In this document: positions 1-64,000 of the stretch, piece after piece
How the letters are laid out: the number at the start of each line of letters is the position of its first letter
Position numbering within the stretch: position 1 is the first letter of the stretch
Source of the DNA: Flavimarina sp. Hel_I_48
GTDB lineage: Bacteria > Bacteroidota > Bacteroidia > Flavobacteriales > Flavobacteriaceae
Assembly: GCF_000733945.1 (NCBI RefSeq)
Contig: NZ_JPOL01000002.1
Location: forward strand, 1,427,001 to 1,491,000
Direction of reading: 5' to 3'
DNA: 64,000 nucleotides
Position numbers and translations under genes: made by a program
The notes under the pieces: generated by a model
Seen by the model: the letters and a program-made list of their open reading frames with translations, nothing else
What the model was told of the DNA's origin: nothing
Database searches by the model: none

Positions 1-1
1 G

Positions 2-607
2 ATTGATGGCGGTTCTTCCACTTCAACACTGCTAACCACAATTGTTGCCACAAGTCCTATTGATTTTTATTTTACAGGAAGTGAATCTGATTATTTAAGA
101 TATGTGCGCTTAGCCAGAAATGGAGAACGTGGTGCGCTGCGTTCAGAAGGAATTCCTGTTTATATAAAATTACAGGATGAGGATGAATTTCTTCATGAAG
201 CCAAAATGGATTTTGTTGATAATGAAATAGACAACAGCACCGGAACCATTGAAAGCCGTGCCGTGCTGGAAAATAAAGATCATCTTCTGGAGCCGGGAAT
301 GTTTGGGAAAGCCAGATTATTGGGAAGTGCAGAACATACCGCACTCATGATCCCGGAAGATATAATAGGCACTAATCAATCCATCCGATTTGTCTATGTG
401 TTGGGCGATGACAATGTCGTGACCAGTAAAAACATCAGTTTAGGACCGTTGCATTCTAATGGTTTGCGCATAGTACGGGACGGTATCTCTAAAGATGACA
501 AGCTAATTGTCAATAATATTCAGAAAATAAGGCCAGGAATGCCGGTTTCTCCTATCGAAACTTCGCTATCTAAAAATGCACCTACAGAAGAAACAAGCGT
601 GAATTAA
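2..607 (+). CDS. RND efflux membrane fusion protein (periplasmic adaptor), 5' end missing
   Basis: The reading frame is open to the window edge, so this is the C-terminal part (about 200 residues) of a protein starting upstream. The visible part begins with a stretch (GGSSTSTLLTTIV, then SPIDFYF) matching the start of the beta-barrel domain of AcrA/MexA-type adaptors, followed by the membrane-proximal domain that ends near residue 190. GTG at 104 is only an internal codon, not the start. Such adaptors are periplasmic, usually lipid-anchored, and link an inner-membrane RND pump to an outer-membrane channel. Both partners follow directly (730-3876 and 3920-5389), which supports the assignment. 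The lipobox or signal peptide lies outside the window. Confidence 0.9.
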   Translation: MDGGSSTSTLLTTIVATSPIDFYFTGSESDYLRYVRLARNGERGALRSEGIPVYIKLQDEDEFLHEAKMDFVDNEIDNSTGTIESRAVLENKDHLLEPGMFGKARLLGSAEHTALMIPEDIIGTNQSIRFVYVLGDDNVVTSKNISLGPLHSNGLRIVRDGISKDDKLIVNNIQKIRPGMPVSPIETSLSKNAPTEETSVN

Positions 608-729
608 GCTGGAATACATCAATTTTCAGTAGTCACAACATTTAAGCAATCCATTCAATTGCTCTTACTATTCATTTTTTGAATTAAGAAGCACTACGGG
701 AATGCCATATCCTAATTGTAAATAAAATC

Positions 730-3700
730 ATGAATTTTAGTCACATTTTTATAAAGAGACCCATATTTGCTGCCGTGTTGAGCGTGCTCATCCTTATCGT
801 GGGAGGTCTTGCTTATGTTTCCTTGCCCGTATCGCAGTTTCCAGACGTTGCGCCCCCTACGGTAGAAGTGGTTGCACTTTATCCGGGGGCAAATGCTAAA
901 ACACTTTCAGAAACGGTGGCCGCACCACTCGAGAAGGAAATTAACGGTGTGGAAGGGATGCTCTATATGACTTCTCAGTCTTCTGCAGATGGCCGGGTGG
1001 TACTTCAAATAGCTTTTGAGCTGGGTACAGATCTTGACAGGGCACAGGTGCAGGTTCAAAACAGGGTAGCGATTGCAGAACCTCGATTGCCGGAGTCTGC
1101 CCGCCGACTGGGAGTTACCACAAAGAAAATATCACCAGATATCCTGCTCGTGGTCAATATGTATTCTCCTAACAAAACCTATGACCAGACGTATATGGGT
1201 AACTACGCCACGCTTCAATTGAAGGATGAATTGGCCCGTATAAAAGGTATTGGGGATATACAGATTTTTGGTGCTGCAGAATATGCCATGCGCATTTGGC
1301 TTGATCCCAGCAAAATAGCAAATCTGGATATGACCGCGGGCGAAGTGGTAGCTGCGCTTCGGGCTCAGAACGTACAAATAGCAAGCGGAACTTTAAATAC
1401 ATTACCCTCCGGAAGCCAGTCCGCTTTCGAAATAAATATACAAACCCAGGGTAAACTGGTTACCACGGAACAGTTTGAGAATGTTGTTATAAAATCAGAC
1501 GCAGGAGGAAGAATTGTACAGGTTAAAGATGTGGGACGTGTTGAACTAGGTGCTCAGAATTATGCCACTAAAGGCTATTTAGGAAAAGAGCCTGCTATAG
1601 CCATGCCCGTTTTTCAACAGCCTGGAGGAAATGCACTGGAAACGGCTGCCGAAATCAAATCCAGAATGGAGGAACTTTCAAAAAATTTTCCGGAAGATTT
1701 GGAGTATAAAATCGCCTATAATCCTACTGAATTTATACAAAAATCAGTTGATGAGGTTTACCACACCATATTTGAAGCTATCCTTTTGGTAGTGTTGGTT
1801 ATTTTACTGTTTCTGCAATCCTGGAGAGCGGCCATTATACCTATTCTGGCCATTCCCGTTTCCCTTATAGGAACATTTGCTGTTATGGAAGCAATCGGTT
1901 TTTCACTCAACAACCTTACCCTTTTTGGACTGGTACTGGCCATTGGGATTGTGGTAGATGATGCCATTGTGGTGGTTGAAAATATGGAGCGCTATTTAGC
2001 AAAAGGACTTTCGCCCAGGGAAGCTGCCGTAAAAACAATGGATGAAGTAGGAGGCGCTTTGATTGCCATAGGTTTAGTACTGGTTGCTGTATTTATTCCC
2101 ACGGCATTTTTAGAAGGTATTTCCGGTCAGTTTTACAAACAATTCGGGATGACCATTGCCGTGGCAACAACTATTTCGGTATTTGTCTCCTTAACCTTAA
2201 GTCCGGCGATGGCTGCTTTATTGATGCGCCATGAAGTAAAGGATCCCAATAAAAAAACCCCGGTAGTGCTTCGGCCTTTTGCTTATGTAGGCAATGGATT
2301 TAATAATTTCATTGAAAAACTCTCTGGTAATTATGCCAAAAGCGTTCAGAAACTTCTGAGAACTTCCATACTTGTTTTAGTTGTCTATGGCGGTTTAATA
2401 TTGATTACCGGCTTCGAATTTGGAAGAGTGCCCAAAGGATTTATTCCTGCAATGGATCAGCAATATTTTATCACTTTGGTACAATTACCTCCGGGATCCT
2501 CATTATCGCGAACAGATAAGGTGATCAAAGAAGTGCTGGACATAGGTTTAGACATTGACGGCGTAGAAAATGCAGTTGCCTTTACGGGATTTGATGCAGC
2601 TTCAAACACCAATGCTTCAAACACTGCAGCGGTATTTTTAACCCTTGAGGATTTTAATGTGCGTAATGATAAAGGCCTGGATTATGCAGGTTTATTGGGC
2701 ACCGTAAGTGCAAAATTAGCCCAAATTGATGACGCGATCGTTCTTGTAATTCCCCCGCCATCCGTACGCGGGATAGGAAATGCGGGCGGATTTAAAATGA
2801 TGATTCAGGACCGGGCAAATTTAGGTACAGAGGAACTGGTAAAAGCCACTAGCGCGTTGGCAGCAGCGGCAAATGCAGATCCTATACTCAGTAATGTTTT
2901 TACTTTTTTTAATGATCAAACACCTCAGTTATATTTAGATATTGACCGCGTAAAGGCCGAAAAACTAGGTGTAAGTGTGGGAGATGTTTTTCAGTCGCTG
3001 GAGATTTATATGGGTTCTGCCTTTGTAAATGAATTTAATTATTTGGGAAGAACGTATCAGGTTACGGCCCAAGCAGATGCTCCTAACCGATTGACACCAG
3101 ACGACATTTCGCGTATAAAAGTACGCAACAAGGATGCCGAAATGGTGCCCGTAGGAACCTTTACGCGCCAGCAAGATATAGCGGGTGCTTCCCGAATCCC
3201 CAGGTATAACCTGTATCCCGCAGCAGACTTAAATGGTAATGTTGCACCGGGACACAGCTCTGGAGAGGCACTGGATAGAATGGAAGAACTTGCAGCCGAA
3301 ATTCTGCCAAAGGGAATTTCGTATGAGTGGACAGAATTGGCTTATCAGGAAAAGCAAACAGGAAGTACCGCTGGTATTGCTTTTTTCCTTGCCGTTGTAT
3401 TTGTATTTCTTTTACTAGCGGCTCAATTTGAAAGCCTCATACTTCCCCTGGCCGTTATTTTTATTGTTCCCATGGTTTTGTTATCAGCGATTGTAGGGAT
3501 TGATCTGGCAGGGCTGGATAACAATATAATGGTACAAATAGGATTGATAGTTTTGGTAGGGCTCGCCAGTAAAAACGCCATTCTTATTGTGGAATTCGCC
3601 AGGCAATTAGAAGATCAGGGTGCAGATTTAAAAACCGCTGTAATTGAAGCATCTAAACTGCGCTTGCGCCCCATATTAATGACCGCATTGGCATTTATAC

Positions 3701-3876
3701 TTGGTGTGATTCCCCTGGCCATCGCCACCGGCGCTGGTGCAGAGTTGCGTGTTTCTTTAGGAATAGCGGTATTCAGTGGAATGCTGGGTGTTACTATCTT
3801 CGGAATATTCCTTACCCCGGTGTTTTACTATCTGGGCAGAAAATGGACGTCCAAAAAACCAAAACAGATACACTAA
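730..3876 (+). CDS. RND efflux pump, AcrB/HAE1 type inner-membrane transporter
   Basis: This is a 1048-residue protein, the usual length for hydrophobe/amphiphile efflux pumps. The N-terminus (FIKRPIFAAVLSVLI) is the typical first membrane helix. Two large periplasmic loops lie between TM1-TM2 and TM7-TM8, with membrane bundles around residues 340-540 and 870-1040. The proton-relay pair of TM4 is present as D410-D411 in the motif GIVVDDAIVVVEN, and the TM10 lysine is in GLASKNAILIVEF. It uses the proton gradient to export drugs, detergents or other amphiphiles from the periplasm or membrane. It lies 122 bp after the adaptor gene and 43 bp before the channel gene, so the three form one operon. 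The substrate cannot be told from sequence. Confidence 0.96.
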   Translation: MNFSHIFIKRPIFAAVLSVLILIVGGLAYVSLPVSQFPDVAPPTVEVVALYPGANAKTLSETVAAPLEKEINGVEGMLYMTSQSSADGRVVLQIAFELGTDLDRAQVQVQNRVAIAEPRLPESARRLGVTTKKISPDILLVVNMYSPNKTYDQTYMGNYATLQLKDELARIKGIGDIQIFGAAEYAMRIWLDPSKIANLDMTAGEVVAALRAQNVQIASGTLNTLPSGSQSAFEINIQTQGKLVTTEQFENVVIKSDAGGRIVQVKDVGRVELGAQNYATKGYLGKEPAIAMPVFQQPGGNALETAAEIKSRMEELSKNFPEDLEYKIAYNPTEFIQKSVDEVYHTIFEAILLVVLVILLFLQSWRAAIIPILAIPVSLIGTFAVMEAIGFSLNNLTLFGLVLAIGIVVDDAIVVVENMERYLAKGLSPREAAVKTMDEVGGALIAIGLVLVAVFIPTAFLEGISGQFYKQFGMTIAVATTISVFVSLTLSPAMAALLMRHEVKDPNKKTPVVLRPFAYVGNGFNNFIEKLSGNYAKSVQKLLRTSILVLVVYGGLILITGFEFGRVPKGFIPAMDQQYFITLVQLPPGSSLSRTDKVIKEVLDIGLDIDGVENAVAFTGFDAASNTNASNTAAVFLTLEDFNVRNDKGLDYAGLLGTVSAKLAQIDDAIVLVIPPPSVRGIGNAGGFKMMIQDRANLGTEELVKATSALAAAANADPILSNVFTFFNDQTPQLYLDIDRVKAEKLGVSVGDVFQSLEIYMGSAFVNEFNYLGRTYQVTAQADAPNRLTPDDISRIKVRNKDAEMVPVGTFTRQQDIAGASRIPRYNLYPAADLNGNVAPGHSSGEALDRMEELAAEILPKGISYEWTELAYQEKQTGSTAGIAFFLAVVFVFLLLAAQFESLILPLAVIFIVPMVLLSAIVGIDLAGLDNNIMVQIGLIVLVGLASKNAILIVEFARQLEDQGADLKTAVIEASKLRLRPILMTALAFILGVIPLAIATGAGAELRVSLGIAVFSGMLGVTIFGIFLTPVFYYLGRKWTSKKPKQIH

Positions 3877-3919
3877 CAAAATTCAGCACTAAAAAGGTTG
3901 AAATAACTTAAAAATAACG

Positions 3920-5389
3920 ATGAAAAATCTGATTTTTATAACATTATTGTCATTTTTCCTGCTTTCCTGTGGGATGACAAAAAGGGATTTTACGGTCAAT
4001 CCAAGAACGCAAATACAGAATGATTTTTTACAAGAAGAACTGGCTGATACGGCATTCACAACTTCAAAAATAATTGAAAACTGGTGGTCAAAATTTAATG
4101 ATCCGGTTTTAGATACTTTGATATCAAAAGCAAGAACAACTAATTTAGACATTAATTCAGCCGTGGCGAATTTCTATGCTTCGCGGGCTTTTTTGAAAGA
4201 AACAAAATTTGACAGAGCACCCACGGTTACTGCAAATGGTGATTACACCAGAACCCGCCTTGGGGAAAATGTGTTTGTACAGGGCAGCAATCCTACCTAT
4301 AGCAGTTATAACAGTAGTTTTGATGCATTTTGGGAAGCAGATTTGTTTGGACGGGTTTCCAATCGTATTAAAGGTGCGTACGCTAATAATCAAGTAGCCC
4401 TGGCAGATATGCATGGAATGTATGTAAGCATTTTTGCTGAAGTGGCTAATAATTATATGGAATTACGTGGCACACAATATCTCTTGGATATCGCGAATCG
4501 CAATTTAAAAGGGCAACAGAACACGTATGACCTTACCGTTCAATTATCGGAAGCCGGTACAAGTAATAGTCTGGATGTTGCCAGGGCAAAAGCACAACTG
4601 GAAAACACCCGGGCGACCATTCCACCTTTAAAAGCGCGCCTGGAAGCTTTGAAAAATAGCTTGAGTGTTTTGATAGGGGAAGCCCCCGGTAACCTGGATT
4701 CAGAAATTATTGATAAGCAGCCTTTGCCCAGTCTCCCAAATTCGGTAGCGCTGGGAGATCTTACTGAATTATTTCGCCGCAGACCAGATATAAGAAGGGC
4801 AGAAGCTACCTTGCAGGTACAGATCGCACAGTACAATCTGTCTGTTGCAGAGCTTTACCCTAAAATCCAGTTTGGTGGATCTATTGGCTTTTCAGCTGTT
4901 GATTTTGCGAATTTTGGAAGTAAAGAATCCTTTACGTGGAGCATCATGCCCACTATAAGCTGGGCAGCATTTAACCTGGGAAGGGTAAAACAGCAAATCA
5001 AACAAAATGATGCCCTGACCATAGCGGCAATAAATCAATATGAAAAAGCGGTGTTAGATGGTCTTGAAGAAATCAAGACCGCCCTCTCCAGATATTCCAA
5101 TGAATTGCAAAGAAGGGAAATATTAAAAATTTCTTCCGAAGCTAGTGCGCAGGCAGCACAGTTTGCCAGACAACGCTATAATGCAGGTTTAGACAGTTTT
5201 ATTGACTATTTAAGCGCAGATAATACCTTACTTCAATCTGAAAATTCTTTGGCTGAAAGTGAAATATTTTCTGCAACTTCATTGATTGCAATTTATAAGG
5301 CGTTAGGCGGAGGCTGGGAAATAATTTCAGAAGATGAGGTAAATACCAGATTTGAAAAAATGAAACAGGAAGATAAACGTTCCAGATAA
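3920..5389 (+). CDS. Outer-membrane efflux channel, TolC/OprM (NodT) family lipoprotein
   Basis: A 489-residue protein with a lipoprotein signal (hydrophobic run ending LLSC, acylated Cys17), followed by two outer-membrane-efflux repeats, roughly residues 60-270 and 275-470. The motifs IENWWSKFNDPVLDTLI, RRPDIRRAEATL and QRYNAGLDSFIDYLSA are characteristic of the OprM/NodT branch. It forms the trimeric outer-membrane and periplasmic duct that receives substrate from the RND pump and adaptor encoded just upstream. The last residues are polar and charged (MKQEDKRSR), as in many flavobacterial homologues. The start ATG is the first codon before the signal peptide. Confidence 0.94.
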   Translation: MKNLIFITLLSFFLLSCGMTKRDFTVNPRTQIQNDFLQEELADTAFTTSKIIENWWSKFNDPVLDTLISKARTTNLDINSAVANFYASRAFLKETKFDRAPTVTANGDYTRTRLGENVFVQGSNPTYSSYNSSFDAFWEADLFGRVSNRIKGAYANNQVALADMHGMYVSIFAEVANNYMELRGTQYLLDIANRNLKGQQNTYDLTVQLSEAGTSNSLDVARAKAQLENTRATIPPLKARLEALKNSLSVLIGEAPGNLDSEIIDKQPLPSLPNSVALGDLTELFRRRPDIRRAEATLQVQIAQYNLSVAELYPKIQFGGSIGFSAVDFANFGSKESFTWSIMPTISWAAFNLGRVKQQIKQNDALTIAAINQYEKAVLDGLEEIKTALSRYSNELQRREILKISSEASAQAAQFARQRYNAGLDSFIDYLSADNTLLQSENSLAESEIFSATSLIAIYKALGGGWEIISEDEVNTRFEKMKQEDKRSR

Positions 5390-5550
5390 ACCGGTAATTA
5401 TGCCTGAAAATCGGCTTAAAAACAGACCAATTTGACCAATAAATTATTTACCAAAATTCAATATCAATCAGTTAAACACCTGTTTTTTGCATATCGAAGA
5501 TACTTTAATATTTAAAAAAATAACATTATGTCATTATTTAATACTTTTAT

Positions 5551-6444
5551 ATGATGACTAATACTGAAATTCCGGTTTTTGAAACCAGTAATGATTTGAG
5601 TGAAGCTATGGGCTTTCCTCACAGAAGTCATATTCCTAATTTTGATATCTATTCTTTAGAGCGATTAGAACCTTCTGCAAGGAGATGTATGCCTCCATAC
5701 CGGCAGGGATTTTATCAAATTGGGCTGTTGAGTTATGTAGGAGGGAGCAGGTTAAACCTGAATACAGATTGGCTTACGCTAGAGGATTATCCCTTATGGT
5801 TTGTGGTGCCCGGGCAGGTATTTTCCTGGGTGCGTGATGAGAAAATGGCTGGGTTCAATATCATGTTCCGAAAAGAATTTTTAATGAATGTGGCTGATAA
5901 TGTGACTGAAGATTTTCCGTTTTTGAAAATGTCTGAAAGGAGTTTGTTGATGCTTACCAAAGAAGAGCATGAAACGCTTTATTTTGATGCCCAGAGAATG
6001 CTTTCGGTATTTGAAAATCCGCATCCGTATCAGGAAAAAATGCTGGAAGGTATGCTGGTTTCGTTTTTATATTTTTGCAAAGCGGTTTATGAGCGTTACA
6101 AATCCACTGAAACTCACTTATCACGAGCGCAGATGATCACCCAGAAATTTGAAATTCTTGTAGATAAAATGTACGTGGACACTAAAAATGTGAGCGATTA
6201 TGCCGAAAAACTCAATATAACGCCCAATTATCTCACCACAACGGTAAAAAAATTAACGGGTAAAAGCGCTAAGGATATTATTCAGGAAAGGCTTCTTGTG
6301 GAAAGTAAAAGTCTTTTAAGATTTTCTGGTCTGGACGTAGGAGAAATTGCCTACCGACTTAATTTTCAGGAGCCAACACATTTTACACGTTTTTTTAAAA
6401 AATGGAGTGGTACAACGCCGAACAAATTCCGTCAAGGATATTGA
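5551..6444 (+). CDS. AraC-family transcriptional regulator
   Basis: A 297-residue protein with an N-terminal cupin-like sensor region (about residues 20-170) and a C-terminal double helix-turn-helix (about residues 195-297). The second HTH contains the family signature around GEIAYRLNFQEPTHFTRFFKKWSGTTPNKFR. The layout is that of a ligand-responsive activator. It lies 161 bp after the efflux operon on the same strand, and the next gene is a short-chain dehydrogenase, so it may control either neighbour; the sequence does not decide this. The gap upstream is AT-rich with no terminator I can see. The start is the first ATG of a tandem ATG-ATG; the second is equally possible. Confidence 0.9.
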   Translation: MMTNTEIPVFETSNDLSEAMGFPHRSHIPNFDIYSLERLEPSARRCMPPYRQGFYQIGLLSYVGGSRLNLNTDWLTLEDYPLWFVVPGQVFSWVRDEKMAGFNIMFRKEFLMNVADNVTEDFPFLKMSERSLLMLTKEEHETLYFDAQRMLSVFENPHPYQEKMLEGMLVSFLYFCKAVYERYKSTETHLSRAQMITQKFEILVDKMYVDTKNVSDYAEKLNITPNYLTTTVKKLTGKSAKDIIQERLLVESKSLLRFSGLDVGEIAYRLNFQEPTHFTRFFKKWSGTTPNKFRQGY

Positions 6445-6562
6445 GTATAGTGGAATACATAGTGTAGTCATAGACTGATTATTTTTTGGTCATTCATTAA
6501 TGAAAAATGGTTCTTTTTTGAAGTAAGGTATAGTTAAATTTGCATAGTATAATTGGAAAGTC

Positions 6563-7222
6563 ATGAAAACTAAAAGGGTAGCAGTTGTTACGGAAGCAGG
6601 AAATGGGTTGGGAAAAACGTTTGCTAATATTTTATTGAATCATGAGTATGAGGTAATCCTTGCAGCGAGTAAAAAAAGTTTTGAAAATCTTTCACAGGAA
6701 GGCGGAGCGCTGCATGATTACAAGCTTTTTAAAACAGATTTTACTTCATTAGAAAGCTTAACCGAACTAAAATCATTGATCACATCAAAATTTGGAAAAC
6801 TGGATTTGTTGATTAACAACGCCGAAATAGCCAATGGTTTTGGGCAAAAGATTGAACAGATACGTATTGAGGATGTAAAACAAGTGTATGAAACCAACCT
6901 GTTCGCCGTTATTAGAATCATACAGCTTTTTAAACCTTTGCTCGAAAAAAGCGATGCTCCCAGTATTATTAACATGACAAGCGCTCTGGGCGATATTGAT
7001 AAAATGACAGATGAAAACTTTTGTTATGCTAACTATTGTATGACTGCTTACGCTACTTCAAAAGCAGCATTAAATATGTTTACACATCTGCAATGCAAAG
7101 AGTTTAAGCCTTCAAAAATCAACATTCAAAATTTTGATCCTGTTGCCTTGAAAAACTGTACGCATAATTCCGTATCTATTAAGGATGGGATAAAGGATGA
7201 CTTTATTGCTTTGATTAAATAA
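6563..7222 (+). CDS. Short-chain dehydrogenase/reductase (SDR) family protein
   Basis: A 219-residue Rossmann-fold protein. The nucleotide-binding motif is TEAGNGLG (residues 10-17) in place of TGxxxGxG, the structural motif is NNAE rather than NNAG (85-88), and the catalytic triad is visible as Ser140 (NMTSALG), Tyr163 and Lys167 (YATSK). The E at position 11 and the E of NNAE are departures from the family consensus. The protein stops earlier than the usual 240-260 residues and lacks much of the substrate-binding C-terminus. It probably reduces or oxidises a small carbonyl/alcohol with NAD(P)H; the substrate is unknown. A TAAATTTG box at 6535-6542 resembles a Bacteroidota -7 element, but the -35 side is poorly spaced. 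Confidence 0.85.
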   Translation: MKTKRVAVVTEAGNGLGKTFANILLNHEYEVILAASKKSFENLSQEGGALHDYKLFKTDFTSLESLTELKSLITSKFGKLDLLINNAEIANGFGQKIEQIRIEDVKQVYETNLFAVIRIIQLFKPLLEKSDAPSIINMTSALGDIDKMTDENFCYANYCMTAYATSKAALNMFTHLQCKEFKPSKINIQNFDPVALKNCTHNSVSIKDGIKDDFIALIK

Positions 7223-7318
7223 AGGCGTCTCAATCCTCATAAAAAATTTCTACCAGACTTTCTCGGATTAGCTCATTAATAGCTTCCTAAATTAATGTTG
7301 TTGCAGGAATAATCCTAT

Positions 7319-8059
7319 TTGAATATAATACTACAAACAAAAATAATACTACAAACAAAAGCAGACCACGTGAAAACAACAATTACAAAAAGACCGATTA
7401 AAAAATCTCAACTTCAGCCTTTGGATAGTTCCTTTGAGGGAACACTACTAATTCCGGACATTAGCGGATTTACAAAATTTGTAAATGAAACTGAATTTAA
7501 CGCAGGGCGTGAGATTACAAAGCAACTGCTGCAGGTTATCCTTAACAATAATATACTTGACCTTAAAATTTCAGAAATAGAAGGGGACGCCGTTTTGTTT
7601 TATACCAAGGTTCCCTTAACTCCTATTCAGATCAAAAATCAATATGAAGTCATGCTGGAGTCTTTCACAGAAAAGATCCTACAACTAAGCAAAGAAAATG
7701 GTTTTGAAATCAATCTTTCTTTAAAACTGATTGCACATTATGGCGAATTGTCAACCTATTCGATTAGTAATTTTGAAAAACTCTATGGTAAAACGGTTAT
7801 TGAGGCACACAAACTTCTTAAAAACAACATTGTAAGTGATTCCTATTTATTGCTTACCGAAAGTGTTTTCTATGCAAATAAAGGAAGGTTTAAAGGAACC
7901 TGTTATTATTCTAGCAGTCAGCTATGTGAGGTCTATGGGCATTTAAAGAAGATAGGCTACATTTATTTAGACTACAAAGATGATAAAGATAGCGGTACGA
8001 TAGATCAAGTAAATGATTTTTTGAATTATAAACCGCGTTCCACCCACGTTTTGCAGTAG
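7319..8059 (+). CDS. DUF2652 protein, related to class III nucleotide-cyclase fold
   Basis: The conserved part starts at EGTLLIPDISGFTKFV, which resembles the metal-binding beginning of class III adenylate/guanylate cyclase domains and matches DUF2652 proteins. A second conserved stretch is EIEGDAVLFY, where the Asp would be the second metal ligand. Catalytic activity has not been shown for the family as far as I know, so I make no enzymatic claim. There is no ATG upstream of the conserved region: the frame opens just after a TAA at 7310, and the only candidate starts are TTG at 7319 and GTG at 7370. The first 17 codons contain a tandem 18-bp repeat, so GTG 7370 is the safer start. Confidence 0.75.
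   Translation: MNIILQTKIILQTKADHVKTTITKRPIKKSQLQPLDSSFEGTLLIPDISGFTKFVNETEFNAGREITKQLLQVILNNNILDLKISEIEGDAVLFYTKVPLTPIQIKNQYEVMLESFTEKILQLSKENGFEINLSLKLIAHYGELSTYSISNFEKLYGKTVIEAHKLLKNNIVSDSYLLLTESVFYANKGRFKGTCYYSSSQLCEVYGHLKKIGYIYLDYKDDKDSGTIDQVNDFLNYKPRSTHVLQ
7326..7361 (+). repeat. Tandem duplication, 2 x 18 bp
   Basis: Two adjacent 18-bp units (7326-7343 and 7344-7361) differ only at the last base. Because the unit is six codons, the frame is kept and the peptide IILQTK appears twice. It sits at the extreme 5' end of the DUF2652 gene, between the possible TTG and GTG starts. Confidence 0.85.
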
Positions 8060-8116
8060 CTATACAAATCAAACCGGTACTCTATACCAGTACTGGGATT
8101 ATTTCTCAATTTTTTT

Positions 8117-8379
8117 TTAAATCAAAATTTTCATTTTTAGCGAATTGGGCAATTTACCTAAGGTGTTGGTATCAAATGCCTCGGCTTTTCCCATAATAGT
8201 ACCTTCACTTCCCAAAATGGCACGGATGGTATCCATCCAAAGTTCTTCTCCAGTTGGGAATATTTAATCGCCCCCATATGGTAGTGAACTAATACAGGTT
8301 CAACAAAAAGAATTATAAATATTAACGAAAACTCCAATAAAACAGGTAAAATTCCTATTTTATTGAGGTTTTTAGCTAT
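8117..8379 (-). pseudogene. Degraded gene remnant (unrecognised)
   Basis: The 335-bp gap between the DUF2652 gene and the molybdenum dehydrogenase gene contains coding-like sequence on the minus strand in two frames. One frame runs from about 8263 down to a stop at 8117-8119 and reads GEELWMDTIRAILG, then GKAEAFDTNTLGKLPN. The second frame, open from 8379, reads a hydrophobic stretch followed by EPVLVHYHMGAIKYSQLEKN and reaches the same region. Together they look like one small gene broken by a frameshift. There is no good start codon. I do not recognise the family, and the second frame could be chance. It lies immediately downstream of the dehydrogenase operon on the same strand. Confidence 0.35.
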
Positions 8380-8394
8380 TCAGACTTCTCATAC

Positions 8395-10617
8395 TTATAA
8401 TAACTTATCCAAAGTAATGGGCAACTCCCTAATTCTCTTTCCAGTTGCGTTATAGATAGCATTTGCGACCGCCGCGGCAACACCTACCATCCCAATTTCT
8501 CCCAGGCCTTTAGCCCCTAACGGGTTTACAATTTCATCGTTTTCTTCTACAAATATCACTTCCAGTTCTTCAATATCGGCGTTTACGGGTACGTGATATT
8601 CAGCAAGATTGGCATTCATGACCCTACCATTTCTGGCATCCATCATTCCCACTTCCTCTAGCGCCATACCAAGTCCCCAGACGATACCTCCCATAATTTG
8701 GCTTTCCGCGGTTTTAGGGTTTATGATTTTTCCTCCTGCTATAGCACTAACCACACGTGGAACATGAATCACTCCCAGTTCACTATCTACATGTACCTCA
8801 ACCATAACACAGGAATGGGTGTAACAGGAATAATTTTCACGCTCATCCTCTGGCTCGGTATTTATACTTTCTTCAATCGTATTTTTCTGGGCGGCATCCA
8901 TTATATCTATATAATTAATGGATTTTCCAGAACGTAAAACCAGTGTACCGTTCTCAAAACTGGCATCTTCTATCATTTCCCCTTCTAACAATTTAGGGTG
9001 TGTTTCTTCGGCAAGTTCAAAGAGCTTCTCCCGGAGTTCGATACAAACCAACTTAACGGCAGAGCCTACAGAAGAAACCGTCCATGAACCGCCTTGTATG
9101 GGGGCTTTGGGTAATTCGGTATCCCCTAGCTTAAAACTTACATTGTCCAGCGGAAGACCCAGAATTTCTGCTGCAATTTGTGTCATCACGGTATAGGTAC
9201 CCGTACCAATATCCGCAGTACCAGAAAGCACGGTAAGATTGCCTTCTTTAGTGAAAATGGCCTTTGCGGAAGCTTTTTGCTGCATGGCTTCCCACACCCC
9301 GGTTGCAACACCATGCCCTATAAGTATATTGCCATTCTTATTGCTTCTGGGCTCTGCCTTGCGCTTATCCCAGCCAAACTTTTCCGCAGCTCTGCTATAA
9401 CATGCCCTGAGCTCTTTACTCGAAAAAGGTTTGTCTTCATTCTGATCTTTTTCGGCATAATTGATCAGGCGCAAATCGAGCGGATCAATACCCGCGGCAA
9501 CCGCCAGTTCGTCCATCGCGCACTCCAGACCATACATCCCGGTCGCTCCTCCCGGTGCCCGCATATCATTAGGCGTATATACATCTAAGGGCACCAGTTT
9601 ATAATCCAGCGCTATGTTATCACACGTGTACATTAACCCAGACCAATCTACGATGGTCTCCGTATATTTTTCAAATTGGGAAGTTTCACCATAAGCATGA
9701 TGCGTCAGGGAAGTAAGTTTTCCCTTCTTATCTGCCCCTAGCTTAAATTCCTGAAAACATGCCGGGCGATGCCCAAAAGAAAACATTTGCTGCCGTGTCA
9801 TGACAACTTTTATGGGTAGGTTGAGCATTTTTGCTGCCACTGCGGCAAAAAACAACTGATATTGTGGTCGTAACCCGGAACCAAATCCACCACCCACAAA
9901 TTCTGATTTGACACGTACTTTTTCTTTATCAAGGTTAAAAATACCGCTAATGTATTTTTGACTGCTCCCTACTCCCTGTATCTTGTCATAAATAAGAAAA
10001 CTTTCCTCCTGATCGTTCCAGATCGCTACGGTGGCAAAGGTTTCCATAGGGTTGTGATATTCCCTGGGCAAGAGATATGCAGCCTCTACTTTGACTTCTG
10101 CATCAGCAAAAGCTTTTTTGGCATTACCGCGAGATTCAGCTGGTTCTGGTATATCATCATCCTTGAAAGCGTTCCCTAAATTTTCTTTTAAATCGATGGC
10201 GCTTGAACCTTCAGCTTCATAAGTAACGGTTATCAAACCCGCCGCGTAGCGGGCAATTTCAAAAGTGTCTGCAACCACAAGTGCAATGGGCTGGCCATTA
10301 TAAAGCACTTTGTCATTGTAAAGTGGCCGGAAAGGACTGCCCCCCGGAGGGGCAAGGGGATCGCTATAGTCTGCATTGACCTTAACGGAAACAGGTACAT
10401 TCTCATGTGTTATCACCTCTTTTACCCCTTCAATTTGAAGCGCTTTTTGAGAATCTATTTTTGTGATTGTTCCTGTAGCTATCGTACTGTTCGCTATATA
10501 ACCGTACACCATATCTGGTGGATTGAATTCAGCACTGTATTTAGCCGAACCAGTAACTTTTTGATGACCGTCCACGCGGGAGGTTGCCGCTCCCATAAAT
10601 TGATTTGTTGCTATCAT
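8395..10617 (-). CDS. Molybdenum-binding subunit of PaoABC/xanthine dehydrogenase-type oxidoreductase
   Basis: A 740-residue protein of the xanthine oxidase large-subunit family. It has the a/b hammerhead domain at the N-terminus (about 15-125) and molybdopterin-binding domains thereafter, with motifs GGGFGSGLRPQ and MRAPGGATGMYGLE. The base-catalytic glutamate is at about residue 707 in GAKGLGEIG near the C-terminus. It hydroxylates aldehydes or N-heterocycles with water as the oxygen source and passes electrons to the [2Fe-2S] and FAD subunits. It overlaps the FAD-subunit gene by 4 bp, so the two are translationally coupled. The closest named relatives in layout are E. coli PaoC/YagR. The substrate is not determined. 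No XdhC/PaoD-type maturation gene lies nearby. Confidence 0.94.
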   Translation of the reverse strand: MIATNQFMGAATSRVDGHQKVTGSAKYSAEFNPPDMVYGYIANSTIATGTITKIDSQKALQIEGVKEVITHENVPVSVKVNADYSDPLAPPGGSPFRPLYNDKVLYNGQPIALVVADTFEIARYAAGLITVTYEAEGSSAIDLKENLGNAFKDDDIPEPAESRGNAKKAFADAEVKVEAAYLLPREYHNPMETFATVAIWNDQEESFLIYDKIQGVGSSQKYISGIFNLDKEKVRVKSEFVGGGFGSGLRPQYQLFFAAVAAKMLNLPIKVVMTRQQMFSFGHRPACFQEFKLGADKKGKLTSLTHHAYGETSQFEKYTETIVDWSGLMYTCDNIALDYKLVPLDVYTPNDMRAPGGATGMYGLECAMDELAVAAGIDPLDLRLINYAEKDQNEDKPFSSKELRACYSRAAEKFGWDKRKAEPRSNKNGNILIGHGVATGVWEAMQQKASAKAIFTKEGNLTVLSGTADIGTGTYTVMTQIAAEILGLPLDNVSFKLGDTELPKAPIQGGSWTVSSVGSAVKLVCIELREKLFELAEETHPKLLEGEMIEDASFENGTLVLRSGKSINYIDIMDAAQKNTIEESINTEPEDERENYSCYTHSCVMVEVHVDSELGVIHVPRVVSAIAGGKIINPKTAESQIMGGIVWGLGMALEEVGMMDARNGRVMNANLAEYHVPVNADIEELEVIFVEENDEIVNPLGAKGLGEIGMVGVAAAVANAIYNATGKRIRELPITLDKLL

Positions 10618-11606
10618 TTTTTACTCTCTAATGCGGTTAATAATGCCCTAACGATACTTTTTTTGGCCAGATCAATCTTAAAATCATTGTCACCAAAACC
10701 TTTTGCACCTGAAATTAGCTTTTCTGCAAATTCTTCAAAATGCTTGCGATTTGGCGTTTTACCTACATAATCCTTTTCTAGTTCTGCCAGGCGCCATGGC
10801 TTGTGCGCAACCCCTCCTAGGGCCACCCGTAAATCTTTTATATGCTCACCATCCATTTCAATTGCCGCTGCTACAGATACCAGAGCAAAGGCGTATGAAC
10901 GTCTGTCCCTGACCTTTAAATATTCAAAATGCTGTGAAAAACCTTTTTCCGGCAGGTCAATAGAAGTTATGAGTTCGCCAGGTTGAAGATTCGTATCTTT
11001 TTCTGGTTTATCGCCTGGCAAACGGTGAAATTCCAGAATGGGTATGCTGCGTGATCCCTGATCTCCCGTTACCTGTACCGTAGCATCAAGCGCTGCCAGG
11101 GCGACACACATGTCAGAAGGATGGGTCGCTATACAGGAATCGCTGGTTCCCAGGATGGCATGTATACGATTGAAACCGCCAATTGCGGAACAACCACTAC
11201 CAGGCTCCCGCTTGTTGCAGGGGGTAGCCGTATCATAAAAATAGTAGCAACGCGTGCGCTGCAAAAGGTTTCCACCATCAGTGGCCATGTTGCGAAGCTG
11301 GGTTGAAGCACCACTTAGGATCGCTTTTTGCAAAAGGGGATATTTCTTTTCCACCTCTTCATTATATGCTGTATCCGCATTCGTAGCTGTGGCGCCCAGA
11401 CGTAGACCTGCATCTGGAAGCGTCTCTATTTCTGAAAGTCCGAGCGCGTTTATATCCAGCAAATGCCCTGGATTTTCCACTCGGTATTTCATGAGGTCTA
11501 TCAGGTTAGTGCCTCCTGCTATATAACGGTTGCCTATAGTATCCTCAGTAGCTTTATCAACAGCTACAGATATAGAATCAACCTGTGTTAAAGAAAAATT
11601 GTTCAT
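10614..11606 (-). CDS. FAD-binding subunit of PaoABC-type oxidoreductase, with extra iron-sulfur cysteines
   Basis: A 330-residue protein of the CO dehydrogenase flavoprotein family: an FAD-binding PCMH domain (about 1-220, with YIAGGTNLIDLMKYRV and a TDGGNLLQRTRC loop) and a C-terminal CO_deh_flav_C domain. The segment from residue 120 to 170 carries several cysteines (RTRCYYF, ATPCNKR, GSGCSAI, SDSCIATHP) arranged as in E. coli PaoB, where they bind an additional [4Fe-4S] cluster. It relays electrons from the [2Fe-2S] subunit to the terminal acceptor. It is the middle gene of the operon, 50 bp after the small subunit gene and overlapping the large subunit gene by 4 bp. Confidence 0.93.
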   Translation of the reverse strand: MNNFSLTQVDSISVAVDKATEDTIGNRYIAGGTNLIDLMKYRVENPGHLLDINALGLSEIETLPDAGLRLGATATNADTAYNEEVEKKYPLLQKAILSGASTQLRNMATDGGNLLQRTRCYYFYDTATPCNKREPGSGCSAIGGFNRIHAILGTSDSCIATHPSDMCVALAALDATVQVTGDQGSRSIPILEFHRLPGDKPEKDTNLQPGELITSIDLPEKGFSQHFEYLKVRDRRSYAFALVSVAAAIEMDGEHIKDLRVALGGVAHKPWRLAELEKDYVGKTPNRKHFEEFAEKLISGAKGFGDNDFKIDLAKKSIVRALLTALESKK

Positions 11607-11656
11607 GATAGTTGGTTTATAATAAGTAAGAAAATGAACTATGCTACAGACAGTTT

Positions 11657-12154
11657 TTAAATGCCCTGCACATTTTTTTGTTTCATCTCTTCAATAACCT
11701 TGTAGATGTTTGCATAAGCGCCACAGCGGCATATGTTACCACTCATAAGATCCCTGATTTCATCTGGCGTTTTACCTTTATCCATGTTCAACAGACCCAC
11801 TGTGGCGCAGATCTGGCCGGGGGTACAATAACCACATTGAAAAGCATCATGATCCAGAAAAGCTTGTTGTACGGGATGGAGGTTATCTCCCTTAGATAAA
11901 CCTTCTACGGTAATAATTTCTTTTCCCTGTTGCATAACAGCCAAGCTAAGACAGGAATTGACAGCTTTACCATCCACTAAAACTGTACACGCACCGCACT
12001 GACCATGATCGCATCCCTTTTTAGTTCCGGTTAATTTTATGTGTTCCCGTAGGGCATCCAACAATGTAGTCCAGGGAGAAATTGCAATTTTCTCTATGTT
12101 TCCGTTTAATTGGAGTTCGATCTCCTGGGTTTGAGGGTATTTTTTATATTCCAT
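11657..12154 (-). CDS. [2Fe-2S] subunit of PaoABC-type oxidoreductase
   Basis: A 165-residue protein with both clusters of the family visible: the plant-ferredoxin type (GCDHGQCGACTVL plus a following Cys) in the N-terminal half, and the four-helix-bundle type (CGYCTPGQ and CRCGAY) in the C-terminal half. It transfers electrons from the molybdenum cofactor to FAD. Unlike E. coli PaoA there is no twin-arginine signal peptide before the ferredoxin domain: the protein starts MEYKKYPQTQEIEL, so this enzyme is probably cytoplasmic. It is the first gene of the three-gene minus-strand operon. The 259 bp upstream hold no gene I can support. Confidence 0.94.
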   Translation of the reverse strand: MEYKKYPQTQEIELQLNGNIEKIAISPWTTLLDALREHIKLTGTKKGCDHGQCGACTVLVDGKAVNSCLSLAVMQQGKEIITVEGLSKGDNLHPVQQAFLDHDAFQCGYCTPGQICATVGLLNMDKGKTPDEIRDLMSGNICRCGAYANIYKVIEEMKQKNVQGI

Positions 12155-12413
12155 AGTAAACTTCTTTATTCAAATACTATCGCTTCAGAGCGCAATTAAA
12201 AGGAAAGTTAAGCCTATATTCTAACTCATTAAGCGACATTAGTATATCTTTTACATATTGCAATCAAGACAAAATGCATTCTCTGTATAAATTTTTAAGG
12301 CTTTAAAATAGGGCAATATCGTAGCATGAGCGGGAGCCATTACCTAGTGAGGCTATTTATGAAAAAGAAACTTCTGTGTATACTACTTAATGCCCCTGAT
12401 AAATACTTCATTT

Positions 12414-13637
12414 TTAGTCCAATTTCTCTAGAACCTTATTTTCTAATGGCATGCTGAAAGTAAAGGTTGTACGTTCTGAATTGGTATCTACCTTAATCTT
12501 CCCGCCGTGGGCCTTCGCAATTTCCAAACATATATAAAGACCCAGACCAAGGCCATTTCTATTATAGGTAGAATCCTGGCCAATAAAAGGTTTAAAGAGT
12601 TGGTCAAGTCTATGCTGTTCTATCTCTTTTCCTGTATTGGACACTTCAAAATTCAATGAACCATTTTTTGTGTTTATCTCCAGGTCAATGGTACCTCCAT
12701 TCTCACCATGCTTTACGGCATTACTGAGTAAATTGGAAAGCAATTGGCCTATTCTTGTGGCATCACATATTACCAGGTGATCCAGTTCTATGGCAGTAGT
12801 TATTGTGTGATTAGAATCTAACGTCCTGATTTCATTTACTACTTGACTTATATTTTCTCGCAACAGATTCATATCAGCACTGAGGTTGAGGTTAATACCG
12901 TCCCCCAGGTTCCCTTTTGCAAAACTGAGAAGATTATCAATCAAGCGCTGCATACGGTAAGATGTTGATTTTATGTTCTCCGCAACCTTCATCCCTCTTT
13001 CAGAAAGAGACTCCATCTGAAGAAGCATATCTGCACACATTCTTGTTGTTCCCACAGGGTTTCTAAGGTCATGTGCAAGTATGGCAATAAAAGTCTCCCT
13101 TAGCTCACCAGAGGTACGCTCATTCCTCAAATTTGTAGTAAGTTGCTCTAAGTCTTCTACGGTCGCCAGATGATAGGATATTAGCTGAGCAAAAAGTTCA
13201 AAGAGCTCTTTAGTCTGTCTGTTTTTCAACTTCGCAGGACTCGGGTCAATAGCACAGAGGGTTCCGAAAAAATGACCGTCACGTCTAAAAATAGGGTATG
13301 AAATATAACTCTGGAAACCATATTTAGCCGGGGTGTGGTGATCGTGATATTCCTCATCTTCATCAACGTGTTCAATAATTATGGGATCAGGATACTGCAT
13401 GATTTCATTGCATAATGTAGTCTGTAAATCTAATTCATCACCTGTAGTAAGCCCGAAGCCTATCTCGTCCTGAGACAAACAGGTAATCCATTTAGAATCT
13501 GTAACTCGGGCTACGGCAGCAAAACCCATACCTGTAGTGCGACATACAACATTAAGAAGCGGCACTATTGCCTTGATACCCGCTATATTATTGATATCCC
13601 TATCAAGTTCAGGACTGCGATCACTTGTAACTATCAT
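12414..13637 (-). CDS. Soluble GAF-domain sensor histidine kinase
   Basis: A 407-residue protein: a GAF domain (about residues 20-165), a HisKA dimerisation domain with phospho-acceptor His189 in AHDLRNP, and a HATPase domain with N-box SNLLSNAVKHG (301-311) and G-box NGLGLGLYI (361-369). No signal peptide or membrane segment is present, so it senses a cytoplasmic signal. No response regulator is encoded next to it, making it an orphan kinase. It lies between the molybdenum dehydrogenase operon and the first SusC/SusD pair, all on the minus strand, but with gaps of about 260 bp on both sides and a terminator upstream (13801-13826), so it is likely its own transcription unit. Confidence 0.92.
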   Translation of the reverse strand: MIVTSDRSPELDRDINNIAGIKAIVPLLNVVCRTTGMGFAAVARVTDSKWITCLSQDEIGFGLTTGDELDLQTTLCNEIMQYPDPIIIEHVDEDEEYHDHHTPAKYGFQSYISYPIFRRDGHFFGTLCAIDPSPAKLKNRQTKELFELFAQLISYHLATVEDLEQLTTNLRNERTSGELRETFIAILAHDLRNPVGTTRMCADMLLQMESLSERGMKVAENIKSTSYRMQRLIDNLLSFAKGNLGDGINLNLSADMNLLRENISQVVNEIRTLDSNHTITTAIELDHLVICDATRIGQLLSNLLSNAVKHGENGGTIDLEINTKNGSLNFEVSNTGKEIEQHRLDQLFKPFIGQDSTYNRNGLGLGLYICLEIAKAHGGKIKVDTNSERTTFTFSMPLENKVLEKLD

Positions 13638-13800
13638 ATATGCTATTGAACCTTAAATGTTTAAAATTAATATATTTCTAGAAAAGATCTTAATTCTGCT
13701 CAAGTTGTCTAAAGTTTCTTCTATTACATCATACCAAATCATTAAATATTCTCAAGCCATCAAATTACGTTTCAAAATGTTAATTCTATTGTCGAAAAAA

Positions 13801-13826
13801 GCCCAATAACCTGACGGTTATTGGGC
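13801..13826 (-). terminator. Rho-independent terminator after SusC/SusD pair 1
   Basis: Perfect 11-bp inverted repeat (13801-13811 and 13816-13826) with a 4-base loop, followed on the minus strand by a run of T (A-tract at 13795-13800 on the plus strand). It lies 67 bp after the stop codon of the SusD gene. Confidence 0.85.
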
Positions 13827-13892
13827 CTTTTCATTAGACTTCCTGTGAAATATATGGCTTGATATACACCGGCCATATCAGAAAATTAAAAT

Positions 13893-15680
13893 TTAATATC
13901 CTGGATTTTGCATTAGCAAAGGAGTTCCATCTGGACCAACACTCAGGTCAATCTGAACCTGAGGAATAGGATAGTACTCGTTTTTACCGCTAACAAACCT
14001 TCCACCACGTACATCTGTAGTGATATCGCCTTGATACTCAAAATAAGCATTTAATGTTTCTTCGGCAATTCCCCAGCGCACAAGATCAAAAAAGCGATGA
14101 CCTTCCATGGCCAGTTCCAGTTTGCGTTCAAAATAAATAGCATCCAGAGCGGTTTCTTGTGATGAGAACTGAGTCATCGTATAAGGCGCTATGTTATAAT
14201 TGGCAGCATTTTCACTTTCATCAAAACCATCCAACGGTTTATTGGGATCAAGATAATCCTTAAGGAACCCATCTTCATTTGAAGCACGTTCCCGCACTTG
14301 ATTCACATAATCCATTGCTGCACCAAGATTACCGATCTGAGCTTCAGCTTCGGCTGCCATTAGTAATACATCTGCAAAGCGAATAATTGAAACATTGATT
14401 GCCGTACCTGGTGCCCATGAACTTTGATCTGCATAAATATCCTGAGTTGCCTGTCTATATACACTTTTCTTAGGTGCATAGGGTCCACCATAACTCTGCT
14501 CTCGTACCCAAGCAGCACCTGGATGATAACCCCAGTCATGATAAGGAACCCCTCTTCTACCTATAGTCCAGTCCGCTCGAGGATCTAAAGACCCCTCATA
14601 AGGTGTGAAGGAATCATCAGAACCTATACCCTGATCATTTTTTACGGGTTCATCATTGTAATTTTCAATAAAAGGTAGACCTGTAGCCGCATCTGTTCTA
14701 TAAGAATTCATTAAATCCTGTGAAGGTTGATAAAACCCACAGCATCTAAACGGACTGTTGTATGGAAAGTTCAATTTACTACCCTGACGGGAATTTGTAA
14801 TAGTTCCCGTACCATCATTTGCTACCATTTGAATATCAAAAACGGTTTCTGAATTGTTTTCTGTAGCAGCGTCAAAGTTATCCTTAAAGAAGGGAACAAG
14901 ATCATAGGCAACCCCTCCAGAGTTAACTCCTGAAGATATTACTGTACCTAAAATCTGCTGCGCCTCAGCAAATTTTTCTTGATAGAGGTAAGTCTTACCT
15001 AAATAGGATCCCGCTGCCCATTTATTTGCCCGTGCAAATTCTGGTTGCGTTGCAGGCAAATTTTCATAGGCAAACTGGAAATCAGCTTCTATCATAGGCC
15101 AGATATCCATATCATTGGGTTTATTGGCATCCTCGGTAGTCTCATCTATCCAGGGTACCATATTCCACATTTTCTTAAGCTCAAAATAATAGTGCCCTCT
15201 TAAGAAACGAGCCTGCGCCTCAATATTTAATCTATCAGCATCTGTAATATCCTCAACATTATCTAACAATCGTAATGTATTATTAGTACGTACAACGCCT
15301 TCGTAAAGTGCCTTCCATTTGGTATTATAATAACCGTTTGAAGGGTTTGAAATGAATTTTACGATTTGATCAATAGCGGGTTGGTCACCACCAAAACTTC
15401 CTTTACTGGCTTCACCCCCAGCTACTGTACCATAGACCCAGTTATCTGAGGCAGCTTCCCAGGGACCTCCTCCACCCAGAGCATTGTCAGCATCCTGTTG
15501 ACCATCTAAAGCTCCGTAAGCACCAATGAGGAGTTTTTGAACTCCATCAGTATTACTAACTAGTTCATTGCTCAAAGAGCCCTGAGCAGGTTGTTCAAGA
15601 AAATTATCTGAACAGGCGGTTATTAAAAACACCCCAAGTACAGGAATGCAAAATGAGCTTATATTTTTTATGATTCTCAT
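13893..15680 (-). CDS. SusD/RagB-family outer-membrane nutrient-binding lipoprotein (pair 1)
   Basis: Taken from the ATG at 15680 the protein is 595 residues and begins MRIIKNISSF with a lipoprotein signal ending LITACSDN. An in-frame ATG 16 codons upstream would overlap the SusC gene and spoil the signal peptide, so I reject it. The N-terminal TPR-like region (ARFLRGHYYFELKKMW) and the C-terminal RagB/SusD block (AIYFERKLELAMEGHRFFDLVRWG) are diagnostic. It sits on the cell surface as the lid of the SusC transporter encoded 34 bp upstream and binds the substrate. No glycoside hydrolase or other degradative carbohydrate gene lies nearby, so the ligand is open. Confidence 0.94.
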   Translation of the reverse strand: MRIIKNISSFCIPVLGVFLITACSDNFLEQPAQGSLSNELVSNTDGVQKLLIGAYGALDGQQDADNALGGGGPWEAASDNWVYGTVAGGEASKGSFGGDQPAIDQIVKFISNPSNGYYNTKWKALYEGVVRTNNTLRLLDNVEDITDADRLNIEAQARFLRGHYYFELKKMWNMVPWIDETTEDANKPNDMDIWPMIEADFQFAYENLPATQPEFARANKWAAGSYLGKTYLYQEKFAEAQQILGTVISSGVNSGGVAYDLVPFFKDNFDAATENNSETVFDIQMVANDGTGTITNSRQGSKLNFPYNSPFRCCGFYQPSQDLMNSYRTDAATGLPFIENYNDEPVKNDQGIGSDDSFTPYEGSLDPRADWTIGRRGVPYHDWGYHPGAAWVREQSYGGPYAPKKSVYRQATQDIYADQSSWAPGTAINVSIIRFADVLLMAAEAEAQIGNLGAAMDYVNQVRERASNEDGFLKDYLDPNKPLDGFDESENAANYNIAPYTMTQFSSQETALDAIYFERKLELAMEGHRFFDLVRWGIAEETLNAYFEYQGDITTDVRGGRFVSGKNEYYPIPQVQIDLSVGPDGTPLLMQNPGY

Positions 15681-15714
15681 GATTTTTCTTTTATGATTCT
15701 TTATATAGCTTAAT

Positions 15715-18700
15715 TTAAAAGGATGCATTTAGACCAAATATTATTTGTCTTTGGTTAGGATAAGCCCCTTCATCTATTCCCGTATTAGTAGCTCCTCCAC
15801 CTGCGATTTCAGGATCTATACCAGAATAAGAAGTTATGGTAAATGCATTCGCCATTTGCGCATATATACGAAGTTTGCTAATGCTTATTTTTTCAAGCAT
15901 TTCTGTAGGCAATGAATAGCCTAATTGAATTTGTTTTGCCCTCAAATAGGAACCATCTTCAACAAAATAAGAATTAGGCACATCTGCAAGGCTAAAAGAT
16001 CCTGTTGTTTGCTGTATAGGTGCAGATGCATTCATATTTTGAGGTGTCCAGGAATCATAGAGGGCCGTAGTACTTTTCGCCCCTACAAAAGAGCTATAAA
16101 AGTCTGTCCACCATTTAACCTGATTCCAGATATCATTACCTTGCGAACCATACAAAAACATGCTAAAATCCCAGTTTTTATACATCAGTTCTATGTTGAG
16201 GCCATAGGTAAAGTCTGGATTTGGATTACCCAAGAACGTACGGTCAGCATCAGTGATTTGGTTATCACCGTTTGTGTCTGCATATCTAAAACGACCTACA
16301 GCTACATCAGATTGGTAGAGGGCATTGTTATTTCCAGTAGCTGCAATGGCTGCCTGGTTTGCCTGATCTATTTCTGCCTGGGAATTCCAGAAACCTGTTG
16401 TCTGGTAACCAAAAAATTGACTCAAAGAATGGCCCGCCTGGTTTCTAATGATATTACTACCATTAAAACGTCTTCCTTCCGCGTCAAAAAACTGAATACC
16501 ATCAGATAATTTGATGATTTCATTATTATAACTGGTGAAGGTAACGGAAGTGTTTAACCTTAAGTCATCGGTAAGATTAAAGTAAGTAGAAAGGTCTATA
16601 TCAAAACCAGTATTTCTCATTTCTGCTACGTTTTGAAATGGAACAGTGGCAGTTCCCTCTGTTGCAACCAGATTAGGATTGTAAAGTAAATCAGTAATAT
16701 CTTTCCTGTAATAATCTGCGCTCAATTGTACAGTACTATTGAATAAAGAAGCATCTATACCGAAGTTAGAATCTGCATCCCGCTCCCATTTAGCATCTGG
16801 ATTCCCTATACGTAACTGTCTAAATCCTTCCGTCAATGTATTATTACTACCTGTAATATCATAATAAGAGTTCGTTTGAACACCCCCAAAGGTTGTAAAA
16901 GCGTTAGGTGGCGTAACATTTATTTGATTACCACGAACACCATAACCCGCGCGGATTTTTAGATCGTTCAACCAGTCAGCTTCTGGCATAAAGGATTCAT
17001 TTAAAATATTCCAACCTACAGATGCGGCAGGAAACCAGCCGTACTGCTCATTCAAGAATCTTGAGGAACCATCACGTCGTATGGTTGCACTTAACAAATA
17101 TCTATCATTGAAGTTATAATCCAATCTACCGAAAACAGATGAAAGTGCATCAGCATACTGGAAACTGGTATTTGTTTGGGTACCGGCCCCTGTATCTAAA
17201 TTCACATAGTTGGGATCAAAAGAAAAATAACTTTGTGTAGTTCCTCCTAATTCCCTACCTCTATTTTGATAAGCTTCTGTACCCACCAGAACGGTTACAT
17301 TATGTTTATCGGCAAAAACGTTCTTATACTGTAGGGTGTTGGTCCAGGTCCAGTTATAATTGGTTTGAGAAGTTTCTGTATATTGATTAACGTTCAGATT
17401 TTCAGCGTTTTCATATTCTGGGAACTGAAAAGAATTAAAACTATTTGACAGGTACTGACCGCCATAGCTTGTTCTAAAGGTAAAGTGATCTAAAAAGTCA
17501 ACTTCGGCAAATACGTTTCCAAAAAACCTGTTGGAAACACCTCTGTTATTCTTTCTGCGCTGTGCAATGGCTACCGGGTTTTTAGCGTTACCCAGGTCAG
17601 AACCAAAAGACCCTGCATAGTTACCACGTATGTCATATACTGGTATAATAGGTAATTCCCTAAACGCCATACCTATAACACTTCCTTCTGTAAGTGCATC
17701 TATTGTTGGGTTGTCACGCACCGCAAAACTAAAATTTTGTCCTATGCGAATGTTGTCATTGATATTATAGGTTGCATTAGCGCGCACAGTATATCTTTTA
17801 AGGTATGTATTTTCAATTGTTCCCTGCTGGTTGAAATAATTCATGGACAAGAAATAGCTCCCCTTTTCCGTCCCATTACTTACAGATACGTTATGGCTTG
17901 TGATACTGGCCGAGTCAAAAATTTCCTGAAACCAATTGGTTCCTTGTTTATTTGCCTCTACGATCCTATAGAAATTATTCAAATCATTGGGATTAGTATA
18001 TAATGGATTAACATTATACAACGATTCATCTACACTGTTAACACCTACGGGTGCTATATAGTTAGGCAATACAGGGTCTGGTCCATTGCCATATTGATTA
18101 TGGCTAATAGCCACACCAGGATTTGTATTCCTTATTGCTTGAAAAGTAAGCTCAGCTTGCTCCTGGGGGGAAAGCATGTCCCAGGGGTTTCCTTTTTGTA
18201 CAAGCTGCATCCCATAATAAGAATCATAAGATACGCGCATTTTACCTTTTCCTTTTTTAGTGGTTACGATGATAACACCATTTGCAGCCCTGGCTCCATA
18301 TATAGAAGCTGATGCCGCATCTTTTAAAACCTGAAGACTTTCAATATCGTTAGGGTTTATATCCTGAATGGTTTCCGTGGGGATACCATCTACAACATAA
18401 AGTGGGTTGTTATTACCAAAGGTATTTGCACCACGCACTTTAATCTGAGGCGCCTGTCCAGGCTGGCCGCCGCCAGTAATGGTAACACCAGAGACCCGGC
18501 CCTGTAATTGACTTGTAATTTGTGCAGAGGGTTGCTGTACAAGCTCGTCTACCTTGACCACAGAGATGGCACCGGTTAGATCCTGCTTACGTTGTGTACC
18601 ATAACCTACCACGACCACTTCATCCAGTTGACCCGCATCTTCAGCAAGTGAAACATTTACGGCTGTCTGATTATTGATGGCAATTTCCTGCGTTTGAAAA

Positions 18701-19014
18701 CCCACATAACTTATTACCAATGTTGCATCGCCAGGAGCATCTATGCTATAATTTCCGTCAAAGTCGGTTTGTGCACCTATGGTAGTCCCTTTTACCAGTA
18801 CGCTCGCTCCCGGGAGCGGGTTACCATTTGCATCGGTTACGGTACCACTCACCGTTGTTTGCACGTATTCGCTATTTAATGAACCTCCACTTTCAAAAAC
18901 GTTGGCTGTTATTGACTGATGTCCCAAACAGACCATCAGTGAAAAAATCCCGGTTTTTACAACGGAAGGATACTTCATCCGTTTTTTTGAATTGCAATAG
19001 TAATTTTTACTCAT
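15715..19014 (-). CDS. SusC/RagA-family TonB-linked outer-membrane transporter (pair 1)
   Basis: A 1099-residue protein with an N-terminal signal region, a carboxypeptidase D regulatory-like domain (VSGTVTDANGNPLPGASVLV, about 53-130), a TonB box region (LDEVVVVGYGTQ), a plug domain (about 145-260, with PLYVVDGIPT and ASIYGARAANGVIIVTT) and a beta-barrel ending in the aromatic C-terminus IIFGLNASF. It imports a ligand across the outer membrane using TonB/ExbBD energy, with the SusD lipoprotein of the next gene. No N-terminal STN domain is present, so signalling to an anti-sigma factor is not expected. An operator-like palindrome lies 43 bp upstream of the start. Confidence 0.96.
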   Translation of the reverse strand: MSKNYYCNSKKRMKYPSVVKTGIFSLMVCLGHQSITANVFESGGSLNSEYVQTTVSGTVTDANGNPLPGASVLVKGTTIGAQTDFDGNYSIDAPGDATLVISYVGFQTQEIAINNQTAVNVSLAEDAGQLDEVVVVGYGTQRKQDLTGAISVVKVDELVQQPSAQITSQLQGRVSGVTITGGGQPGQAPQIKVRGANTFGNNNPLYVVDGIPTETIQDINPNDIESLQVLKDAASASIYGARAANGVIIVTTKKGKGKMRVSYDSYYGMQLVQKGNPWDMLSPQEQAELTFQAIRNTNPGVAISHNQYGNGPDPVLPNYIAPVGVNSVDESLYNVNPLYTNPNDLNNFYRIVEANKQGTNWFQEIFDSASITSHNVSVSNGTEKGSYFLSMNYFNQQGTIENTYLKRYTVRANATYNINDNIRIGQNFSFAVRDNPTIDALTEGSVIGMAFRELPIIPVYDIRGNYAGSFGSDLGNAKNPVAIAQRRKNNRGVSNRFFGNVFAEVDFLDHFTFRTSYGGQYLSNSFNSFQFPEYENAENLNVNQYTETSQTNYNWTWTNTLQYKNVFADKHNVTVLVGTEAYQNRGRELGGTTQSYFSFDPNYVNLDTGAGTQTNTSFQYADALSSVFGRLDYNFNDRYLLSATIRRDGSSRFLNEQYGWFPAASVGWNILNESFMPEADWLNDLKIRAGYGVRGNQINVTPPNAFTTFGGVQTNSYYDITGSNNTLTEGFRQLRIGNPDAKWERDADSNFGIDASLFNSTVQLSADYYRKDITDLLYNPNLVATEGTATVPFQNVAEMRNTGFDIDLSTYFNLTDDLRLNTSVTFTSYNNEIIKLSDGIQFFDAEGRRFNGSNIIRNQAGHSLSQFFGYQTTGFWNSQAEIDQANQAAIAATGNNNALYQSDVAVGRFRYADTNGDNQITDADRTFLGNPNPDFTYGLNIELMYKNWDFSMFLYGSQGNDIWNQVKWWTDFYSSFVGAKSTTALYDSWTPQNMNASAPIQQTTGSFSLADVPNSYFVEDGSYLRAKQIQLGYSLPTEMLEKISISKLRIYAQMANAFTITSYSGIDPEIAGGGATNTGIDEGAYPNQRQIIFGLNASF

Positions 19015-19585
19015 AGTAGTTTTGTAAGTTAGTTAAGTGTATTCGTCTTTGTCAGCGAAAACGATTTCTACACTATTAAGATGATTTAAAAACCTACAAC
19101 AATATTAACTAATAATTTGACTATCCAAAACGAATTAGAAAAAAATATTAACCAGTATTACCAAGAATAATTGTAAGAAAACAATTTATTACTTAAAATA
19201 ACACTTATTAAATGTAAATTATACATTTCTTGAAGCTTATTTTTGAACTATTCTCAATATCACAAAGATCACTTTAAACTTCTTAAATTATATTAATCAC
19301 ATTTTTTTAACACAAATTAAACCGTATTGAAATTGCACTTTTTTTGGCACAAATCATTAAAAAATCTATTTTTCAGTGAGGTGATTCAGACATAGATTAT
19401 TAGATTTTTCAATTCAGATAAATGCTTAAATCATGTTTTTAAGTTTTCGATTTATAGTAGCACTTATCTAATAAATTACTTCTTAAATCCACTGAATACT
19501 ACTATTTTTTGACGATTTTTAACCGTTCTAAACCCTCCTTTTTAGGTATATTGCTTTCTCACATTACTGTAAAGCATTAACTCCT
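19015..19585. other. Long AT-rich divergent intergenic region
   Basis: 570 bp between the start of SusC 1 (minus) and the S9 peptidase (plus). It is very AT-rich, has stops in all frames, and must hold both promoters. Near the SusC side are an operator-like palindrome at 19057-19068 and a similar partial site near 19125-19137 (CCAAAACGAATTA). I see no RNA gene. Confidence 0.6.
19057..19068. promoter_or_regulatory. LacI-like operator candidate upstream of SusC 1
   Basis: The 12-bp GAAAACGATTTC is an inverted repeat centred on CG with one mismatch, the classical shape of LacI/PurR-family operators. It lies 43 bp upstream of the SusC start in the 5' leader or promoter. No LacI-family regulator is encoded in the window, so the assignment is by motif shape only. 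Confidence 0.4.
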
Positions 19586-21973
19586 ATGGCATACAAATCA
19601 ACCTCTCTACTTCTATTATCCAGTATTATTTTTCTCTTCTCATTCACAAATGTCCTGGCGCAGACAAGTCCGCTTTCGGTAGGGAAAATTATGCAAGATT
19701 CTCAATGGATGGGGACTTTCCCTTCTGATATCGAATGGGGGCCGCAGGGTAAAACCATTTACTTTAAATACAATCCTGAGAAAAATCCGGCAGATTCCTT
19801 GTATAAAATCAGCATAAACAATCAGGATACTATTGAAAAAGTAAGTCTATCCGAGAAAAAAAACAGAATTTCTTCCTACGGAACGTTTAATGACAATAAA
19901 ACAAAAAAAATATTTACAGAAGATGGCGTACTCTATATATATGACGTAAAAAAAGATGCCAAAAAAGAATTATTACAGCTCGATTCCCGCATTCAGGATC
20001 CCACTTTTATGCAAGATGACAATCAGATTACCTTTACGTATGGCAATAATGCGTTTCAATATGATCTGGCAGCGGGGAGTCTGAAAAAACTTACCAATAT
20101 CCTGGAAGGCAAAGCACCAGAGGACAAGGACAAAAAATTATCTGAAAAAGACCAGTGGCTGGAAGATGAGAATCGCGAACTGCTGCAAGTGGTAAATGAA
20201 CGCGAAGAAAACGAAGAAAGAACCGAGGACTATAACGAAATCCTTGCCAAGAAAACGCCTTTTGCCTTTTATCTTGAAGATCGTTCCATGAGCGATTTAA
20301 CCGTTGCGCCTAATGGCGATTACATCACTTTCAACCTCATCACCCGTGAACGCGGAAAATCTACAGAAGTGCCTAACTATGTAGACGCTTCTGGTTATAC
20401 CACAGACCTCAATGCCCGTACTAAAGTGGGGGACGAAGAAACCAAAGTAGAACTTGCCATTTACAACGTACAAAAAGACACCGTTTATAGGGTTGAAACC
20501 ACCGATTTGCCGGGAATAAAGGACCTGCCAGATTACATTGAAGATTATCCAGATAAAGACTGGAAAGAAGAAGAACGCGAAGTAATTCTTTCAAACGCTT
20601 ACTTTTCCCCTTCCGGCGAAAAAGCGATTGTCAATATACGTTCTAAGGACAACAAAGACCGCTGGATCGCGGAAATAAACCTAGAAGATGGGAGCTTAAA
20701 ATCCCTTGACCGCCAGCGCGACGAAGCATGGATTGCCGGTCCCGGGATTGGCTGGAGTTATGGTGGCGGCACCATGGGTTGGCTTCCTGATAACAAGCAC
20801 ATTTATTTTCAATCAGAAGCGAGCGGTTACTCCCATTTATACCTGCTAAATGTAGAAAATGGCACTAAAAACGACCTTACAAAAGGGGATTTTGAGGTGT
20901 TTGATCCGTTTTTGTCTAATGATAAAAAGTCATGGTTTCTCACCACTTCAGAAGTTGGCCCCGGCGAACGCCATTTTTATAAAATGCCGCTAATGGGCGG
21001 TAAAATGGAAAAACTGACCACGATGGAAGGGAATAACGAAGTTCATCTTTCGCCAGATGAAAAGAATATGGCCATTCTCCATTCCTACAGCAATCAACCA
21101 TGGGAACTGTACTTAAAGAAAACCCGCGCAAACGCTGAAGCGGAGCAATTGACGCAGGGCCAGAGCGAGGCTTTTAAAAGTTATAACTGGCGCGATCCTA
21201 AACAGGTCAATTTTAAAGGAAGTGACGGCGCCATGGTTCCTGCCCGACTTTACGTACCGGCAGATAGTGTAAAAAATAATGCCGCGGTGGTTTTTGTACA
21301 TGGAGCAGGATATCTACAAAATGTACATAAATGGTGGTCCAGCTATTTCAGGGAATACATGTTCAACAATATGCTAACCGATCTGGGCTACACGGTCATT
21401 GATATTGATTACCGTGGCAGCGCTGGTTACGGCCGCGACTGGCGCACCGCGATTTACCGCCATATGGGTGGAAAAGACCTCAGCGACCAGGTAGATGGCG
21501 TGAAGTATTTAGTGGAAAATTATGGTATAAATCCGCAGAAAGTAGGTATTTATGGCGGTAGTTACGGGGGGTTTATCACACTGATGGCCATGTTCAATGA
21601 ACCCGAAACCTTTCAGGCGGGAGCAGCCCTAAGGTCTGTGACAGACTGGGCGCACTACAACCATGGCTACACCGCAAACATTCTCAACGAACCATCAAAT
21701 GATCCTATTGCTTACAAGCGCTCCTCCCCTATTTATTTTGCTGAAGGCTTAGAAGGCGATTTACTTATTGAGCACGGTATGGTAGATACCAATGTACATT
21801 TTCAGGATGTGGTACGCTTATCACAACGTTTGATCGAACTGGGAAAAGAAAATTGGGAAATGGCCCTATTTCCGGTAGAAAGCCACGGTTTTGTAGAACC
21901 CAGCAGCTGGACCGATGAATACCGCAGAATTTTGAAATTGTTCAATGAGAGTTTACTTGGGAAGGTTGAATAA
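19586..21973 (+). CDS. Secreted S9-family peptidase (prolyl oligopeptidase/DPP4-like)
   Basis: A 795-residue protein with a signal peptide (MAYKSTSLLLLSSII...LAQ), a beta-propeller-like region (about 40-540) and a C-terminal alpha/beta-hydrolase peptidase domain. The catalytic triad is visible: Ser659 in GGSYGGF, Asp734 in GMVDTNVH and His767 in ESHGF. The HGAGYLQ segment before the serine forms the oxyanion region. Family members remove dipeptides or cleave after proline or other small residues in peptides. It is probably periplasmic or outer-membrane associated. It is divergent from SusC/SusD pair 1, which may be chance or may point to peptide use by that pair. It is monocistronic and ends at a strong bidirectional terminator. 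Confidence 0.93.
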   Translation: MAYKSTSLLLLSSIIFLFSFTNVLAQTSPLSVGKIMQDSQWMGTFPSDIEWGPQGKTIYFKYNPEKNPADSLYKISINNQDTIEKVSLSEKKNRISSYGTFNDNKTKKIFTEDGVLYIYDVKKDAKKELLQLDSRIQDPTFMQDDNQITFTYGNNAFQYDLAAGSLKKLTNILEGKAPEDKDKKLSEKDQWLEDENRELLQVVNEREENEERTEDYNEILAKKTPFAFYLEDRSMSDLTVAPNGDYITFNLITRERGKSTEVPNYVDASGYTTDLNARTKVGDEETKVELAIYNVQKDTVYRVETTDLPGIKDLPDYIEDYPDKDWKEEEREVILSNAYFSPSGEKAIVNIRSKDNKDRWIAEINLEDGSLKSLDRQRDEAWIAGPGIGWSYGGGTMGWLPDNKHIYFQSEASGYSHLYLLNVENGTKNDLTKGDFEVFDPFLSNDKKSWFLTTSEVGPGERHFYKMPLMGGKMEKLTTMEGNNEVHLSPDEKNMAILHSYSNQPWELYLKKTRANAEAEQLTQGQSEAFKSYNWRDPKQVNFKGSDGAMVPARLYVPADSVKNNAAVVFVHGAGYLQNVHKWWSSYFREYMFNNMLTDLGYTVIDIDYRGSAGYGRDWRTAIYRHMGGKDLSDQVDGVKYLVENYGINPQKVGIYGGSYGGFITLMAMFNEPETFQAGAALRSVTDWAHYNHGYTANILNEPSNDPIAYKRSSPIYFAEGLEGDLLIEHGMVDTNVHFQDVVRLSQRLIELGKENWEMALFPVESHGFVEPSSWTDEYRRILKLFNESLLGKVE

Positions 21974-22120
21974 GTATTGATTATTCCTATTGTTATTATT
22001 ATTATTTGAAATTGGCTTACATTAGAAATAACACGATTTCTTACCGAAGTTTTAAAATAGGTGCTTTCTCCATGATTTTCAGCTTTAAATAGGCAAATAT
22101 TCAGTGGAAAAAATCATTAA

Positions 22121-22157
22121 AAAAAGCCCCTAAAATCGTTGATTTTAGGGGCTTTTT
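22121..22157. terminator. Bidirectional terminator between convergent genes
   Basis: Perfect 17-bp inverted repeat (22121-22137 and 22141-22157) with a 3-base loop, flanked by A and T runs on both sides, so it can end the S9 peptidase transcript (plus) and the metal-uptake operon (minus). Confidence 0.92.
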
Positions 22158-22184
22158 AGCCAAAAATAGACCAGTTTTTGCTAT

Positions 22185-22787
22185 TTATTGAATGGTTACA
22201 GGAAAGCTTGCTACAAAATCTTCCTCACCACCGGCGTTGGCCCTATCACCCTGCACAACGCCTGACGCATCTTTGTCTGGCTGATGAACCAATACGATAG
22301 AAACTGTACCAGAGCTTGCCTCTAAGGTTGAAAGCGTAAACAAGATCCCTACCGGGTTTGCATCCTCGTCATCATTGGTCGGGTCATCATCATAATCATT
22401 TTCGGTATCTGCGTAGGCAAAAGAAACCTCTAGTGCATCAGAGTTTGAAAAGAAAAACTGGTGTTCATCATTTTCCTCCATGATTTCCAAAGTGGTATTT
22501 TCCACTGGGGTTTCCGTTTCATTCAGCAATTCTACCTCACCGCTATAAATGGTGTTTGCAGCTAATGCACCGCTTACGGTAAGTTCTGGAGCTTTAGGTC
22601 CGTCGCCATCTGCGTCATAGGACTTTAAGGTTACTATATTTCCACTCGGGCCGGTTAATGTAACGTTCATCGTGGTGACTACTTCTTCTTGATTTACTTG
22701 TTCAGGAATGCTATCATCATCATTTGAACAGCCCGTGAAAATTGTTGCTGATATTGCCAGAAGACTCATTAATTTGATTGTTTTCAT
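22185..22787 (-). CDS. Small acidic lipoprotein downstream of TonB receptor
   Basis: A 200-residue lipoprotein (signal MKTIKLMSLLAISATIF, lipobox FTGCSNDDD) with an Ig-like or beta-rich body, many Asp/Glu residues (for example DTENDYDDDPTNDDED) and an end AGGEEDFVASFPVTIQ. Similar proteins occur next to this kind of TonB receptor in flavobacteria and are often annotated 'type 1 periplasmic binding fold', a label I cannot confirm. It lies 23 bp after the receptor gene in the same operon, so it probably takes part in the same uptake process, perhaps by binding the ligand or metal at the surface. Confidence 0.75.
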   Translation of the reverse strand: MKTIKLMSLLAISATIFTGCSNDDDSIPEQVNQEEVVTTMNVTLTGPSGNIVTLKSYDADGDGPKAPELTVSGALAANTIYSGEVELLNETETPVENTTLEIMEENDEHQFFFSNSDALEVSFAYADTENDYDDDPTNDDEDANPVGILFTLSTLEASSGTVSIVLVHQPDKDASGVVQGDRANAGGEEDFVASFPVTIQ

Positions 22788-22810
22788 AGTATAAAATTTA
22801 AAATTGATTA

Positions 22811-25219
22811 TTAATAATTGAATTTGAGTTGTATTCTAAAATTTCTGCCCAGATCATCAACGTAATAGCGTTGGCGGTTTAGGTATTCTCTATAATTGGT
22901 ATCTAAAATATTGTCAACATACAAACCTAGCGTAAGGTTGGAATGTTGCGCTACTTTAAAATCAATACTTGAGGTAAAATGGAATAAGTTATACCCGGCT
23001 GGCGGCTGACTTACACGCACGGTCTGGTCTACTCGTTCTCCATTATCCTGCAACACTTCTACCGTAAAATCATTATCTGGAAAGCGTTTTTGTTCAAATA
23101 CACTTTGACTGCGCAGTCCAAGGGTAAGATTATTCATCTTTTCATTTCGGTAGGTAAGCGTGTTGGTCCAGTTGGGCGCGGGCATATCTATCAGCGGTCG
23201 GTTGCGGGTGAGATCCTCTCCATTTACATAGGAAAAACTTCCGTCAAGGTCAAAATGCTGGTCAAAACGATACCTTGCATTCACATCTATTCCAAACAAT
23301 CGCGCGTTGACCTGGCGGTATTCATAAACCGGAAAGGCGCCCCGCGTGGTTTGTTCTACCGCATCGGGCTCCAGGATTATAAAATCGTCGATTCGGTTGT
23401 AAAATGGATTTAAACCGAAGCTAAAATCCCCCACTGATCCATCAAGCGAAACACTGGCTTTATACGATTGCTCCTTATTTAACCGAAGATCGCCCAGTTC
23501 AATAATCGCTGCGGAATGGTGCAGACCATCACTAAACAATTCTGCAGGATTAGGTGCGCGTGACGCAGAACTCAGGTTTATACGTCCTGTCAAATAGTCG
23601 CTAAAAGTATATTTTGCACCCATGGTCGCTGAAAGGTTATTGTACTGAAAATCTGGTGTTGTGTACAGTTCATCACCTAAATCCTGTTGTACAATAGTTC
23701 CAAAATCCATATCATAACCGCGTTCTTCCCAGCGGGACGTTTGATAATATTTCTTGGCGTTGACCTGTATATAATCGTAACGAGCACCCGCGTTGAGAAC
23801 CAGGTTTTCTGAAAGGTTATAATCCAGTGTGGCATAACCGGCCGCGGTGTACATGTCATAATCAGGTATCAACCTGCGCACGCCGGTATCTGGATTTGGA
23901 AAATTGACCTGATACATCGCCTCACCACCAAAATTTGCTGTAAAATCAGGATTAGAGTTCCACTCAAAGTTGGTATTTACCGTATGCGTGGTCAGTTCCA
24001 AGTCCAGCGAGGGTTTATCACGATCATCGCCACGTCTTATATCATATTCCTGTCTGTTGTTTAGCTGAAAGGAATACGTAAGATCCAGTTTTCCAGCATT
24101 TTCAAACTTTTTAAAAACATTGATCTTGGCCAACTGATGACTCACATCCTGTCGTGGCGCAGCAATATCATAGGTAAATGGCCGCACATAATTGGGCTCA
24201 TTTGCATTTATCGCCGAGACCAGATCGCCTACACTTCCTATATGCGAAGCACGTAAAATGCCAATATTCGCATGATAATAGCTGTAATACGCCTCAAAAC
24301 CGTAGGTGAATTTATTCAACCCCACACCTACTGAAAAGTCCTGTTCGCGGTTTCCGGTGTTGGAAAGCACGTAATCTGGCGCTTCCCGGTCTCCAAAATA
24401 TTTCAGCGTTCCCTGACCGGTAAAGTGCAGTCCAGATTTGTACGCTTTCGTTAGGCTCGAAGTGGTTGAAGTACCACGGCCGTTGCTCATGGCCCCAAAA
24501 ATGGTTTTCCCAAAAAGAGTGTCTTTTACTGGCGCCACCGCAGGATTTGTTACAATAACGCCCCCTACGGCATCTCCACCATAACGCAACGCGCCAGCGC
24601 CTTTTACCACTGTTACATTTGCCGCGGTATTAACATCCAGGTTAGGTGCATGCTCCACGCCCCATTCCTGATCTTCCATACGCGTACCATTATTGATGAT
24701 AAGCACCCGGCTGCTATGTAGCCCTTGTATGATAGGCTTTACCACGGTACTCCCCGTATTTAATGAAGAAACACCGCTTACTTCTTTAAGCGCATCCCCC
24801 AGGCTGACACCACTAAAATTTTCCAGGGTTTCCGTTTTTAGGGATTCTTCAGCACTAGAGGTCGTTTCGCTATGGTATTTCTCACCTTTTAATGTCACTT
24901 TAGATAATTCCTCGGTATGATGTTCCAGCCGAAAATTTTGCGTTGCATGGTCATCAACATTTATGGTAAAGGTCTTTACCTCACATTCTGGGTGCGTTAT
25001 GGTTACCTGGGCAGTACCAGCGCACAACCCACGCAAAACAAAGTTTCCGTCAAGATCAGTAACCTCGTAAATCTGCTGATTTTCTATACTGAGCACCGCA
25101 CCCACAAGGATACTGCCATCATGAAAATCAACGACTTTTCCCGATAAGGTAAAATCGCATTGTTGCGCTTTTCCTGACCAACAAAGGAACAGGAAAGCGA
25201 AAAACTTAAAATAGTTCAT
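22811..25219 (-). CDS. TonB-dependent outer-membrane receptor, ZnuD-like (probable metal uptake)
   Basis: An 802-residue protein: signal peptide (MNYFKFFAFLFLCWSGKA), a carboxypeptidase-regulatory-like domain (about 22-95) with paired cysteines, a TonB box region (EELSKVTLKGEKYHSETT), a plug domain (about 125-235, with GLHSSRVLIINNGTRMEDQEWG and GAGALRYGGDAVGGVI) and a beta-barrel ending RIQLKFNY. The plug motif EDQEWGVEHAP is that of the ZnuD group of zinc/heme receptors. It lacks the SusD partner and sits in an operon with a His/Cys-containing small protein (upstream) and an acidic lipoprotein (downstream). I infer import of zinc or another metal. Confidence 0.88.
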   Translation of the reverse strand: MNYFKFFAFLFLCWSGKAQQCDFTLSGKVVDFHDGSILVGAVLSIENQQIYEVTDLDGNFVLRGLCAGTAQVTITHPECEVKTFTINVDDHATQNFRLEHHTEELSKVTLKGEKYHSETTSSAEESLKTETLENFSGVSLGDALKEVSGVSSLNTGSTVVKPIIQGLHSSRVLIINNGTRMEDQEWGVEHAPNLDVNTAANVTVVKGAGALRYGGDAVGGVIVTNPAVAPVKDTLFGKTIFGAMSNGRGTSTTSSLTKAYKSGLHFTGQGTLKYFGDREAPDYVLSNTGNREQDFSVGVGLNKFTYGFEAYYSYYHANIGILRASHIGSVGDLVSAINANEPNYVRPFTYDIAAPRQDVSHQLAKINVFKKFENAGKLDLTYSFQLNNRQEYDIRRGDDRDKPSLDLELTTHTVNTNFEWNSNPDFTANFGGEAMYQVNFPNPDTGVRRLIPDYDMYTAAGYATLDYNLSENLVLNAGARYDYIQVNAKKYYQTSRWEERGYDMDFGTIVQQDLGDELYTTPDFQYNNLSATMGAKYTFSDYLTGRINLSSASRAPNPAELFSDGLHHSAAIIELGDLRLNKEQSYKASVSLDGSVGDFSFGLNPFYNRIDDFIILEPDAVEQTTRGAFPVYEYRQVNARLFGIDVNARYRFDQHFDLDGSFSYVNGEDLTRNRPLIDMPAPNWTNTLTYRNEKMNNLTLGLRSQSVFEQKRFPDNDFTVEVLQDNGERVDQTVRVSQPPAGYNLFHFTSSIDFKVAQHSNLTLGLYVDNILDTNYREYLNRQRYYVDDLGRNFRIQLKFNY

Positions 25220-25342
25220 CTAAAAAATATTTGGATATAAGAATAGGGTCATCAAAGCCTATTGCCTTGAATAACTGACTATTACTTAAAATTGAGAATT
25301 GAGGGAGTTACCCCTATATGGGAGATAAAAGCAAAGTGCTAT

Positions 25343-25654
25343 CTAACAAACTGCCGGGGGCGCTTTATTGAGAAAAATCCCAAAGAGAGGTTCGGGACTA
25401 AGTGTATAGTTATACACCACAACAACCGGAGTGGCTGAAATGGGAGTCAGAGTAGGTTCAAAAACAACTTGCTGCGGTGGCAAGTACGTATCCGTATGCG
25501 ATTGCGCGTGCGCTAACTGGCAAATGGTACAGTGATCCTGTACTTTTTTACTATCATGACTAAACTGGTGAAGATCTGCACATTTGAAAGCAAGCAACAG
25601 CAGTATAAAAAATACGCTGCCCCACTGCCTCACTTGTTGGCTATTGATCTTCAT
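25343..25654 (-). CDS. Small His/Cys-containing exported protein, first gene of the metal-uptake operon
   Basis: Taking MKINSQQVRQWG (25654) as start gives about 103 residues with one hydrophobic segment near the N-terminus; a longer frame starting at 25717 has no better context. The short ectodomain is rich in possible metal ligands: DLHQFSHDS, then CTICQLAHAQSHTD. It ends LNKAPPAVC, a tail I associate with small proteins next to TonB metal receptors in Bacteroidota. It lies 123 bp upstream of the receptor gene on the same strand. A role as a periplasmic metal-handling or regulatory protein is inferred; no function is established. Confidence 0.65.
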   Translation of the reverse strand: MKINSQQVRQWGSVFFILLLLAFKCADLHQFSHDSKKVQDHCTICQLAHAQSHTDTYLPPQQVVFEPTLTPISATPVVVVYNYTLSPEPLFGIFLNKAPPAVC

Positions 25655-25746
25655 GCTCGCAAAATTATCTGAAGGAAACACACACACGCTAAAAAGAATG
25701 TTAAATTTTAAAATCATTTACCTTCAAAACACACTTTATTTTCAAT

Positions 25747-25760
25747 AATTGCTGGCAATT
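25747..25760. promoter_or_regulatory. Perfect inverted repeat, possible operator of the metal-uptake operon
   Basis: AATTGC-TG-GCAATT, 6-bp arms with a 2-bp centre, about 93 bp upstream of the start of the small His/Cys protein. It could bind a Fur/Zur-type dimer, but no regulator of this type is in the window and the site is short. Confidence 0.3.
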
Positions 25761-25925
25761 TCATTGAACAACAGACGTTTTATAACTCAAAGCCAAAATA
25801 TAAGAACATTTAGGAATTAAATATCATACCGATTAGAGCGTCAATAAACAGGTTTAAATTCAATAATCTTCGTTATATTGCGATTGCCTTTATGATAAAG
25901 GTAATTATTTTATCGATTTGTAATC

Positions 25926-26627
25926 ATTAAGAGTCCAACTTCATCTACTGCCCTACTTGTATTCTCGCTTTCGGCGAAAGAAGAGGCATGCCGTAAAACG
26001 CTTAACAGTAGAAAAAATGCGAACGAAGTTGTTTTTGACGTTCTTATAAGCAAAACTGCTCAACTTGTTTCAGAAATTGGCCTGGACGTAGTCTGGATGG
26101 ACGAGAGCAAACAAAAGGGTCCTAATTTTTCATCTCGCATTACGTATGCCTTTAAACAGCTTTTTGAACAGGGTTATAAAAATGTTATTTCTATTGGCAA
26201 TGATACTCCTGGACTTGAGGTAGCGCATATAGAACGCGCAATAAAACATCTGGAAAAGGGCAAGGCGGTTATTGGCCCTTCCAGTGACGGGGGTGCTTAT
26301 CTAATAGGGCTTAACCGTTCTCAGTTTGAGACTTCTGATTTTAAAAATCTACCCTGGCAAAAAGAGGAATTATGTTCTCAGCTTTGCGCAAATATCTTTA
26401 CAAAAAATCACTCCCTGTTTTTTCTTGCTGAACTTAACGATCTTGATACTGCCGAAGACTTGTTTAACTTCGTCAACCAGAATCCCTATTCCCTTCTTGC
26501 CCTTATCAGCAGAGCGTATCCCGATCAAAATATTTCCCGTTTTGAGACTATAAAAGTTTTCTTTATAAAGCAAGCTTATTACGCTACAGGCCCTTTGCGG
26601 GCTCCGCCTCTACAAAGGGCTGCTTAG
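25926..26627 (+). CDS. DUF2064 glycosyltransferase-like protein (TIGR04282 group) without canonical start
   Basis: The frame is open from 25905 to the stop at 26625-26627. Conserved features lie in order: STALLVFSLSAKEEA (N-terminus of the family), IGNDTPGL (the nucleotide-sugar region, normally GxDxP), GPSSDGGAYLIGL, and DLDTAEDL near the C-terminus. The family is annotated as arsenosugar-biosynthesis glycosyltransferase. The homologous region clearly begins upstream of the only ATG (26097), yet no ATG, GTG or TTG exists in frame before it. An ATT at 25926 is the best placed non-standard start; otherwise the gene is damaged at its 5' end. The last 14 codons overlap an inverted repeat (26587-26622) and look added on. 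Confidence 0.6.
   Translation: MKSPTSSTALLVFSLSAKEEACRKTLNSRKNANEVVFDVLISKTAQLVSEIGLDVVWMDESKQKGPNFSSRITYAFKQLFEQGYKNVISIGNDTPGLEVAHIERAIKHLEKGKAVIGPSSDGGAYLIGLNRSQFETSDFKNLPWQKEELCSQLCANIFTKNHSLFFLAELNDLDTAEDLFNFVNQNPYSLLALISRAYPDQNISRFETIKVFFIKQAYYATGPLRAPPLQRAA
26587..26622. repeat. Inverted repeat overlapping a gene 3' end
   Basis: Arms of 11 and 10 bp (26587-26597, 26613-26622; one unpaired base) enclose an inner GCGG-GCT-CCGC stem. It covers the last codons of the DUF2064 gene and may act as terminator or be a REP-like insertion. Confidence 0.6.
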
Positions 26628-26656
26628 TCCCAAATAGCTTTTAGACTTGACCTATT

Positions 26657-26688
26657 CCATGATTCATGGGATATAGATTGTCATATCC
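26657..26688. promoter_or_regulatory. Two overlapping palindromes upstream of SusC 2
   Basis: CCATGA-T-TCATGG (26657-26669, perfect) is followed by GGATAT...ATATCC (26669-26674 and 26683-26688). They lie 37 to 68 bp before the ATG of the SusC gene that starts the import locus, a position fitting an operator. No matching regulator is recognised nearby, and I see no riboswitch-like core (in particular no TPP or B12 box). Confidence 0.35.
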
Positions 26689-26724
26689 ATTTGTACTTTC
26701 AACATTTATCATTATTAAAATTCT

Positions 26725-29700
26725 ATGAAAATAGTATTACTCGCCTGCTTGCAGTTATTTATTATAACTGCCATGGGTCAGGCCCAGACTTATACTACGC
26801 AAGTCGTTGACAATACTGGTTTACCGGTACCCTTTGCAACTGTAAACGAGGTAGGAACCCAAAACTTTACAACCACCGGTGAAAATGGGAACTTTACTTT
26901 GGAAACCGCGGCGAGCTCGTTTAAAATAAGGATTTCTTCCGTAGGTTTTGAAACGCTTACCCTAGCGGTAATCAATGAGAACCTACCGCAACAAATAAAA
27001 ATGAATATCTCTTCGGAAGAGCTGGATGCCGTAGTGGTAACCGCTTTGGGAATAGAACGTGAACGCCTGGCACTTGCTTCTTCGGTATCTATTGTGGGCG
27101 AAGAAGAACTTACTGAAGTTCCCATGACCAACCTGGTGAACAGCCTGGCCGGGCAAGTGGCGGGAGTTCAGATCACTAATGGATCTTCTGGTGTGGGTTC
27201 TTCGTCCCGCATTATTATTCGAGGTGAAAATTCGCTCAGCGGAACGAATCAACCGCTTTTTGTGGTGGATGGTGTGCCCATTAGCAATGATCAAATAACC
27301 AGTGACCTGGTAAACGATGGCGCCCTGCAGGAAGTGGATTACGGTAATGGCGGCGCAGATTTTAGTCCAGATGATATCGCTTCCATTTCTATTTTAAAAG
27401 GAGCAGGTTCTGCTGCGCTCTACGGTTCGCGTGCCGCAAATGGCGTCGTTTTGATCACGACCAAAAGAGGCCGGCGCCAGCCCGGTTTTGGCGTAAGTAC
27501 GAGCAGTACATTGACCATTGAAACGCTGCTTACCTTGCCTGATTATCAAAATAAATACGGTGGCGGCTCTAATGGTGAATATACTTTTCAAAATGGTATT
27601 GGTGCCGGGGTTAATGATGGCGGCATAAGCAGTTATGGCCCACGATTGGATCAGGGACAGCTGATCGCCCAGTTTGATAGTCCGTCAACAGATATCAATG
27701 GCAATCCGGTGCGGGGCGGTGATGTTATTGCGAGGACATTCCCTGATGGTTCTTTTACTGAAATTACCGCAACACCCTGGGTTTCCCGTCCTGATAATGT
27801 GCGTGATTTCTTTGATACCGGAGTTACCTATCAAAACAATGTGGCGATTTCTTCCGCAGGGGAAAATGGCAGCAGCCGACTATCATACACCAGCCTGCGC
27901 AATGAAGGTATTGTCCCCAATACTGATTTTGATCGTGACGGACTGGCTTTGAGCCTGGATCAGGACCTCAGCGACAACTTACGCGTTTCCACCTTTGTGA
28001 ACTATATCAATACGCGCAGCGGTAACCGCCCCAATCTGGGCTACGGCTATGAAAATGTTTTATACGGTTTTAACTGGACCGGGCGCCAGACCAATATCGC
28101 CTCTATGCGCGATTATTGGCAGGCAGGCCAGGAAGGAAGGCAGCATTTTGATGTTAATTACCTGTGGTTGACAAATCCCTACCTAACTTTATATGAAAAT
28201 ACGAATAGTTTTAATAAAAACAGGGTGCTGGGCAATGTTTCCGCTACTTATGATTTTTCTGAAAAGCTGAAATTAACCGTGCGCGGCGGACTCGATTTTT
28301 ACCAGGACAACCGCGCTTTTAAAAGGGCAAAGAGTACCAATAAAAATCCAGAGGGAAGTTATAGGGAGGATTACGTGAAATACCGCGAACTCAATAATGA
28401 CGTGCTGCTTACCTATAAAGATAAATTTAATGAGGATTTTGAGTATTCGGTTTCTGCCGGTGCAAACCGCTTTGATCAGGATATCAGTTATTCTTATGCG
28501 GAAGCAAGTCAGCTCGCACTGCCGGACATCTACACTTTAGCCAATTCTAGAACGCCGCTAAAGGGCAACAGTCAGATTTTTGACAAACGTATTAATAGCG
28601 TATACACGTTTGGGACTATCGCCTATAAAAATCAGGTGTACCTGGATGCGACTTTTCGCAACGATTGGAGCAGCACGCTTCCCGATGGCAGCAATTCCTT
28701 CGGATATTATTCGGCAGGATTGAGTTATGTGGCTTCTAATATGTTTGAGATGCCAGAAGCGATTTCGTTTTTAAAACTTCGACTGAGCGCGGCCAGCGTG
28801 GGCAATGATACAGATCCGTATCAAAATACTCAGAACTTTCAGTTCAATCAAAACTACGGTTCCAGCTTTCGGGTAACCAATGAAACGGTGCTTAAAAATG
28901 CCGATTTAAAACCAGAACGACTGGATGCTTACGAATTGGGTCTGGAAGCCTGGTTTCTCAAAGGAAGGATACAGCTGGATGCTTCCGCATATCAAAATAT
29001 AAGCAAGGATCAGATTATTTCCCGACCCATTTCTTCCAGCAGCGGATTTCAAAATTATAACGTAAATGGCGGCAAGGTGCGCACACGTGGACTGGAACTT
29101 ATGCTGAGTGGTGATATTTTAAAAGGAGGGGATTTTGGCTGGCAATCTTCCGTGAATTTCTCCACCTTCCGTAGTGTCGTGATCGAACTTCCAGAAGGTG
29201 TGGACCAGTTTGTAACCGGTTCAGCAAATATATTCAATGGCGGTTCCAATGCGGTTTTTTACATCGCCAGGGAAAATGGCCGCGTGGGCGATATGTACGG
29301 TACCGGGTTTGTAAAGATTGACGGGGAAACGCTTTATGCAAATGGTTTCCCGGTACAGGACAATACCTTGCGGAAACTGGGCAATTACAACCCTGATTTT
29401 AGTTTGGGATTCAACAATAACTTTAGCTATAAAAATATTGGATTGACGATTTTGTGGGACTGGCGCCAGGGCGGCACCATCGTTTCCAGGATCAAAGCGC
29501 TGGGAAGCACTTCCGGAGTGTTGAAAGAAACATTGGTAGGTCGTGAAAACCGTATTGTGGGCGACGGGGTCATGAATGCCGGTACAGCTGAAAATCCTAT
29601 GTATATCCCCAATGATCTTTCGGTAAGCGCGAGTTCTTATTATAATAATTTTTACGACCGTGGCAACGAGGAAAGTGCGGTGTATGATGCCTCGTACCTC

Positions 29701-29934
29701 AAATTGCGCCAGGTAAGCATTTATTACAATTTCCCTTCAGAATTGACCAATTCCATTGGTTTTTCGACCATAAAAGTGGGTATTGTAGGTAGTAATCTGC
29801 TGCTGTTTACTGAAAATCCGCATTTTGATCCGGAACTGAATGCTTTACAGGAACGCAATATCGTATATGGCGTAGAGGATTTCTCGTACCCATCCACACG
29901 CAATTTTGGCTTTAGCCTGAAAACCCAATTTTAA
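26725..29934 (+). CDS. SusC/RagA-family TonB-linked outer-membrane transporter (pair 2)
   Basis: A 1069-residue protein with signal peptide (MKIVLLACLQLFIITAMGQA), a carboxypeptidase-like domain (about 22-95), a TonB-box segment (ELDAVVVTALGIERER), plug domain (about 110-250, with PLFVVDGVPIS and AALYGSRAANGVVLITT) and a beta-barrel ending NFGFSLKTQF. It should import a ligand together with the SusD lipoprotein 10 bp downstream. The next genes on the same strand are a full ABC importer and salvage-type enzymes, so the ligand is probably a small molecule carried on into the cytoplasm rather than a polymer that is degraded outside. Confidence 0.95.
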   Translation: MKIVLLACLQLFIITAMGQAQTYTTQVVDNTGLPVPFATVNEVGTQNFTTTGENGNFTLETAASSFKIRISSVGFETLTLAVINENLPQQIKMNISSEELDAVVVTALGIERERLALASSVSIVGEEELTEVPMTNLVNSLAGQVAGVQITNGSSGVGSSSRIIIRGENSLSGTNQPLFVVDGVPISNDQITSDLVNDGALQEVDYGNGGADFSPDDIASISILKGAGSAALYGSRAANGVVLITTKRGRRQPGFGVSTSSTLTIETLLTLPDYQNKYGGGSNGEYTFQNGIGAGVNDGGISSYGPRLDQGQLIAQFDSPSTDINGNPVRGGDVIARTFPDGSFTEITATPWVSRPDNVRDFFDTGVTYQNNVAISSAGENGSSRLSYTSLRNEGIVPNTDFDRDGLALSLDQDLSDNLRVSTFVNYINTRSGNRPNLGYGYENVLYGFNWTGRQTNIASMRDYWQAGQEGRQHFDVNYLWLTNPYLTLYENTNSFNKNRVLGNVSATYDFSEKLKLTVRGGLDFYQDNRAFKRAKSTNKNPEGSYREDYVKYRELNNDVLLTYKDKFNEDFEYSVSAGANRFDQDISYSYAEASQLALPDIYTLANSRTPLKGNSQIFDKRINSVYTFGTIAYKNQVYLDATFRNDWSSTLPDGSNSFGYYSAGLSYVASNMFEMPEAISFLKLRLSAASVGNDTDPYQNTQNFQFNQNYGSSFRVTNETVLKNADLKPERLDAYELGLEAWFLKGRIQLDASAYQNISKDQIISRPISSSSGFQNYNVNGGKVRTRGLELMLSGDILKGGDFGWQSSVNFSTFRSVVIELPEGVDQFVTGSANIFNGGSNAVFYIARENGRVGDMYGTGFVKIDGETLYANGFPVQDNTLRKLGNYNPDFSLGFNNNFSYKNIGLTILWDWRQGGTIVSRIKALGSTSGVLKETLVGRENRIVGDGVMNAGTAENPMYIPNDLSVSASSYYNNFYDRGNEESAVYDASYLKLRQVSIYYNFPSELTNSIGFSTIKVGIVGSNLLLFTENPHFDPELNALQERNIVYGVEDFSYPSTRNFGFSLKTQF

Positions 29935-29944
29935 GAGCAAGAAA

Positions 29945-31396
29945 ATGAAAACTATATATCTATTTTTATTCGGTCTTTTGTGCCTTATGGGCGTGAGTTG
30001 TACGACTAATTTTGATGAACTCAATGAAAATCCCAATTCGCCACCCGAAGTAGACCCACAATATTTATTGACCAATGTGATCACTGTTGAGGCCAATGCA
30101 AATACTTATGATCAGGGTTTTTTACTGGCTGATTATCTTGCCCAGTTTTCGGCAAGTGTGGAGTTTGAACGTATTGATCGCTACGAGATGGGATCGAACA
30201 GCGCATATTGGGATCAGATTTTCCTATTGTTGACTGATCTCAAATCCATGGAAAACCTCGCAGGATACAACGAAGCTTATGGCGCGGTAGGCGATATATT
30301 AAAAAGTTTCCTGTTTTCCCAACTTACTGATATGTGGGGCGACGTTCCCTATACCGAAGCGCTGGAAGCAAAAGATGGAAAATTTACCCCTAAATATGAT
30401 AACCAGGAAAGTATTTATACCGCTCCCGAAACCGGGATACTTGCTGTTTTGCAACGCTCTGCAGTAACATTGCAAAACACAAATACCAGCATCGCCGGAG
30501 ATGTAATGTTCAATAACGATCTGGGAAAATGGACACGTTTCGCCAATTCCTTGCGCCTGCGCTATTTGCTGCGTATTTCCAACCGACTTACGGATTTTTC
30601 TGAAATGCAGGCGCTGGCAGATTCTGGCATGTTGATCGAATCTAACGAGCAAAATGCAGTTGTTCCCTACTTAAGCGCGGCGCCCAACCAGTTTCCATTT
30701 TTCACCGCAGCGCTGGGTGCGTATGGTGAACACAGAATGACAAAAACGGTAGATTCTGTTCTGAAATTATGGAACGATCCCCGCATCAGTATCCTTTACA
30801 AACCCACCCAATTGAGCGTCACCAATGGAAATCCACAATTTAAAGGCCTTTTGAACGGTCAGAACCGGGAAACTATCAGTGAAAAAGACGTCAATTTGAA
30901 CGATATTTCGCTGTTTGGGTCGATTTATCGTGATGTGCCAGATGGTGTAAATGGCCAATATATGCAATACGCCGAAGTGCAGTTTATCCTTGCGGAAGCC
31001 GCTGCCCGCGGGTATATTGCCGGAAACGCACAAACCTATTATCAAAATGCGATCGCGGGCAATTTCAATTATTATGGCACCAAAGTTCCTGACGGTTATT
31101 TTGAACAGGAAGCTGTAGCGCTTACCGGTAATCGGGATAATGATCTCGTTAAAATATTGACCCAAAAATGGCTCAGCCTCATCACCAATGGGCATGAAGC
31201 CTGGTTCAATATTCGCCGTACCGGGATTCCAGCTTTAAAACCGGGCCCAGACAATTTAAACGACGGCCGTTATCCCGCACGCTATTTATATCCTGAATCT
31301 GAACAAGCGACAAACAGCGCCAATTATCAGGAAGCGGTAAAGCGTATGGGCGGCGATGATATCAATAGTAAAGTATGGTGGGAAATCCTCCCCTAA
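29945..31396 (+). CDS. SusD/RagB-family lipoprotein (SusD_2 type, pair 2)
   Basis: A 483-residue lipoprotein (signal MKTIYLFLFGLLCLMG, lipobox GVSC) starting its mature part with TTNFDELNENPNSP, a hallmark of the SusD_2 subgroup. The middle part has the SusD TPR-like helices (WTRFANSLRLRYLLRI), and the C-terminal block is KWLSLITNGHEAWFNIRRTG. It is the surface binding protein for the SusC transporter 10 bp upstream. SusD_2 proteins are often linked to non-carbohydrate ligands, which fits the context, but the ligand is not known. Confidence 0.93.
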   Translation: MKTIYLFLFGLLCLMGVSCTTNFDELNENPNSPPEVDPQYLLTNVITVEANANTYDQGFLLADYLAQFSASVEFERIDRYEMGSNSAYWDQIFLLLTDLKSMENLAGYNEAYGAVGDILKSFLFSQLTDMWGDVPYTEALEAKDGKFTPKYDNQESIYTAPETGILAVLQRSAVTLQNTNTSIAGDVMFNNDLGKWTRFANSLRLRYLLRISNRLTDFSEMQALADSGMLIESNEQNAVVPYLSAAPNQFPFFTAALGAYGEHRMTKTVDSVLKLWNDPRISILYKPTQLSVTNGNPQFKGLLNGQNRETISEKDVNLNDISLFGSIYRDVPDGVNGQYMQYAEVQFILAEAAARGYIAGNAQTYYQNAIAGNFNYYGTKVPDGYFEQEAVALTGNRDNDLVKILTQKWLSLITNGHEAWFNIRRTGIPALKPGPDNLNDGRYPARYLYPESEQATNSANYQEAVKRMGGDDINSKVWWEILP

Positions 31397-31487
31397 CCCC
31401 TCCCAAGGAGGGGAAAATGTTGCTGGTTAATTATTAATAGAGTTCCTCCCCTTTTTTTCAAGGGGAGGTGCCGAAGGCGGAGGGGTT
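31395..31487. repeat. Palindromic intergenic repeat (composite of three stems)
   Basis: The ends AACCCCTCC (31395-31403) and GGAGGGGTT (31479-31487) are reverse complements; inside are the hairpins CCCCTCC-CAA-GGAGGGG (31397-31413) and CCTCCCCTT...AAGGGGAGG (31445-31468). It separates the SusD gene from the ABC transporter genes and could attenuate or protect the transcript. A related C-rich/G-rich element begins at 63975. Confidence 0.8.
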
Positions 31488-31522
31488 TTTACCTGAATAA
31501 CAAAAAGAATACAATAAATTAC

Positions 31523-32746
31523 ATGAAAAAATCAATTGAAATTTTCAGCATAATTGGAATACTGATGCTTCTTATAAGTTGTAATTCCGAGCCGAAAACT
31601 GACGATTCTGGCCTAAAAACGGCTTCCTGGGAGGATATTTCGGCGAAAGCGGAAGGAACTACCGTAAATATGATGATGTGGCAGGGCAGCCCGGTGATCA
31701 ATAATTATATGAACAATTATGTGGTGCCCCAAGTAAAAGAAAAATTTAATATTGACCTCCAAATAAGCGGTGGGCAGGGACCTGAAATCGTACAACTGGT
31801 CATGGGCGAGACAGAAGCAGGTATTGAAAACGGCCAAGTAGATATTGTGTGGATCAATGGGGAAACTTCTTTCCAACTGCGCAAAATAGACGGACTCTGG
31901 GGTCCTTTCATTGAGCAATTGCCGAATATTAAATTCATAAATCTGGAAGACCGCTACATCAACACAGATTTTCAGCAACCTATTGAAGGTATGGAAGCGC
32001 CGTGGAGCATTGGCCAGGCGGCAATGGTGTACGATTCGGCAAAAGTGGCAAGTCCGCCGCGCAATCTTGACCAGCTCGAAAGTTATGTGAAGCAATATCC
32101 CGGCACGTTTACGATAAGTAACGATTTTTCGGGCATGACCCAACTCAAAAGCTTCCTGGCAGAACTTGGCGGAAGTCCGAACAGCCTCAACGGCGCATTT
32201 TCCGAAGAAAAATACAAACGGCTTTCCACAAAATTGTGGGCGTATATCAACCGGAACAAAAAATATTTCTGGAAAGAAGGCGAAACGTTCCCAAAAGAAC
32301 AAACGAAAATGAGTCAATTGCTTGCCAACGGCGAACTGTATCTGGGTTTTGGCTTTAGCGAGGGCGGTATTGAAGAAAAAGTAGTCAGTGGTTTGTATCC
32401 CAAAACCGTACGTTCCTACGCCTGGGAAAACGGTACGATAAAAAACGCCAATTATATGGGTATTTTGAACAATGCGCCTAACAAAGCTGGTGCGATGGCG
32501 GTGATCAATTTCCTGATCTCGCCAGCAGCGCAGTTTGAAAAATCGCATGCCAATGGTATGGACTCCAATACCGTCCTTGACTTGGAGCGCCTGCCACAAG
32601 AATGGGCAACAAAATTCAAAAACGCACCGCAACGGCAGTATGGTCTGGAAATGGATGATTTAAAAGACTACGCGATTGAAGAACCCGCCCCGGAATATAT
32701 GATACGGCTGTATGAAGATTTTAGAACCCAGGTGATTGAAAAATAA
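31523..32746 (+). CDS. ABC transporter substrate-binding lipoprotein, YnjB-like
   Basis: A 407-residue lipoprotein (hydrophobic run ending LLISC, then NSEPKTDDSG). Motifs WQGSPVINNYMNNYV and DIVWINGE are those of the YnjB branch of ABC binding proteins (family near PotD/ThiB). The fold is a type II periplasmic binding protein. It is expected to be anchored in the outer leaflet of the inner membrane and to hand a small molecule to the permeases of the next two genes. Its stop codon overlaps the start of the first permease gene. E. coli YnjBCD has been proposed to carry thiamine, but this is not established, and nothing in the window (no TPP riboswitch or thi genes) supports thiamine here. Confidence 0.88.
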   Translation: MKKSIEIFSIIGILMLLISCNSEPKTDDSGLKTASWEDISAKAEGTTVNMMMWQGSPVINNYMNNYVVPQVKEKFNIDLQISGGQGPEIVQLVMGETEAGIENGQVDIVWINGETSFQLRKIDGLWGPFIEQLPNIKFINLEDRYINTDFQQPIEGMEAPWSIGQAAMVYDSAKVASPPRNLDQLESYVKQYPGTFTISNDFSGMTQLKSFLAELGGSPNSLNGAFSEEKYKRLSTKLWAYINRNKKYFWKEGETFPKEQTKMSQLLANGELYLGFGFSEGGIEEKVVSGLYPKTVRSYAWENGTIKNANYMGILNNAPNKAGAMAVINFLISPAAQFEKSHANGMDSNTVLDLERLPQEWATKFKNAPQRQYGLEMDDLKDYAIEEPAPEYMIRLYEDFRTQVIEK

Positions 32747-33590
32747 AGGCTCCATACTCGGCATTGTTTTTTTTGTGATCATTGGCGTGGTGCCTTTTTT
32801 TGCAGCGTTTCTGTACGCGCTGGGTTACAGTTTTGGCATACTGGGTATTCTGAATGATGGTTTTACCACCCGCTTTTGGGAACAGGTTTTTATATCTGGG
32901 GAATTCCTTAAATCCTTTGGTTATAGCGTGGCAATTGCATTGGTTTCGCTTGTGCTTTCCATAGGTGGCGCACTTTGGGTGACGCTGAAGTTCCGCAGGG
33001 AGCTGGACAGGAAATTCCTTTCTTTTATGCTGTATTTGCCACTCGCCATTCCTGGGGTCGTGGCTGGTTTTTTCATGATACAATTATTTTCAAAAGGCGG
33101 CTTTTTTGCACGGATCGCATTTCAGTTGGGCTGGATTGAAAAAACATCGCAGTTCCCTGATTTAGTGAACGATTCGCTTGCTTTTGGCATTATAATCACG
33201 TTTATCACCATGCTCGTCCCGTTTTTCACTTTGCTTTTTCTGAATGCGTATAAAAATGAACGCATTGAAGAACTTTCCATTCTTGCGCATGCGCTGGGCG
33301 CCAATGTCAATCAAGTAACACGGCGCGTGGTTTTGCCCATTATTTTGAAGAAAACGGGGGTGCTCATCGCACTCTATTTTATCTTTTTGCTCGGTGCTTA
33401 CGAGGTGCCGCTCATTTTGGGTCAGGAATCGCCGCAGATGCTTTCCGTTTTGATCATTAGGGAAACGCGCCAGTTTGACCTTAGCAAAATTTCAGAAGGT
33501 TACGTGGTCGCTGTAATTTACACGATCGTCGTCTCAATAACCGCCATTTTGTTGTTTTTACCAAAACGAAAAACAGTGTATGAAATCTAG
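32736..33590 (+). CDS. ABC transporter permease 1 (YnjC N-half-like)
   Basis: A 284-residue protein with six or so membrane helices and the ABC permease coupling helix ILAHALGANVNQVTRRVVLP (EAA-like loop, about residues 183-202). The frame begins with TTG at 32736, 11 bp inside the upstream gene; no ATG is available before the first helix (SILGIVFFVIIGVVPFF), so this start is likely. It overlaps the next permease gene by 11 bp. In E. coli YnjC the two halves are fused; here they are separate genes. Confidence 0.9.
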   Translation: MKNKGSILGIVFFVIIGVVPFFAAFLYALGYSFGILGILNDGFTTRFWEQVFISGEFLKSFGYSVAIALVSLVLSIGGALWVTLKFRRELDRKFLSFMLYLPLAIPGVVAGFFMIQLFSKGGFFARIAFQLGWIEKTSQFPDLVNDSLAFGIIITFITMLVPFFTLLFLNAYKNERIEELSILAHALGANVNQVTRRVVLPIILKKTGVLIALYFIFLLGAYEVPLILGQESPQMLSVLIIRETRQFDLSKISEGYVVAVIYTIVVSITAILLFLPKRKTVYEI

Positions 33591-34353
33591 CTGGAAACCT
33601 TATATATTAACGCTGATCGTACTGCTGATAACCTTCCCGTTCATCTTTATGGTGTTGCTGTCGCTTTCTTCAAGTTGGCGGTTTCCAGATGTGCTGCCCG
33701 GTTATTTTGGTTTTAAAAATTGGGTTACGGTCTTGAATTCTGAAGCGGGATTATTGCAGAGTTTTATCATTTCCGTAGTTATTTCGCTTGCCGTGGGAAT
33801 GGTTTCCACGATCAGTGGATTTCTGATCAGTAGAGCGGTATTTTACCATAAAAACAAGCGGATTTTGACCCTTTTTGCCTATTTTCCATATGTTTTGGCT
33901 CCGGTGGTTTTCGGCGCATGCCTTAGTTTTTTCTTTCTGAAAATTGGTTTGTTTGGGAATGTGACCGGTGTGATCGTGGCGCAGTTTCTGGTCGCTTTTC
34001 CGTACGCGCTGATCTTTTTTGGCAGCTTCTGGAACAAAAAAATAAAAAGCTATGAAGATCTGGTCGCCACTTTGGGAGGTACTTCACGGCAAACCTTTTT
34101 TAAGGTCTTGCTTCCACTCGCTAAAAGCATGCTCCTCATCTGTTTTTTTCAGACCTTTTTGATCTCCTGGTTCGAGTACGGCCTTACCTCAATTATTGGC
34201 GTGGGCAAAGTGCAGACGCTCACCATAAAAGTATTTCTATTTATTAAAGAAGCCAATTATTATTACGGCGCGCTGAGTTGCTGCCTGCTTATTTTTCCAC
34301 CCGTGGTGCTGTTGTATTTCAACAAGCGCTACGTATTTAAAAATCTTGTTTGA
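33580..34353 (+). CDS. ABC transporter permease 2 (YnjC C-half-like)
   Basis: A 257-residue protein with six predicted membrane helices and the coupling loop DLVATLGGTSRQTFFKVLLP (about residues 167-186). It pairs with permease 1 to form the membrane channel. The gene overlaps its neighbours on both sides (11 bp and 4 bp), which shows tight translational coupling of the whole importer. Confidence 0.9.
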   Translation: MKSSWKPYILTLIVLLITFPFIFMVLLSLSSSWRFPDVLPGYFGFKNWVTVLNSEAGLLQSFIISVVISLAVGMVSTISGFLISRAVFYHKNKRILTLFAYFPYVLAPVVFGACLSFFFLKIGLFGNVTGVIVAQFLVAFPYALIFFGSFWNKKIKSYEDLVATLGGTSRQTFFKVLLPLAKSMLLICFFQTFLISWFEYGLTSIIGVGKVQTLTIKVFLFIKEANYYYGALSCCLLIFPPVVLLYFNKRYVFKNLV

Positions 34354-35075
34354 TGTTTCTTGAAGTCCAGCATATCACAAAAAGTTTTAATTACGAGCAT
34401 GTAGTCAAGGATCTCAATTTTACCCTTGATGCGCATAAAACGCTGAGTATTCTAGGCAAATCTGGGTGTGGAAAAACCACGATGCTAAAAATAATCGCCG
34501 GACTCATAAAACCTGATTCTGGCACACTTTTGCTTAAAGGGGAAGACGTTACAAACGCGCGTCCAGAAAAAAGAAATATCGTGTATTTATATCAGGAAGA
34601 TTTACTGTTTCCGCATTTAAATGCCTTTGAAAATATTGCCTTTGGCCTTCGGCTGAAAAAAATTCCAGAACCCCAAATCAATGAAAAAGTTGATCATATG
34701 ATCGCGAGTCTAGAATTACATGGTCAGGCCAGTAAGATGCCCACGCAGCTTTCGGGGGGACAGCGGCAACGGGTGTCTTTTGGCAGGGCCATAATAACAA
34801 ATCCGTCGTTGCTTTTGCTCGACGAACCCTTTGGCAGCCTTGATGCCGGCACACGCCAGCGCATGCAGCAACTCTTTAAGAAATTGACCCAGGAGTTTAA
34901 AATCACTTCGCTTTTTGTGACCCACGATCTTAAGGAAGCGGTACTCATGGGAGATGAGATCGGTTTTATGCGCGCCGGAAATTTACAGGTCTATAAAGAC
35001 AAAAAGGATTTTATAAACGATCCCGAAACTGGCGTGCAGGAGGAAATGAAGTATTGGAAGAGTTTGGGAGGATAA
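34350..35075 (+). CDS. ABC transporter ATP-binding protein (YnjD-like)
   Basis: A 241-residue ATPase with Walker A GKSGCGKTT (about residues 36-44), Q-loop region, signature LSGGQRQR, Walker B LLLLDEPFGSLD and the switch histidine in VTHD. It overlaps permease 2 by 4 bp (ATGA). It energises import by the upstream permeases. It has no C-terminal TOBE-type regulatory domain. The stop codon is followed directly by the end of a MITE-like repeat (35077). Confidence 0.95.
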   Translation: MMFLEVQHITKSFNYEHVVKDLNFTLDAHKTLSILGKSGCGKTTMLKIIAGLIKPDSGTLLLKGEDVTNARPEKRNIVYLYQEDLLFPHLNAFENIAFGLRLKKIPEPQINEKVDHMIASLELHGQASKMPTQLSGGQRQRVSFGRAIITNPSLLLLDEPFGSLDAGTRQRMQQLFKKLTQEFKITSLFVTHDLKEAVLMGDEIGFMRAGNLQVYKDKKDFINDPETGVQEEMKYWKSLGG

Positions 35076-35076
35076 A

Positions 35077-35277
35077 TGACGTAGGACCTAAGACTTTTTG
35101 ACTCAAGACTAAAAATTAACCCTGGTACGTCATGCTAAATTTAATTCAGCATCACACTAGTTACGCTTAGGATGAGACCCTGAACCTAATTCAGGGTGAC
35201 GCGTCTGGGAATTGAAAAAAGCTGAGAGAATACGGTAATGTGGCATTAAAGATAAAATTGTCTTATGTCCTACGTCA
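35077..35277. repeat. MITE-like element with 18-bp terminal inverted repeats
   Basis: The 18-bp sequence TGACGTAGGACCTAAGAC (35077-35094) recurs inverted at 35260-35277 with one mismatch. The 201-bp element has no ORF of its own. It holds a second nested palindrome (35129-35201). It begins 2 bp after the ATPase stop codon and ends in front of the nucleoside hydrolase. This shape is that of a small non-autonomous mobile or REP-type element. Confidence 0.75.
35129..35201. repeat. Nested two-stem palindromic (REP-like) repeat, copy 1
   Basis: CGTCA (35129-35133) pairs with TGACG (35197-35201); in between are an ATGCT...AGCAT stem and a perfect CCCTGAA-CCTAA-TTCAGGG hairpin (35178-35196). A related element lies at 36921-36990. 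Confidence 0.7.
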
Positions 35278-35315
35278 AACTATCTTATATCTCTTTAATT
35301 ATAATTGAAATGATT

Positions 35316-36230
35316 ATGACAAAAAAACAAGTTTGGATAGATACTGACCTCGCTGCGGGGATGAAAAGAGTCAACGCCGAAGGCTTTAGCGATGTGGATG
35401 ACGCGTATGCGATCCTCCAATTAATGAAAGCTGAAAATGTTGAAATAGTGGGAATGAGCGCTGTTTTTGGCAATACGCCATTAGAAAACGCATTCCCCCT
35501 TTGCCAAAAAATGAACACGGAATTTGCCGGGGGAAAAATCCCCGTTCATAGTGGCGCAGCGGAAGCGCTCAACCTACACGAGATAAAAACCAATGACGCC
35601 GTGGAAGCGCTCGCGAGCGCCCTTAAAAAGCAAAAAATGATTGTTCTGGCCATTGGCCCGGCAACGAATATTGCACTTTTACTTTTACGTTATCCCGAGC
35701 TTAAAACCCAGATTGAAGAAGTTGTTCTGGTTGCCGGTCGTCGCAAGGAAACCGATCATTTCGCCATTGGTAACCAGGGCAGGCGTGCGCAGGACCTTAA
35801 TTTTGATCTGGATAACGATGCATTTCGGGTACTCTTTGAAAGCGGGGTTAAGGTAGTTCTTTGTCCGTTTGAGATCTCGAATAAAGTCTGGTTAAAAAAG
35901 GCAGATCTTGACCAACTCGCGCAAGGCGACGCAGGCAACAAATGGCTTGCCGAAGTATCGCAAAACTGGCTTGCGCAATGGATACATCTGGGCGCAGACG
36001 GTTTTAATCCTTTTGATGTGCTAGCCAGTCACTATATCAGCGCCCCAGAAGATTTGGTTATGGAAGAATTGAATGCCCATCTTGAAATTTATCCCGATGA
36101 CACCGTCCCGGAAAACGACCGAAAAGCATATAAAAACTACCTTTTATGTGATAAAAATGCCGGTTTTCCGGTGATGTATTGTTATGATGTGGTTGCGGAT
36201 TATCATGAAAGATTAATGGCGAGTTTTTGA
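35316..36230 (+). CDS. Divergent nucleoside hydrolase (IunH-like)
   Basis: About 304 residues from the ATG at 35316 (MTKKQVWIDTDLAAG). An ATG at 35265 lies inside the terminal repeat of the MITE-like element and is rejected. The family's metal site DxDxGxDD is split: D9-T-D11 is followed by about 14 residues before DVDDA (D26-D29). Also present are SAVFGNTPLENA and AIGPATNIALLL, the normal family motifs. The usual HDP motif near the C-terminus appears as FNPFD. Family enzymes cleave the N-glycosidic bond of nucleosides to base and ribose. The changes at the metal and catalytic positions suggest an unusual substrate or weak activity. It lies in the import/salvage locus. Confidence 0.85.
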   Translation: MTKKQVWIDTDLAAGMKRVNAEGFSDVDDAYAILQLMKAENVEIVGMSAVFGNTPLENAFPLCQKMNTEFAGGKIPVHSGAAEALNLHEIKTNDAVEALASALKKQKMIVLAIGPATNIALLLLRYPELKTQIEEVVLVAGRRKETDHFAIGNQGRRAQDLNFDLDNDAFRVLFESGVKVVLCPFEISNKVWLKKADLDQLAQGDAGNKWLAEVSQNWLAQWIHLGADGFNPFDVLASHYISAPEDLVMEELNAHLEIYPDDTVPENDRKAYKNYLLCDKNAGFPVMYCYDVVADYHERLMASF

Positions 36231-36304
36231 GATTTAAAGACCATTTTCGGGCCAAAAAATACTGATTTTAAGCTGAAATTGACGAATTTTAGGAAAAGTA
36301 GAAT

Positions 36305-36538
36305 ATGAAAACACTAGCCAACATAAAAAATCAATTGATTGATAAAATTTTATTGACAGATAATGCCGATTTACTTTCTGCGATCGATTCTATTTTTAAC
36401 GCTACTCAAACAAGTGATTCTTTAAAATTAGATTCTTATCAATTGGAAATGCTGATGATGAGCGAAAAAGATATCGAAAATGGCAATTTGATCTCAGAGG
36501 CTGACCTAGAAAAAGAAGATGCTAAATGGATGGATTAG
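36305..36538 (+). CDS. Antitoxin of a type II toxin-antitoxin pair
   Basis: A 77-residue acidic protein (MKTLANIKNQLIDKI...EADLEKEDAKWMD). The size, acidic C-terminus and 13-bp overlap with a RelE/ParE-like gene are those of type II antitoxins of Bacteroidota. It would neutralise the toxin by direct binding; an N-terminal DNA-binding domain is not evident. Confidence 0.75.
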   Translation: MKTLANIKNQLIDKILLTDNADLLSAIDSIFNATQTSDSLKLDSYQLEMLMMSEKDIENGNLISEADLEKEDAKWMD

Positions 36539-36837
36539 CTCTTTTTTGGACGGCAACTGCTAAAAAACAGCGCAATTATGTTTTTGATTATTGGAATAAC
36601 CGAAATAAAAGTAAAAATTATTCTCGAAAACTAAACCTTTCCATAAGAGAGCGAACCAAATTATTGAAAAAAAATCCGGAAATGGGCAAGAAAATCGATT
36701 ATGCAGAAATGCGCTCAATTTCAATGGGTCATTATTCAATAATCTACAAAATAGCTGCCGAAGCGATAATAATTATAGCTTTTTGGGACAATAGGCAAAA
36801 TCCCAAGAAACTACTCAACTTTTTGAAAAATAATTGA
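36526..36837 (+). CDS. RelE/ParE-family toxin
   Basis: A 103-residue basic protein with the RelE/ParE pattern: LFWTATAKKQRNYVFDYWNNRN at the N-terminus in which a helix pair is expected, RSISMGHYSIIYKI in the middle and IIIIAFWDNRQNPKKL at the end. It overlaps the antitoxin gene by 13 bp in another frame. Such toxins are mRNA interferases or gyrase inhibitors; which one cannot be told. The pair is inserted between genes of the import/salvage locus and is probably unrelated to its chemistry. Confidence 0.82.
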   Translation: MDGLALFWTATAKKQRNYVFDYWNNRNKSKNYSRKLNLSIRERTKLLKKNPEMGKKIDYAEMRSISMGHYSIIYKIAAEAIIIIAFWDNRQNPKKLLNFLKNN

Positions 36838-36920
36838 ACATGCATGTTCATAAATTTGGAAAATAACACTTCAATCCTAAAATATGGTCGGTTCTCGTTT
36901 GATAAAATTCATCCATGAGC

Positions 36921-36990
36921 CGTGAATTTATTTCAGTGTCGCATAAGAGAAATAACATGAGCGTGATGCTGAACTAAATTCAGCAGGACG
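36921..36990. repeat. Two-stem palindromic (REP-like) repeat, copy 2
   Basis: Contains a perfect TGCTGAA-CTAAA-TTCAGCA hairpin (36967-36985) preceded by a degenerate first half (CGTGAATTTATTTCAG). It is related to the repeat at 35129-35201 and lies just before the kinase gene. Confidence 0.6.
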
Positions 36991-37004
36991 CAACAAAGAT
37001 TAAA

Positions 37005-37991
37005 ATGCAAAAACTCACCACAAACACACCCCAACTCGAAGCCTACCTTAAAAGTCAAGGTTGGTTACAAGCGCAAGAATATATCGCCACCATCGAAAAA
37101 CCGGGCGAGGGCAACATGAACTTTACGTTGCGCGTGGATACCGGTGAACGCACCTTTATCATTAAACAAAGCCGCGGTTATGTAGAGAAATATCCTCAGG
37201 TAGAAGCACCCGAAAAAAGGGCGCTTATGGAGGCCGAATTTTACGCATTGACTTCAAAAAACACGCACTTGAAAGGGATGATGCCCAATTTAATCGCGGT
37301 TGACACAACCAATAATGTGCTCCAACTGGAAGATCTGGGCAGCGGTAAAGATTACAGTTTTCTGTACCAAAAGGGAAAAACCATAGCTGAAGACGAACTT
37401 TTTCAGCTTATGGATTACGTGGCGCAACTGCATAACATAACGGCAGGAGCTGTAGAAAACCCCATTTCAAATCCCGATATGCGCGCGCTCAACCACGAGC
37501 ATATTTTTGTTTATCCCTATATGGAAAACAATGGTCTTGACCTGGATGCGATCCTACCAGGACTTGCCTCTGTGGGCGCTACGTTTAAAAAAGACACGGA
37601 ACTTCAGCGTAAATTAAAAACACTTGGCGAACTCTATTTGGCTGATGGGGATCATTTATTACACGGTGATTATTTTCCCGGAAGTTGGTTGAAAACCACT
37701 CAAGGTATCAAAATCATCGATCCCGAATTCTGCTTTTTTGGTCCGCCGGAATTTGAAATTGGGATCACTATTGCACATCTTAAAATGGCAGATCAGCCTG
37801 AAAAACTGGTGAAAAGTGCCCTAAAACAGTATAAAAAACAGGCAAAACTGGACGAAAATCTGAAAAAACAGTTCACCGCTGCCGAAATTTTACGCCGTAT
37901 TTTAGGACTGGCGCAGCTTCCGCTGGAAATTGATTTGGCAAAGCGAAAAGAACTGGTTGAAGAAGCGAGAAATGTAATTCTTAACACATGA
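37005..37991 (+). CDS. APH-family kinase resembling methylthioribose kinase
   Basis: A 328-residue protein of the protein-kinase-like fold. It has GEGNMNFTLRV (residues 34-44, glycine-rich loop), FIIKQSRGYV with the ATP-binding Lys54, the brace EAEFY, a catalytic loop LLHGDYFPGSWL (H220-G-D222) and the metal motif IIDPEFCFFGPPEFEIG (237-253). The form HGDxxxGS and DPEFxFxGPxxFxIG are typical of 5-methylthioribose kinase (MtnK) rather than of aminoglycoside or choline kinases. I infer phosphorylation of a ribose-like sugar, possibly released by the neighbouring nucleoside hydrolase. MtnA-like or other methionine-salvage genes are absent from the window, so it may not be true MtnK. Confidence 0.8.
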   Translation: MQKLTTNTPQLEAYLKSQGWLQAQEYIATIEKPGEGNMNFTLRVDTGERTFIIKQSRGYVEKYPQVEAPEKRALMEAEFYALTSKNTHLKGMMPNLIAVDTTNNVLQLEDLGSGKDYSFLYQKGKTIAEDELFQLMDYVAQLHNITAGAVENPISNPDMRALNHEHIFVYPYMENNGLDLDAILPGLASVGATFKKDTELQRKLKTLGELYLADGDHLLHGDYFPGSWLKTTQGIKIIDPEFCFFGPPEFEIGITIAHLKMADQPEKLVKSALKQYKKQAKLDENLKKQFTAAEILRRILGLAQLPLEIDLAKRKELVEEARNVILNT

Positions 37992-38015
37992 TTTTAATTT
38001 GAAACAGATTCAAAA

Positions 38016-38111
38016 AAGAGAAGAGAGAAGAGAGAAGAGAGAAGAGAGAAAAGAGAAGAGAACAAAGAAAGTTCCATGAATCTTTATTCTCTGTTCTATT
38101 TTCTTTGTTCT
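38016..38111. repeat. Polypurine heptad tandem repeat and linked inverted repeat
   Basis: From about 38016 to 38058 the heptamer AGAGAAG is repeated about six times with small changes. Directly after it AGAACAAAGAAA (38059-38070) is the exact reverse complement of 38100-38111. The pair forms a hairpin with a loop of about 29 bases and ends 13 bp before the radical SAM start. It can change length by slippage and may affect expression of that gene. Confidence 0.8.
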
Positions 38112-38124
38112 AAAAATAAATGTT

Positions 38125-39096
38125 ATGAAAAGCAATTTTGAAGAGTATTACTGTATTTACTGGGTGTTTACGCAACTTTGCAACGATCACTGCGACCATT
38201 GTTACAACAACAGCGGGCCGCAGGGAACGCGCATTTCCGAAAAGGACTGTATGGCAATCATCGGTAATTTGCCCAGTGGTTTAAAGCAGATCATTTTAAG
38301 CGGCGGCGAACCGCTGGCTGACAAGAAATTGTTGTACGCGATTCTGGATAAACTGGCTCAAAAGTATAAAAACAAACTTTTTGTCACGCTTCAGTTTAAT
38401 GGCGATTTACTCAATCCCGAAGTGCTGCAAACATTGATTGAAAAGGGGGTTGATCGTTTTTCTATCGCAAGTATAGATCGCTATCATAAAAAGCAAGGTG
38501 CGCGCAAAGAAGAACTGTCAGGTTTATTTGAAAGCAAAGGGATCGAATTTGTGGAAGGCCAACCTAAGATCACTACCGAAGCCAAGGAAAAGGATATACT
38601 TTCCAGACCACTTTCCTACGGATTTTTTGGCGCTACCGAAGATATGTGGCTGGGCGGAAACTGGGCCCGTGGCCGTGCGCTTGAAAAAGATATTTGGTTA
38701 AAAGATGGCACGCACAACTTTTGTGCGATCCATTCTGGCGCGCGTGGGTTTCTGGGGCATGAAGATGCTAACGTAATGCAGGAACTTTCTATCCAGTTAT
38801 GGAAGATCAATCCCTGCTGCCCAGGCACAAAAGTGCCTATGGGCGACGCCCGCAAAGAAAGGGTTTCTGAAGTTCTGGAACGTATGTCGAAACACGAAGT
38901 GATGCAAAAACTCAATAAAGGTGACATTTATGGCGTGGGAGAAAGCATCGGTATTTCAGCAAAAGAAGGACTGCAACGTGCCATCGAGACCGGTAATGTA
39001 TGCCTGTGGTGCGATGCGTTTTTCGGAAAATATTACGACATGAAAAAACAGGAACCTAAAACAGCGAAAGTCTATACGCAAAAACTGGATATCTAA
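38125..39096 (+). CDS. Radical SAM enzyme of unknown function
   Basis: A 323-residue protein with the radical SAM cluster motif CNDHCDHC (CxxxCxxC; Cys19, Cys23, Cys26) and the GGEP motif in IILSGGEPLADK. The barrel spans about residues 10-180. The C-terminal third contains further cysteines: NFCAIHSG, NPCCPGTK and VCLWCDAFFG (CxxC), which could hold an auxiliary iron-sulfur cluster. It belongs to no family I can name with confidence. It is the last plus-strand gene of the import/salvage locus, so it may modify the imported compound or a part of it. Transfer from gene context to function is inference. Confidence 0.85.
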   Translation: MKSNFEEYYCIYWVFTQLCNDHCDHCYNNSGPQGTRISEKDCMAIIGNLPSGLKQIILSGGEPLADKKLLYAILDKLAQKYKNKLFVTLQFNGDLLNPEVLQTLIEKGVDRFSIASIDRYHKKQGARKEELSGLFESKGIEFVEGQPKITTEAKEKDILSRPLSYGFFGATEDMWLGGNWARGRALEKDIWLKDGTHNFCAIHSGARGFLGHEDANVMQELSIQLWKINPCCPGTKVPMGDARKERVSEVLERMSKHEVMQKLNKGDIYGVGESIGISAKEGLQRAIETGNVCLWCDAFFGKYYDMKKQEPKTAKVYTQKLDI

Positions 39097-39212
39097 AGAC
39101 TGTTTTAAAAATTAAGTGAATCATTAAAGTATTCTTAAAGATTAGCCTCAGGATTTGAAAACCGTTAATTGTTCTGAAATAAAGTAGTACTTTTCATTAA
39201 AAATAAGAAACT

Positions 39213-39713
39213 ATGTCTACTAAGAATCTATTCAGCAAAGAGGCGAAAGATAAAATTAAAGAAATGGCAGAATCCATTGATTTTACCATGATGGCAACTG
39301 ATCTAAAAAACACTCCTTTTCATACCGTGCCCATGAGTACCAAAAAGGTGGATGATATGGGTTCTGTATGGTTTTTGAGTCTAAGGGACAGCGAACATAA
39401 CAGCCATATAAAAACTTTTGGGGATGTACATTTGACCTACAGCGATCCTTCGGGAATGGAATTTCTTACAATATACGGTACTGCAGAAATACGCACCGAA
39501 AAAGTACTTTTGGAAGAATTTTACGGGAAAACAGATGATAACTGGTTTGATGGTGTAAATGATCCCAACCTTACCGCAATACAGGTTAAACCGCAAGAGG
39601 CGCATTACTGGGAACCGAAAAGCGGCAAATTTGTAGCGCTTTTGAAAATGGGCGTAGGCGCCGTGACCGGGAAAAAGCCAGATGTTAGCAATGAAGGTGA
39701 TTTAAAAGTTTAA
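39213..39713 (+). CDS. PNPOx-like (general stress protein 26 type) protein
   Basis: A 166-residue protein of the split-barrel FMN-binding family: IDFTMMATDL near the N-terminus, VWFLSLRDSEHNSHI and DVHLTYSDPSG in the middle, and AHYWEPKSGKFVALLKMG near the end, as in GSP26-type proteins. Members bind FMN, and their activity is usually unknown. It has its own 116-bp upstream region and ends at a bidirectional terminator. I see no link to the radical SAM gene upstream. Confidence 0.85.
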   Translation: MSTKNLFSKEAKDKIKEMAESIDFTMMATDLKNTPFHTVPMSTKKVDDMGSVWFLSLRDSEHNSHIKTFGDVHLTYSDPSGMEFLTIYGTAEIRTEKVLLEEFYGKTDDNWFDGVNDPNLTAIQVKPQEAHYWEPKSGKFVALLKMGVGAVTGKKPDVSNEGDLKV

Positions 39714-39738
39714 AATGCTTAATTAGGTGTTTATTAAG

Positions 39739-39774
39739 AAAGCCCCTGAATTTTTAAAAATTCCAGGGGCTTTT
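39739..39774. terminator. Bidirectional terminator between convergent genes
   Basis: AAAGCCCCTG (39739-39748) pairs with CAGGGGCTTT (39764-39773), the inner AT-rich arms also pair, and T/A runs flank both sides. It lies between the PNPOx-like gene (plus) and the GH3 gene (minus). Confidence 0.92.
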
Positions 39775-39811
39775 ACATTTTAAAGGCAATTCTTCGGTTA
39801 GTTATGTAGTT

Positions 39812-42775
39812 TTATTCCATTGCATCATATAAAACCTGCTGAATCTGGGTACGTGTATTTAAGAAATAAAGCCTTGTATTCTCTCGTGTGGGCAACACAC
39901 GGTTAGAAAGAAAAAGATACAATAAATCTTTTTCAGGATCCATCCAGACCATGATGCCCGTAAAACCGGTATGGCCGAAACTGGCTTTGCTTGCATCCTC
40001 TGCCGTATTGCTATCCACTTCCTTATATTCCAGATAAGGCTTATCAAAGCCGATGCCGCGGTAATTGTCATTTTCGGGAAATTGTACCGTGCTCCACTCT
40101 TTTAAAGTTTCTGGATCAATATAGCGCTCGCCGCCGTACGCTCCCATATTTAGGTACATCTGCATCAGTTTTGCCAGATCGTTTGCATTTGCAAAAAGGC
40201 CTGCATTTGCTGAAACGCCTCCCATCATTATCGCTCCTTCATCGTGTACGCTGCCATGAATGGGCTCATGCCGAAATTGATAATCATGTTCTGTGGGAAC
40301 GATACGGTTCAGTTTAAATTTTTCCGAAGGATTATACCCTAAGGTCACCGCACCCAGTTTGTCATAAAAGTGTGCATGAATATAATCCTGAAAATCTTCG
40401 CCGGTGATATTTTCAACAATAGTGGGCAACAGATAAAACGCCAGACCGGAATACTTATATTTTGCTTCCGGCAGCAAAGGCGATTTTTTAATCGCTTTAA
40501 AAATTTTCTCTTTGTAGTTGCGGTGCAGCCACATTTGATCATTTACTTTAGTGGGAAAACGCCGCGAAGAGTCCTTTTTAAACGTGTACCACTTGTAACT
40601 ACCATTCTCGCGCAAGGTATTTTTCCAGTAAGGAATCCACGGTTGCAACCGGGCCTGGTGCGTTAAAATCTGCCGGAAGGTAATGCCAGCCTTGTTGGAG
40701 TGTTTAAAAGAGGGCAAATAAGCGTCAATTCCATTATCCAGATCGAACTTTCCCTCATCACTCAGTTCCATAAGTGCTGGCAGCGCGGAAGATATTTTTG
40801 TTACCGAAGCCAGATCGTACAGATCAGTCTTTTTTACTTTTACCGTATCACTATATTGATGCAGCCCGTAGGCTTTGTGAAAAACCACTTTTTGATCTTT
40901 TGCAACAAAAATTTGTCCGCCGGGAATGGCTTTCGCATCCATCGCTTGCTTCATCAGAGAATCTATACGTTTATGCAACACTTTAGAATGCATCCCGGCA
41001 TCTTCGGGCAACGTGTATTTAAAACGCAGACCGCCCTTTACGTCCATTCCGTCGCCACTTTTAAACTTCTCTCCCACACTTACCGGTAATTTCCCGGAAG
41101 CATCGATGCCGCCAAAAATAAGTTGGGCAGCCAGTTCCTCCGTGGTTTCAGAATCCTGATACGCTACAATGAGCACAGCAGAGTTTTCAATACCTTCCAG
41201 TTTATTGAGCACATACGGATTTTTGAAAATACTGAATAAGGTATTTTTCTTTTGTGAAATAGCCTCTATAAACTGTTGCACTTCCGTGGAAATACGCAGG
41301 CTGTTTTGAGGCCTTAGGCTATGATCGTGCAGGCCTATAAGCACCACATTGTATTCCTTGAGCTGCTTCATAAGCATTTTGGTTTCTAAACTTCCTGCCT
41401 GCTCGGGAAGATTAAAGTGCCTCACTTTAGCATACAGATCAAGCGATTGCTGAAAAGTTGTTTTTTGATCCCTGCCTATGGATAGTGATGCGATTTTAAG
41501 CGTATCTAGTTTGCGTAGGGGAATTAAATTTTTGTCATTTTTAAGCACGGTAAGCGAAGCTTCCACCAGGTTGCGGTTGAGCAGTTGCGCTTCGGGGGTG
41601 TATAGTTTTTCAACCAAATTTTCAGTAGGCAACGGCTTGTAGTTGTTAAGGCCTACCCATTGTTTTACGGCGAGTATTTTCCGACAGCGCTCATCAATTT
41701 CCGCTTGCGATATTTCGCCGTTTTTGACCGCTTTTTCAATTTCTTTAATCGCTTTTGCTACGTTTTCGGTAAATTCAATCAGGTCATTACCAGCGACCAG
41801 CGCACGTTTGTCAACGACACCTATTTCATTCCCTACGGTTACGCCTTTCATGTTCATAGCATCAGTAACTATAAGTCCCTGAAAACCCAGTTTATCCTGT
41901 AAAATTCCAGAAATTATGGGTTTTGAAAGGGTCGACGCAACTCCAGTACTATCCATCGCCGGGATATTTAAATGCGCTACCATAACGCCACCCACGCCCG
42001 CTTTTATGAGGGCTTTAAAGGGATAAAGTTCCAGCGAATCGAGCCGTTGCGTAGTGTGGTTGATCTGTGGCAAACCGTAATGGGAGTCCGTCGCGGTATC
42101 CCCGTGGCCTGGAAAATGTTTTGCGGTGGTAAGCACTTGTTCCTGTTGCATTCCCTTCATGTAGGCAATTCCCTTTTTTGCCACATTCTCCTTATTTTCA
42201 CCAAAAGAACGGTAATTAATCACCGGATTATCTGGGTTGTTGTTTACATCTACCACCGGCGCAAAATTGAGTTGCAATCCCACGTTTTTGAGTTGGCGCG
42301 CAATCTCCACGCCCATATCCTGTATAAGTTCCTCTCCTTGTATCGCGCCCAGTGCCATCTGGTAAGGAAAACTCATCGTACTGTCCAGGCGCATGCCCAG
42401 CCCCCATTCTGCATCAGTAGCGCCCAACAAAGGTACCTGAGAAGCTGCCTGGAATCTATTCATCAATTTTACCTGGTTTACCGGACCGCCCTGCATAAAA
42501 ATAATGCCTCCTATTTTATGGTTTTTAATGAGATCCAGGACCGGCTTATCATTTGTGTTTTCTGGAGTGGAATACGCAGGAAGCATAAATAACTGCGCGA
42601 TACGCTCTTGTGGAGTTAAGGTCTTTACTATTGAATCTACCCAGGCACTGTGCGTATATTCTAAAAATACCGGTGGCGTTGAGGATTTTTCTTGTGCAAA
42701 AACGCTAAAAACCGGCAAAAACAACACTAAAATACCCCAAAAACCGGCAAATCTTGTCAATTTATTCAAAATCAT
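39812..42775 (-). CDS. GH3 beta-N-acetylglucosaminidase fused to beta-lactamase-fold serine hydrolase
   Basis: A 987-residue exported protein (signal MILNKLTRFAGFWGILVLFL...FAQ). Residues 50-380 form a GH3 catalytic domain of the NagZ type: KHFPGHGDTATDSH (219-232) carries the His/Asp acid-base dyad and Asp305 in VTDAMNMKG the nucleophile. Residues about 400-580 form the GH3 C-terminal domain, and about 610-980 a class C beta-lactamase-fold serine hydrolase with SVTK (SxxK) and YSG. It probably trims GlcNAc-containing muropeptides in the periplasm and has a second esterase or peptidase activity. It overlaps the NagX-like gene by 4 bp. Confidence 0.93.
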   Translation of the reverse strand: MILNKLTRFAGFWGILVLFLPVFSVFAQEKSSTPPVFLEYTHSAWVDSIVKTLTPQERIAQLFMLPAYSTPENTNDKPVLDLIKNHKIGGIIFMQGGPVNQVKLMNRFQAASQVPLLGATDAEWGLGMRLDSTMSFPYQMALGAIQGEELIQDMGVEIARQLKNVGLQLNFAPVVDVNNNPDNPVINYRSFGENKENVAKKGIAYMKGMQQEQVLTTAKHFPGHGDTATDSHYGLPQINHTTQRLDSLELYPFKALIKAGVGGVMVAHLNIPAMDSTGVASTLSKPIISGILQDKLGFQGLIVTDAMNMKGVTVGNEIGVVDKRALVAGNDLIEFTENVAKAIKEIEKAVKNGEISQAEIDERCRKILAVKQWVGLNNYKPLPTENLVEKLYTPEAQLLNRNLVEASLTVLKNDKNLIPLRKLDTLKIASLSIGRDQKTTFQQSLDLYAKVRHFNLPEQAGSLETKMLMKQLKEYNVVLIGLHDHSLRPQNSLRISTEVQQFIEAISQKKNTLFSIFKNPYVLNKLEGIENSAVLIVAYQDSETTEELAAQLIFGGIDASGKLPVSVGEKFKSGDGMDVKGGLRFKYTLPEDAGMHSKVLHKRIDSLMKQAMDAKAIPGGQIFVAKDQKVVFHKAYGLHQYSDTVKVKKTDLYDLASVTKISSALPALMELSDEGKFDLDNGIDAYLPSFKHSNKAGITFRQILTHQARLQPWIPYWKNTLRENGSYKWYTFKKDSSRRFPTKVNDQMWLHRNYKEKIFKAIKKSPLLPEAKYKYSGLAFYLLPTIVENITGEDFQDYIHAHFYDKLGAVTLGYNPSEKFKLNRIVPTEHDYQFRHEPIHGSVHDEGAIMMGGVSANAGLFANANDLAKLMQMYLNMGAYGGERYIDPETLKEWSTVQFPENDNYRGIGFDKPYLEYKEVDSNTAEDASKASFGHTGFTGIMVWMDPEKDLLYLFLSNRVLPTRENTRLYFLNTRTQIQQVLYDAME

Positions 42776-43920
42776 ACTTTTATATAAATTTTATTTTTAT
42801 CAAGTATATACCCCAGCAGCCACATCAACAGCACATAGCTTACCGCAAAGGCCAGGGAAGCGTTATATGGAGTCAGCCAACTTAAAAAAAGATTTTCATA
42901 AACCAGTCCACTAAGTGATTGCCCTCCAATTTGCAGTAACCCCATAAGTGTGATCACCACACCAGACATTATGTAGATAAACAAAGGGTTTCTCCCAAAT
43001 GCTTCAAAAAAATAAGTCCAGCTTTTTTGCTTCGCAATTTCCAGAATGTAGATAAGGGCAGCCAGGATTACCAAATCCCAACCCGTACTGAAAAGAACAT
43101 AGGAGCTGGTCCAAATGGGCTTGTTGATGGGGAAGAAAATATCCCATAATAGGGCAGTTATTAACAAAAAAACACCTGAAATCGCAAGATTTATGATCGT
43201 TTTTCGGGTATTTCCCCACTTCTGAATAAAAATTCCCGCTGCGTAACCGGCGATCACATTTACCACTGCGGGAAGCGTACTCAAAATTCCTTCAGGATCA
43301 AAAGCAATCCCGTAACCCTGGTAAAGATTTTCTGAGGGAAATAAAAAAAAGTCCAGTTTTAACGCTGCGTTATTCTCTAAACTATAAGGTGCGGGATGAT
43401 CTCCAAAAAACCAGAGCAGCGCCCAGTAGCCCAGCAGTATAAGTACACTAACGCTCATTGCTTTTTTTAAACTCAAATAATGCAACAGCAAAGAAGCAAT
43501 ACCATAACAAAGTGCGATGCGCTGCAAAACACCCATAATACGCATAATACGGACTTCCGTAAAATCTATAAAATGAAGGCCATCATGGGCACGGTAAATA
43601 AATGGAAACGCATTGAGCAAAAAACCAATAAGAAATATTAGTCCTGTACGCTTAAAAACCTTGCTTAAAAATGCACTATTTGAACGGTTTTTATACTTTT
43701 TAAGACTAAAACTCGCTGCGTTTCCTATCACAAATAAGAAAGTAGGAAAGACCAGATCTGTAAGGGTAAAGCCATGCCAGGCCGAATGTTCAAAAGGGGC
43801 GTAAATGCTTGCCCAACTTCCGGGGGTGTTTACCAGAATCATAAGCGCAATAGTCATCCCGCGTAGTACATCGAGCGCAAAATAGCGTTGTACTACAGGT
43901 GGTTGATCATGTACATTCAT
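42772..43920 (-). CDS. NagX-like membrane protein (DUF5009, heparan-alpha-glucosaminide N-acetyltransferase family)
   Basis: A 382-residue protein with about ten membrane helices. The N-terminus is diagnostic: FALDVLRGMTIALMILVNTPG followed by HGFTLTDLVFPTFLFVIG. Relatives include the lysosomal HGSNAT enzyme and bacterial NagX. It probably acts on terminal amino sugars or helps carry them over the inner membrane. It is co-transcribed with the GH3/beta-lactamase gene downstream (4-bp overlap), consistent with handling of sugars released from peptidoglycan or chitin. Confidence 0.9.
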   Translation of the reverse strand: MNVHDQPPVVQRYFALDVLRGMTIALMILVNTPGSWASIYAPFEHSAWHGFTLTDLVFPTFLFVIGNAASFSLKKYKNRSNSAFLSKVFKRTGLIFLIGFLLNAFPFIYRAHDGLHFIDFTEVRIMRIMGVLQRIALCYGIASLLLHYLSLKKAMSVSVLILLGYWALLWFFGDHPAPYSLENNAALKLDFFLFPSENLYQGYGIAFDPEGILSTLPAVVNVIAGYAAGIFIQKWGNTRKTIINLAISGVFLLITALLWDIFFPINKPIWTSSYVLFSTGWDLVILAALIYILEIAKQKSWTYFFEAFGRNPLFIYIMSGVVITLMGLLQIGGQSLSGLVYENLFLSWLTPYNASLAFAVSYVLLMWLLGYILDKNKIYIKV

Positions 43921-43974
43921 TTGATCGTGTTTAATTAAATAAATTCTGACTTTTATATCTAGACTTCCTAAAGG

Positions 43975-44019
43975 TATAAATTTTATATAAATAAATAATC
44001 TTTTATAAAAATTTATAAA
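43975..44019. promoter_or_regulatory. Operator-like AT palindromes between nagX-like and ROK genes
   Basis: TATAAATTTTATA (43975-43987) and two TTTATAAA octamers (44002-44009 and 44012-44019), all self-complementary or nearly so, in the 198-bp divergent region. The spacing (10 bp for the last two) would put them on one face of the helix. They are candidates for the ROK regulator encoded next to them. Confidence 0.35.
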
Positions 44020-44118
44020 AAGTATTTTTGTTCTACCTTTTTTTATTTACATTTATTTTTCGATCAATATCTTATCAGGAGAACAATCGAAAATATTTTG
44101 ATTTTTAGAAAAATCACC

Positions 44119-45390
44119 ATGACGGCATCCTTAAACGACTTCTTATTAAATGAACAGCAGGTGCTGGAAATTGGTAATGTAGATCGTAAAAAATATCTTC
44201 AGAAATTAAGGATAATAAAACACTTGTTTTTAAACGGCGATACGTCCAATGCAGGGATTTGCAGTAGATTTTCCTTAAGCCTTCCAACATCTATGGGGCT
44301 GATCAACCAACTTTTATCTGAGGGTATGATCGCAAAAAAAGGACAGGGCAAATCTGAGGGTGGCCGCAAGCCTGACCTCTACGGCTTAGTTGATGATTCG
44401 TTTTTTGTCCTCAGCATTCATATTGGTCGGTACGGTTTAAAACTGGCTCTTATTGACAATAACCACAGACTTATAGCTGAAAATTCGCTCTCCCTGGATA
44501 TTTCAAAAGCTTTTGATATTGTTGATATATTGCATGAAAACAGCCTGGAACTTCTCAAAAATGCGAACCTTGATTTAAAACAGATCATGGGAGTGGGCAT
44601 AAGTATGCCCGGACTTGTTTCTACTCATGAAGGGAAGAATTTTACCTATTACCTAAAGGAACAGGAACCGGAATCCCTTCGGGAAAAACTGGCCCGTAAA
44701 TTTGATAAATCCATCGTTATCCTCAACGATGCAAAAAGTGCCTGTCTTGCGGAATATCGTTTTGGCCAGGCAAAAGATAGAAATAACGCACTTGTCATAT
44801 CCATGGATTGGGGCATAGGACTGGGCATTATCATGGGAGGAAAAATTCAGGATGGTGCTTCGGGTTTTTCGGGCGAATTTGGTCATATTCCCTTCACTGA
44901 TGACGGTTTGTTATGTCATTGCGGCAAACGTGGCTGTCTGGAAACAGAAGCTTCAGGCCTGGCGCTGGTTCGCAAAACCAAAGAAGGCCTGCAAAAAGGT
45001 CAGATCTCAACATTAAGTGACCTTTCCGAAAAAGATTTCGATAAAATGGATCCTACCATGGTGATAGATGCCGCAAACAAAGGGGATCAATTTGCCATTA
45101 ACATGCTCTCGCAACTGGGTATAGACCTGGGCAAAGGTATTGCGGTTCTTATTCAGTTATTCAATCCAGAGATTATTGTTTTAGAAGGTAAAATCGCCGA
45201 AGCCAAACAATTTATCACCACGCCCATTCAACAATCGATGAATACGTATTGTATGATACAGCTCAAGGAAAAGACAACTATCGCACTGTCTGAACTTGGC
45301 CCAAACACAAACCTCTATGGAGCTACTATTGCAGCCGTGGATGCGGTTTTCAAAACGCAAATGGAACTCTTGAAAAATCAAATAAACTAA
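44119..45390 (+). CDS. ROK-family transcriptional regulator (NagC-like)
   Basis: The ATG at 44119 gives 423 residues; a TTG seven codons upstream is rejected. The N-terminal part (about 18-70) is a winged HTH (RKKYLQKLRIIKHLF, then ICSRFSLSLPTSMGLINQLLSEGMI). The rest is a ROK sugar-kinase-like fold with MDWGIGLGIIMGGKI and the zinc signature CHCGKRGCLE (266-275). It probably senses GlcNAc or GlcN-6-phosphate and controls this region. It lies divergent from the NagX-like/GH3 operon and 29 bp before nagB, so it can regulate both sides. Confidence 0.9.
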   Translation: MTASLNDFLLNEQQVLEIGNVDRKKYLQKLRIIKHLFLNGDTSNAGICSRFSLSLPTSMGLINQLLSEGMIAKKGQGKSEGGRKPDLYGLVDDSFFVLSIHIGRYGLKLALIDNNHRLIAENSLSLDISKAFDIVDILHENSLELLKNANLDLKQIMGVGISMPGLVSTHEGKNFTYYLKEQEPESLREKLARKFDKSIVILNDAKSACLAEYRFGQAKDRNNALVISMDWGIGLGIIMGGKIQDGASGFSGEFGHIPFTDDGLLCHCGKRGCLETEASGLALVRKTKEGLQKGQISTLSDLSEKDFDKMDPTMVIDAANKGDQFAINMLSQLGIDLGKGIAVLIQLFNPEIIVLEGKIAEAKQFITTPIQQSMNTYCMIQLKEKTTIALSELGPNTNLYGATIAAVDAVFKTQMELLKNQIN

Positions 45391-45419
45391 ACGATCAGAA
45401 TACATCTTAACCTACTATT

Positions 45420-47357
45420 ATGGCTCGATTAAACTTTTTAGAAGAAACCAGATTTGAAAAATTACCCGTTCGCGTGTATGAAAACGAAGACACCGCCTCA
45501 AAAAAAGTGGCAGCGCGTATTGCAGCGATTATTCGGCAGAAACAGGACAGGCATGAACATGCGGTGCTGGGACTTGCGACGGGAGCCACACCGGTAGATG
45601 TCTATAATGAGTTGGTACGCTTGCACAAAGAAGAAGGCCTGAGTTTTAAAAACGTGGTTACCTTTAACCTGGATGAATATTATCCTATGCAACCCGATGC
45701 AAAGCAGAGCTACGTTAGGTTTATGGATGAAAACCTATTTGATCATATAGATATAAAAAGAGAAAATATCCATGTGCCAGATGGTACACTCGACAAGGCG
45801 GATATAACTAATTATTGTTTGGCCTACGAACAGAAAATCTCTGCAATAGGTGGCCTCGACCTTCAGGTATTAGGTATAGGTAGAACGGGACATATTGGTT
45901 TTAACGAACCAGGATCTGCACCTAATTCCGGTACGCGCCTAGTCACCTTAGACGACCTGACACGTCGTGATGCATCCCGTGATTTTGGCGGAAAGGAAAA
46001 TGTGCCTACCAAAGCGATCACCATGGGAATTGGTACCATATTCAAGGCGCGTGAGATCATATTAATGGCGTGGAGCAAGAAAAAAGCGCCCATTGTCAAA
46101 AAAGCGGTGGAAGGAGAAATCTCAGCGAGCGTACCAGCAACATACCTCCAACTTTCTGATAATGTAGAATTTATACTTGATGCGGATGCCGCTTCTGAAT
46201 TGACCCGTTTTAAAATGCCCTGGCTGGTTAAAGATTGTGTTTGGGAAGAATCCCTTATCAAACGTGCGGTTATCTGGCTTTCAAACAGCTTGAACAAGCC
46301 TATTCTTAAACTTACGGAAGAAGATTACAATGCGCACGGCATGGCACAGCTCGCCACCGAAAAAGGTCCGGTTTATGACATTAATATTAATGTTTTTAAC
46401 CTTTTACAACACAGTATCACAGGATGGCCCGGCGGGAAACCAAACGCTGACGATTCCCAGCGACCAGAACGTGCAAAACCTGCCATAAAACGTTCCCTGA
46501 TTTTTAGTCCGCATCCTGATGATGATGTAATTTCAATGGGAGGAACTTTTATCCGTCTTGTTGATCAGGGCCATGATGTTCACGTGGCCTATCAAACGTC
46601 TGGAAATACGGCAGTCTGGGACACAGATGTGCTGCGGTATATGGAGTTTGCCATAGATTTTAAAAAGAGTGTAGATGAAGACACGCAGAAGCTCACGGAG
46701 ATCTATGAGAACATGCGCACGTTCATCAAAGAAAAACAGCCCAATGATATTGACCTCAAGGAAATTCAGGAGGTAAAAGGTTTTATCAGAAAATCTGAAG
46801 CCATTGCAGGCGCGCGCTATGCTGGTCTAAAAGACAAAAATATCCACTTTATGGCGCTTCCGTTTTATGAAACGGGAAAAAAAGTAAAGAGCCCGGTTAC
46901 CGAAAAAGATGTGGAACTTACCATTAACCTTCTTCAGGAAATTAAACCCCAGCAGATTTTTGCAGCAGGTGATTTTGCTGATCCACATGGTACGCACATC
47001 ACGTGTTTCAATATAATCCTGGAAGCCATGAACCAACTGAGAAAAACAGAATCCTGGACTAAAGATTGCTGGTTGTGGATGTACCGCGGTGCATGGCAGG
47101 AGTTTGAGCAGCACGAGATAGAAATGGCCGTGCCCCTTTCCCCACAAGAGGTTGAACAGAAGAAGCACGCGATCTTTCAACATCAATCACAGAAAGACCG
47201 CCCTGTTTTCCCTGGCGATGACGAACGCGAATTCTGGGTACGTGCTCAGGAGCGCAACAAGGAAACAGCGGTGAATTATAACAAGCTTGGCCTTGCAGAA
47301 TACGAAGCTATGGAAGCTTTTGTACGCTGGAAGTTTGACGAGGATACAAACGAATAA
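45420..47357 (+). CDS. nagB: Glucosamine-6-phosphate deaminase fused to a PIG-L deacetylase domain
   Basis: A 645-residue protein. Residues 1 to about 290 are GlcN6P deaminase/isomerase: LGLATGATPVDVY, NLDEYYPM and GIGRTGHIGFNEPGS hold the substrate and catalytic residues. Residues about 365-600 are a PIG-L domain with FSPHPDDDVISMGGT (zinc ligands) and GDFADPHGTH. NagB makes fructose-6-phosphate and ammonia from GlcN6P. The PIG-L part could deacetylate the N-acetyl sugar first, making NagA unnecessary; no nagA lies in the window. This fusion is common in Bacteroidota. It lies 29 bp after the ROK gene. Confidence 0.93.
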   Translation: MARLNFLEETRFEKLPVRVYENEDTASKKVAARIAAIIRQKQDRHEHAVLGLATGATPVDVYNELVRLHKEEGLSFKNVVTFNLDEYYPMQPDAKQSYVRFMDENLFDHIDIKRENIHVPDGTLDKADITNYCLAYEQKISAIGGLDLQVLGIGRTGHIGFNEPGSAPNSGTRLVTLDDLTRRDASRDFGGKENVPTKAITMGIGTIFKAREIILMAWSKKKAPIVKKAVEGEISASVPATYLQLSDNVEFILDADAASELTRFKMPWLVKDCVWEESLIKRAVIWLSNSLNKPILKLTEEDYNAHGMAQLATEKGPVYDININVFNLLQHSITGWPGGKPNADDSQRPERAKPAIKRSLIFSPHPDDDVISMGGTFIRLVDQGHDVHVAYQTSGNTAVWDTDVLRYMEFAIDFKKSVDEDTQKLTEIYENMRTFIKEKQPNDIDLKEIQEVKGFIRKSEAIAGARYAGLKDKNIHFMALPFYETGKKVKSPVTEKDVELTINLLQEIKPQQIFAAGDFADPHGTHITCFNIILEAMNQLRKTESWTKDCWLWMYRGAWQEFEQHEIEMAVPLSPQEVEQKKHAIFQHQSQKDRPVFPGDDEREFWVRAQERNKETAVNYNKLGLAEYEAMEAFVRWKFDEDTNE

Positions 47358-47368
47358 TTTAAGCATTG

Positions 47369-48334
47369 ATGATGATGAATGCCACAACTGGTTTAAAAAT
47401 TGGCTCAAAAGCCTTACTAATGGGTGTTTTTTGCTGTTTATTGACCGCTTGTGGCAATCCTTACAGTAAAACTAACCGCTTATATAAAAAACAGGCCAGG
47501 CGCTACGCGCAACAGTTGCGACCGTTACCCACTAACAACTCCCTGGACACCAGTCTTACCTACGGGGAATATGTGGTGGGTACAACTAATTTTAATCTTA
47601 GAAAGCCAGATTATTTGGTCATTCACCATACCGCACAAGATTCCCTGCAGGAAACATTGCGCACGTTTACTCTGCCACATAAAGAGGTAAGTGCGCATTA
47701 TGTGATAAGCGATGCTGGGAAAATCTACCACATGCTCAATGATTACTATCGTGCCTGGCATGGTGGCGTAGGGCAATGGGGCAACAACACAGACCTCAAC
47801 TCCTCATCCATAGGGATTGAACTTGACAATGATGGTTTTGAGGTTTTTTCTGATGCTCAGATCAAAAGTTTACTGGCATTGTTGAAGGATCTAAAAGTAA
47901 AATACAAGATTCCTGCCATGAACTTTATAGGCCACTCTGACATTGCGCCTTCGCGGAAAGTTGATCCCAATGCAAATTTTCCGTGGGAAAAACTGGCTGA
48001 CGAGGGCTATGGCTTATGGTATGACAAAGACGCTGTGGATAGTTTGCAAATGCCTCCAGCGCCTCTAAACAAAAGCGCCCAACAGTTAGTAGACACATTT
48101 CCGCTGGATATGCCCCTGACGAAAATAACTTTTCTGGATAGGCTGGTTTTTCCGGATGTCCTTCCGGCAGATTTTAATTATATGGAAGCCCTCAAAATTG
48201 TTGGCTACGATATTTCAGAACCACTCGCTGCCATACAGGGATTTGAACTTCATTTTATTCAGGAAAATATTAATGGCGTACTTGATCATTACGATCTCAA
48301 AGTACTTTATAATTTATACAAGAAGTATTTATAA
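47369..48334 (+). CDS. Lipoprotein N-acetylmuramoyl-L-alanine amidase (amidase_2 family)
   Basis: About 321 residues with a lipoprotein signal (GVFCCLLTAC). The catalytic domain has VIHHTAQDSLQ with zinc ligand His, the EL motif GIELDNDGF, and GHSDIAPSRKVDPNANFPW with the second His and Asp-Pro region, which is the AmiD/AmpD pattern. It cuts the bond between MurNAc and the stem peptide in the periplasm. The start is one of three tandem ATGs at 47369-47377. It directly follows nagB (11 bp), completing an amino sugar and peptidoglycan recycling set. Confidence 0.9.
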   Translation: MMMNATTGLKIGSKALLMGVFCCLLTACGNPYSKTNRLYKKQARRYAQQLRPLPTNNSLDTSLTYGEYVVGTTNFNLRKPDYLVIHHTAQDSLQETLRTFTLPHKEVSAHYVISDAGKIYHMLNDYYRAWHGGVGQWGNNTDLNSSSIGIELDNDGFEVFSDAQIKSLLALLKDLKVKYKIPAMNFIGHSDIAPSRKVDPNANFPWEKLADEGYGLWYDKDAVDSLQMPPAPLNKSAQQLVDTFPLDMPLTKITFLDRLVFPDVLPADFNYMEALKIVGYDISEPLAAIQGFELHFIQENINGVLDHYDLKVLYNLYKKYL

Positions 48335-48402
48335 AATTAAGGGTTTACTTTAGCGCATTTTGGATTTTAAATCAATCTACAGCCAACTAAAACATACATT
48401 CT

Positions 48403-48440
48403 AACCGAAGTTATTGCTTGTGCATGACCATCCTTCGGTT
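48403..48440. terminator. Possible weak terminator hairpin
   Basis: AACCGAAG (48403-48410) pairs with CTTCGGTT (48433-48440), followed by TTAAAATT. The loop is 22 bases, so the hairpin is weak. It lies 69 bp after the amidase stop. Confidence 0.3.
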
Positions 48441-48478
48441 TAAAATTATGGTTTTATGGGAGAGCCGCTTTTAAAAGG

Positions 48479-50290
48479 TTGGTTATCTTTACACAAAATC
48501 ATCCGGTGGCACGTCCCTTTTTAATTTTACTGCATTTTTTTGCGATCGTTTGCGCTTTTGGTCAGAATGACCAACTCGCACGCAATTACCTGCAACAGGG
48601 ACAGTATGAAAAGGCGGCCGCAACCTACGAGATCCTGCTCAAAAACCAGCCAGGCAATCCCACTTACGCACTGGGTGCCGTAGAAGCTTACCAGCAACTA
48701 GAAGCTTATGATAAAGCTTCTCAATTACTTTTAAACGCCCTCAAAACCGGCCGGCCCCTGCCCCATTTGCAGGTGGAACTAGGTTACAATTACCAGCTGC
48801 AGCAAAAAGAAAAAAAGGCAGACAGCCTTTACAAACAAGCCATTGCTGAGGTTCAAAACAATCCAACGTATGCATATACCGTGGGTCGTACCTTTGAAGA
48901 ACACACGTTATTAGACCAGGCAATTACCACGTACAAAACCGCCATGAATAGCGAGGGGAACTTGCTTTTTGAGATACAATTGGCGCGCATTTATGGAGAA
49001 CAAGGAGATATTGCACTCATGCTCAGCACCTATATTGACCTCATCGCGCGGGATAATAAATTTTACATGTCCGCGCAGCGTAATTTTGCTCAGTTCATCA
49101 CAGAAAACCCTGAAAACGAAGCCAATCAGATTTTCAAAACATTGCTTATAAAACGCTCACAACAAGAGCCCAATCTGCTATACAACCGCTTGCTGAGTTG
49201 GCTATTCATACAACAAAAAGAATACGGGAAAGCTTTCGCCCAGGAAAGGGCAATATTTAAACGCACTGATGATGACATGCAGGGCGTGATCAACCTAGCG
49301 TCTATAACACTGGGCGCTGACGAGCCTGACGCGACAAGGGAAATCCTTGAATTTATTATTGCCGAAACTGCGGATACCGGGATAAAACTTTCGGCACAGC
49401 AAAAACTGTTGGAAATTCGTGTAAATGGGGCAAAACCTACCGATTTTCCTTCTATAAAAGCCGATTTTGAGCAATTATTGACAGAAAATGGCAAAACCGC
49501 ACAGACCTTGAGTTTACAGGTTGCCTACGCGCATTTTCTGGGTTTTCAGATGGATAATAAAGCGGAAGCCGAAGATTTTTTACAGGAAACATTGAAGTTG
49601 CCACTTTCCCGATTTCAGGAAGCACGCGCAAAGATGGAACTTGCAGACTTATTAGTGCTGGAAGAAAAATTTGGTTCTGCCCTGCTTTACTATACCCAAA
49701 TTCAGAAAAAAGTAGAAAACGATGTGCTCGCGCAAGAAGCACGTTTTAAGGTTGCCAAAACGAGTTATTACAATGGCGATTTTGAATGGGCTCAAACACA
49801 GCTCAAGGTTTTAAAAAGTTCGGCCACGCAGCTTATTGCTAACGATGCGCAAGAGCTTTTTCTCCTTATCGCAGATAATTCCCTTGAAGATTCTACCCAT
49901 ACGGCCCTTAAGCTTTTTGCCCGGGCAGACCTGCTCGCTTTTCAGAACAAAACAGTGCAAGCTATGGAGACCTATGCGACTATTTTAACAGATCACAAAG
50001 GGGAATCTATAGAAGACGAGGCGCTGCTGGCACAGGCAAAACTGTATGAGAAGCAGCAAAATTTCGCAGAAGCGGAAAAAAATTATCTGAAGATCATCGC
50101 TTATTACAAAGAAGATATACTTGCTGACGATGCCTATTACAAGTTGGCCATGTTGTATGAAAATCAACTGCAGCAACCCGAAAAAGCAAAGCAACTTTAC
50201 GAACAGATCATTTTTAACCACGCAGACAGTATTTACTACGTAGATGCGCAAAAGCGCTACCGTATGCTGCGTGGCGATATTTTAAACTAA
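48479..50290 (+). CDS. Exported tetratricopeptide-repeat protein
   Basis: About 603 residues. A signal peptide (PFLILLHFFAIVCAFG) is followed by TPR units from residue 30 to the end: NYLQQGQYEKAAATYEILLK, TYALGAVEAYQQLEAYDKASQL, and at the C-terminus FAEAEKNYLKIIAYYKED and EKAKQLYEQIIF. It is likely a periplasmic or outer-membrane scaffold protein. No ATG is in place: TTG 48479 or GTG 48506 is the start. A TATCTTTA box at 48484-48491 resembles a Bacteroidota -7 element, which would favour the GTG. It precedes DUF4286 and rsmA by 12 and 378 bp. Confidence 0.85.
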   Translation: MVIFTQNHPVARPFLILLHFFAIVCAFGQNDQLARNYLQQGQYEKAAATYEILLKNQPGNPTYALGAVEAYQQLEAYDKASQLLLNALKTGRPLPHLQVELGYNYQLQQKEKKADSLYKQAIAEVQNNPTYAYTVGRTFEEHTLLDQAITTYKTAMNSEGNLLFEIQLARIYGEQGDIALMLSTYIDLIARDNKFYMSAQRNFAQFITENPENEANQIFKTLLIKRSQQEPNLLYNRLLSWLFIQQKEYGKAFAQERAIFKRTDDDMQGVINLASITLGADEPDATREILEFIIAETADTGIKLSAQQKLLEIRVNGAKPTDFPSIKADFEQLLTENGKTAQTLSLQVAYAHFLGFQMDNKAEAEDFLQETLKLPLSRFQEARAKMELADLLVLEEKFGSALLYYTQIQKKVENDVLAQEARFKVAKTSYYNGDFEWAQTQLKVLKSSATQLIANDAQELFLLIADNSLEDSTHTALKLFARADLLAFQNKTVQAMETYATILTDHKGESIEDEALLAQAKLYEKQQNFAEAEKNYLKIIAYYKEDILADDAYYKLAMLYENQLQQPEKAKQLYEQIIFNHADSIYYVDAQKRYRMLRGDILN

Positions 50291-50302
50291 GAGAACAAGA
50301 TT

Positions 50303-50620
50303 ATGATTATTTATAATGTTACCACAAATGTGGAAGAAAGTATACACGATGAATGGCTGCAATGGATGCGGGACGAACATATTCCCGCCGTACTTGCCTC
50401 CGGAAAATTCAGTAAAGCGATAATGACGCGCGTACTGGTAGAGGAATCTATGGGCGGCATCAGTTATTCTACCCAGTACACGACAGAAAACAAGGCAACG
50501 CTAGAGCGTTACTATAGCGAAGATGCACCTGCATTGCGCAAGGACGCTGAGCGTTTTGCGGGAAAATTTGTTTCCTTCCGCACAGAACTGGAAGTAATCA
50601 CCGAACTGCACAGCGAATAA
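50303..50620 (+). CDS. DUF4286 family protein
   Basis: A 105-residue soluble protein, matching DUF4286: MIIYNVTTNVEESIHDEWLQ, then WMRDEHIPAVLASGKF and YSTQYTTENKATLERYYSEDAPALRKD. The fold is a small ferredoxin-like (dabb-like) one; function unknown. It is often next to rsmA in Bacteroidota, as here (49 bp before it). Confidence 0.88.
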   Translation: MIIYNVTTNVEESIHDEWLQWMRDEHIPAVLASGKFSKAIMTRVLVEESMGGISYSTQYTTENKATLERYYSEDAPALRKDAERFAGKFVSFRTELEVITELHSE

Positions 50621-50668
50621 TCCACACTATTACAAACGTATTCCCTCACTCCTAAAAAGATCATTTAA

Positions 50669-51526
50669 ATGAATAAAAACAAGCGTTTTAGTGTCAAAAA
50701 CAACGCGAAAAGTGAGAAAACGGGCGTACGTGCAAAAAAACACCTCGGCCAGCACTTTCTTAAGGATGAAAATGTGGCGCGCGATATAGGAAATACGCTC
50801 ACTTTAAAAGGCTATGATCGCATTCTTGAAATAGGCCCCGGGATGGGCGTACTGACTAAATACCTCCTTGAACGTTGCAAAATGGTAACGGCCATGGAAC
50901 TGGATTCTGAATCTGTGGTGTATCTCAACCATAGCTTTCCGCTAGAGCATCCCAGCCTTGCGGAGCGGTCAAATTTAGAAATCATTGAAGCAGATTTTTT
51001 GAAATTTGACCTTGACCCTATTTTTGATGGACAGCCTTTTGCAATAACCGGTAATTTCCCCTACAATATTTCGACGCAGATTGTTTTTAAAACCTTGAAA
51101 TACCGTGACCGCATTCCAGAATTTACGGGCATGTTTCAAAAGGAAGTGGCGCAACGTATCTGTGAACCTTCAGGCAGCAAAACCTACGGAATTTTATCTG
51201 TCCTGGCGCAGGCTTTCTATCATGTGGAATATTTATTCAGCGTTTCACCACAGGTTTTTGATCCTCCGCCCAAAGTTGAAAGTGGTGTGATACGCTTAAC
51301 GCGGAAAGAAGATCACGATAAGCTGGGCTGCGATCCTGACCAACTCTTTAAAGTGGTAAAAATGGCCTTCCAGCAGCGGCGCAAAACCTTGCGCAACAGT
51401 TTAAAACAACTTGACCTCCCAGAGGAAATTCGGGAACAGGAAATTTTCAACCTGCGCCCGGAACAACTTGATGTGGATCAGTTCGTCGCATTGACAAATC
51501 TCGTCATAAACGGCAAAACCAATTAA
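50669..51526 (+). CDS. rsmA: 16S rRNA (adenine1518/1519-N6)-dimethyltransferase
   Basis: A 285-residue enzyme (KsgA). [19 protein letters not shown] at the N-terminus, SAM-binding [15 protein letters not shown] (52-66) and catalytic motif GNFPYNIST (about 127-135) are all present; F replaces the more common L in NLPY, which is usual in Bacteroidota. It dimethylates two adenines in the helix-45 loop during ribosome maturation. The C-terminal domain ends with [15 protein letters not shown]. It lies 28 bp before the cation transporter gene. Confidence 0.97.
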
Positions 51527-51553
51527 AATTATAATCTAAATTCAATAAGAAAT

Positions 51554-52486
51554 ATGGCCCACGGATCTAAAATTGCCATTTACGGAGCTATTGTGGCAAA
51601 TATCCTTATCGCGATAAGCAAATTCATCGCCGCATTCTTCACCGGAAGCAGCGCAATGCTCGCGGAAGGAATTCATTCAGTAATAGACACCGGTAATGGT
51701 GGTTTGCTGCTTATGGGTATCAAGCGTTCCAACCGGGAAGCGGATGCCAGTCATCCCTTTGGTTATGGTAAAGAAATTTACTTCTGGAGTTTTGTGGTAA
51801 GTATTTTGATCTTCTCCCTAGGTGGTGGTTTTGCCATTTATGAAGGCGTCCATTCCCTACAGTCACCAGAGCCCATCACAGATCCCCTATGGAATTATTG
51901 TGTGCTGGGTGCAGCAATAGTTTTTGAAGGGATTTCCTTGATTATTGCCATAAAAACCTTTAATAAAAGCCATAAAACAGGCGGTTTGCTGTCTAATATT
52001 ATCAAAAGTAAAGATCCCGCAAATTTTGCCGTGATCATTGAAGATTCTGCCGCTGTTGCCGGCCTGGTTATCGCTTTGGTAGGCGTGTTTCTATCGCAGC
52101 AACTTGACAATCCTTACATTGACGGTTCAGCATCCATTCTTATAGGTCTCTTATTACTGGGTGTGGCCACCTTTCTTGCGCGGGAGACTAAAGGCCTGTT
52201 ACTAGGAGAAAGTGCAAGTCCTGCCATAATTAAAGGCATTGAGAACATATTGCGCCAGCATAAAAACGTTAAAACCTTCCAACCGCCCAAGACTATGCAC
52301 CTGGGCCCCGTGAATATTCTTGTGGTCATAGATCTGGACATTGTAGAGGATATTCCGCTTATAAACGCAGAAGAGGAAGTCGCACGTATACGTGAGGAAG
52401 TGGCAGAGGTCTCCCCACGAATAGACCTTGTGGTTATACAAACTTCTAATACGATAAAACGTAAAGGAATGACTAAAAATCAATAA
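51554..52486 (+). CDS. Cation diffusion facilitator (CDF) family transporter
   Basis: A 310-residue protein with five to six membrane helices and a cytoplasmic C-terminal domain (about 215-300). The metal motif AEGIHSVIDTGNG (HxxxD) is in TM2, and FAVIIEDSAAVAG is the TM5 counterpart with a second acidic site. The C-terminus ends FKRK-like and polar. It exports divalent cations such as Zn, Fe, or Mn by proton antiport. It overlaps the MutS-like gene on the other strand by 14 bp at the 3' ends. Confidence 0.93.
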   Translation: MAHGSKIAIYGAIVANILIAISKFIAAFFTGSSAMLAEGIHSVIDTGNGGLLLMGIKRSNREADASHPFGYGKEIYFWSFVVSILIFSLGGGFAIYEGVHSLQSPEPITDPLWNYCVLGAAIVFEGISLIIAIKTFNKSHKTGGLLSNIIKSKDPANFAVIIEDSAAVAGLVIALVGVFLSQQLDNPYIDGSASILIGLLLLGVATFLARETKGLLLGESASPAIIKGIENILRQHKNVKTFQPPKTMHLGPVNILVVIDLDIVEDIPLINAEEEVARIREEVAEVSPRIDLVVIQTSNTIKRKGMTKNQ

Positions 52487-54134
52487 CCTTTGAAAGCCTG
52501 CTTTCAATCTCCTGGGCCTGTTTAATAATTTCATTGGGATAACCGTTTATTTCCAGGATTTTGATGGCATTTCGTGTTTTTAAAGGTCCGTTTTTCAGCT
52601 TATGGTCAAAGGATAATTCGCTGTCTTCTATACTTTCGGTAAAATGATACAGTTCAAAATCCCTGGGATTCAGCAATTGGGTAAGTTTCATGTCATGTGT
52701 GGCGACCATGACAAAATGCTGTTCTTTATTCAAAAATGAAATAATAGAAGCACCAGCGGAAACACGCTCCATCGTATTGGTGCCTTTTAGCAGTTCGTCC
52801 ATTACAAACAGACAGGGATTACTATCATCTGACGATGCCACAAGGGTTTTAATACGCAGAACCTCTTCAAGATAATAACTCTTCTGATTGAGCAGATCGT
52901 CAGCAATACGTATCGCTGAGTATATTTTAAAAAAGGGGGTGGAATACCTTTTCGCAAAGCAAATATGAAGGGTTTGTGCCAATAATGCATTGATAGCAGC
53001 AGCCCTGATAAACGTGGTTTTTCCAGACATATTAGAACCTGTAATAAGCATACTTTTATTCGAAATATCAAGATCATTAGGCACACATTCTGTCAAAAGC
53101 GGATGGGTCAATTCAGTATAAAAAATACTATTCCCTGAACTAAAAACAGGTGAACAGGTTACCGTATTGCTTGCCCGTACAGATGCGCAGGAGATGGCAA
53201 CATCTAGTTCCCCCATAAATTCAAAGAGTTTATTTAAGTTGTTTCGCTCTTTGACGATACGGTCTGCCAATCTATGAAATGCGATATATTCTATGTTAAA
53301 AAGTATCTTGATGCATTCTGAAACAATCCAGGATACAGCCATAAATTCATTGAAAAGCTTGCTCTCAGTACTAAGAAATCTAGTTTTATTCCGCATAGAG
53401 ACAAGTGGTCGCAAGAAATCAAAATCAGTATAAAATGGCTGAATATCTTCATTTCTAGCCATAAATTGGGCTACAGGCACCGCTTTTGAAAATACCTCAA
53501 GTCCCCGTATGTAATATCCTATCGTTTCTTTATTGCGGTAATGAAAAATCATATTAACCACAAAAATAAAGGGCAATACTAAACTAAATGCAGGATAGTA
53601 AAAACTCAGCCCTAAGGCCGCGAAGGCAGCTATGGAAAGGATATAAAGGAGCATTGCTATTTTTGGCTCTTTTGGTATATTTAAATGGGTCAGTTCCTCA
53701 AGTTTGTAGTCTTTGACCTTATTTAACGCTGAAAGTTCTCGCTGAAAAAGGGTTCTTGTTTCCACATTTTCATCAAAAATTGAACTCAACGCTGCAAAGC
53801 GCGTTAAATCTTTTTTTGGCTGTACCACACGAAGTTTATAATACAAATATTGCTGTCCTATTTTTGAGGAAGTATGATCCATTCTTTCAAAAACCTGATC
53901 AAAGTCCAGATCGTTACAGGTATCATCATCTATAACCTGATACACATTATTTACCACGGTCCTACGATCAAAATAACGACGTATGCTCAGCATATTGAGA
54001 TAGGACGTTTCTTTGGGTCTTCCCCAGCCTTCTTTAATTGCTTTATAGCGTTTGGATAGCTTTTTCTTTCTCAACAAATGAGTGCACAAAAGAACGCAAA
54101 CCACAATAAGCGCTGTAACCAGTATTAAGTTCAT
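52473..54134 (-). CDS. Membrane-anchored MutS-like ATPase
   Basis: A 553-residue protein with N-terminal membrane helix (1-20), a second hydrophobic pair at about 160-197, a lever/clamp helical region, and a MutS-type ATPase: Walker A GSNMSGKTTF (366-375), CLFVMDELLKGTNTMERVSAG (Walker B and D-loop) and VMVATHDMKL. It lacks the mismatch-recognition domain and the Smr domain of MutS2. Such proteins are common in Bacteroidota next to housekeeping genes; the function is unknown. It is convergent with, and overlaps, the cation transporter gene. Confidence 0.9.
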   Translation of the reverse strand: MNLILVTALIVVCVLLCTHLLRKKKLSKRYKAIKEGWGRPKETSYLNMLSIRRYFDRRTVVNNVYQVIDDDTCNDLDFDQVFERMDHTSSKIGQQYLYYKLRVVQPKKDLTRFAALSSIFDENVETRTLFQRELSALNKVKDYKLEELTHLNIPKEPKIAMLLYILSIAAFAALGLSFYYPAFSLVLPFIFVVNMIFHYRNKETIGYYIRGLEVFSKAVPVAQFMARNEDIQPFYTDFDFLRPLVSMRNKTRFLSTESKLFNEFMAVSWIVSECIKILFNIEYIAFHRLADRIVKERNNLNKLFEFMGELDVAISCASVRASNTVTCSPVFSSGNSIFYTELTHPLLTECVPNDLDISNKSMLITGSNMSGKTTFIRAAAINALLAQTLHICFAKRYSTPFFKIYSAIRIADDLLNQKSYYLEEVLRIKTLVASSDDSNPCLFVMDELLKGTNTMERVSAGASIISFLNKEQHFVMVATHDMKLTQLLNPRDFELYHFTESIEDSELSFDHKLKNGPLKTRNAIKILEINGYPNEIIKQAQEIESRLSKVIDF

Positions 54135-54219
54135 AGAATGAGAATTCTGTTGTCAGGATCTCAAAGATAACCCATTCAAAACAGACCTTTTTTAGCAGGC
54201 CAAGCATCTCTAGAATTTA

Positions 54220-54251
54220 TTGCTGCCGCTGCGCTACTTTAGCTATATTTG
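54220..54251 (+). promoter_or_regulatory. Bacteroidota-type promoter upstream of mgtE
   Basis: TTG (54220-54222), then 21 bases, then TATATTTG (54244-54251), which fits the TTG/TAnnTTTG consensus of flavobacteria. The start codon of mgtE follows 39 bp further on. Confidence 0.5.
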
Positions 54252-54290
54252 CCAAGCCCAGAACAGTATATTCACACCTAAAATTCCCTT

Positions 54291-55640
54291 ATGGCTTTTG
54301 AAATTACCGAAGAGCTTATCGAGCAATTGGAACTTCTTATTGAAGCTGGGAATGATCCACAGATCCTTGAACTTCTTCATGAAGTGCACCACGCCGATAT
54401 TGCCGAGATCCTGGATGAACTCAATACTGAGGAGGCCACACATCTCGTAAAATTACTGGACAGCAGCACCACTTCTGAGGCCCTTATGGAACTCGATGAA
54501 GATTTAAGGGAAGAACTGCTGAGCAATCTTACCCCAGAAGAAATAGCGGAAGAGCTTGATGAACTGGACTCTGATGACGCGGTGGATTTTCTTTCTGAAC
54601 TGAGCGACGAGATTCAACAACAGGTAATTGATGCCATTGAAGATGAAGACCACGCGCGCCATATTATCGAAATGTTGCGCTATGATGAAAATTCTGCCGG
54701 TGGTCTCATGGCGCGTGAACTGGTACGTGTGAGGGAAACCTGGACGGTGGCAGGCTGCGTGCGCAAAATGCGCGCACAGGCGCAAAATGTGACCCGTGTC
54801 CATTCGGTTTATGTGGTAGATCGCAGGGAACATCTTATAGGTAGGCTCTCGCTCAAGGATTTGCTTACGGCAGAAGCCAAATCAAAAATATCTGACATAT
54901 ACATACCCAATGTTGATGCAGTAAACGTGCATGATACCGGTGAGGAAGTCGCCCGGCTCATGCAAAAATACGATCTTGAGGCTGTTCCCGTGATCAATGA
55001 TATGGGTGTGCTTCTGGGCCGAATCACCATTGATGATATTGTGGATTTTATACGGGATGAAGCAGATAAAGATTATCAGATGGCTGCGGGTATTTCTGAA
55101 GATGTGGAGGCAGATGATACTGTGTGGGAACTTACGCGTGCCCGTTTGCCCTGGTTGGTACTGGGCTTAGTGGGAAGTCTTGCTGCCGTTAATATCATGC
55201 AGAGCTTTCAGGGGGCGCTTACCGTACACCCAGAACTTTTCTTTTTCACTCCCCTCGTCGCGGCAGTCGCCGGAAATGTGGGCGTACAATCCAGCGCAAT
55301 TATCGTGCAGGGACTTGCTAATGATAATGTGACCGGAAGCCCCTGGTTGCGCTTAATCAAAGAAATCAGCATTGGCCTCATCAACGGCCTGGCCCTTGGT
55401 ATTCTGGTTATAGGCTTTGGCGTTATTGTTGGTTTTGGCTGGTTGTTAAGCTGTACCGTAGCGGTCGCCATGCTTTCCGTAATTATCGTGGCCGCACTGG
55501 TGGGCACTTTTGTGCCTATCATCCTTCACATGAGAGGTGTGGATCCTGCCATCGCCACTGGTCCATTTATTACAACGAGCAATGACATTTTCGGGATTCT
55601 TATTTATTTTTCCCTGGCCAAATTGATTTTGGGCTTTTAA
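54291..55640 (+). CDS. mgtE: Magnesium transporter MgtE
   Basis: A 449-residue protein: an MgtE N domain (acidic superhelix, about 10-125, with DDAVDFLSELSDE), two CBS domains (about 140-255, with VYVVDRREHLIGRLSLKDLL and EAVPVINDMGVLLGRITIDD), a connecting helix and five membrane helices (about 285-445, with NVGVQSSAIIVQG). It is a Mg2+ channel gated by intracellular Mg2+ binding to the acidic cytoplasmic parts. It follows the divergent MutS-like gene and a recognisable promoter. Confidence 0.96.
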   Translation: MAFEITEELIEQLELLIEAGNDPQILELLHEVHHADIAEILDELNTEEATHLVKLLDSSTTSEALMELDEDLREELLSNLTPEEIAEELDELDSDDAVDFLSELSDEIQQQVIDAIEDEDHARHIIEMLRYDENSAGGLMARELVRVRETWTVAGCVRKMRAQAQNVTRVHSVYVVDRREHLIGRLSLKDLLTAEAKSKISDIYIPNVDAVNVHDTGEEVARLMQKYDLEAVPVINDMGVLLGRITIDDIVDFIRDEADKDYQMAAGISEDVEADDTVWELTRARLPWLVLGLVGSLAAVNIMQSFQGALTVHPELFFFTPLVAAVAGNVGVQSSAIIVQGLANDNVTGSPWLRLIKEISIGLINGLALGILVIGFGVIVGFGWLLSCTVAVAMLSVIIVAALVGTFVPIILHMRGVDPAIATGPFITTSNDIFGILIYFSLAKLILGF

Positions 55641-55743
55641 GCCGAAAATTGGTCAAATTCAGTTAAAAAACTCCTTTAAAGGCGGTAATTGAAAACATGC
55701 TCTTGTATTTTCGCGACGCTAAAAAGTTTATTAATTTTAGAAT

Positions 55744-56151
55744 ATGAACGCAAAAGCATTTCAATTAAAAGTCACGGTACCAGAAAGTGCCATAGATGGT
55801 ATGGACCATGTAAACAATGTAAAATATTTACAATGGGTACAGGACGTTGCCGAAGCCCACTGGCAGGACAATTCTGATGCAGAAATGCTTGAAAAATATG
55901 CATGGGTCGCGCTAGAACATACCATAAAATACCACGCTCCGGCATTCCTGGATGATGAAATAATCGTTGAAACCTGGGTAGAAAAGTTTGAGGGTGTGCG
56001 CTCCATTAGACGTACCAAAATCTTTAGGCCAAAAGACGACAAAATCCTTGCTACGGCAATCACGCAATGGTGTTTATTGAGCATGCCAAAAGGCCGACCT
56101 ATGCGCGTGCCGGCAGCATTTACCGAAATTTATGAACGTGCCAACCAGTAA
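55744..56151 (+). CDS. Acyl-CoA thioesterase (hotdog fold, 4HBT-like)
   Basis: A 135-residue hotdog-fold protein. The pattern IDGMDHVNNVKYLQWVQDVAEAH at the N-terminus contains the active-site Asp and the His/Asn pair, as in 4-hydroxybenzoyl-CoA thioesterase relatives. It hydrolyses an acyl-CoA thioester; the substrate is unknown. It is 3 bp before the cupin gene and the first gene of a three-gene operon. Confidence 0.9.
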   Translation: MNAKAFQLKVTVPESAIDGMDHVNNVKYLQWVQDVAEAHWQDNSDAEMLEKYAWVALEHTIKYHAPAFLDDEIIVETWVEKFEGVRSIRRTKIFRPKDDKILATAITQWCLLSMPKGRPMRVPAAFTEIYERANQ

Positions 56152-56154
56152 CTT

Positions 56155-56520
56155 ATGAAAACCATTAATTTTTCAGAAAAACTCAATAAATTTAAAGAGC
56201 GTTGGTCACCACATCAAATTGCAGTGGTAGATGATATGCAAGTGCTTCTGGTAAAGATCAAAGATGAATTTGTCTGGCATATGCATGAGGATGAAGATGA
56301 ACTTTTTCAAGTTATAAAAGGAACACTGATCATGCGTTTCCGCGATAGCGAGCAAATCGTAAAACAGGGAGAGCTTATCGTCGTCCCCAAAGGCGTGGAA
56401 CATTGTCCCACAACAAAAAATGGAGAAGAAGTACATATTCTCCTCTTCGAAAAACTGACCACAAAACATACCGGCAATGTCACCGCCGAACTTACCAAAA
56501 CCCAATACCCGAAAATCTAA
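56155..56520 (+). CDS. Cupin-domain protein
   Basis: A 121-residue single-cupin protein. The two conserved cupin motifs are WHMHEDEDELFQVIKG (metal-binding His-x-His...Glu) and GELIVVPKGVEHCPTTKNGEE (His). It could bind a metal ion and act as a mannose-6-phosphate-isomerase-like enzyme or dioxygenase, but nothing decides this. The stop overlaps the start codon of the dehydrogenase. Confidence 0.88.
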   Translation: MKTINFSEKLNKFKERWSPHQIAVVDDMQVLLVKIKDEFVWHMHEDEDELFQVIKGTLIMRFRDSEQIVKQGELIVVPKGVEHCPTTKNGEEVHILLFEKLTTKHTGNVTAELTKTQYPKI

Positions 56521-57467
56521 TGTTCACCATACTTCACATTGATAACAATCATCCCCTAATGCTTGACCAGCTTAAAAAAGCAGGTTTTAAAAACGAAGAA
56601 GATTATACTTCTTCAAAAGAGGAAATTGAGGAAAAAATTGCAGACTATCAGGGTGTGGTCATCCGCAGCAGGTTTAAAATCGATAAAACCTTCCTGGATA
56701 AAGCGACCAACTTAAAATTTATTGCCCGTGTGGGTGCGGGACTTGAGAGTATTGATGAACCTTATGCAGCCGAAAAAGGCGTACTGCTTATTGCAGCTCC
56801 TGAAGGAAACCGAAATGCGGTGGGCGAGCAAGCGCTTGGAATGCTGCTTTCCCTCTTCAACAACCTGAATCAGGCAGATGCGGAAGTACGCGAAGGAAAA
56901 TGGAACCGTGAAGCGAACCGTGGCCTGGAACTGGAAGGAAAAACCGTGGGCCTTATAGGTTATGGAAATATGGGGAAGGCTTTTGCCAAAAAGCTCACAG
57001 GTTTTGATTGTGAAGTGCTTTGCCATGATATCAAAGATAATGTGGGTGATAAAAATGCCAGGCAGGTTTCTTTACAGGAATTGCAGGAAAAAGCTGATGT
57101 CCTAAGTCTGCATACGCCATGGACACCGCTTACCGACAAAATGATTGACGCGAAATTCATTCACGAGTTTACAAAGCCTTTTTGGCTTATCAATACGGCA
57201 CGGGGAAAAAGTGTGGTCACCACAGATCTTGTGGAAGCTTTAAAAAGTGAAAAAATATTGGGTGCCGGACTGGACGTGCTGGAATATGAAAAACTTTCTT
57301 TTGAAAACCTCTTTACAGACACTCTGCCAGAACCCTTACAGTATCTGGTTGAAGCTAAAAACGTGCTGCTGACGCCACATATCGCGGGATGGACGGTCGA
57401 AAGCAAAATTAAACTCGCGCAGACTATCGTGGATAAAATTCTGGCGAATTTTGAGGTTGTAGCTTAG
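56520..57467 (+). CDS. D-2-hydroxyacid dehydrogenase (SerA/phosphoglycerate dehydrogenase-like)
   Basis: Starts at the ATG that overlaps the cupin stop (taATG), giving 315 residues; the long upstream extension in frame is shadow of the cupin gene. NAD-binding motif GLIGYGNMG, catalytic Arg in INTARGKSVV, and His in LTPHIAGWT are present. The family reduces 2-keto acids or oxidises D-2-hydroxy acids with NAD; it has no C-terminal ACT domain. It may supply 3-phosphohydroxypyruvate for serine, but other roles are possible. It is the last gene of the operon and is followed by a strong hairpin. Confidence 0.92.
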   Translation: MFTILHIDNNHPLMLDQLKKAGFKNEEDYTSSKEEIEEKIADYQGVVIRSRFKIDKTFLDKATNLKFIARVGAGLESIDEPYAAEKGVLLIAAPEGNRNAVGEQALGMLLSLFNNLNQADAEVREGKWNREANRGLELEGKTVGLIGYGNMGKAFAKKLTGFDCEVLCHDIKDNVGDKNARQVSLQELQEKADVLSLHTPWTPLTDKMIDAKFIHEFTKPFWLINTARGKSVVTTDLVEALKSEKILGAGLDVLEYEKLSFENLFTDTLPEPLQYLVEAKNVLLTPHIAGWTVESKIKLAQTIVDKILANFEVVA

Positions 57468-57479
57468 AAAGTCCGGTGG

Positions 57480-57523
57480 AAATGGTCATTTATAACCAAA
57501 AATTGGTTGTTTTTTGACCATTT
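57480..57523. terminator. Two-level hairpin, bidirectional terminator
   Basis: AAATGGTCA (57480-57488) pairs with TGACCATTT (57515-57523), and an inner AACCAA-AAA-TTGGTT (57494-57508) pairs inside. T-rich sequence lies on both strands. It separates the dehydrogenase (plus) from the acyltransferase (minus). Confidence 0.75.
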
Positions 57524-57544
57524 TTCAGGTATAAATGGCAAGTC

Positions 57545-59344
57545 TTAGCGCTCTTCCATTTTCTTTTCCAGTTCCTTCTGAAATTCTTCAAGGACTGGTT
57601 TTACAGTGCTTTCTGGCAGATCAGCGATACGAATGTACATGAGTCCGTCAATCGCATCGTTAAACAAAGGATCAACATTAAAGGCAACCACTTTTGCGTT
57701 TTGCTTAATGTATTTTTTAATGAGCACCGGCACGCGTAGATTTCCGGTTTCCATTTCTTCAATAAGTTTGTCCAGCTTGTTAAGATCGGCTTCGGCTTCA
57801 TCAAAGACAAATTCCTTATCTGCATCTTTTAATTTTACCTTGAATTCCTTTTTCGGCCTAATATATTGCGCGATATAGGGATCGTAGTAGTGTGACCGCA
57901 TAAATTCGATCATCAGCGATTTTGAAAAGTTTGAAAACTGATTGCTTATCGTAACCCCGCCTATCAGAAACTTGTGTTCAGGATAGCGCAACGTGGTATG
58001 AATAATACCTTTCCACAGTAAAAATAAAGGCATGGGTTTTTGCTGATATTCCTTGATCACAAAAGCGCGTCCCATCTCAATGCTCTCGCCCATCATTTTA
58101 TGGAGTTCCGGCTCAAACCGAAACAGGCTTTGTGTATAAAAACCATCTATCCCAAACTCAGGTAGTATCTGCGAGCCCATTCCCATTCTGTATGCGCCGG
58201 CAATGGTTTTTGCTTCCTGATCCCAAAGGAATAAATGATGATAATGGGCATCATAACGATCCAGATCGCTGGGTTCATTAGTTCCCTCTCCCACGGCCCT
58301 AAAGGTGATTTCTCGCAATCTTCCCAGTTCCTTCAGAATGTTTGGTATATCATTGGCTGGCGCCAGAAAAACCTCAAAGTTTTTAGAATGGGTAAGCCTG
58401 CGGTTATTGTCCCGAAGCTGGTTTACCTCTTTTTCTATCCAATTCGCGTCAACTGATTTTGCAATTTTCTGCGGTTCGCGGGATACTTTTAAAGAACGGG
58501 GCAAAGTACTAAGCAAACTTTTCTTTTCAAATGTACGTGCAAGCATGTACGTTTTACGACGCAAAAATTCTGTGAAATCTGCTATATTTTCATGCTCCTG
58601 TTGTGCCTTGACATTGATGGGGTTCCCTATGCGCACCTTGATCACACGGTTTTTCTGCGTAAGCAGTTCCGAAGGGAGCTTCGCGGTACGCAGCGTATCG
58701 CTCAACTGTGAAAGCCTGTAAAAAAACCGACTGTTTTTGCCGTGAAAATAGATGGGAACCACCGGTAATTCGGCTTTTTTGATCAATTTCATTGCGGCTT
58801 CTTCCCAGGGTCTGTCAATGACAAGTTCTTCATCCTTTAAAGTAGAAACTTCGCCCGCCGGAAAAATGCCCAAAGGAGAACCGCTCCTTAGATGGGAAAG
58901 TGCCTGTTTAAAACCGCCTATGCTTGATTTTACATCTTTGCGCTCCTCAAAAGGATTTACCGCCATGACATATGGTTTTAATGGCTCGATGCGATGCAGT
59001 AAAAAGTTGCCCATGATCTTAAAATCAGGCCGCTGCTCCACCATGAATTTCAGCAATAAAATACCATCAATACCTCCCAGGGGGTGATTGCTTATGGTTA
59101 TGTATGCGCCATCTTTGGGAAGGCGTTTAAGATCTTCTTCGGGAATTTCAAAACGCACCTGAAATTCATCCAGGATAGCATCCAGAAACTCCAGGTCACT
59201 TAGATGCTTATTGCGGTCATAAACCTCATTGGCCTTTGATATTTTCAAGATACGCATCATGGCCCAACCCATGAATGTACCCACAAAGCCTAATTTATCA
59301 ACCTTCATGGCATGCGCGACTTCCTTTGCTGTTACTAATCCCAT
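57545..59344 (-). CDS. Bifunctional acyltransferase, OlsF-like (PlsC domain plus OlsB/hemolysin-like GNAT domain)
   Basis: A 599-residue protein. The N-terminal half (about 60-270) is an O-acyltransferase with NHPLGGID (86-93; HX4-5D) and FPAGEVS (161-167). The C-terminal part (about 325-540) is a hemolysin/OlsB-like N-acyltransferase with LREITFRAVGEGTNEPSDLDRYD and ESIEMGRAFV. OlsF enzymes of this order make ornithine lipids, and a relative occurs in Flavobacterium; glycine lipids are made by separate N- and O-acyltransferases (GlsB, GlsA) in Bacteroides. So it probably makes an aminolipid for the membrane. It is not linked to other lipid genes here. Confidence 0.88.
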   Translation of the reverse strand: MGLVTAKEVAHAMKVDKLGFVGTFMGWAMMRILKISKANEVYDRNKHLSDLEFLDAILDEFQVRFEIPEEDLKRLPKDGAYITISNHPLGGIDGILLLKFMVEQRPDFKIMGNFLLHRIEPLKPYVMAVNPFEERKDVKSSIGGFKQALSHLRSGSPLGIFPAGEVSTLKDEELVIDRPWEEAAMKLIKKAELPVVPIYFHGKNSRFFYRLSQLSDTLRTAKLPSELLTQKNRVIKVRIGNPINVKAQQEHENIADFTEFLRRKTYMLARTFEKKSLLSTLPRSLKVSREPQKIAKSVDANWIEKEVNQLRDNNRRLTHSKNFEVFLAPANDIPNILKELGRLREITFRAVGEGTNEPSDLDRYDAHYHHLFLWDQEAKTIAGAYRMGMGSQILPEFGIDGFYTQSLFRFEPELHKMMGESIEMGRAFVIKEYQQKPMPLFLLWKGIIHTTLRYPEHKFLIGGVTISNQFSNFSKSLMIEFMRSHYYDPYIAQYIRPKKEFKVKLKDADKEFVFDEAEADLNKLDKLIEEMETGNLRVPVLIKKYIKQNAKVVAFNVDPLFNDAIDGLMYIRIADLPESTVKPVLEEFQKELEKKMEER

Positions 59345-59404
59345 GTAGTGTGGTTGTCTATTTTGGCTAGAAGGGCAAAGATAGCAAAAAACGAGTCGGG
59401 AAGT

Positions 59405-60655
59405 TTACTTAACTACGAGTTGTGCCATATTTCCGGCAACTTGTTTTACCAGAACATTTTTATTAGTCTCAATATCAGCAATGGCCTCCGTCGTAAAATG
59501 GCGTATCGTATAGAGTTCAACACCCATTATTATTTCCACTTTAAACCGATTTTTAAGCTCTTCCTTGAGTTCTTCAATCTTATTAAACCTGTCCTCAACA
59601 CACAGCGAAAAACTAATAGCTGAGTTCTGAAGCAGGTCAATTTTTACACGATAGCGTGCCATGAGATGAAAAACCTCACCCAGGTGCTCTTCAAGCATAA
59701 ACGAAAAATCACGCGATGAAAGCCTGATTAGGATCTCGTTTTTTTTGAGTATAAAACAGGGAGGCAACCTCATGACGTTGCTACTATCTGCAATACAAGT
59801 TCCCGGGGCGGCAGGATCTAAAAAGGGCTTCACATAAAGTGGAATCCCTTTTTTCTGTATAGGCTGCAAGGTCTTGGGATGAATTACCGAAGCGCCATAA
59901 AATGCAAGTTCAATCGCTTCATTGTATGAAATGTGGCTCAAAAGCATGGTTTTATCAAAATACCGGGGATCTGCATTAAGAACCCCTGCAACATCCTTCC
60001 AGATGGTTACGCTCTCTGCGTTGACGCACGACGCTATAATTGCCGCGGTATAGTCACTTCCCTCACGTCCCAGGGTGGTAGTTTGCCCTGCCTCATTGCT
60101 GCCCAAAAAGCCCTGTGTAATATAAGTACGTCCCTCTTTTATTTCCTGAAGTATCACTTTTTCAGTACGGTGCCAGTCAATTTTCGCTTCGCGGAAATTA
60201 GCATCGGTGCGCAACAGTTTGCGTATGTCCAACCACTCTACTTCAAAACCATGTTGTTCTAAAACCGCATGTACTATCGTGCTAGACAGAAGTTCGCCAT
60301 AAGAAACTAGCTGATCGTAGACATAATCATAATTTTGCTGGGTATTAGTGTCAAAAAAGGTATGGATTTCCGCGAAAAAGCCGCTTATTTTGTCAATAAG
60401 CGACTGCTTTTTATCCAGAACAAGGGCGTTAATTATGTCGAAATGGTATTCCTGGCAACCTTCTAAAATATCAGTAAACGAATTTGTCTTACTAAAGTAA
60501 TGTGCTACTACTTCCTCGAGCGTATTTGTGGTCTTGCCCATGGCAGAAACTACAATAACCAAATCGTCTGCACCGGTCTGCTGAAGTACGCGTACTACAT
60601 TATTAAGCCCTTCAACATCTTTAACCGAAGCGCCGCCAAATTTAAAAACTCTCAT
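59405..60655 (-). CDS. Aspartate kinase (monofunctional)
   Basis: A 416-residue enzyme: VFKFGGASVKD (about 3-13), TLGREGSDYTAAIIA (about 200-214) and FYGASVIHPKTLQPI are family motifs. The C-terminal part (about 290-416) would be an ACT-like regulatory domain, as usual in lysine-sensitive enzymes. It phosphorylates aspartate at the start of the lysine, threonine, methionine and diaminopimelate pathway. It is separated from the GNAT gene by 40 bp on the same strand, which may be one transcript. Confidence 0.94.
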   Translation of the reverse strand: MRVFKFGGASVKDVEGLNNVVRVLQQTGADDLVIVVSAMGKTTNTLEEVVAHYFSKTNSFTDILEGCQEYHFDIINALVLDKKQSLIDKISGFFAEIHTFFDTNTQQNYDYVYDQLVSYGELLSSTIVHAVLEQHGFEVEWLDIRKLLRTDANFREAKIDWHRTEKVILQEIKEGRTYITQGFLGSNEAGQTTTLGREGSDYTAAIIASCVNAESVTIWKDVAGVLNADPRYFDKTMLLSHISYNEAIELAFYGASVIHPKTLQPIQKKGIPLYVKPFLDPAAPGTCIADSSNVMRLPPCFILKKNEILIRLSSRDFSFMLEEHLGEVFHLMARYRVKIDLLQNSAISFSLCVEDRFNKIEELKEELKNRFKVEIIMGVELYTIRHFTTEAIADIETNKNVLVKQVAGNMAQLVVK

Positions 60656-60695
60656 GTCAGGCTATTGCGAACTATATAGGATATCTTAAAATCTG

Positions 60696-61187
60696 CTATA
60701 TCTTACCTCTATCTTTAAGGAATTTTTTCATTCCTTCTTTATGCATTTGGACGGTGTGCCAGTTCTTCATCACATGGGCACCTGAGGCTTCATAAAAACC
60801 TATTGCCCCATGGTTATCATCTACGACAACCCACTCTACCCTTCGCACATCGTGCTCGTAAGCAAAGTTGATCACCTCGCTATAAAGCGCCATACCTATA
60901 CCTTCTCCACGCTTGCTCTCTTTAACCACAAGATCTTCAAGATGCACGGTTTTTCCCTTCCAGGTAGAAAATCTAAAATACGTAAGTGCGATACCCACGA
61001 TACCTTCTTCAGCACTATCAGCAACAAAACAGGTAAAATCAGGGTTTTCTCCCGTACCATGCGCGATCAGGTCATCTACCGTAACTTCTACCGCATCTGG
61101 TTCATTCTCATGTATGGCAAGCTCATTGACGAGTCTTAAAACTGATGCCATGTCACTGGCTTCTGCCTTTCTAATCGTATAACTCAT
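60696..61187 (-). CDS. GNAT acetyltransferase, similar to diamine (SSAT-like) acetyltransferases
   Basis: A 163-residue protein with GNAT motifs: [19 protein letters not shown], then [15 protein letters not shown] (acetyl-CoA binding R/QxxGxG/A) and [16 protein letters not shown]. The TWKG and HLEDL sequences are close to spermidine/spermine N1-acetyltransferase. It may acetylate polyamines or diamines such as thialysine or diaminobutyrate. The neighbour is aspartate kinase, which hints at diamino-acid substrates but does not prove it. Confidence 0.85.
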
Positions 61188-61286
61188 AATCTGGTTTTTT
61201 TGAGAATCAAAGATACGGCTTCACTTTTTACGAAAACGATCTCGCCCTGGCCATTTTTTAAATACATTTACAAAAACACATCTTTT

Positions 61287-62294
61287 ATGTCCAGAAAAAA
61301 TCAAACCTTAGGTGAATTTATAATTGAGAACCAAAAGGAATTTCAATACACCACCGGCGAACTTTCCCGACTTATAAACTCGATCAGACTGGCCGCAAAA
61401 GTGGTGAGCCATGAAGTGCGTAAAGCAGGTTTGGTGGATATCATTGGTGAAACGGGAGAAACGAATATACAGGGGGAAACCCAGCAAAAACTGGATATTC
61501 TGGCAAATGATATGTTTATAAAAACACTAACGAACCGGGAGATTGTTTGTGGTATTGCCAGTGAGGAAAACGATGAATTTATACCTATTGAAGACCGTAA
61601 CGGCAAAAACAAATACGTGGTTCTCATAGATCCACTGGACGGTTCTTCTAATATTGATGTCAATGTTTCCGTGGGAACTATATTTTCCATTTACAGAAGG
61701 GTCACCCCACCGGGAACACCGGTACAGCAAGAGGATTTTCTTCAACCAGGTAATCAACAGGTAGCTGCTGGTTATATCATTTATGGCACGTCCACGATGC
61801 TGGTTTATACAACAGGGTATGGCGTTAACGGCTTCACTTTAAACCCGGCAATTGGCACCTTTTACATGTCTCATCCAGATATGAAAATCCCCGAAAATGG
61901 TAATATTTATTCCGTTAATGAGGGCAATTATGTGCACTTTCCCCAGGGCGTTAAAGATTACATTAAATATTGTCAAAAGGAGGAAGGCGACCGCCCGTAC
62001 ACGAGTAGGTACATAGGATCACTCGTTTCAGACATTCACCGCAATATTTTAAAGGGCGGCATTTATATTTACCCTACAAGCTCCATAAAAGCGCAGGGCA
62101 AACTACGCCTACTTTATGAGTGCAACCCCATGGCATTTATCGTTGAGCAGGCGGGCGGCAGCGCAAGTGACGGCCATAAGCGCATTCTCGATATTGAGCC
62201 CAGTGAACTTCATGAACGCTGTGCCTTTTTCTGCGGAAGTAAAAATATGATGGAAACTGCGGAAGATTTTATGAAATCCCCCTTAGCAAAATAG
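61287..62294 (+). CDS. fbp: Fructose-1,6-bisphosphatase class 1
   Basis: The ATG at 61287 ([12 protein letters not shown]) gives 335 residues, the normal length; an in-frame TTG 29 codons upstream is rejected. Motifs: ASEENDE (metal ligands), [12 protein letters not shown] (113-124), [21 protein letters not shown] and KGRL-like [13 protein letters not shown]. It hydrolyses fructose-1,6-bisphosphate in gluconeogenesis. It is divergent from the acetyltransferase gene. Confidence 0.96.
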
Positions 62295-62302
62295 GATCAA
62301 TC

Positions 62303-62725
62303 TTATTTATTGAGTAGGTATTGGTAATCCTCAAAATCGACCCCACCGCTAAATATTTGAATAGAACGCTTGATTAGTTTCTGGGCGGTTTCTGCATTAA
62401 AGCCAAGACCTATGGCATATTTTTCTATAAGAAAACGCTCATGGTCGTCTATACCGTGATCAGCAAAAATCATCTGAAAGAGATCATGCAGGCGCTCAAG
62501 TCGTTTTTCGGTAGTATTGGGTGGATTTATGGGGAATTTGGTTGGATTTTCAAGAACCTCAATATATTCAGATTCATCAATATCAAGTTTAACGGCAAAG
62601 CGCTTTAAGAGGGTTTCCTCTTCAGGGCCTATTTCACCATCTACAGTAGCCATGTTGGCAATTGCGGCAAAGTGACCTAAATTTCTGCGGTGCTCGCCGC
62701 TATCGAATAAATCTGTAAAAGACAT
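62303..62725 (-). CDS. TerB-like (tellurite-resistance/DjlA-type) small helical protein
   Basis: A 140-residue all-helical protein of the TerB superfamily: LGHFAAIANMATVDGEIGPEEETLLKRF and IFADHGIDDHERFLIEKYA are the two repeats with acidic metal-binding pattern. TerB-domain proteins act in stress responses, but this stand-alone version has no known job. It is convergent with fbp (8 bp) and divergent from the exonuclease. Confidence 0.85.
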   Translation of the reverse strand: MSFTDLFDSGEHRRNLGHFAAIANMATVDGEIGPEEETLLKRFAVKLDIDESEYIEVLENPTKFPINPPNTTEKRLERLHDLFQMIFADHGIDDHERFLIEKYAIGLGFNAETAQKLIKRSIQIFSGGVDFEDYQYLLNK

Positions 62726-62955
62726 AAGTAATTTTTAAGAGGTCAAATATAGGAATTCGACAGGTGTTGGGAAATTAAAATCTCATTAATTTAAAGATGC
62801 AATAAACATCCAGAAATGGTCAAAAACCTGGTTATTTGAGGCCGTTTTTAGCACTTTATACCTAATTTTTTCTTAATCCTTATCACCGTGTTGCCCCCAA
62901 TACTTAATTTCAATAACTAGCCCTAGCATAAAACTATTCATTCCTAAAATTCCAC

Positions 62956-63972
62956 ATGCCTTTACTAGAATTCAATACAAAAGGGATTTATTGTCCGCCC
63001 GCAAAAGTATATCTGGACCCCTGGAAACCTGTTGACAAAGCCATTATTTCACACGGTCACGCAGACCACAGCCGCTGGGGTCATAAACAATATATTACGC
63101 ACCATACAAACGTTCCCATCATTAAACACCGCTTGGGCGACATAGAAGTAACCGGAAAAGCCTACAACGAGACATTTGTGATCAACAACGTGAAGTTTAG
63201 TTTTCACCCTGCCGGGCACATCATTGGGAGTTCTCAGATTCGTGTGGAGCACAAAGGCGAAGTCTGGGTATTTACCGGGGATTACAAGACCGAAAACGAC
63301 GGTGTGGCAGTTCCCTATGAACCTATAAAATGCGATACGTTTATTACGGAATGCACCTTTGGCCTACCAGCTTTTAAGTGGGTTCCTCAGGAAGAAGTTT
63401 TTGAAGATATCAACAACTGGTGGGCAACCAATAAAGCGGAGGGAAAAACCTCGATCCTTTTTGGCTATTCCCTGGGGAAAGCCCAGCGTTTGCTAAAATA
63501 TTTAAATCCAGAAATAGGAAAGATTTACACCCATGGCGCCATCGAAAACATGACCGAGGTCGTGCGCCCTTTTATAGACATGCCACCCACAGAACGCATC
63601 ACACGGGAAACCGACAAAAAAGCGATCGCCGGGAATATGGTTTTGGCACCGCCCAGTGCACACGGCAGCACCTGGATCAGGAAAATGGTACCTTATGTAA
63701 CGGGCTCTGCCAGTGGCTGGATGACTTTCCGCGGAGCGCGAAGAAGACGTGCCATTGATAAAGGTTTTGTACTATCTGACCATTGTGACTGGCCCGGACT
63801 GTTAGAAAGTATCAAAGAAACCGGCGCCGAAAAAATAATAAGTACCCATGGCTATAGCGATATTTTCTCTCGCTATCTGCGCGAGCAGGGCTACGATGCC
63901 CGTACCGAAGCCACACAGTATGAAGGCGAACTCGCAGAACTGGACAGTAAAAAAGAGGCTGAGGAGGCGTAA
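62956..63972 (+). CDS. Ligase-associated DNA exonuclease (metallo-beta-lactamase fold)
   Basis: A 338-residue protein of the MBL/beta-CASP fold: KAIISHGHADHSRWG (metal motif HxHxDH), SFHPAGHIIGSSQIRVE, VFTGDYKTEND (Asp ligand) and LSDHCDWPGLLES at the C-terminus. It belongs to the exonucleases found together with an ATP-dependent DNA ligase and helicase in bacteria, used in DNA repair. The expected ligase gene would lie beyond the right edge. The 230-bp upstream gap has no recognisable gene. Confidence 0.93.
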   Translation: MPLLEFNTKGIYCPPAKVYLDPWKPVDKAIISHGHADHSRWGHKQYITHHTNVPIIKHRLGDIEVTGKAYNETFVINNVKFSFHPAGHIIGSSQIRVEHKGEVWVFTGDYKTENDGVAVPYEPIKCDTFITECTFGLPAFKWVPQEEVFEDINNWWATNKAEGKTSILFGYSLGKAQRLLKYLNPEIGKIYTHGAIENMTEVVRPFIDMPPTERITRETDKKAIAGNMVLAPPSAHGSTWIRKMVPYVTGSASGWMTFRGARRRRAIDKGFVLSDHCDWPGLLESIKETGAEKIISTHGYSDIFSRYLREQGYDARTEATQYEGELAELDSKKEAEEA

Positions 63973-63974
63973 AT

Positions 63975-63996
63975 CCCCCTAACCCTCAAAGGGGGG
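63975..63996. repeat. C-rich/G-rich palindrome at window end (partial repeat)
   Basis: CCCCC (63975-63979) and GGGGGG (63991-63996) can pair around the loop. It starts 2 bp after the exonuclease stop and resembles the family seen at 31395-31487, but is cut by the window edge. Confidence 0.55.
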
Positions 63997-64000
63997 ACTT

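What the first reader, a model, noticed from the sequence alone, without database searches (positions are those of the whole stretch)
26725..39096. Possible envelope-to-cytoplasm import and salvage locus for a nucleoside-like compound
SusC, SusD_2, YnjB-like binding protein, two permeases, ATPase, divergent nucleoside hydrolase, methylthioribose-kinase-like enzyme and a radical SAM enzyme follow one another on one strand. Together they would take a ligand through the outer membrane, across the inner membrane, split it at an N-glycosidic bond, phosphorylate the sugar and carry out radical chemistry. The gene content is seen directly; the common pathway and substrate are inference. It resembles, in logic but not in recognised genes, queuosine-type salvage (nucleoside hydrolase plus radical SAM) and methylthioadenosine salvage (nucleosidase plus MtnK). 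I know of no described system with exactly this set.
Basis: partly seen in the sequence, partly recalled or inferred. Interest (0 to 1): 0.8.

Follow-up and report, generated by a model that had tools for sequence, protein, structure and literature searches.

The report
Riboside uptake operon, possibly for arsenosugars
A flavobacterium carries a row of genes that probably imports a nucleoside-like sugar compound, cuts off its base and phosphorylates the sugar, and the company these genes keep in related bacteria suggests the compound may be an arsenic-containing sugar.

Summary
In detail: SusC, SusD-like_2, YnjB, two permeases, ATPase, a PF01156 nucleoside hydrolase (NH), a methylthioribose-kinase-like kinase (KIN) and a radical SAM protein lie on one strand. 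Corrections: a DUF2064 gene upstream belongs to the unit; a ParE-type toxin gene interrupts it; the radical SAM gene is optional. In the 13 loci of the window's KIN clade DUF2064, SusC, SusD and KIN are constant and NH is in 12 of 12 testable; YnjB (10 of 12) and radical SAM (9 of 13) come and go. A same-genus genome has the operon without radical SAM, joined to rhodanese-TIGR04282-PNP. An N-ribosyl hydrolase lies near KIN in 33 of 41 loci (controls 0 of 40), an 'arsenosugar' marker in 17 of 41 (controls 0 of 40). The window genome has TIGR04282, TIGR04283 and PNP but no ArsS. Best reading: riboside import, hydrolysis, sugar phosphorylation, perhaps feeding an arsenosugar-type pathway by salvage. 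No ligand was tested; ArsS presence does not track these genes consistently, and none of 16 fetched ArsS neighbourhoods holds YnjB, NH, KIN or this radical SAM gene.

The parts
25905..26627 (+). DUF2064 gene (short TIGR04282-like form), first gene of the unit; ATG ORF is 26097-26627, homology runs further upstream in the open frame but without ATG/GTG/TTG there
   Evidence: PF09837 75.5 bits; TIGR04282 100.8 bits, below cut-off 134; a DUF2064 gene lies in 13 of 13 loci of the KIN clade; lacks the K.KTRLA loop of the full form
26725..29934 (+). SusC-type TonB-linked outer-membrane transporter
   Evidence: TIGR04056 587.4 bits, cut-off 368
29945..31396 (+). SusD-like lipoprotein
   Evidence: PF12771 290.3 bits
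31523..32746 (+). YnjB-family substrate-binding protein
   Evidence: NF008633 350.5 bits, cut-off 203; AlphaFold model pLDDT 90.6
32736..33590 (+). ABC permease 1
   Evidence: PF00528 40.5 bits
33580..34353 (+). ABC permease 2
   Evidence: PF00528 35.3 bits
34350..35075 (+). ABC ATPase
   Evidence: PF00005 124.3 bits
35265..36230 (+). nucleoside hydrolase NH (probable start 35316)
   Evidence: PF01156 117.1 bits; DTD...DVDD and a later Asp conserved in A5
36305..36538 (+). small ORF before parE, putative antitoxin (inferred from position only)
   Evidence: sequence read; not scanned
36526..36837 (+). ParE-type toxin gene between NH and KIN
   Evidence: PF05016 43.8 bits; NH-KIN midpoints are 1750 bases apart here and 945-994 in L011-L014, L016-L018, L133 and L173-L175
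37005..37991 (+). kinase KIN, relative of methylthioribose kinase
   Evidence: TIGR01767 115.4 bits, below cut-off 275; motifs conserved in 8 of 8; profile matches 2pyw and 2olc
38125..39096 (+). radical SAM protein, Twitch/SPASM-like, optional member
   Evidence: PF04055 55.3 bits; model best matched by EpeE and BtrN

Best explanation
The operon imports a ribosylated, nucleoside-like compound (SusCD through the outer membrane, YnjBCD through the inner). NH cleaves its N-glycosidic bond. KIN phosphorylates the freed sugar, probably a 5-substituted ribose, on the C1 hydroxyl as methylthioribose kinase does. That yields the same kind of product, a ribose-1-phosphate derivative, that a nucleoside phosphorylase makes in one step. 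The product most likely enters the gene set that NCBI calls arsenosugar biosynthesis (rhodanese NF045521, TIGR04282, PNP, DUF547, TIGR04283), so the operon would be a salvage entry for an arsenosugar-like riboside in a cell that lacks ArsS. Shown: gene content, family membership, conserved motifs, conserved gene order, neighbourhoods. Inferred: direction of transport, order of the two reactions, C1 phosphorylation, the 5-substituent, and arsenic. The radical SAM gene is an accessory from a wider YnjBCD-radical SAM module; its reaction is unknown.
For: The KIN clade of 13 loci (99* SH-aLRT) keeps DUF2064, SusC, SusD and KIN (13 of 13) and NH (12 of 12 testable) together through rearrangements. 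33 of 41 sampled KIN loci have an N-ribosyl hydrolase within 3.5 kb, of three kinds (PF01156 window type, another PF01156, PF03747); 0 of 40 control stretches have one. KIN carries the motifs HGD..GS, DPEF and E..RR..G.A in 8 of 8, aligned with methylthioribose-kinase structures. In same-genus G008 one strand reads rhodanese-TIGR04282-PNP-DUF2064 fragment-SusC-SusD-YnjB-perm-perm-ATPase-NH-KIN; in the window's genome rhodanese-TIGR04282-PNP lie at the syntenic site without the rest, and DUF547-TIGR04283 elsewhere. ArsS, ArsM, PNP or TIGR04283 within about 10 kb: 17 of 41 KIN loci against 0 of 40 controls. The YnjBCD-radical SAM module lies near such genes in 8 of 71 loci.
Against: No ligand or reaction was tested. 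None of 16 ArsS neighbourhoods fetched on their own (11 from genomes with the radical SAM module, 5 from the phylum sample) shows YnjB, NH, KIN or this radical SAM gene. Genome-level co-occurrence with ArsS is inconsistent: 19 of 37 KIN genomes against 195 of 262 others in the family (p 0.006, negative), 19 of 40 against 76 of 251 in the order of Algoriphagus lacus (p 0.045, positive), 23 of 50 radical SAM genomes against 120 of 296 (p 0.54). Neighbourhood counts are not independent: 12 of the 17 loci share one arrangement. ArsS itself is near KIN in only 2 of 41. The PNP is of the inosine/guanosine type. KIN misses the MTRK cut-off.
Confidence: 0.5

Rival explanations
1. Ordinary nucleoside (or methylthioadenosine/5'-deoxyadenosine) scavenging for base and carbon, with no arsenic: NH releases the base, KIN traps the ribose or 5-deoxyribose as the 1-phosphate.
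For: NH/KIN chemistry is enough; 24 of 41 KIN loci show no arsenosugar marker within about 10 kb; the window genome lacks ArsS; partners of KIN include ADP-ribosylglycohydrolase and nucleoside hydrolase genes whose N-termini look like signal peptides to my eye.
Against: Does not explain the repeated, control-tested neighbourhood with PNP, TIGR04283, TIGR04282, rhodanese and ArsM, nor the constant DUF2064 partner.
Confidence: 0.3
2. Queuosine-type salvage: NH frees a modified base, the radical SAM enzyme reworks it, the sugar is waste that KIN recycles.
For: QueK is a queuosine-related nucleoside hydrolase and QueL regenerates preQ1 (PMC11130926, passages seen; that QueK shares PF01156 and that QueL is a radical SAM enzyme is recalled).
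Against: The operon exists without radical SAM, and of 71 radical SAM loci outside the clade none has one of the three N-ribosyl hydrolases. Queuosine genes were not searched for by model, so this is not a full test.
Confidence: 0.05
3. NH and KIN recycle the 5'-deoxyadenosine that the radical SAM enzyme makes, while SusCD-YnjBCD import that enzyme's substrate.
For: MTR kinase relatives can act on 5-deoxyribose (recalled); the genes are adjacent here.
Against: Four clade members show NH-KIN without the radical SAM gene; 71 radical SAM loci lack KIN and the N-ribosyl hydrolases.
Confidence: 0.05
4. YnjBCD and SusCD carry a metal chelate, polyamine or other small ligand, and NH/KIN are unrelated passengers.
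For: The YnjB model resembles binding proteins for iron, sugar phosphates, polyamines, oligosaccharides and dinucleotides, so the fold does not fix the ligand.
Against: SusCD-NH-KIN stay together even where YnjBCD is absent (L174, L175); no locus of 81 has both SusC and the other TonB receptor.
Confidence: 0.1

Closest known systems
Methylthioadenosine salvage (MtnN nucleosidase plus MtnK kinase)
   Same: N-glycosidic hydrolysis followed by a kinase of the same family with the same motifs
   Different: NH is PF01156, not MtnN; KIN misses the MTRK cut-off; envelope importer genes attached; other methionine-salvage genes were not searched for
ArsM-ArsS arsenosugar pathway (Synechocystis; NCBIfam TIGR04167, NF038099, TIGR04282, TIGR04283)
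   Same: TIGR04282, TIGR04283, rhodanese and PNP are in the window genome, and TIGR04282, rhodanese and PNP are contiguous with the operon in G008
   Different: No ArsS in the window genome; import and hydrolysis genes instead of de novo synthesis
E. coli ynjBCD
   Same: YnjB subfamily NF008633; E. coli records match the window YnjB at 31% identity
   Different: ligand unknown; the E. coli neighbours YnjA, YnjE and YnjF are recalled; SusCD, NH and KIN are additional here
QueK-QueL queuine salvage
   Same: nucleoside hydrolase, with a radical SAM gene beside it here
   Different: kinase and SusCD present; radical SAM dispensable

Membership tests
PF01156 nucleoside hydrolase | Pfam gathering score and DTD...DD metal site with late Asp | tested here: met
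   117.1 vs 34.2 bits; D9, D11, D28, D29, N162, D234 invariant in the 8 rows of A5; the role of these residues is recalled
S-methyl-5-thioribose kinase (TIGR01767) | score over curated cut-off 275 | tested here: not met
   115.4 bits
S-methyl-5-thioribose kinase (TIGR01767) | HGD..GS, DPEF and C-terminal RR..G.A motifs | tested here: met
   invariant in 8 of 8 and aligned with Arabidopsis 2pyw (the C-terminal part only weakly, i-Evalue 82); 2olc matched, its alignment not shown
YnjB subfamily NF008633 | score over cut-off 203 | tested here: met
   350.5 bits
SusCD pair | TIGR04056 SusC next to SusD-like protein | tested here: met
   587.4 and 290.3 bits
Arsenosugar biosynthesis | ArsS (TIGR04167) in the genome | tested here: not met
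   best 40.5 bits against cut-off 300
Arsenosugar biosynthesis | TIGR04282 and TIGR04283 in the genome | tested here: met
   210.8 vs 134 and 220.9 vs 182 bits
Arsenosugar biosynthesis | ArsM (NF038099) in the window genome | not tested
Known radical SAM families of NCBIfam | score over a curated cut-off | tested here: not met
   best TIGR04055 47.7 vs 500 bits; none of the 25 shown of 34 matches reaches its cut-off
Radical SAM superfamily | CX3CX2C motif | tested here: met
   C19, C23, C26 invariant in 48 aligned rows; the truncated L007/L010 copy not included
Queuosine salvage | queuosine genes beside the hydrolase | not tested
   no model search was made for them

The most novel reading that the evidence does not exclude
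This is the first dedicated uptake and salvage system for arsenosugars or arsenonucleosides: SusCD-YnjBCD import the riboside, NH frees 5-dimethylarsinoyl-5-deoxyribose, and KIN, a methylthioribose-kinase relative, makes its 1-phosphate for TIGR04282/TIGR04283 to build new arsenosugars in bacteria that lack ArsS.
Probability: 0.28. Interest if true: 0.85.

Novelty: new variant of a known kind. Interest (0 to 1): 0.6.

Why it matters
Arsenosugars are a main form of organic arsenic in algae (recalled). How bacteria take them up and take them apart, and what the glycosyltransferase-like genes after ArsS do, is open as far as my searches show. This locus offers named genes (NH, KIN, YnjB, SusD, DUF2064) that can be expressed and assayed. 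It also shows that a methylthioribose-kinase-like family is common in Bacteroidota (37 of 299 genomes of the window's family, its own included, and 40 of 291 of another order) and in the loci read usually has an N-ribosyl hydrolase gene nearby (33 of 41).

Tried and rejected

Literature: searches listed no paper on this gene set in the open-licence library; subscription papers are mostly not held, so this is not proof of absence. Seen as passages only: PMC12159101, PMC11130926, PMC12934955, PMC8787705 (a reference-list passage), PMC8552651, PMC8801600. The primary ArsS papers were not seen; their content is taken from those passages or recalled.

Limits: KIN neighbourhoods were read for 40 of the 78 places (the window and L017 are two more of the 78) plus L133, chosen mostly by score. 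The ArsS test used 50 of the 80 loci. The 40 controls are stretches at round-number positions that I picked on KIN-bearing contigs of 18 of these genomes, not a random draw. Presence in a stretch was judged by tblastn score limits I set, against single reference proteins. Trees are quick searches with SH-aLRT only. The short DUF2064 form and full TIGR04282 cross-match, so TIGR04282 was left out of the strict marker count: counting it gives 18 of 41, L174 being added only by its DUF2064 gene. For the same reason I do not use the tree count of 10 changes for the looser 'ars' label.
Full report
What is there. The window lies in a 4.14-Mb flavobacterial genome. YnjB, permease and ATPase genes overlap end to end. 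NH and KIN are parted by 774 bases that hold a ParE-type toxin gene (PF05016) and a small ORF before it. In L008 NH, KIN and the radical SAM gene overlap by 4 bases. A DUF2064 gene stands directly upstream of SusC.

Relatives of the radical SAM protein. A scan of the genome-contig collection with alignment A1 gave 137 candidates, of which the best 80 loci were kept. With the window that makes 81 loci. SusC and SusD are in 9, KIN in 9 and NH in 8 (the contig of L015 begins inside KIN). A different TonB receptor is in 60, and no locus has both receptors. In the radical SAM tree the SusCD/KIN loci plus L010, whose contig ends inside the gene, form one clade of 10 (SH-aLRT 100) against 71 others. 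Of those 71, 63 have YnjB within the stretch and none has one of the three N-ribosyl hydrolases. The radical SAM gene therefore belongs to a wider module of TonB receptor, YnjBCD, radical SAM and often DUF2064, and the hydrolase-kinase pair with SusCD is a branch of it. It is rare: 6 of 296 genomes of the phylum sample, the window's own included.

The kinase shows what is constant. KIN matched 3 of 13 genomes of the genus, 37 of 299 of the family and 40 of 291 of the order around Algoriphagus lacus. I read 40 neighbourhoods from these plus L133. In a KIN tree the SusCD type forms a clade of 13 rows (99*): the window, L011-L018, L133, L173, L174 and L175. All 13 have DUF2064, SusC, SusD and KIN (DUF2064), and 12 of the 12 testable have NH. 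YnjB is in 10 of 12 and the radical SAM gene in 9 of 13. L133 (genome G008, same genus, no radical SAM hit) has the operon complete except for the radical SAM gene. L174 and L175 have SusCD-NH-KIN with neither YnjB nor radical SAM in the stretch.

Hydrolase pairing. In 33 of the 41 KIN loci an N-ribosyl hydrolase gene lies within 3.5 kb of KIN. Three kinds occur: the window type, a second PF01156 type, and PF03747 ADP-ribosylglycohydrolase. Of 40 control stretches of 20 kb, placed by me at round-number positions on KIN-bearing contigs, none holds any of these. Unlike hydrolases beside one kinase family argue that the kinase acts on the sugar that such hydrolysis frees. KIN is nearest to methylthioribose kinase: TIGR01767 115 bits, profile matches to 2pyw and to methylthioribose kinase 2olc (that they are the Arabidopsis and B. 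subtilis enzymes is recalled), and HGD..GS, DPEF and RR..G.A conserved in 8 of 8. Methylthioribose kinase phosphorylates the C1 hydroxyl of a 5-substituted ribose (established knowledge, recalled). NH keeps the DTD...DVDD metal site.

The arsenosugar neighbourhood. Strict markers (ArsS, ArsM, PNP or TIGR04283) lie within about 10 kb of KIN in 17 of 41 loci and in 0 of 40 controls. Twelve of the 17 share one arrangement, KIN-hydrolase followed by rhodanese-TIGR04282-PNP with some inserted genes, so they are not independent. The others are L175, L193, L195, L196 and L207. In the radical SAM set 8 of 71 loci have such markers: four Flavobacteriaceae (L074, L082, L086, L089) with PNP and TIGR04283, three of these with ArsS and two with ArsM; then L029 and L054 with ArsS, L048 and L063 with PNP. 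The clearest case is G008. One strand there reads rhodanese (NF045521), TIGR04282, PNP, DUF2064 fragment, SusC, SusD, YnjB, permease, permease, ATPase, NH, KIN, next to an Era-like GTPase gene (named by eye). In the window's genome the syntenic site (six genes in order) holds only PNP-TIGR04282-rhodanese beyond that GTPase gene, and DUF547-TIGR04283 lie elsewhere. The salvage part is thus absent or moved at that site, and the window carries a copy with the radical SAM gene. The window's genome has no ArsS; ArsM was not tested.

Against this reading. Of 16 ArsS neighbourhoods fetched on their own (11 from genomes with the radical SAM module, 5 from the phylum sample), none shows YnjB, NH, KIN or this radical SAM gene. 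Presence of ArsS does not track the genes in a consistent way: 23 of 50 radical SAM genomes against 120 of 296 (p 0.54), 19 of 37 KIN genomes against 195 of 262 in the family (p 0.006, fewer than expected), 19 of 40 against 76 of 251 in the other order (p 0.045, more than expected). The deficit in the family would fit salvage replacing synthesis, but I saw it after the fact. ArsS itself is beside KIN in only 2 of 41 loci. That ArsS acts with ArsM in arsenosugar synthesis is reported in PMC8552651 (passage), and adenosylation of arsenic by a radical SAM enzyme in PMC12159101 (passage). The names of TIGR04282 and TIGR04283 rest on NCBI's models.

Verdict. Gene content and order are confirmed. 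Riboside import followed by hydrolysis and sugar phosphorylation is the best reading. The link to an arsenosugar-type pathway is a control-tested neighbourhood signal with results against it, not a demonstrated function. The radical SAM step should be taken out of the core model.

Noticed in passing
window 36305-36837: A ParE-type toxin gene with a small ORF before it sits inside the operon between NH and KIN; in the other clade members NH and KIN lie close together.
   Followed up: partly
window 25905-26627; L221 7299-7619; L222 5211-5660: The DUF2064 gene lacks an ordinary start codon upstream in the window frame and its ORF is short in G008 and G007, so it may be decaying in this genus.
   Followed up: partly
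L020 6399-7728; c7 and c8 each in 26 of 81 radical SAM loci: A pair of about 220-aa proteins accompanies YnjBCD-radical SAM, many of them in Hymenobacter; the L020 pair has no Pfam or NCBIfam match.
   Followed up: partly
L012 15663-16040 and 12 other radical SAM loci: A 125-aa protein with a CxxC motif (c9; the L012 copy has no family match) often follows SusD or the radical SAM gene.
   Followed up: partly
L102 6020-6895: In Peptoclostridium acidaminophilum a nucleoside hydrolase lies directly before YnjB, 27% identical to the window NH.
   Followed up: yes
L098-L106, L108, L109: In 8 of 11 annotated plasmid stretches outside Bacteroidota YnjBCD lies with a CDP-alcohol phosphatidyltransferase gene; TVP38/TMEM64, FAD oxidoreductase and rhodanese genes also recur.
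   Followed up: partly
L048 1065-1325 and L033 10902-11162: A PQ-loop/SemiSWEET-like gene (L048 copy scanned) follows the radical SAM gene; PNP follows it in L048.
   Followed up: partly
window 39812-48331: Next to the operon lies what looks like a cell-wall-sugar set: a glycosidase/serine-hydrolase-like ORF (by eye), ROK protein, glucosamine isomerase-PIG-L fusion and N-acetylmuramoyl amidase.
   Followed up: no
L007 18989-19892: In the HyVt-349 contig the radical SAM gene runs into a short inverted copy of itself at the contig end, probably an assembly artefact.
   Followed up: no
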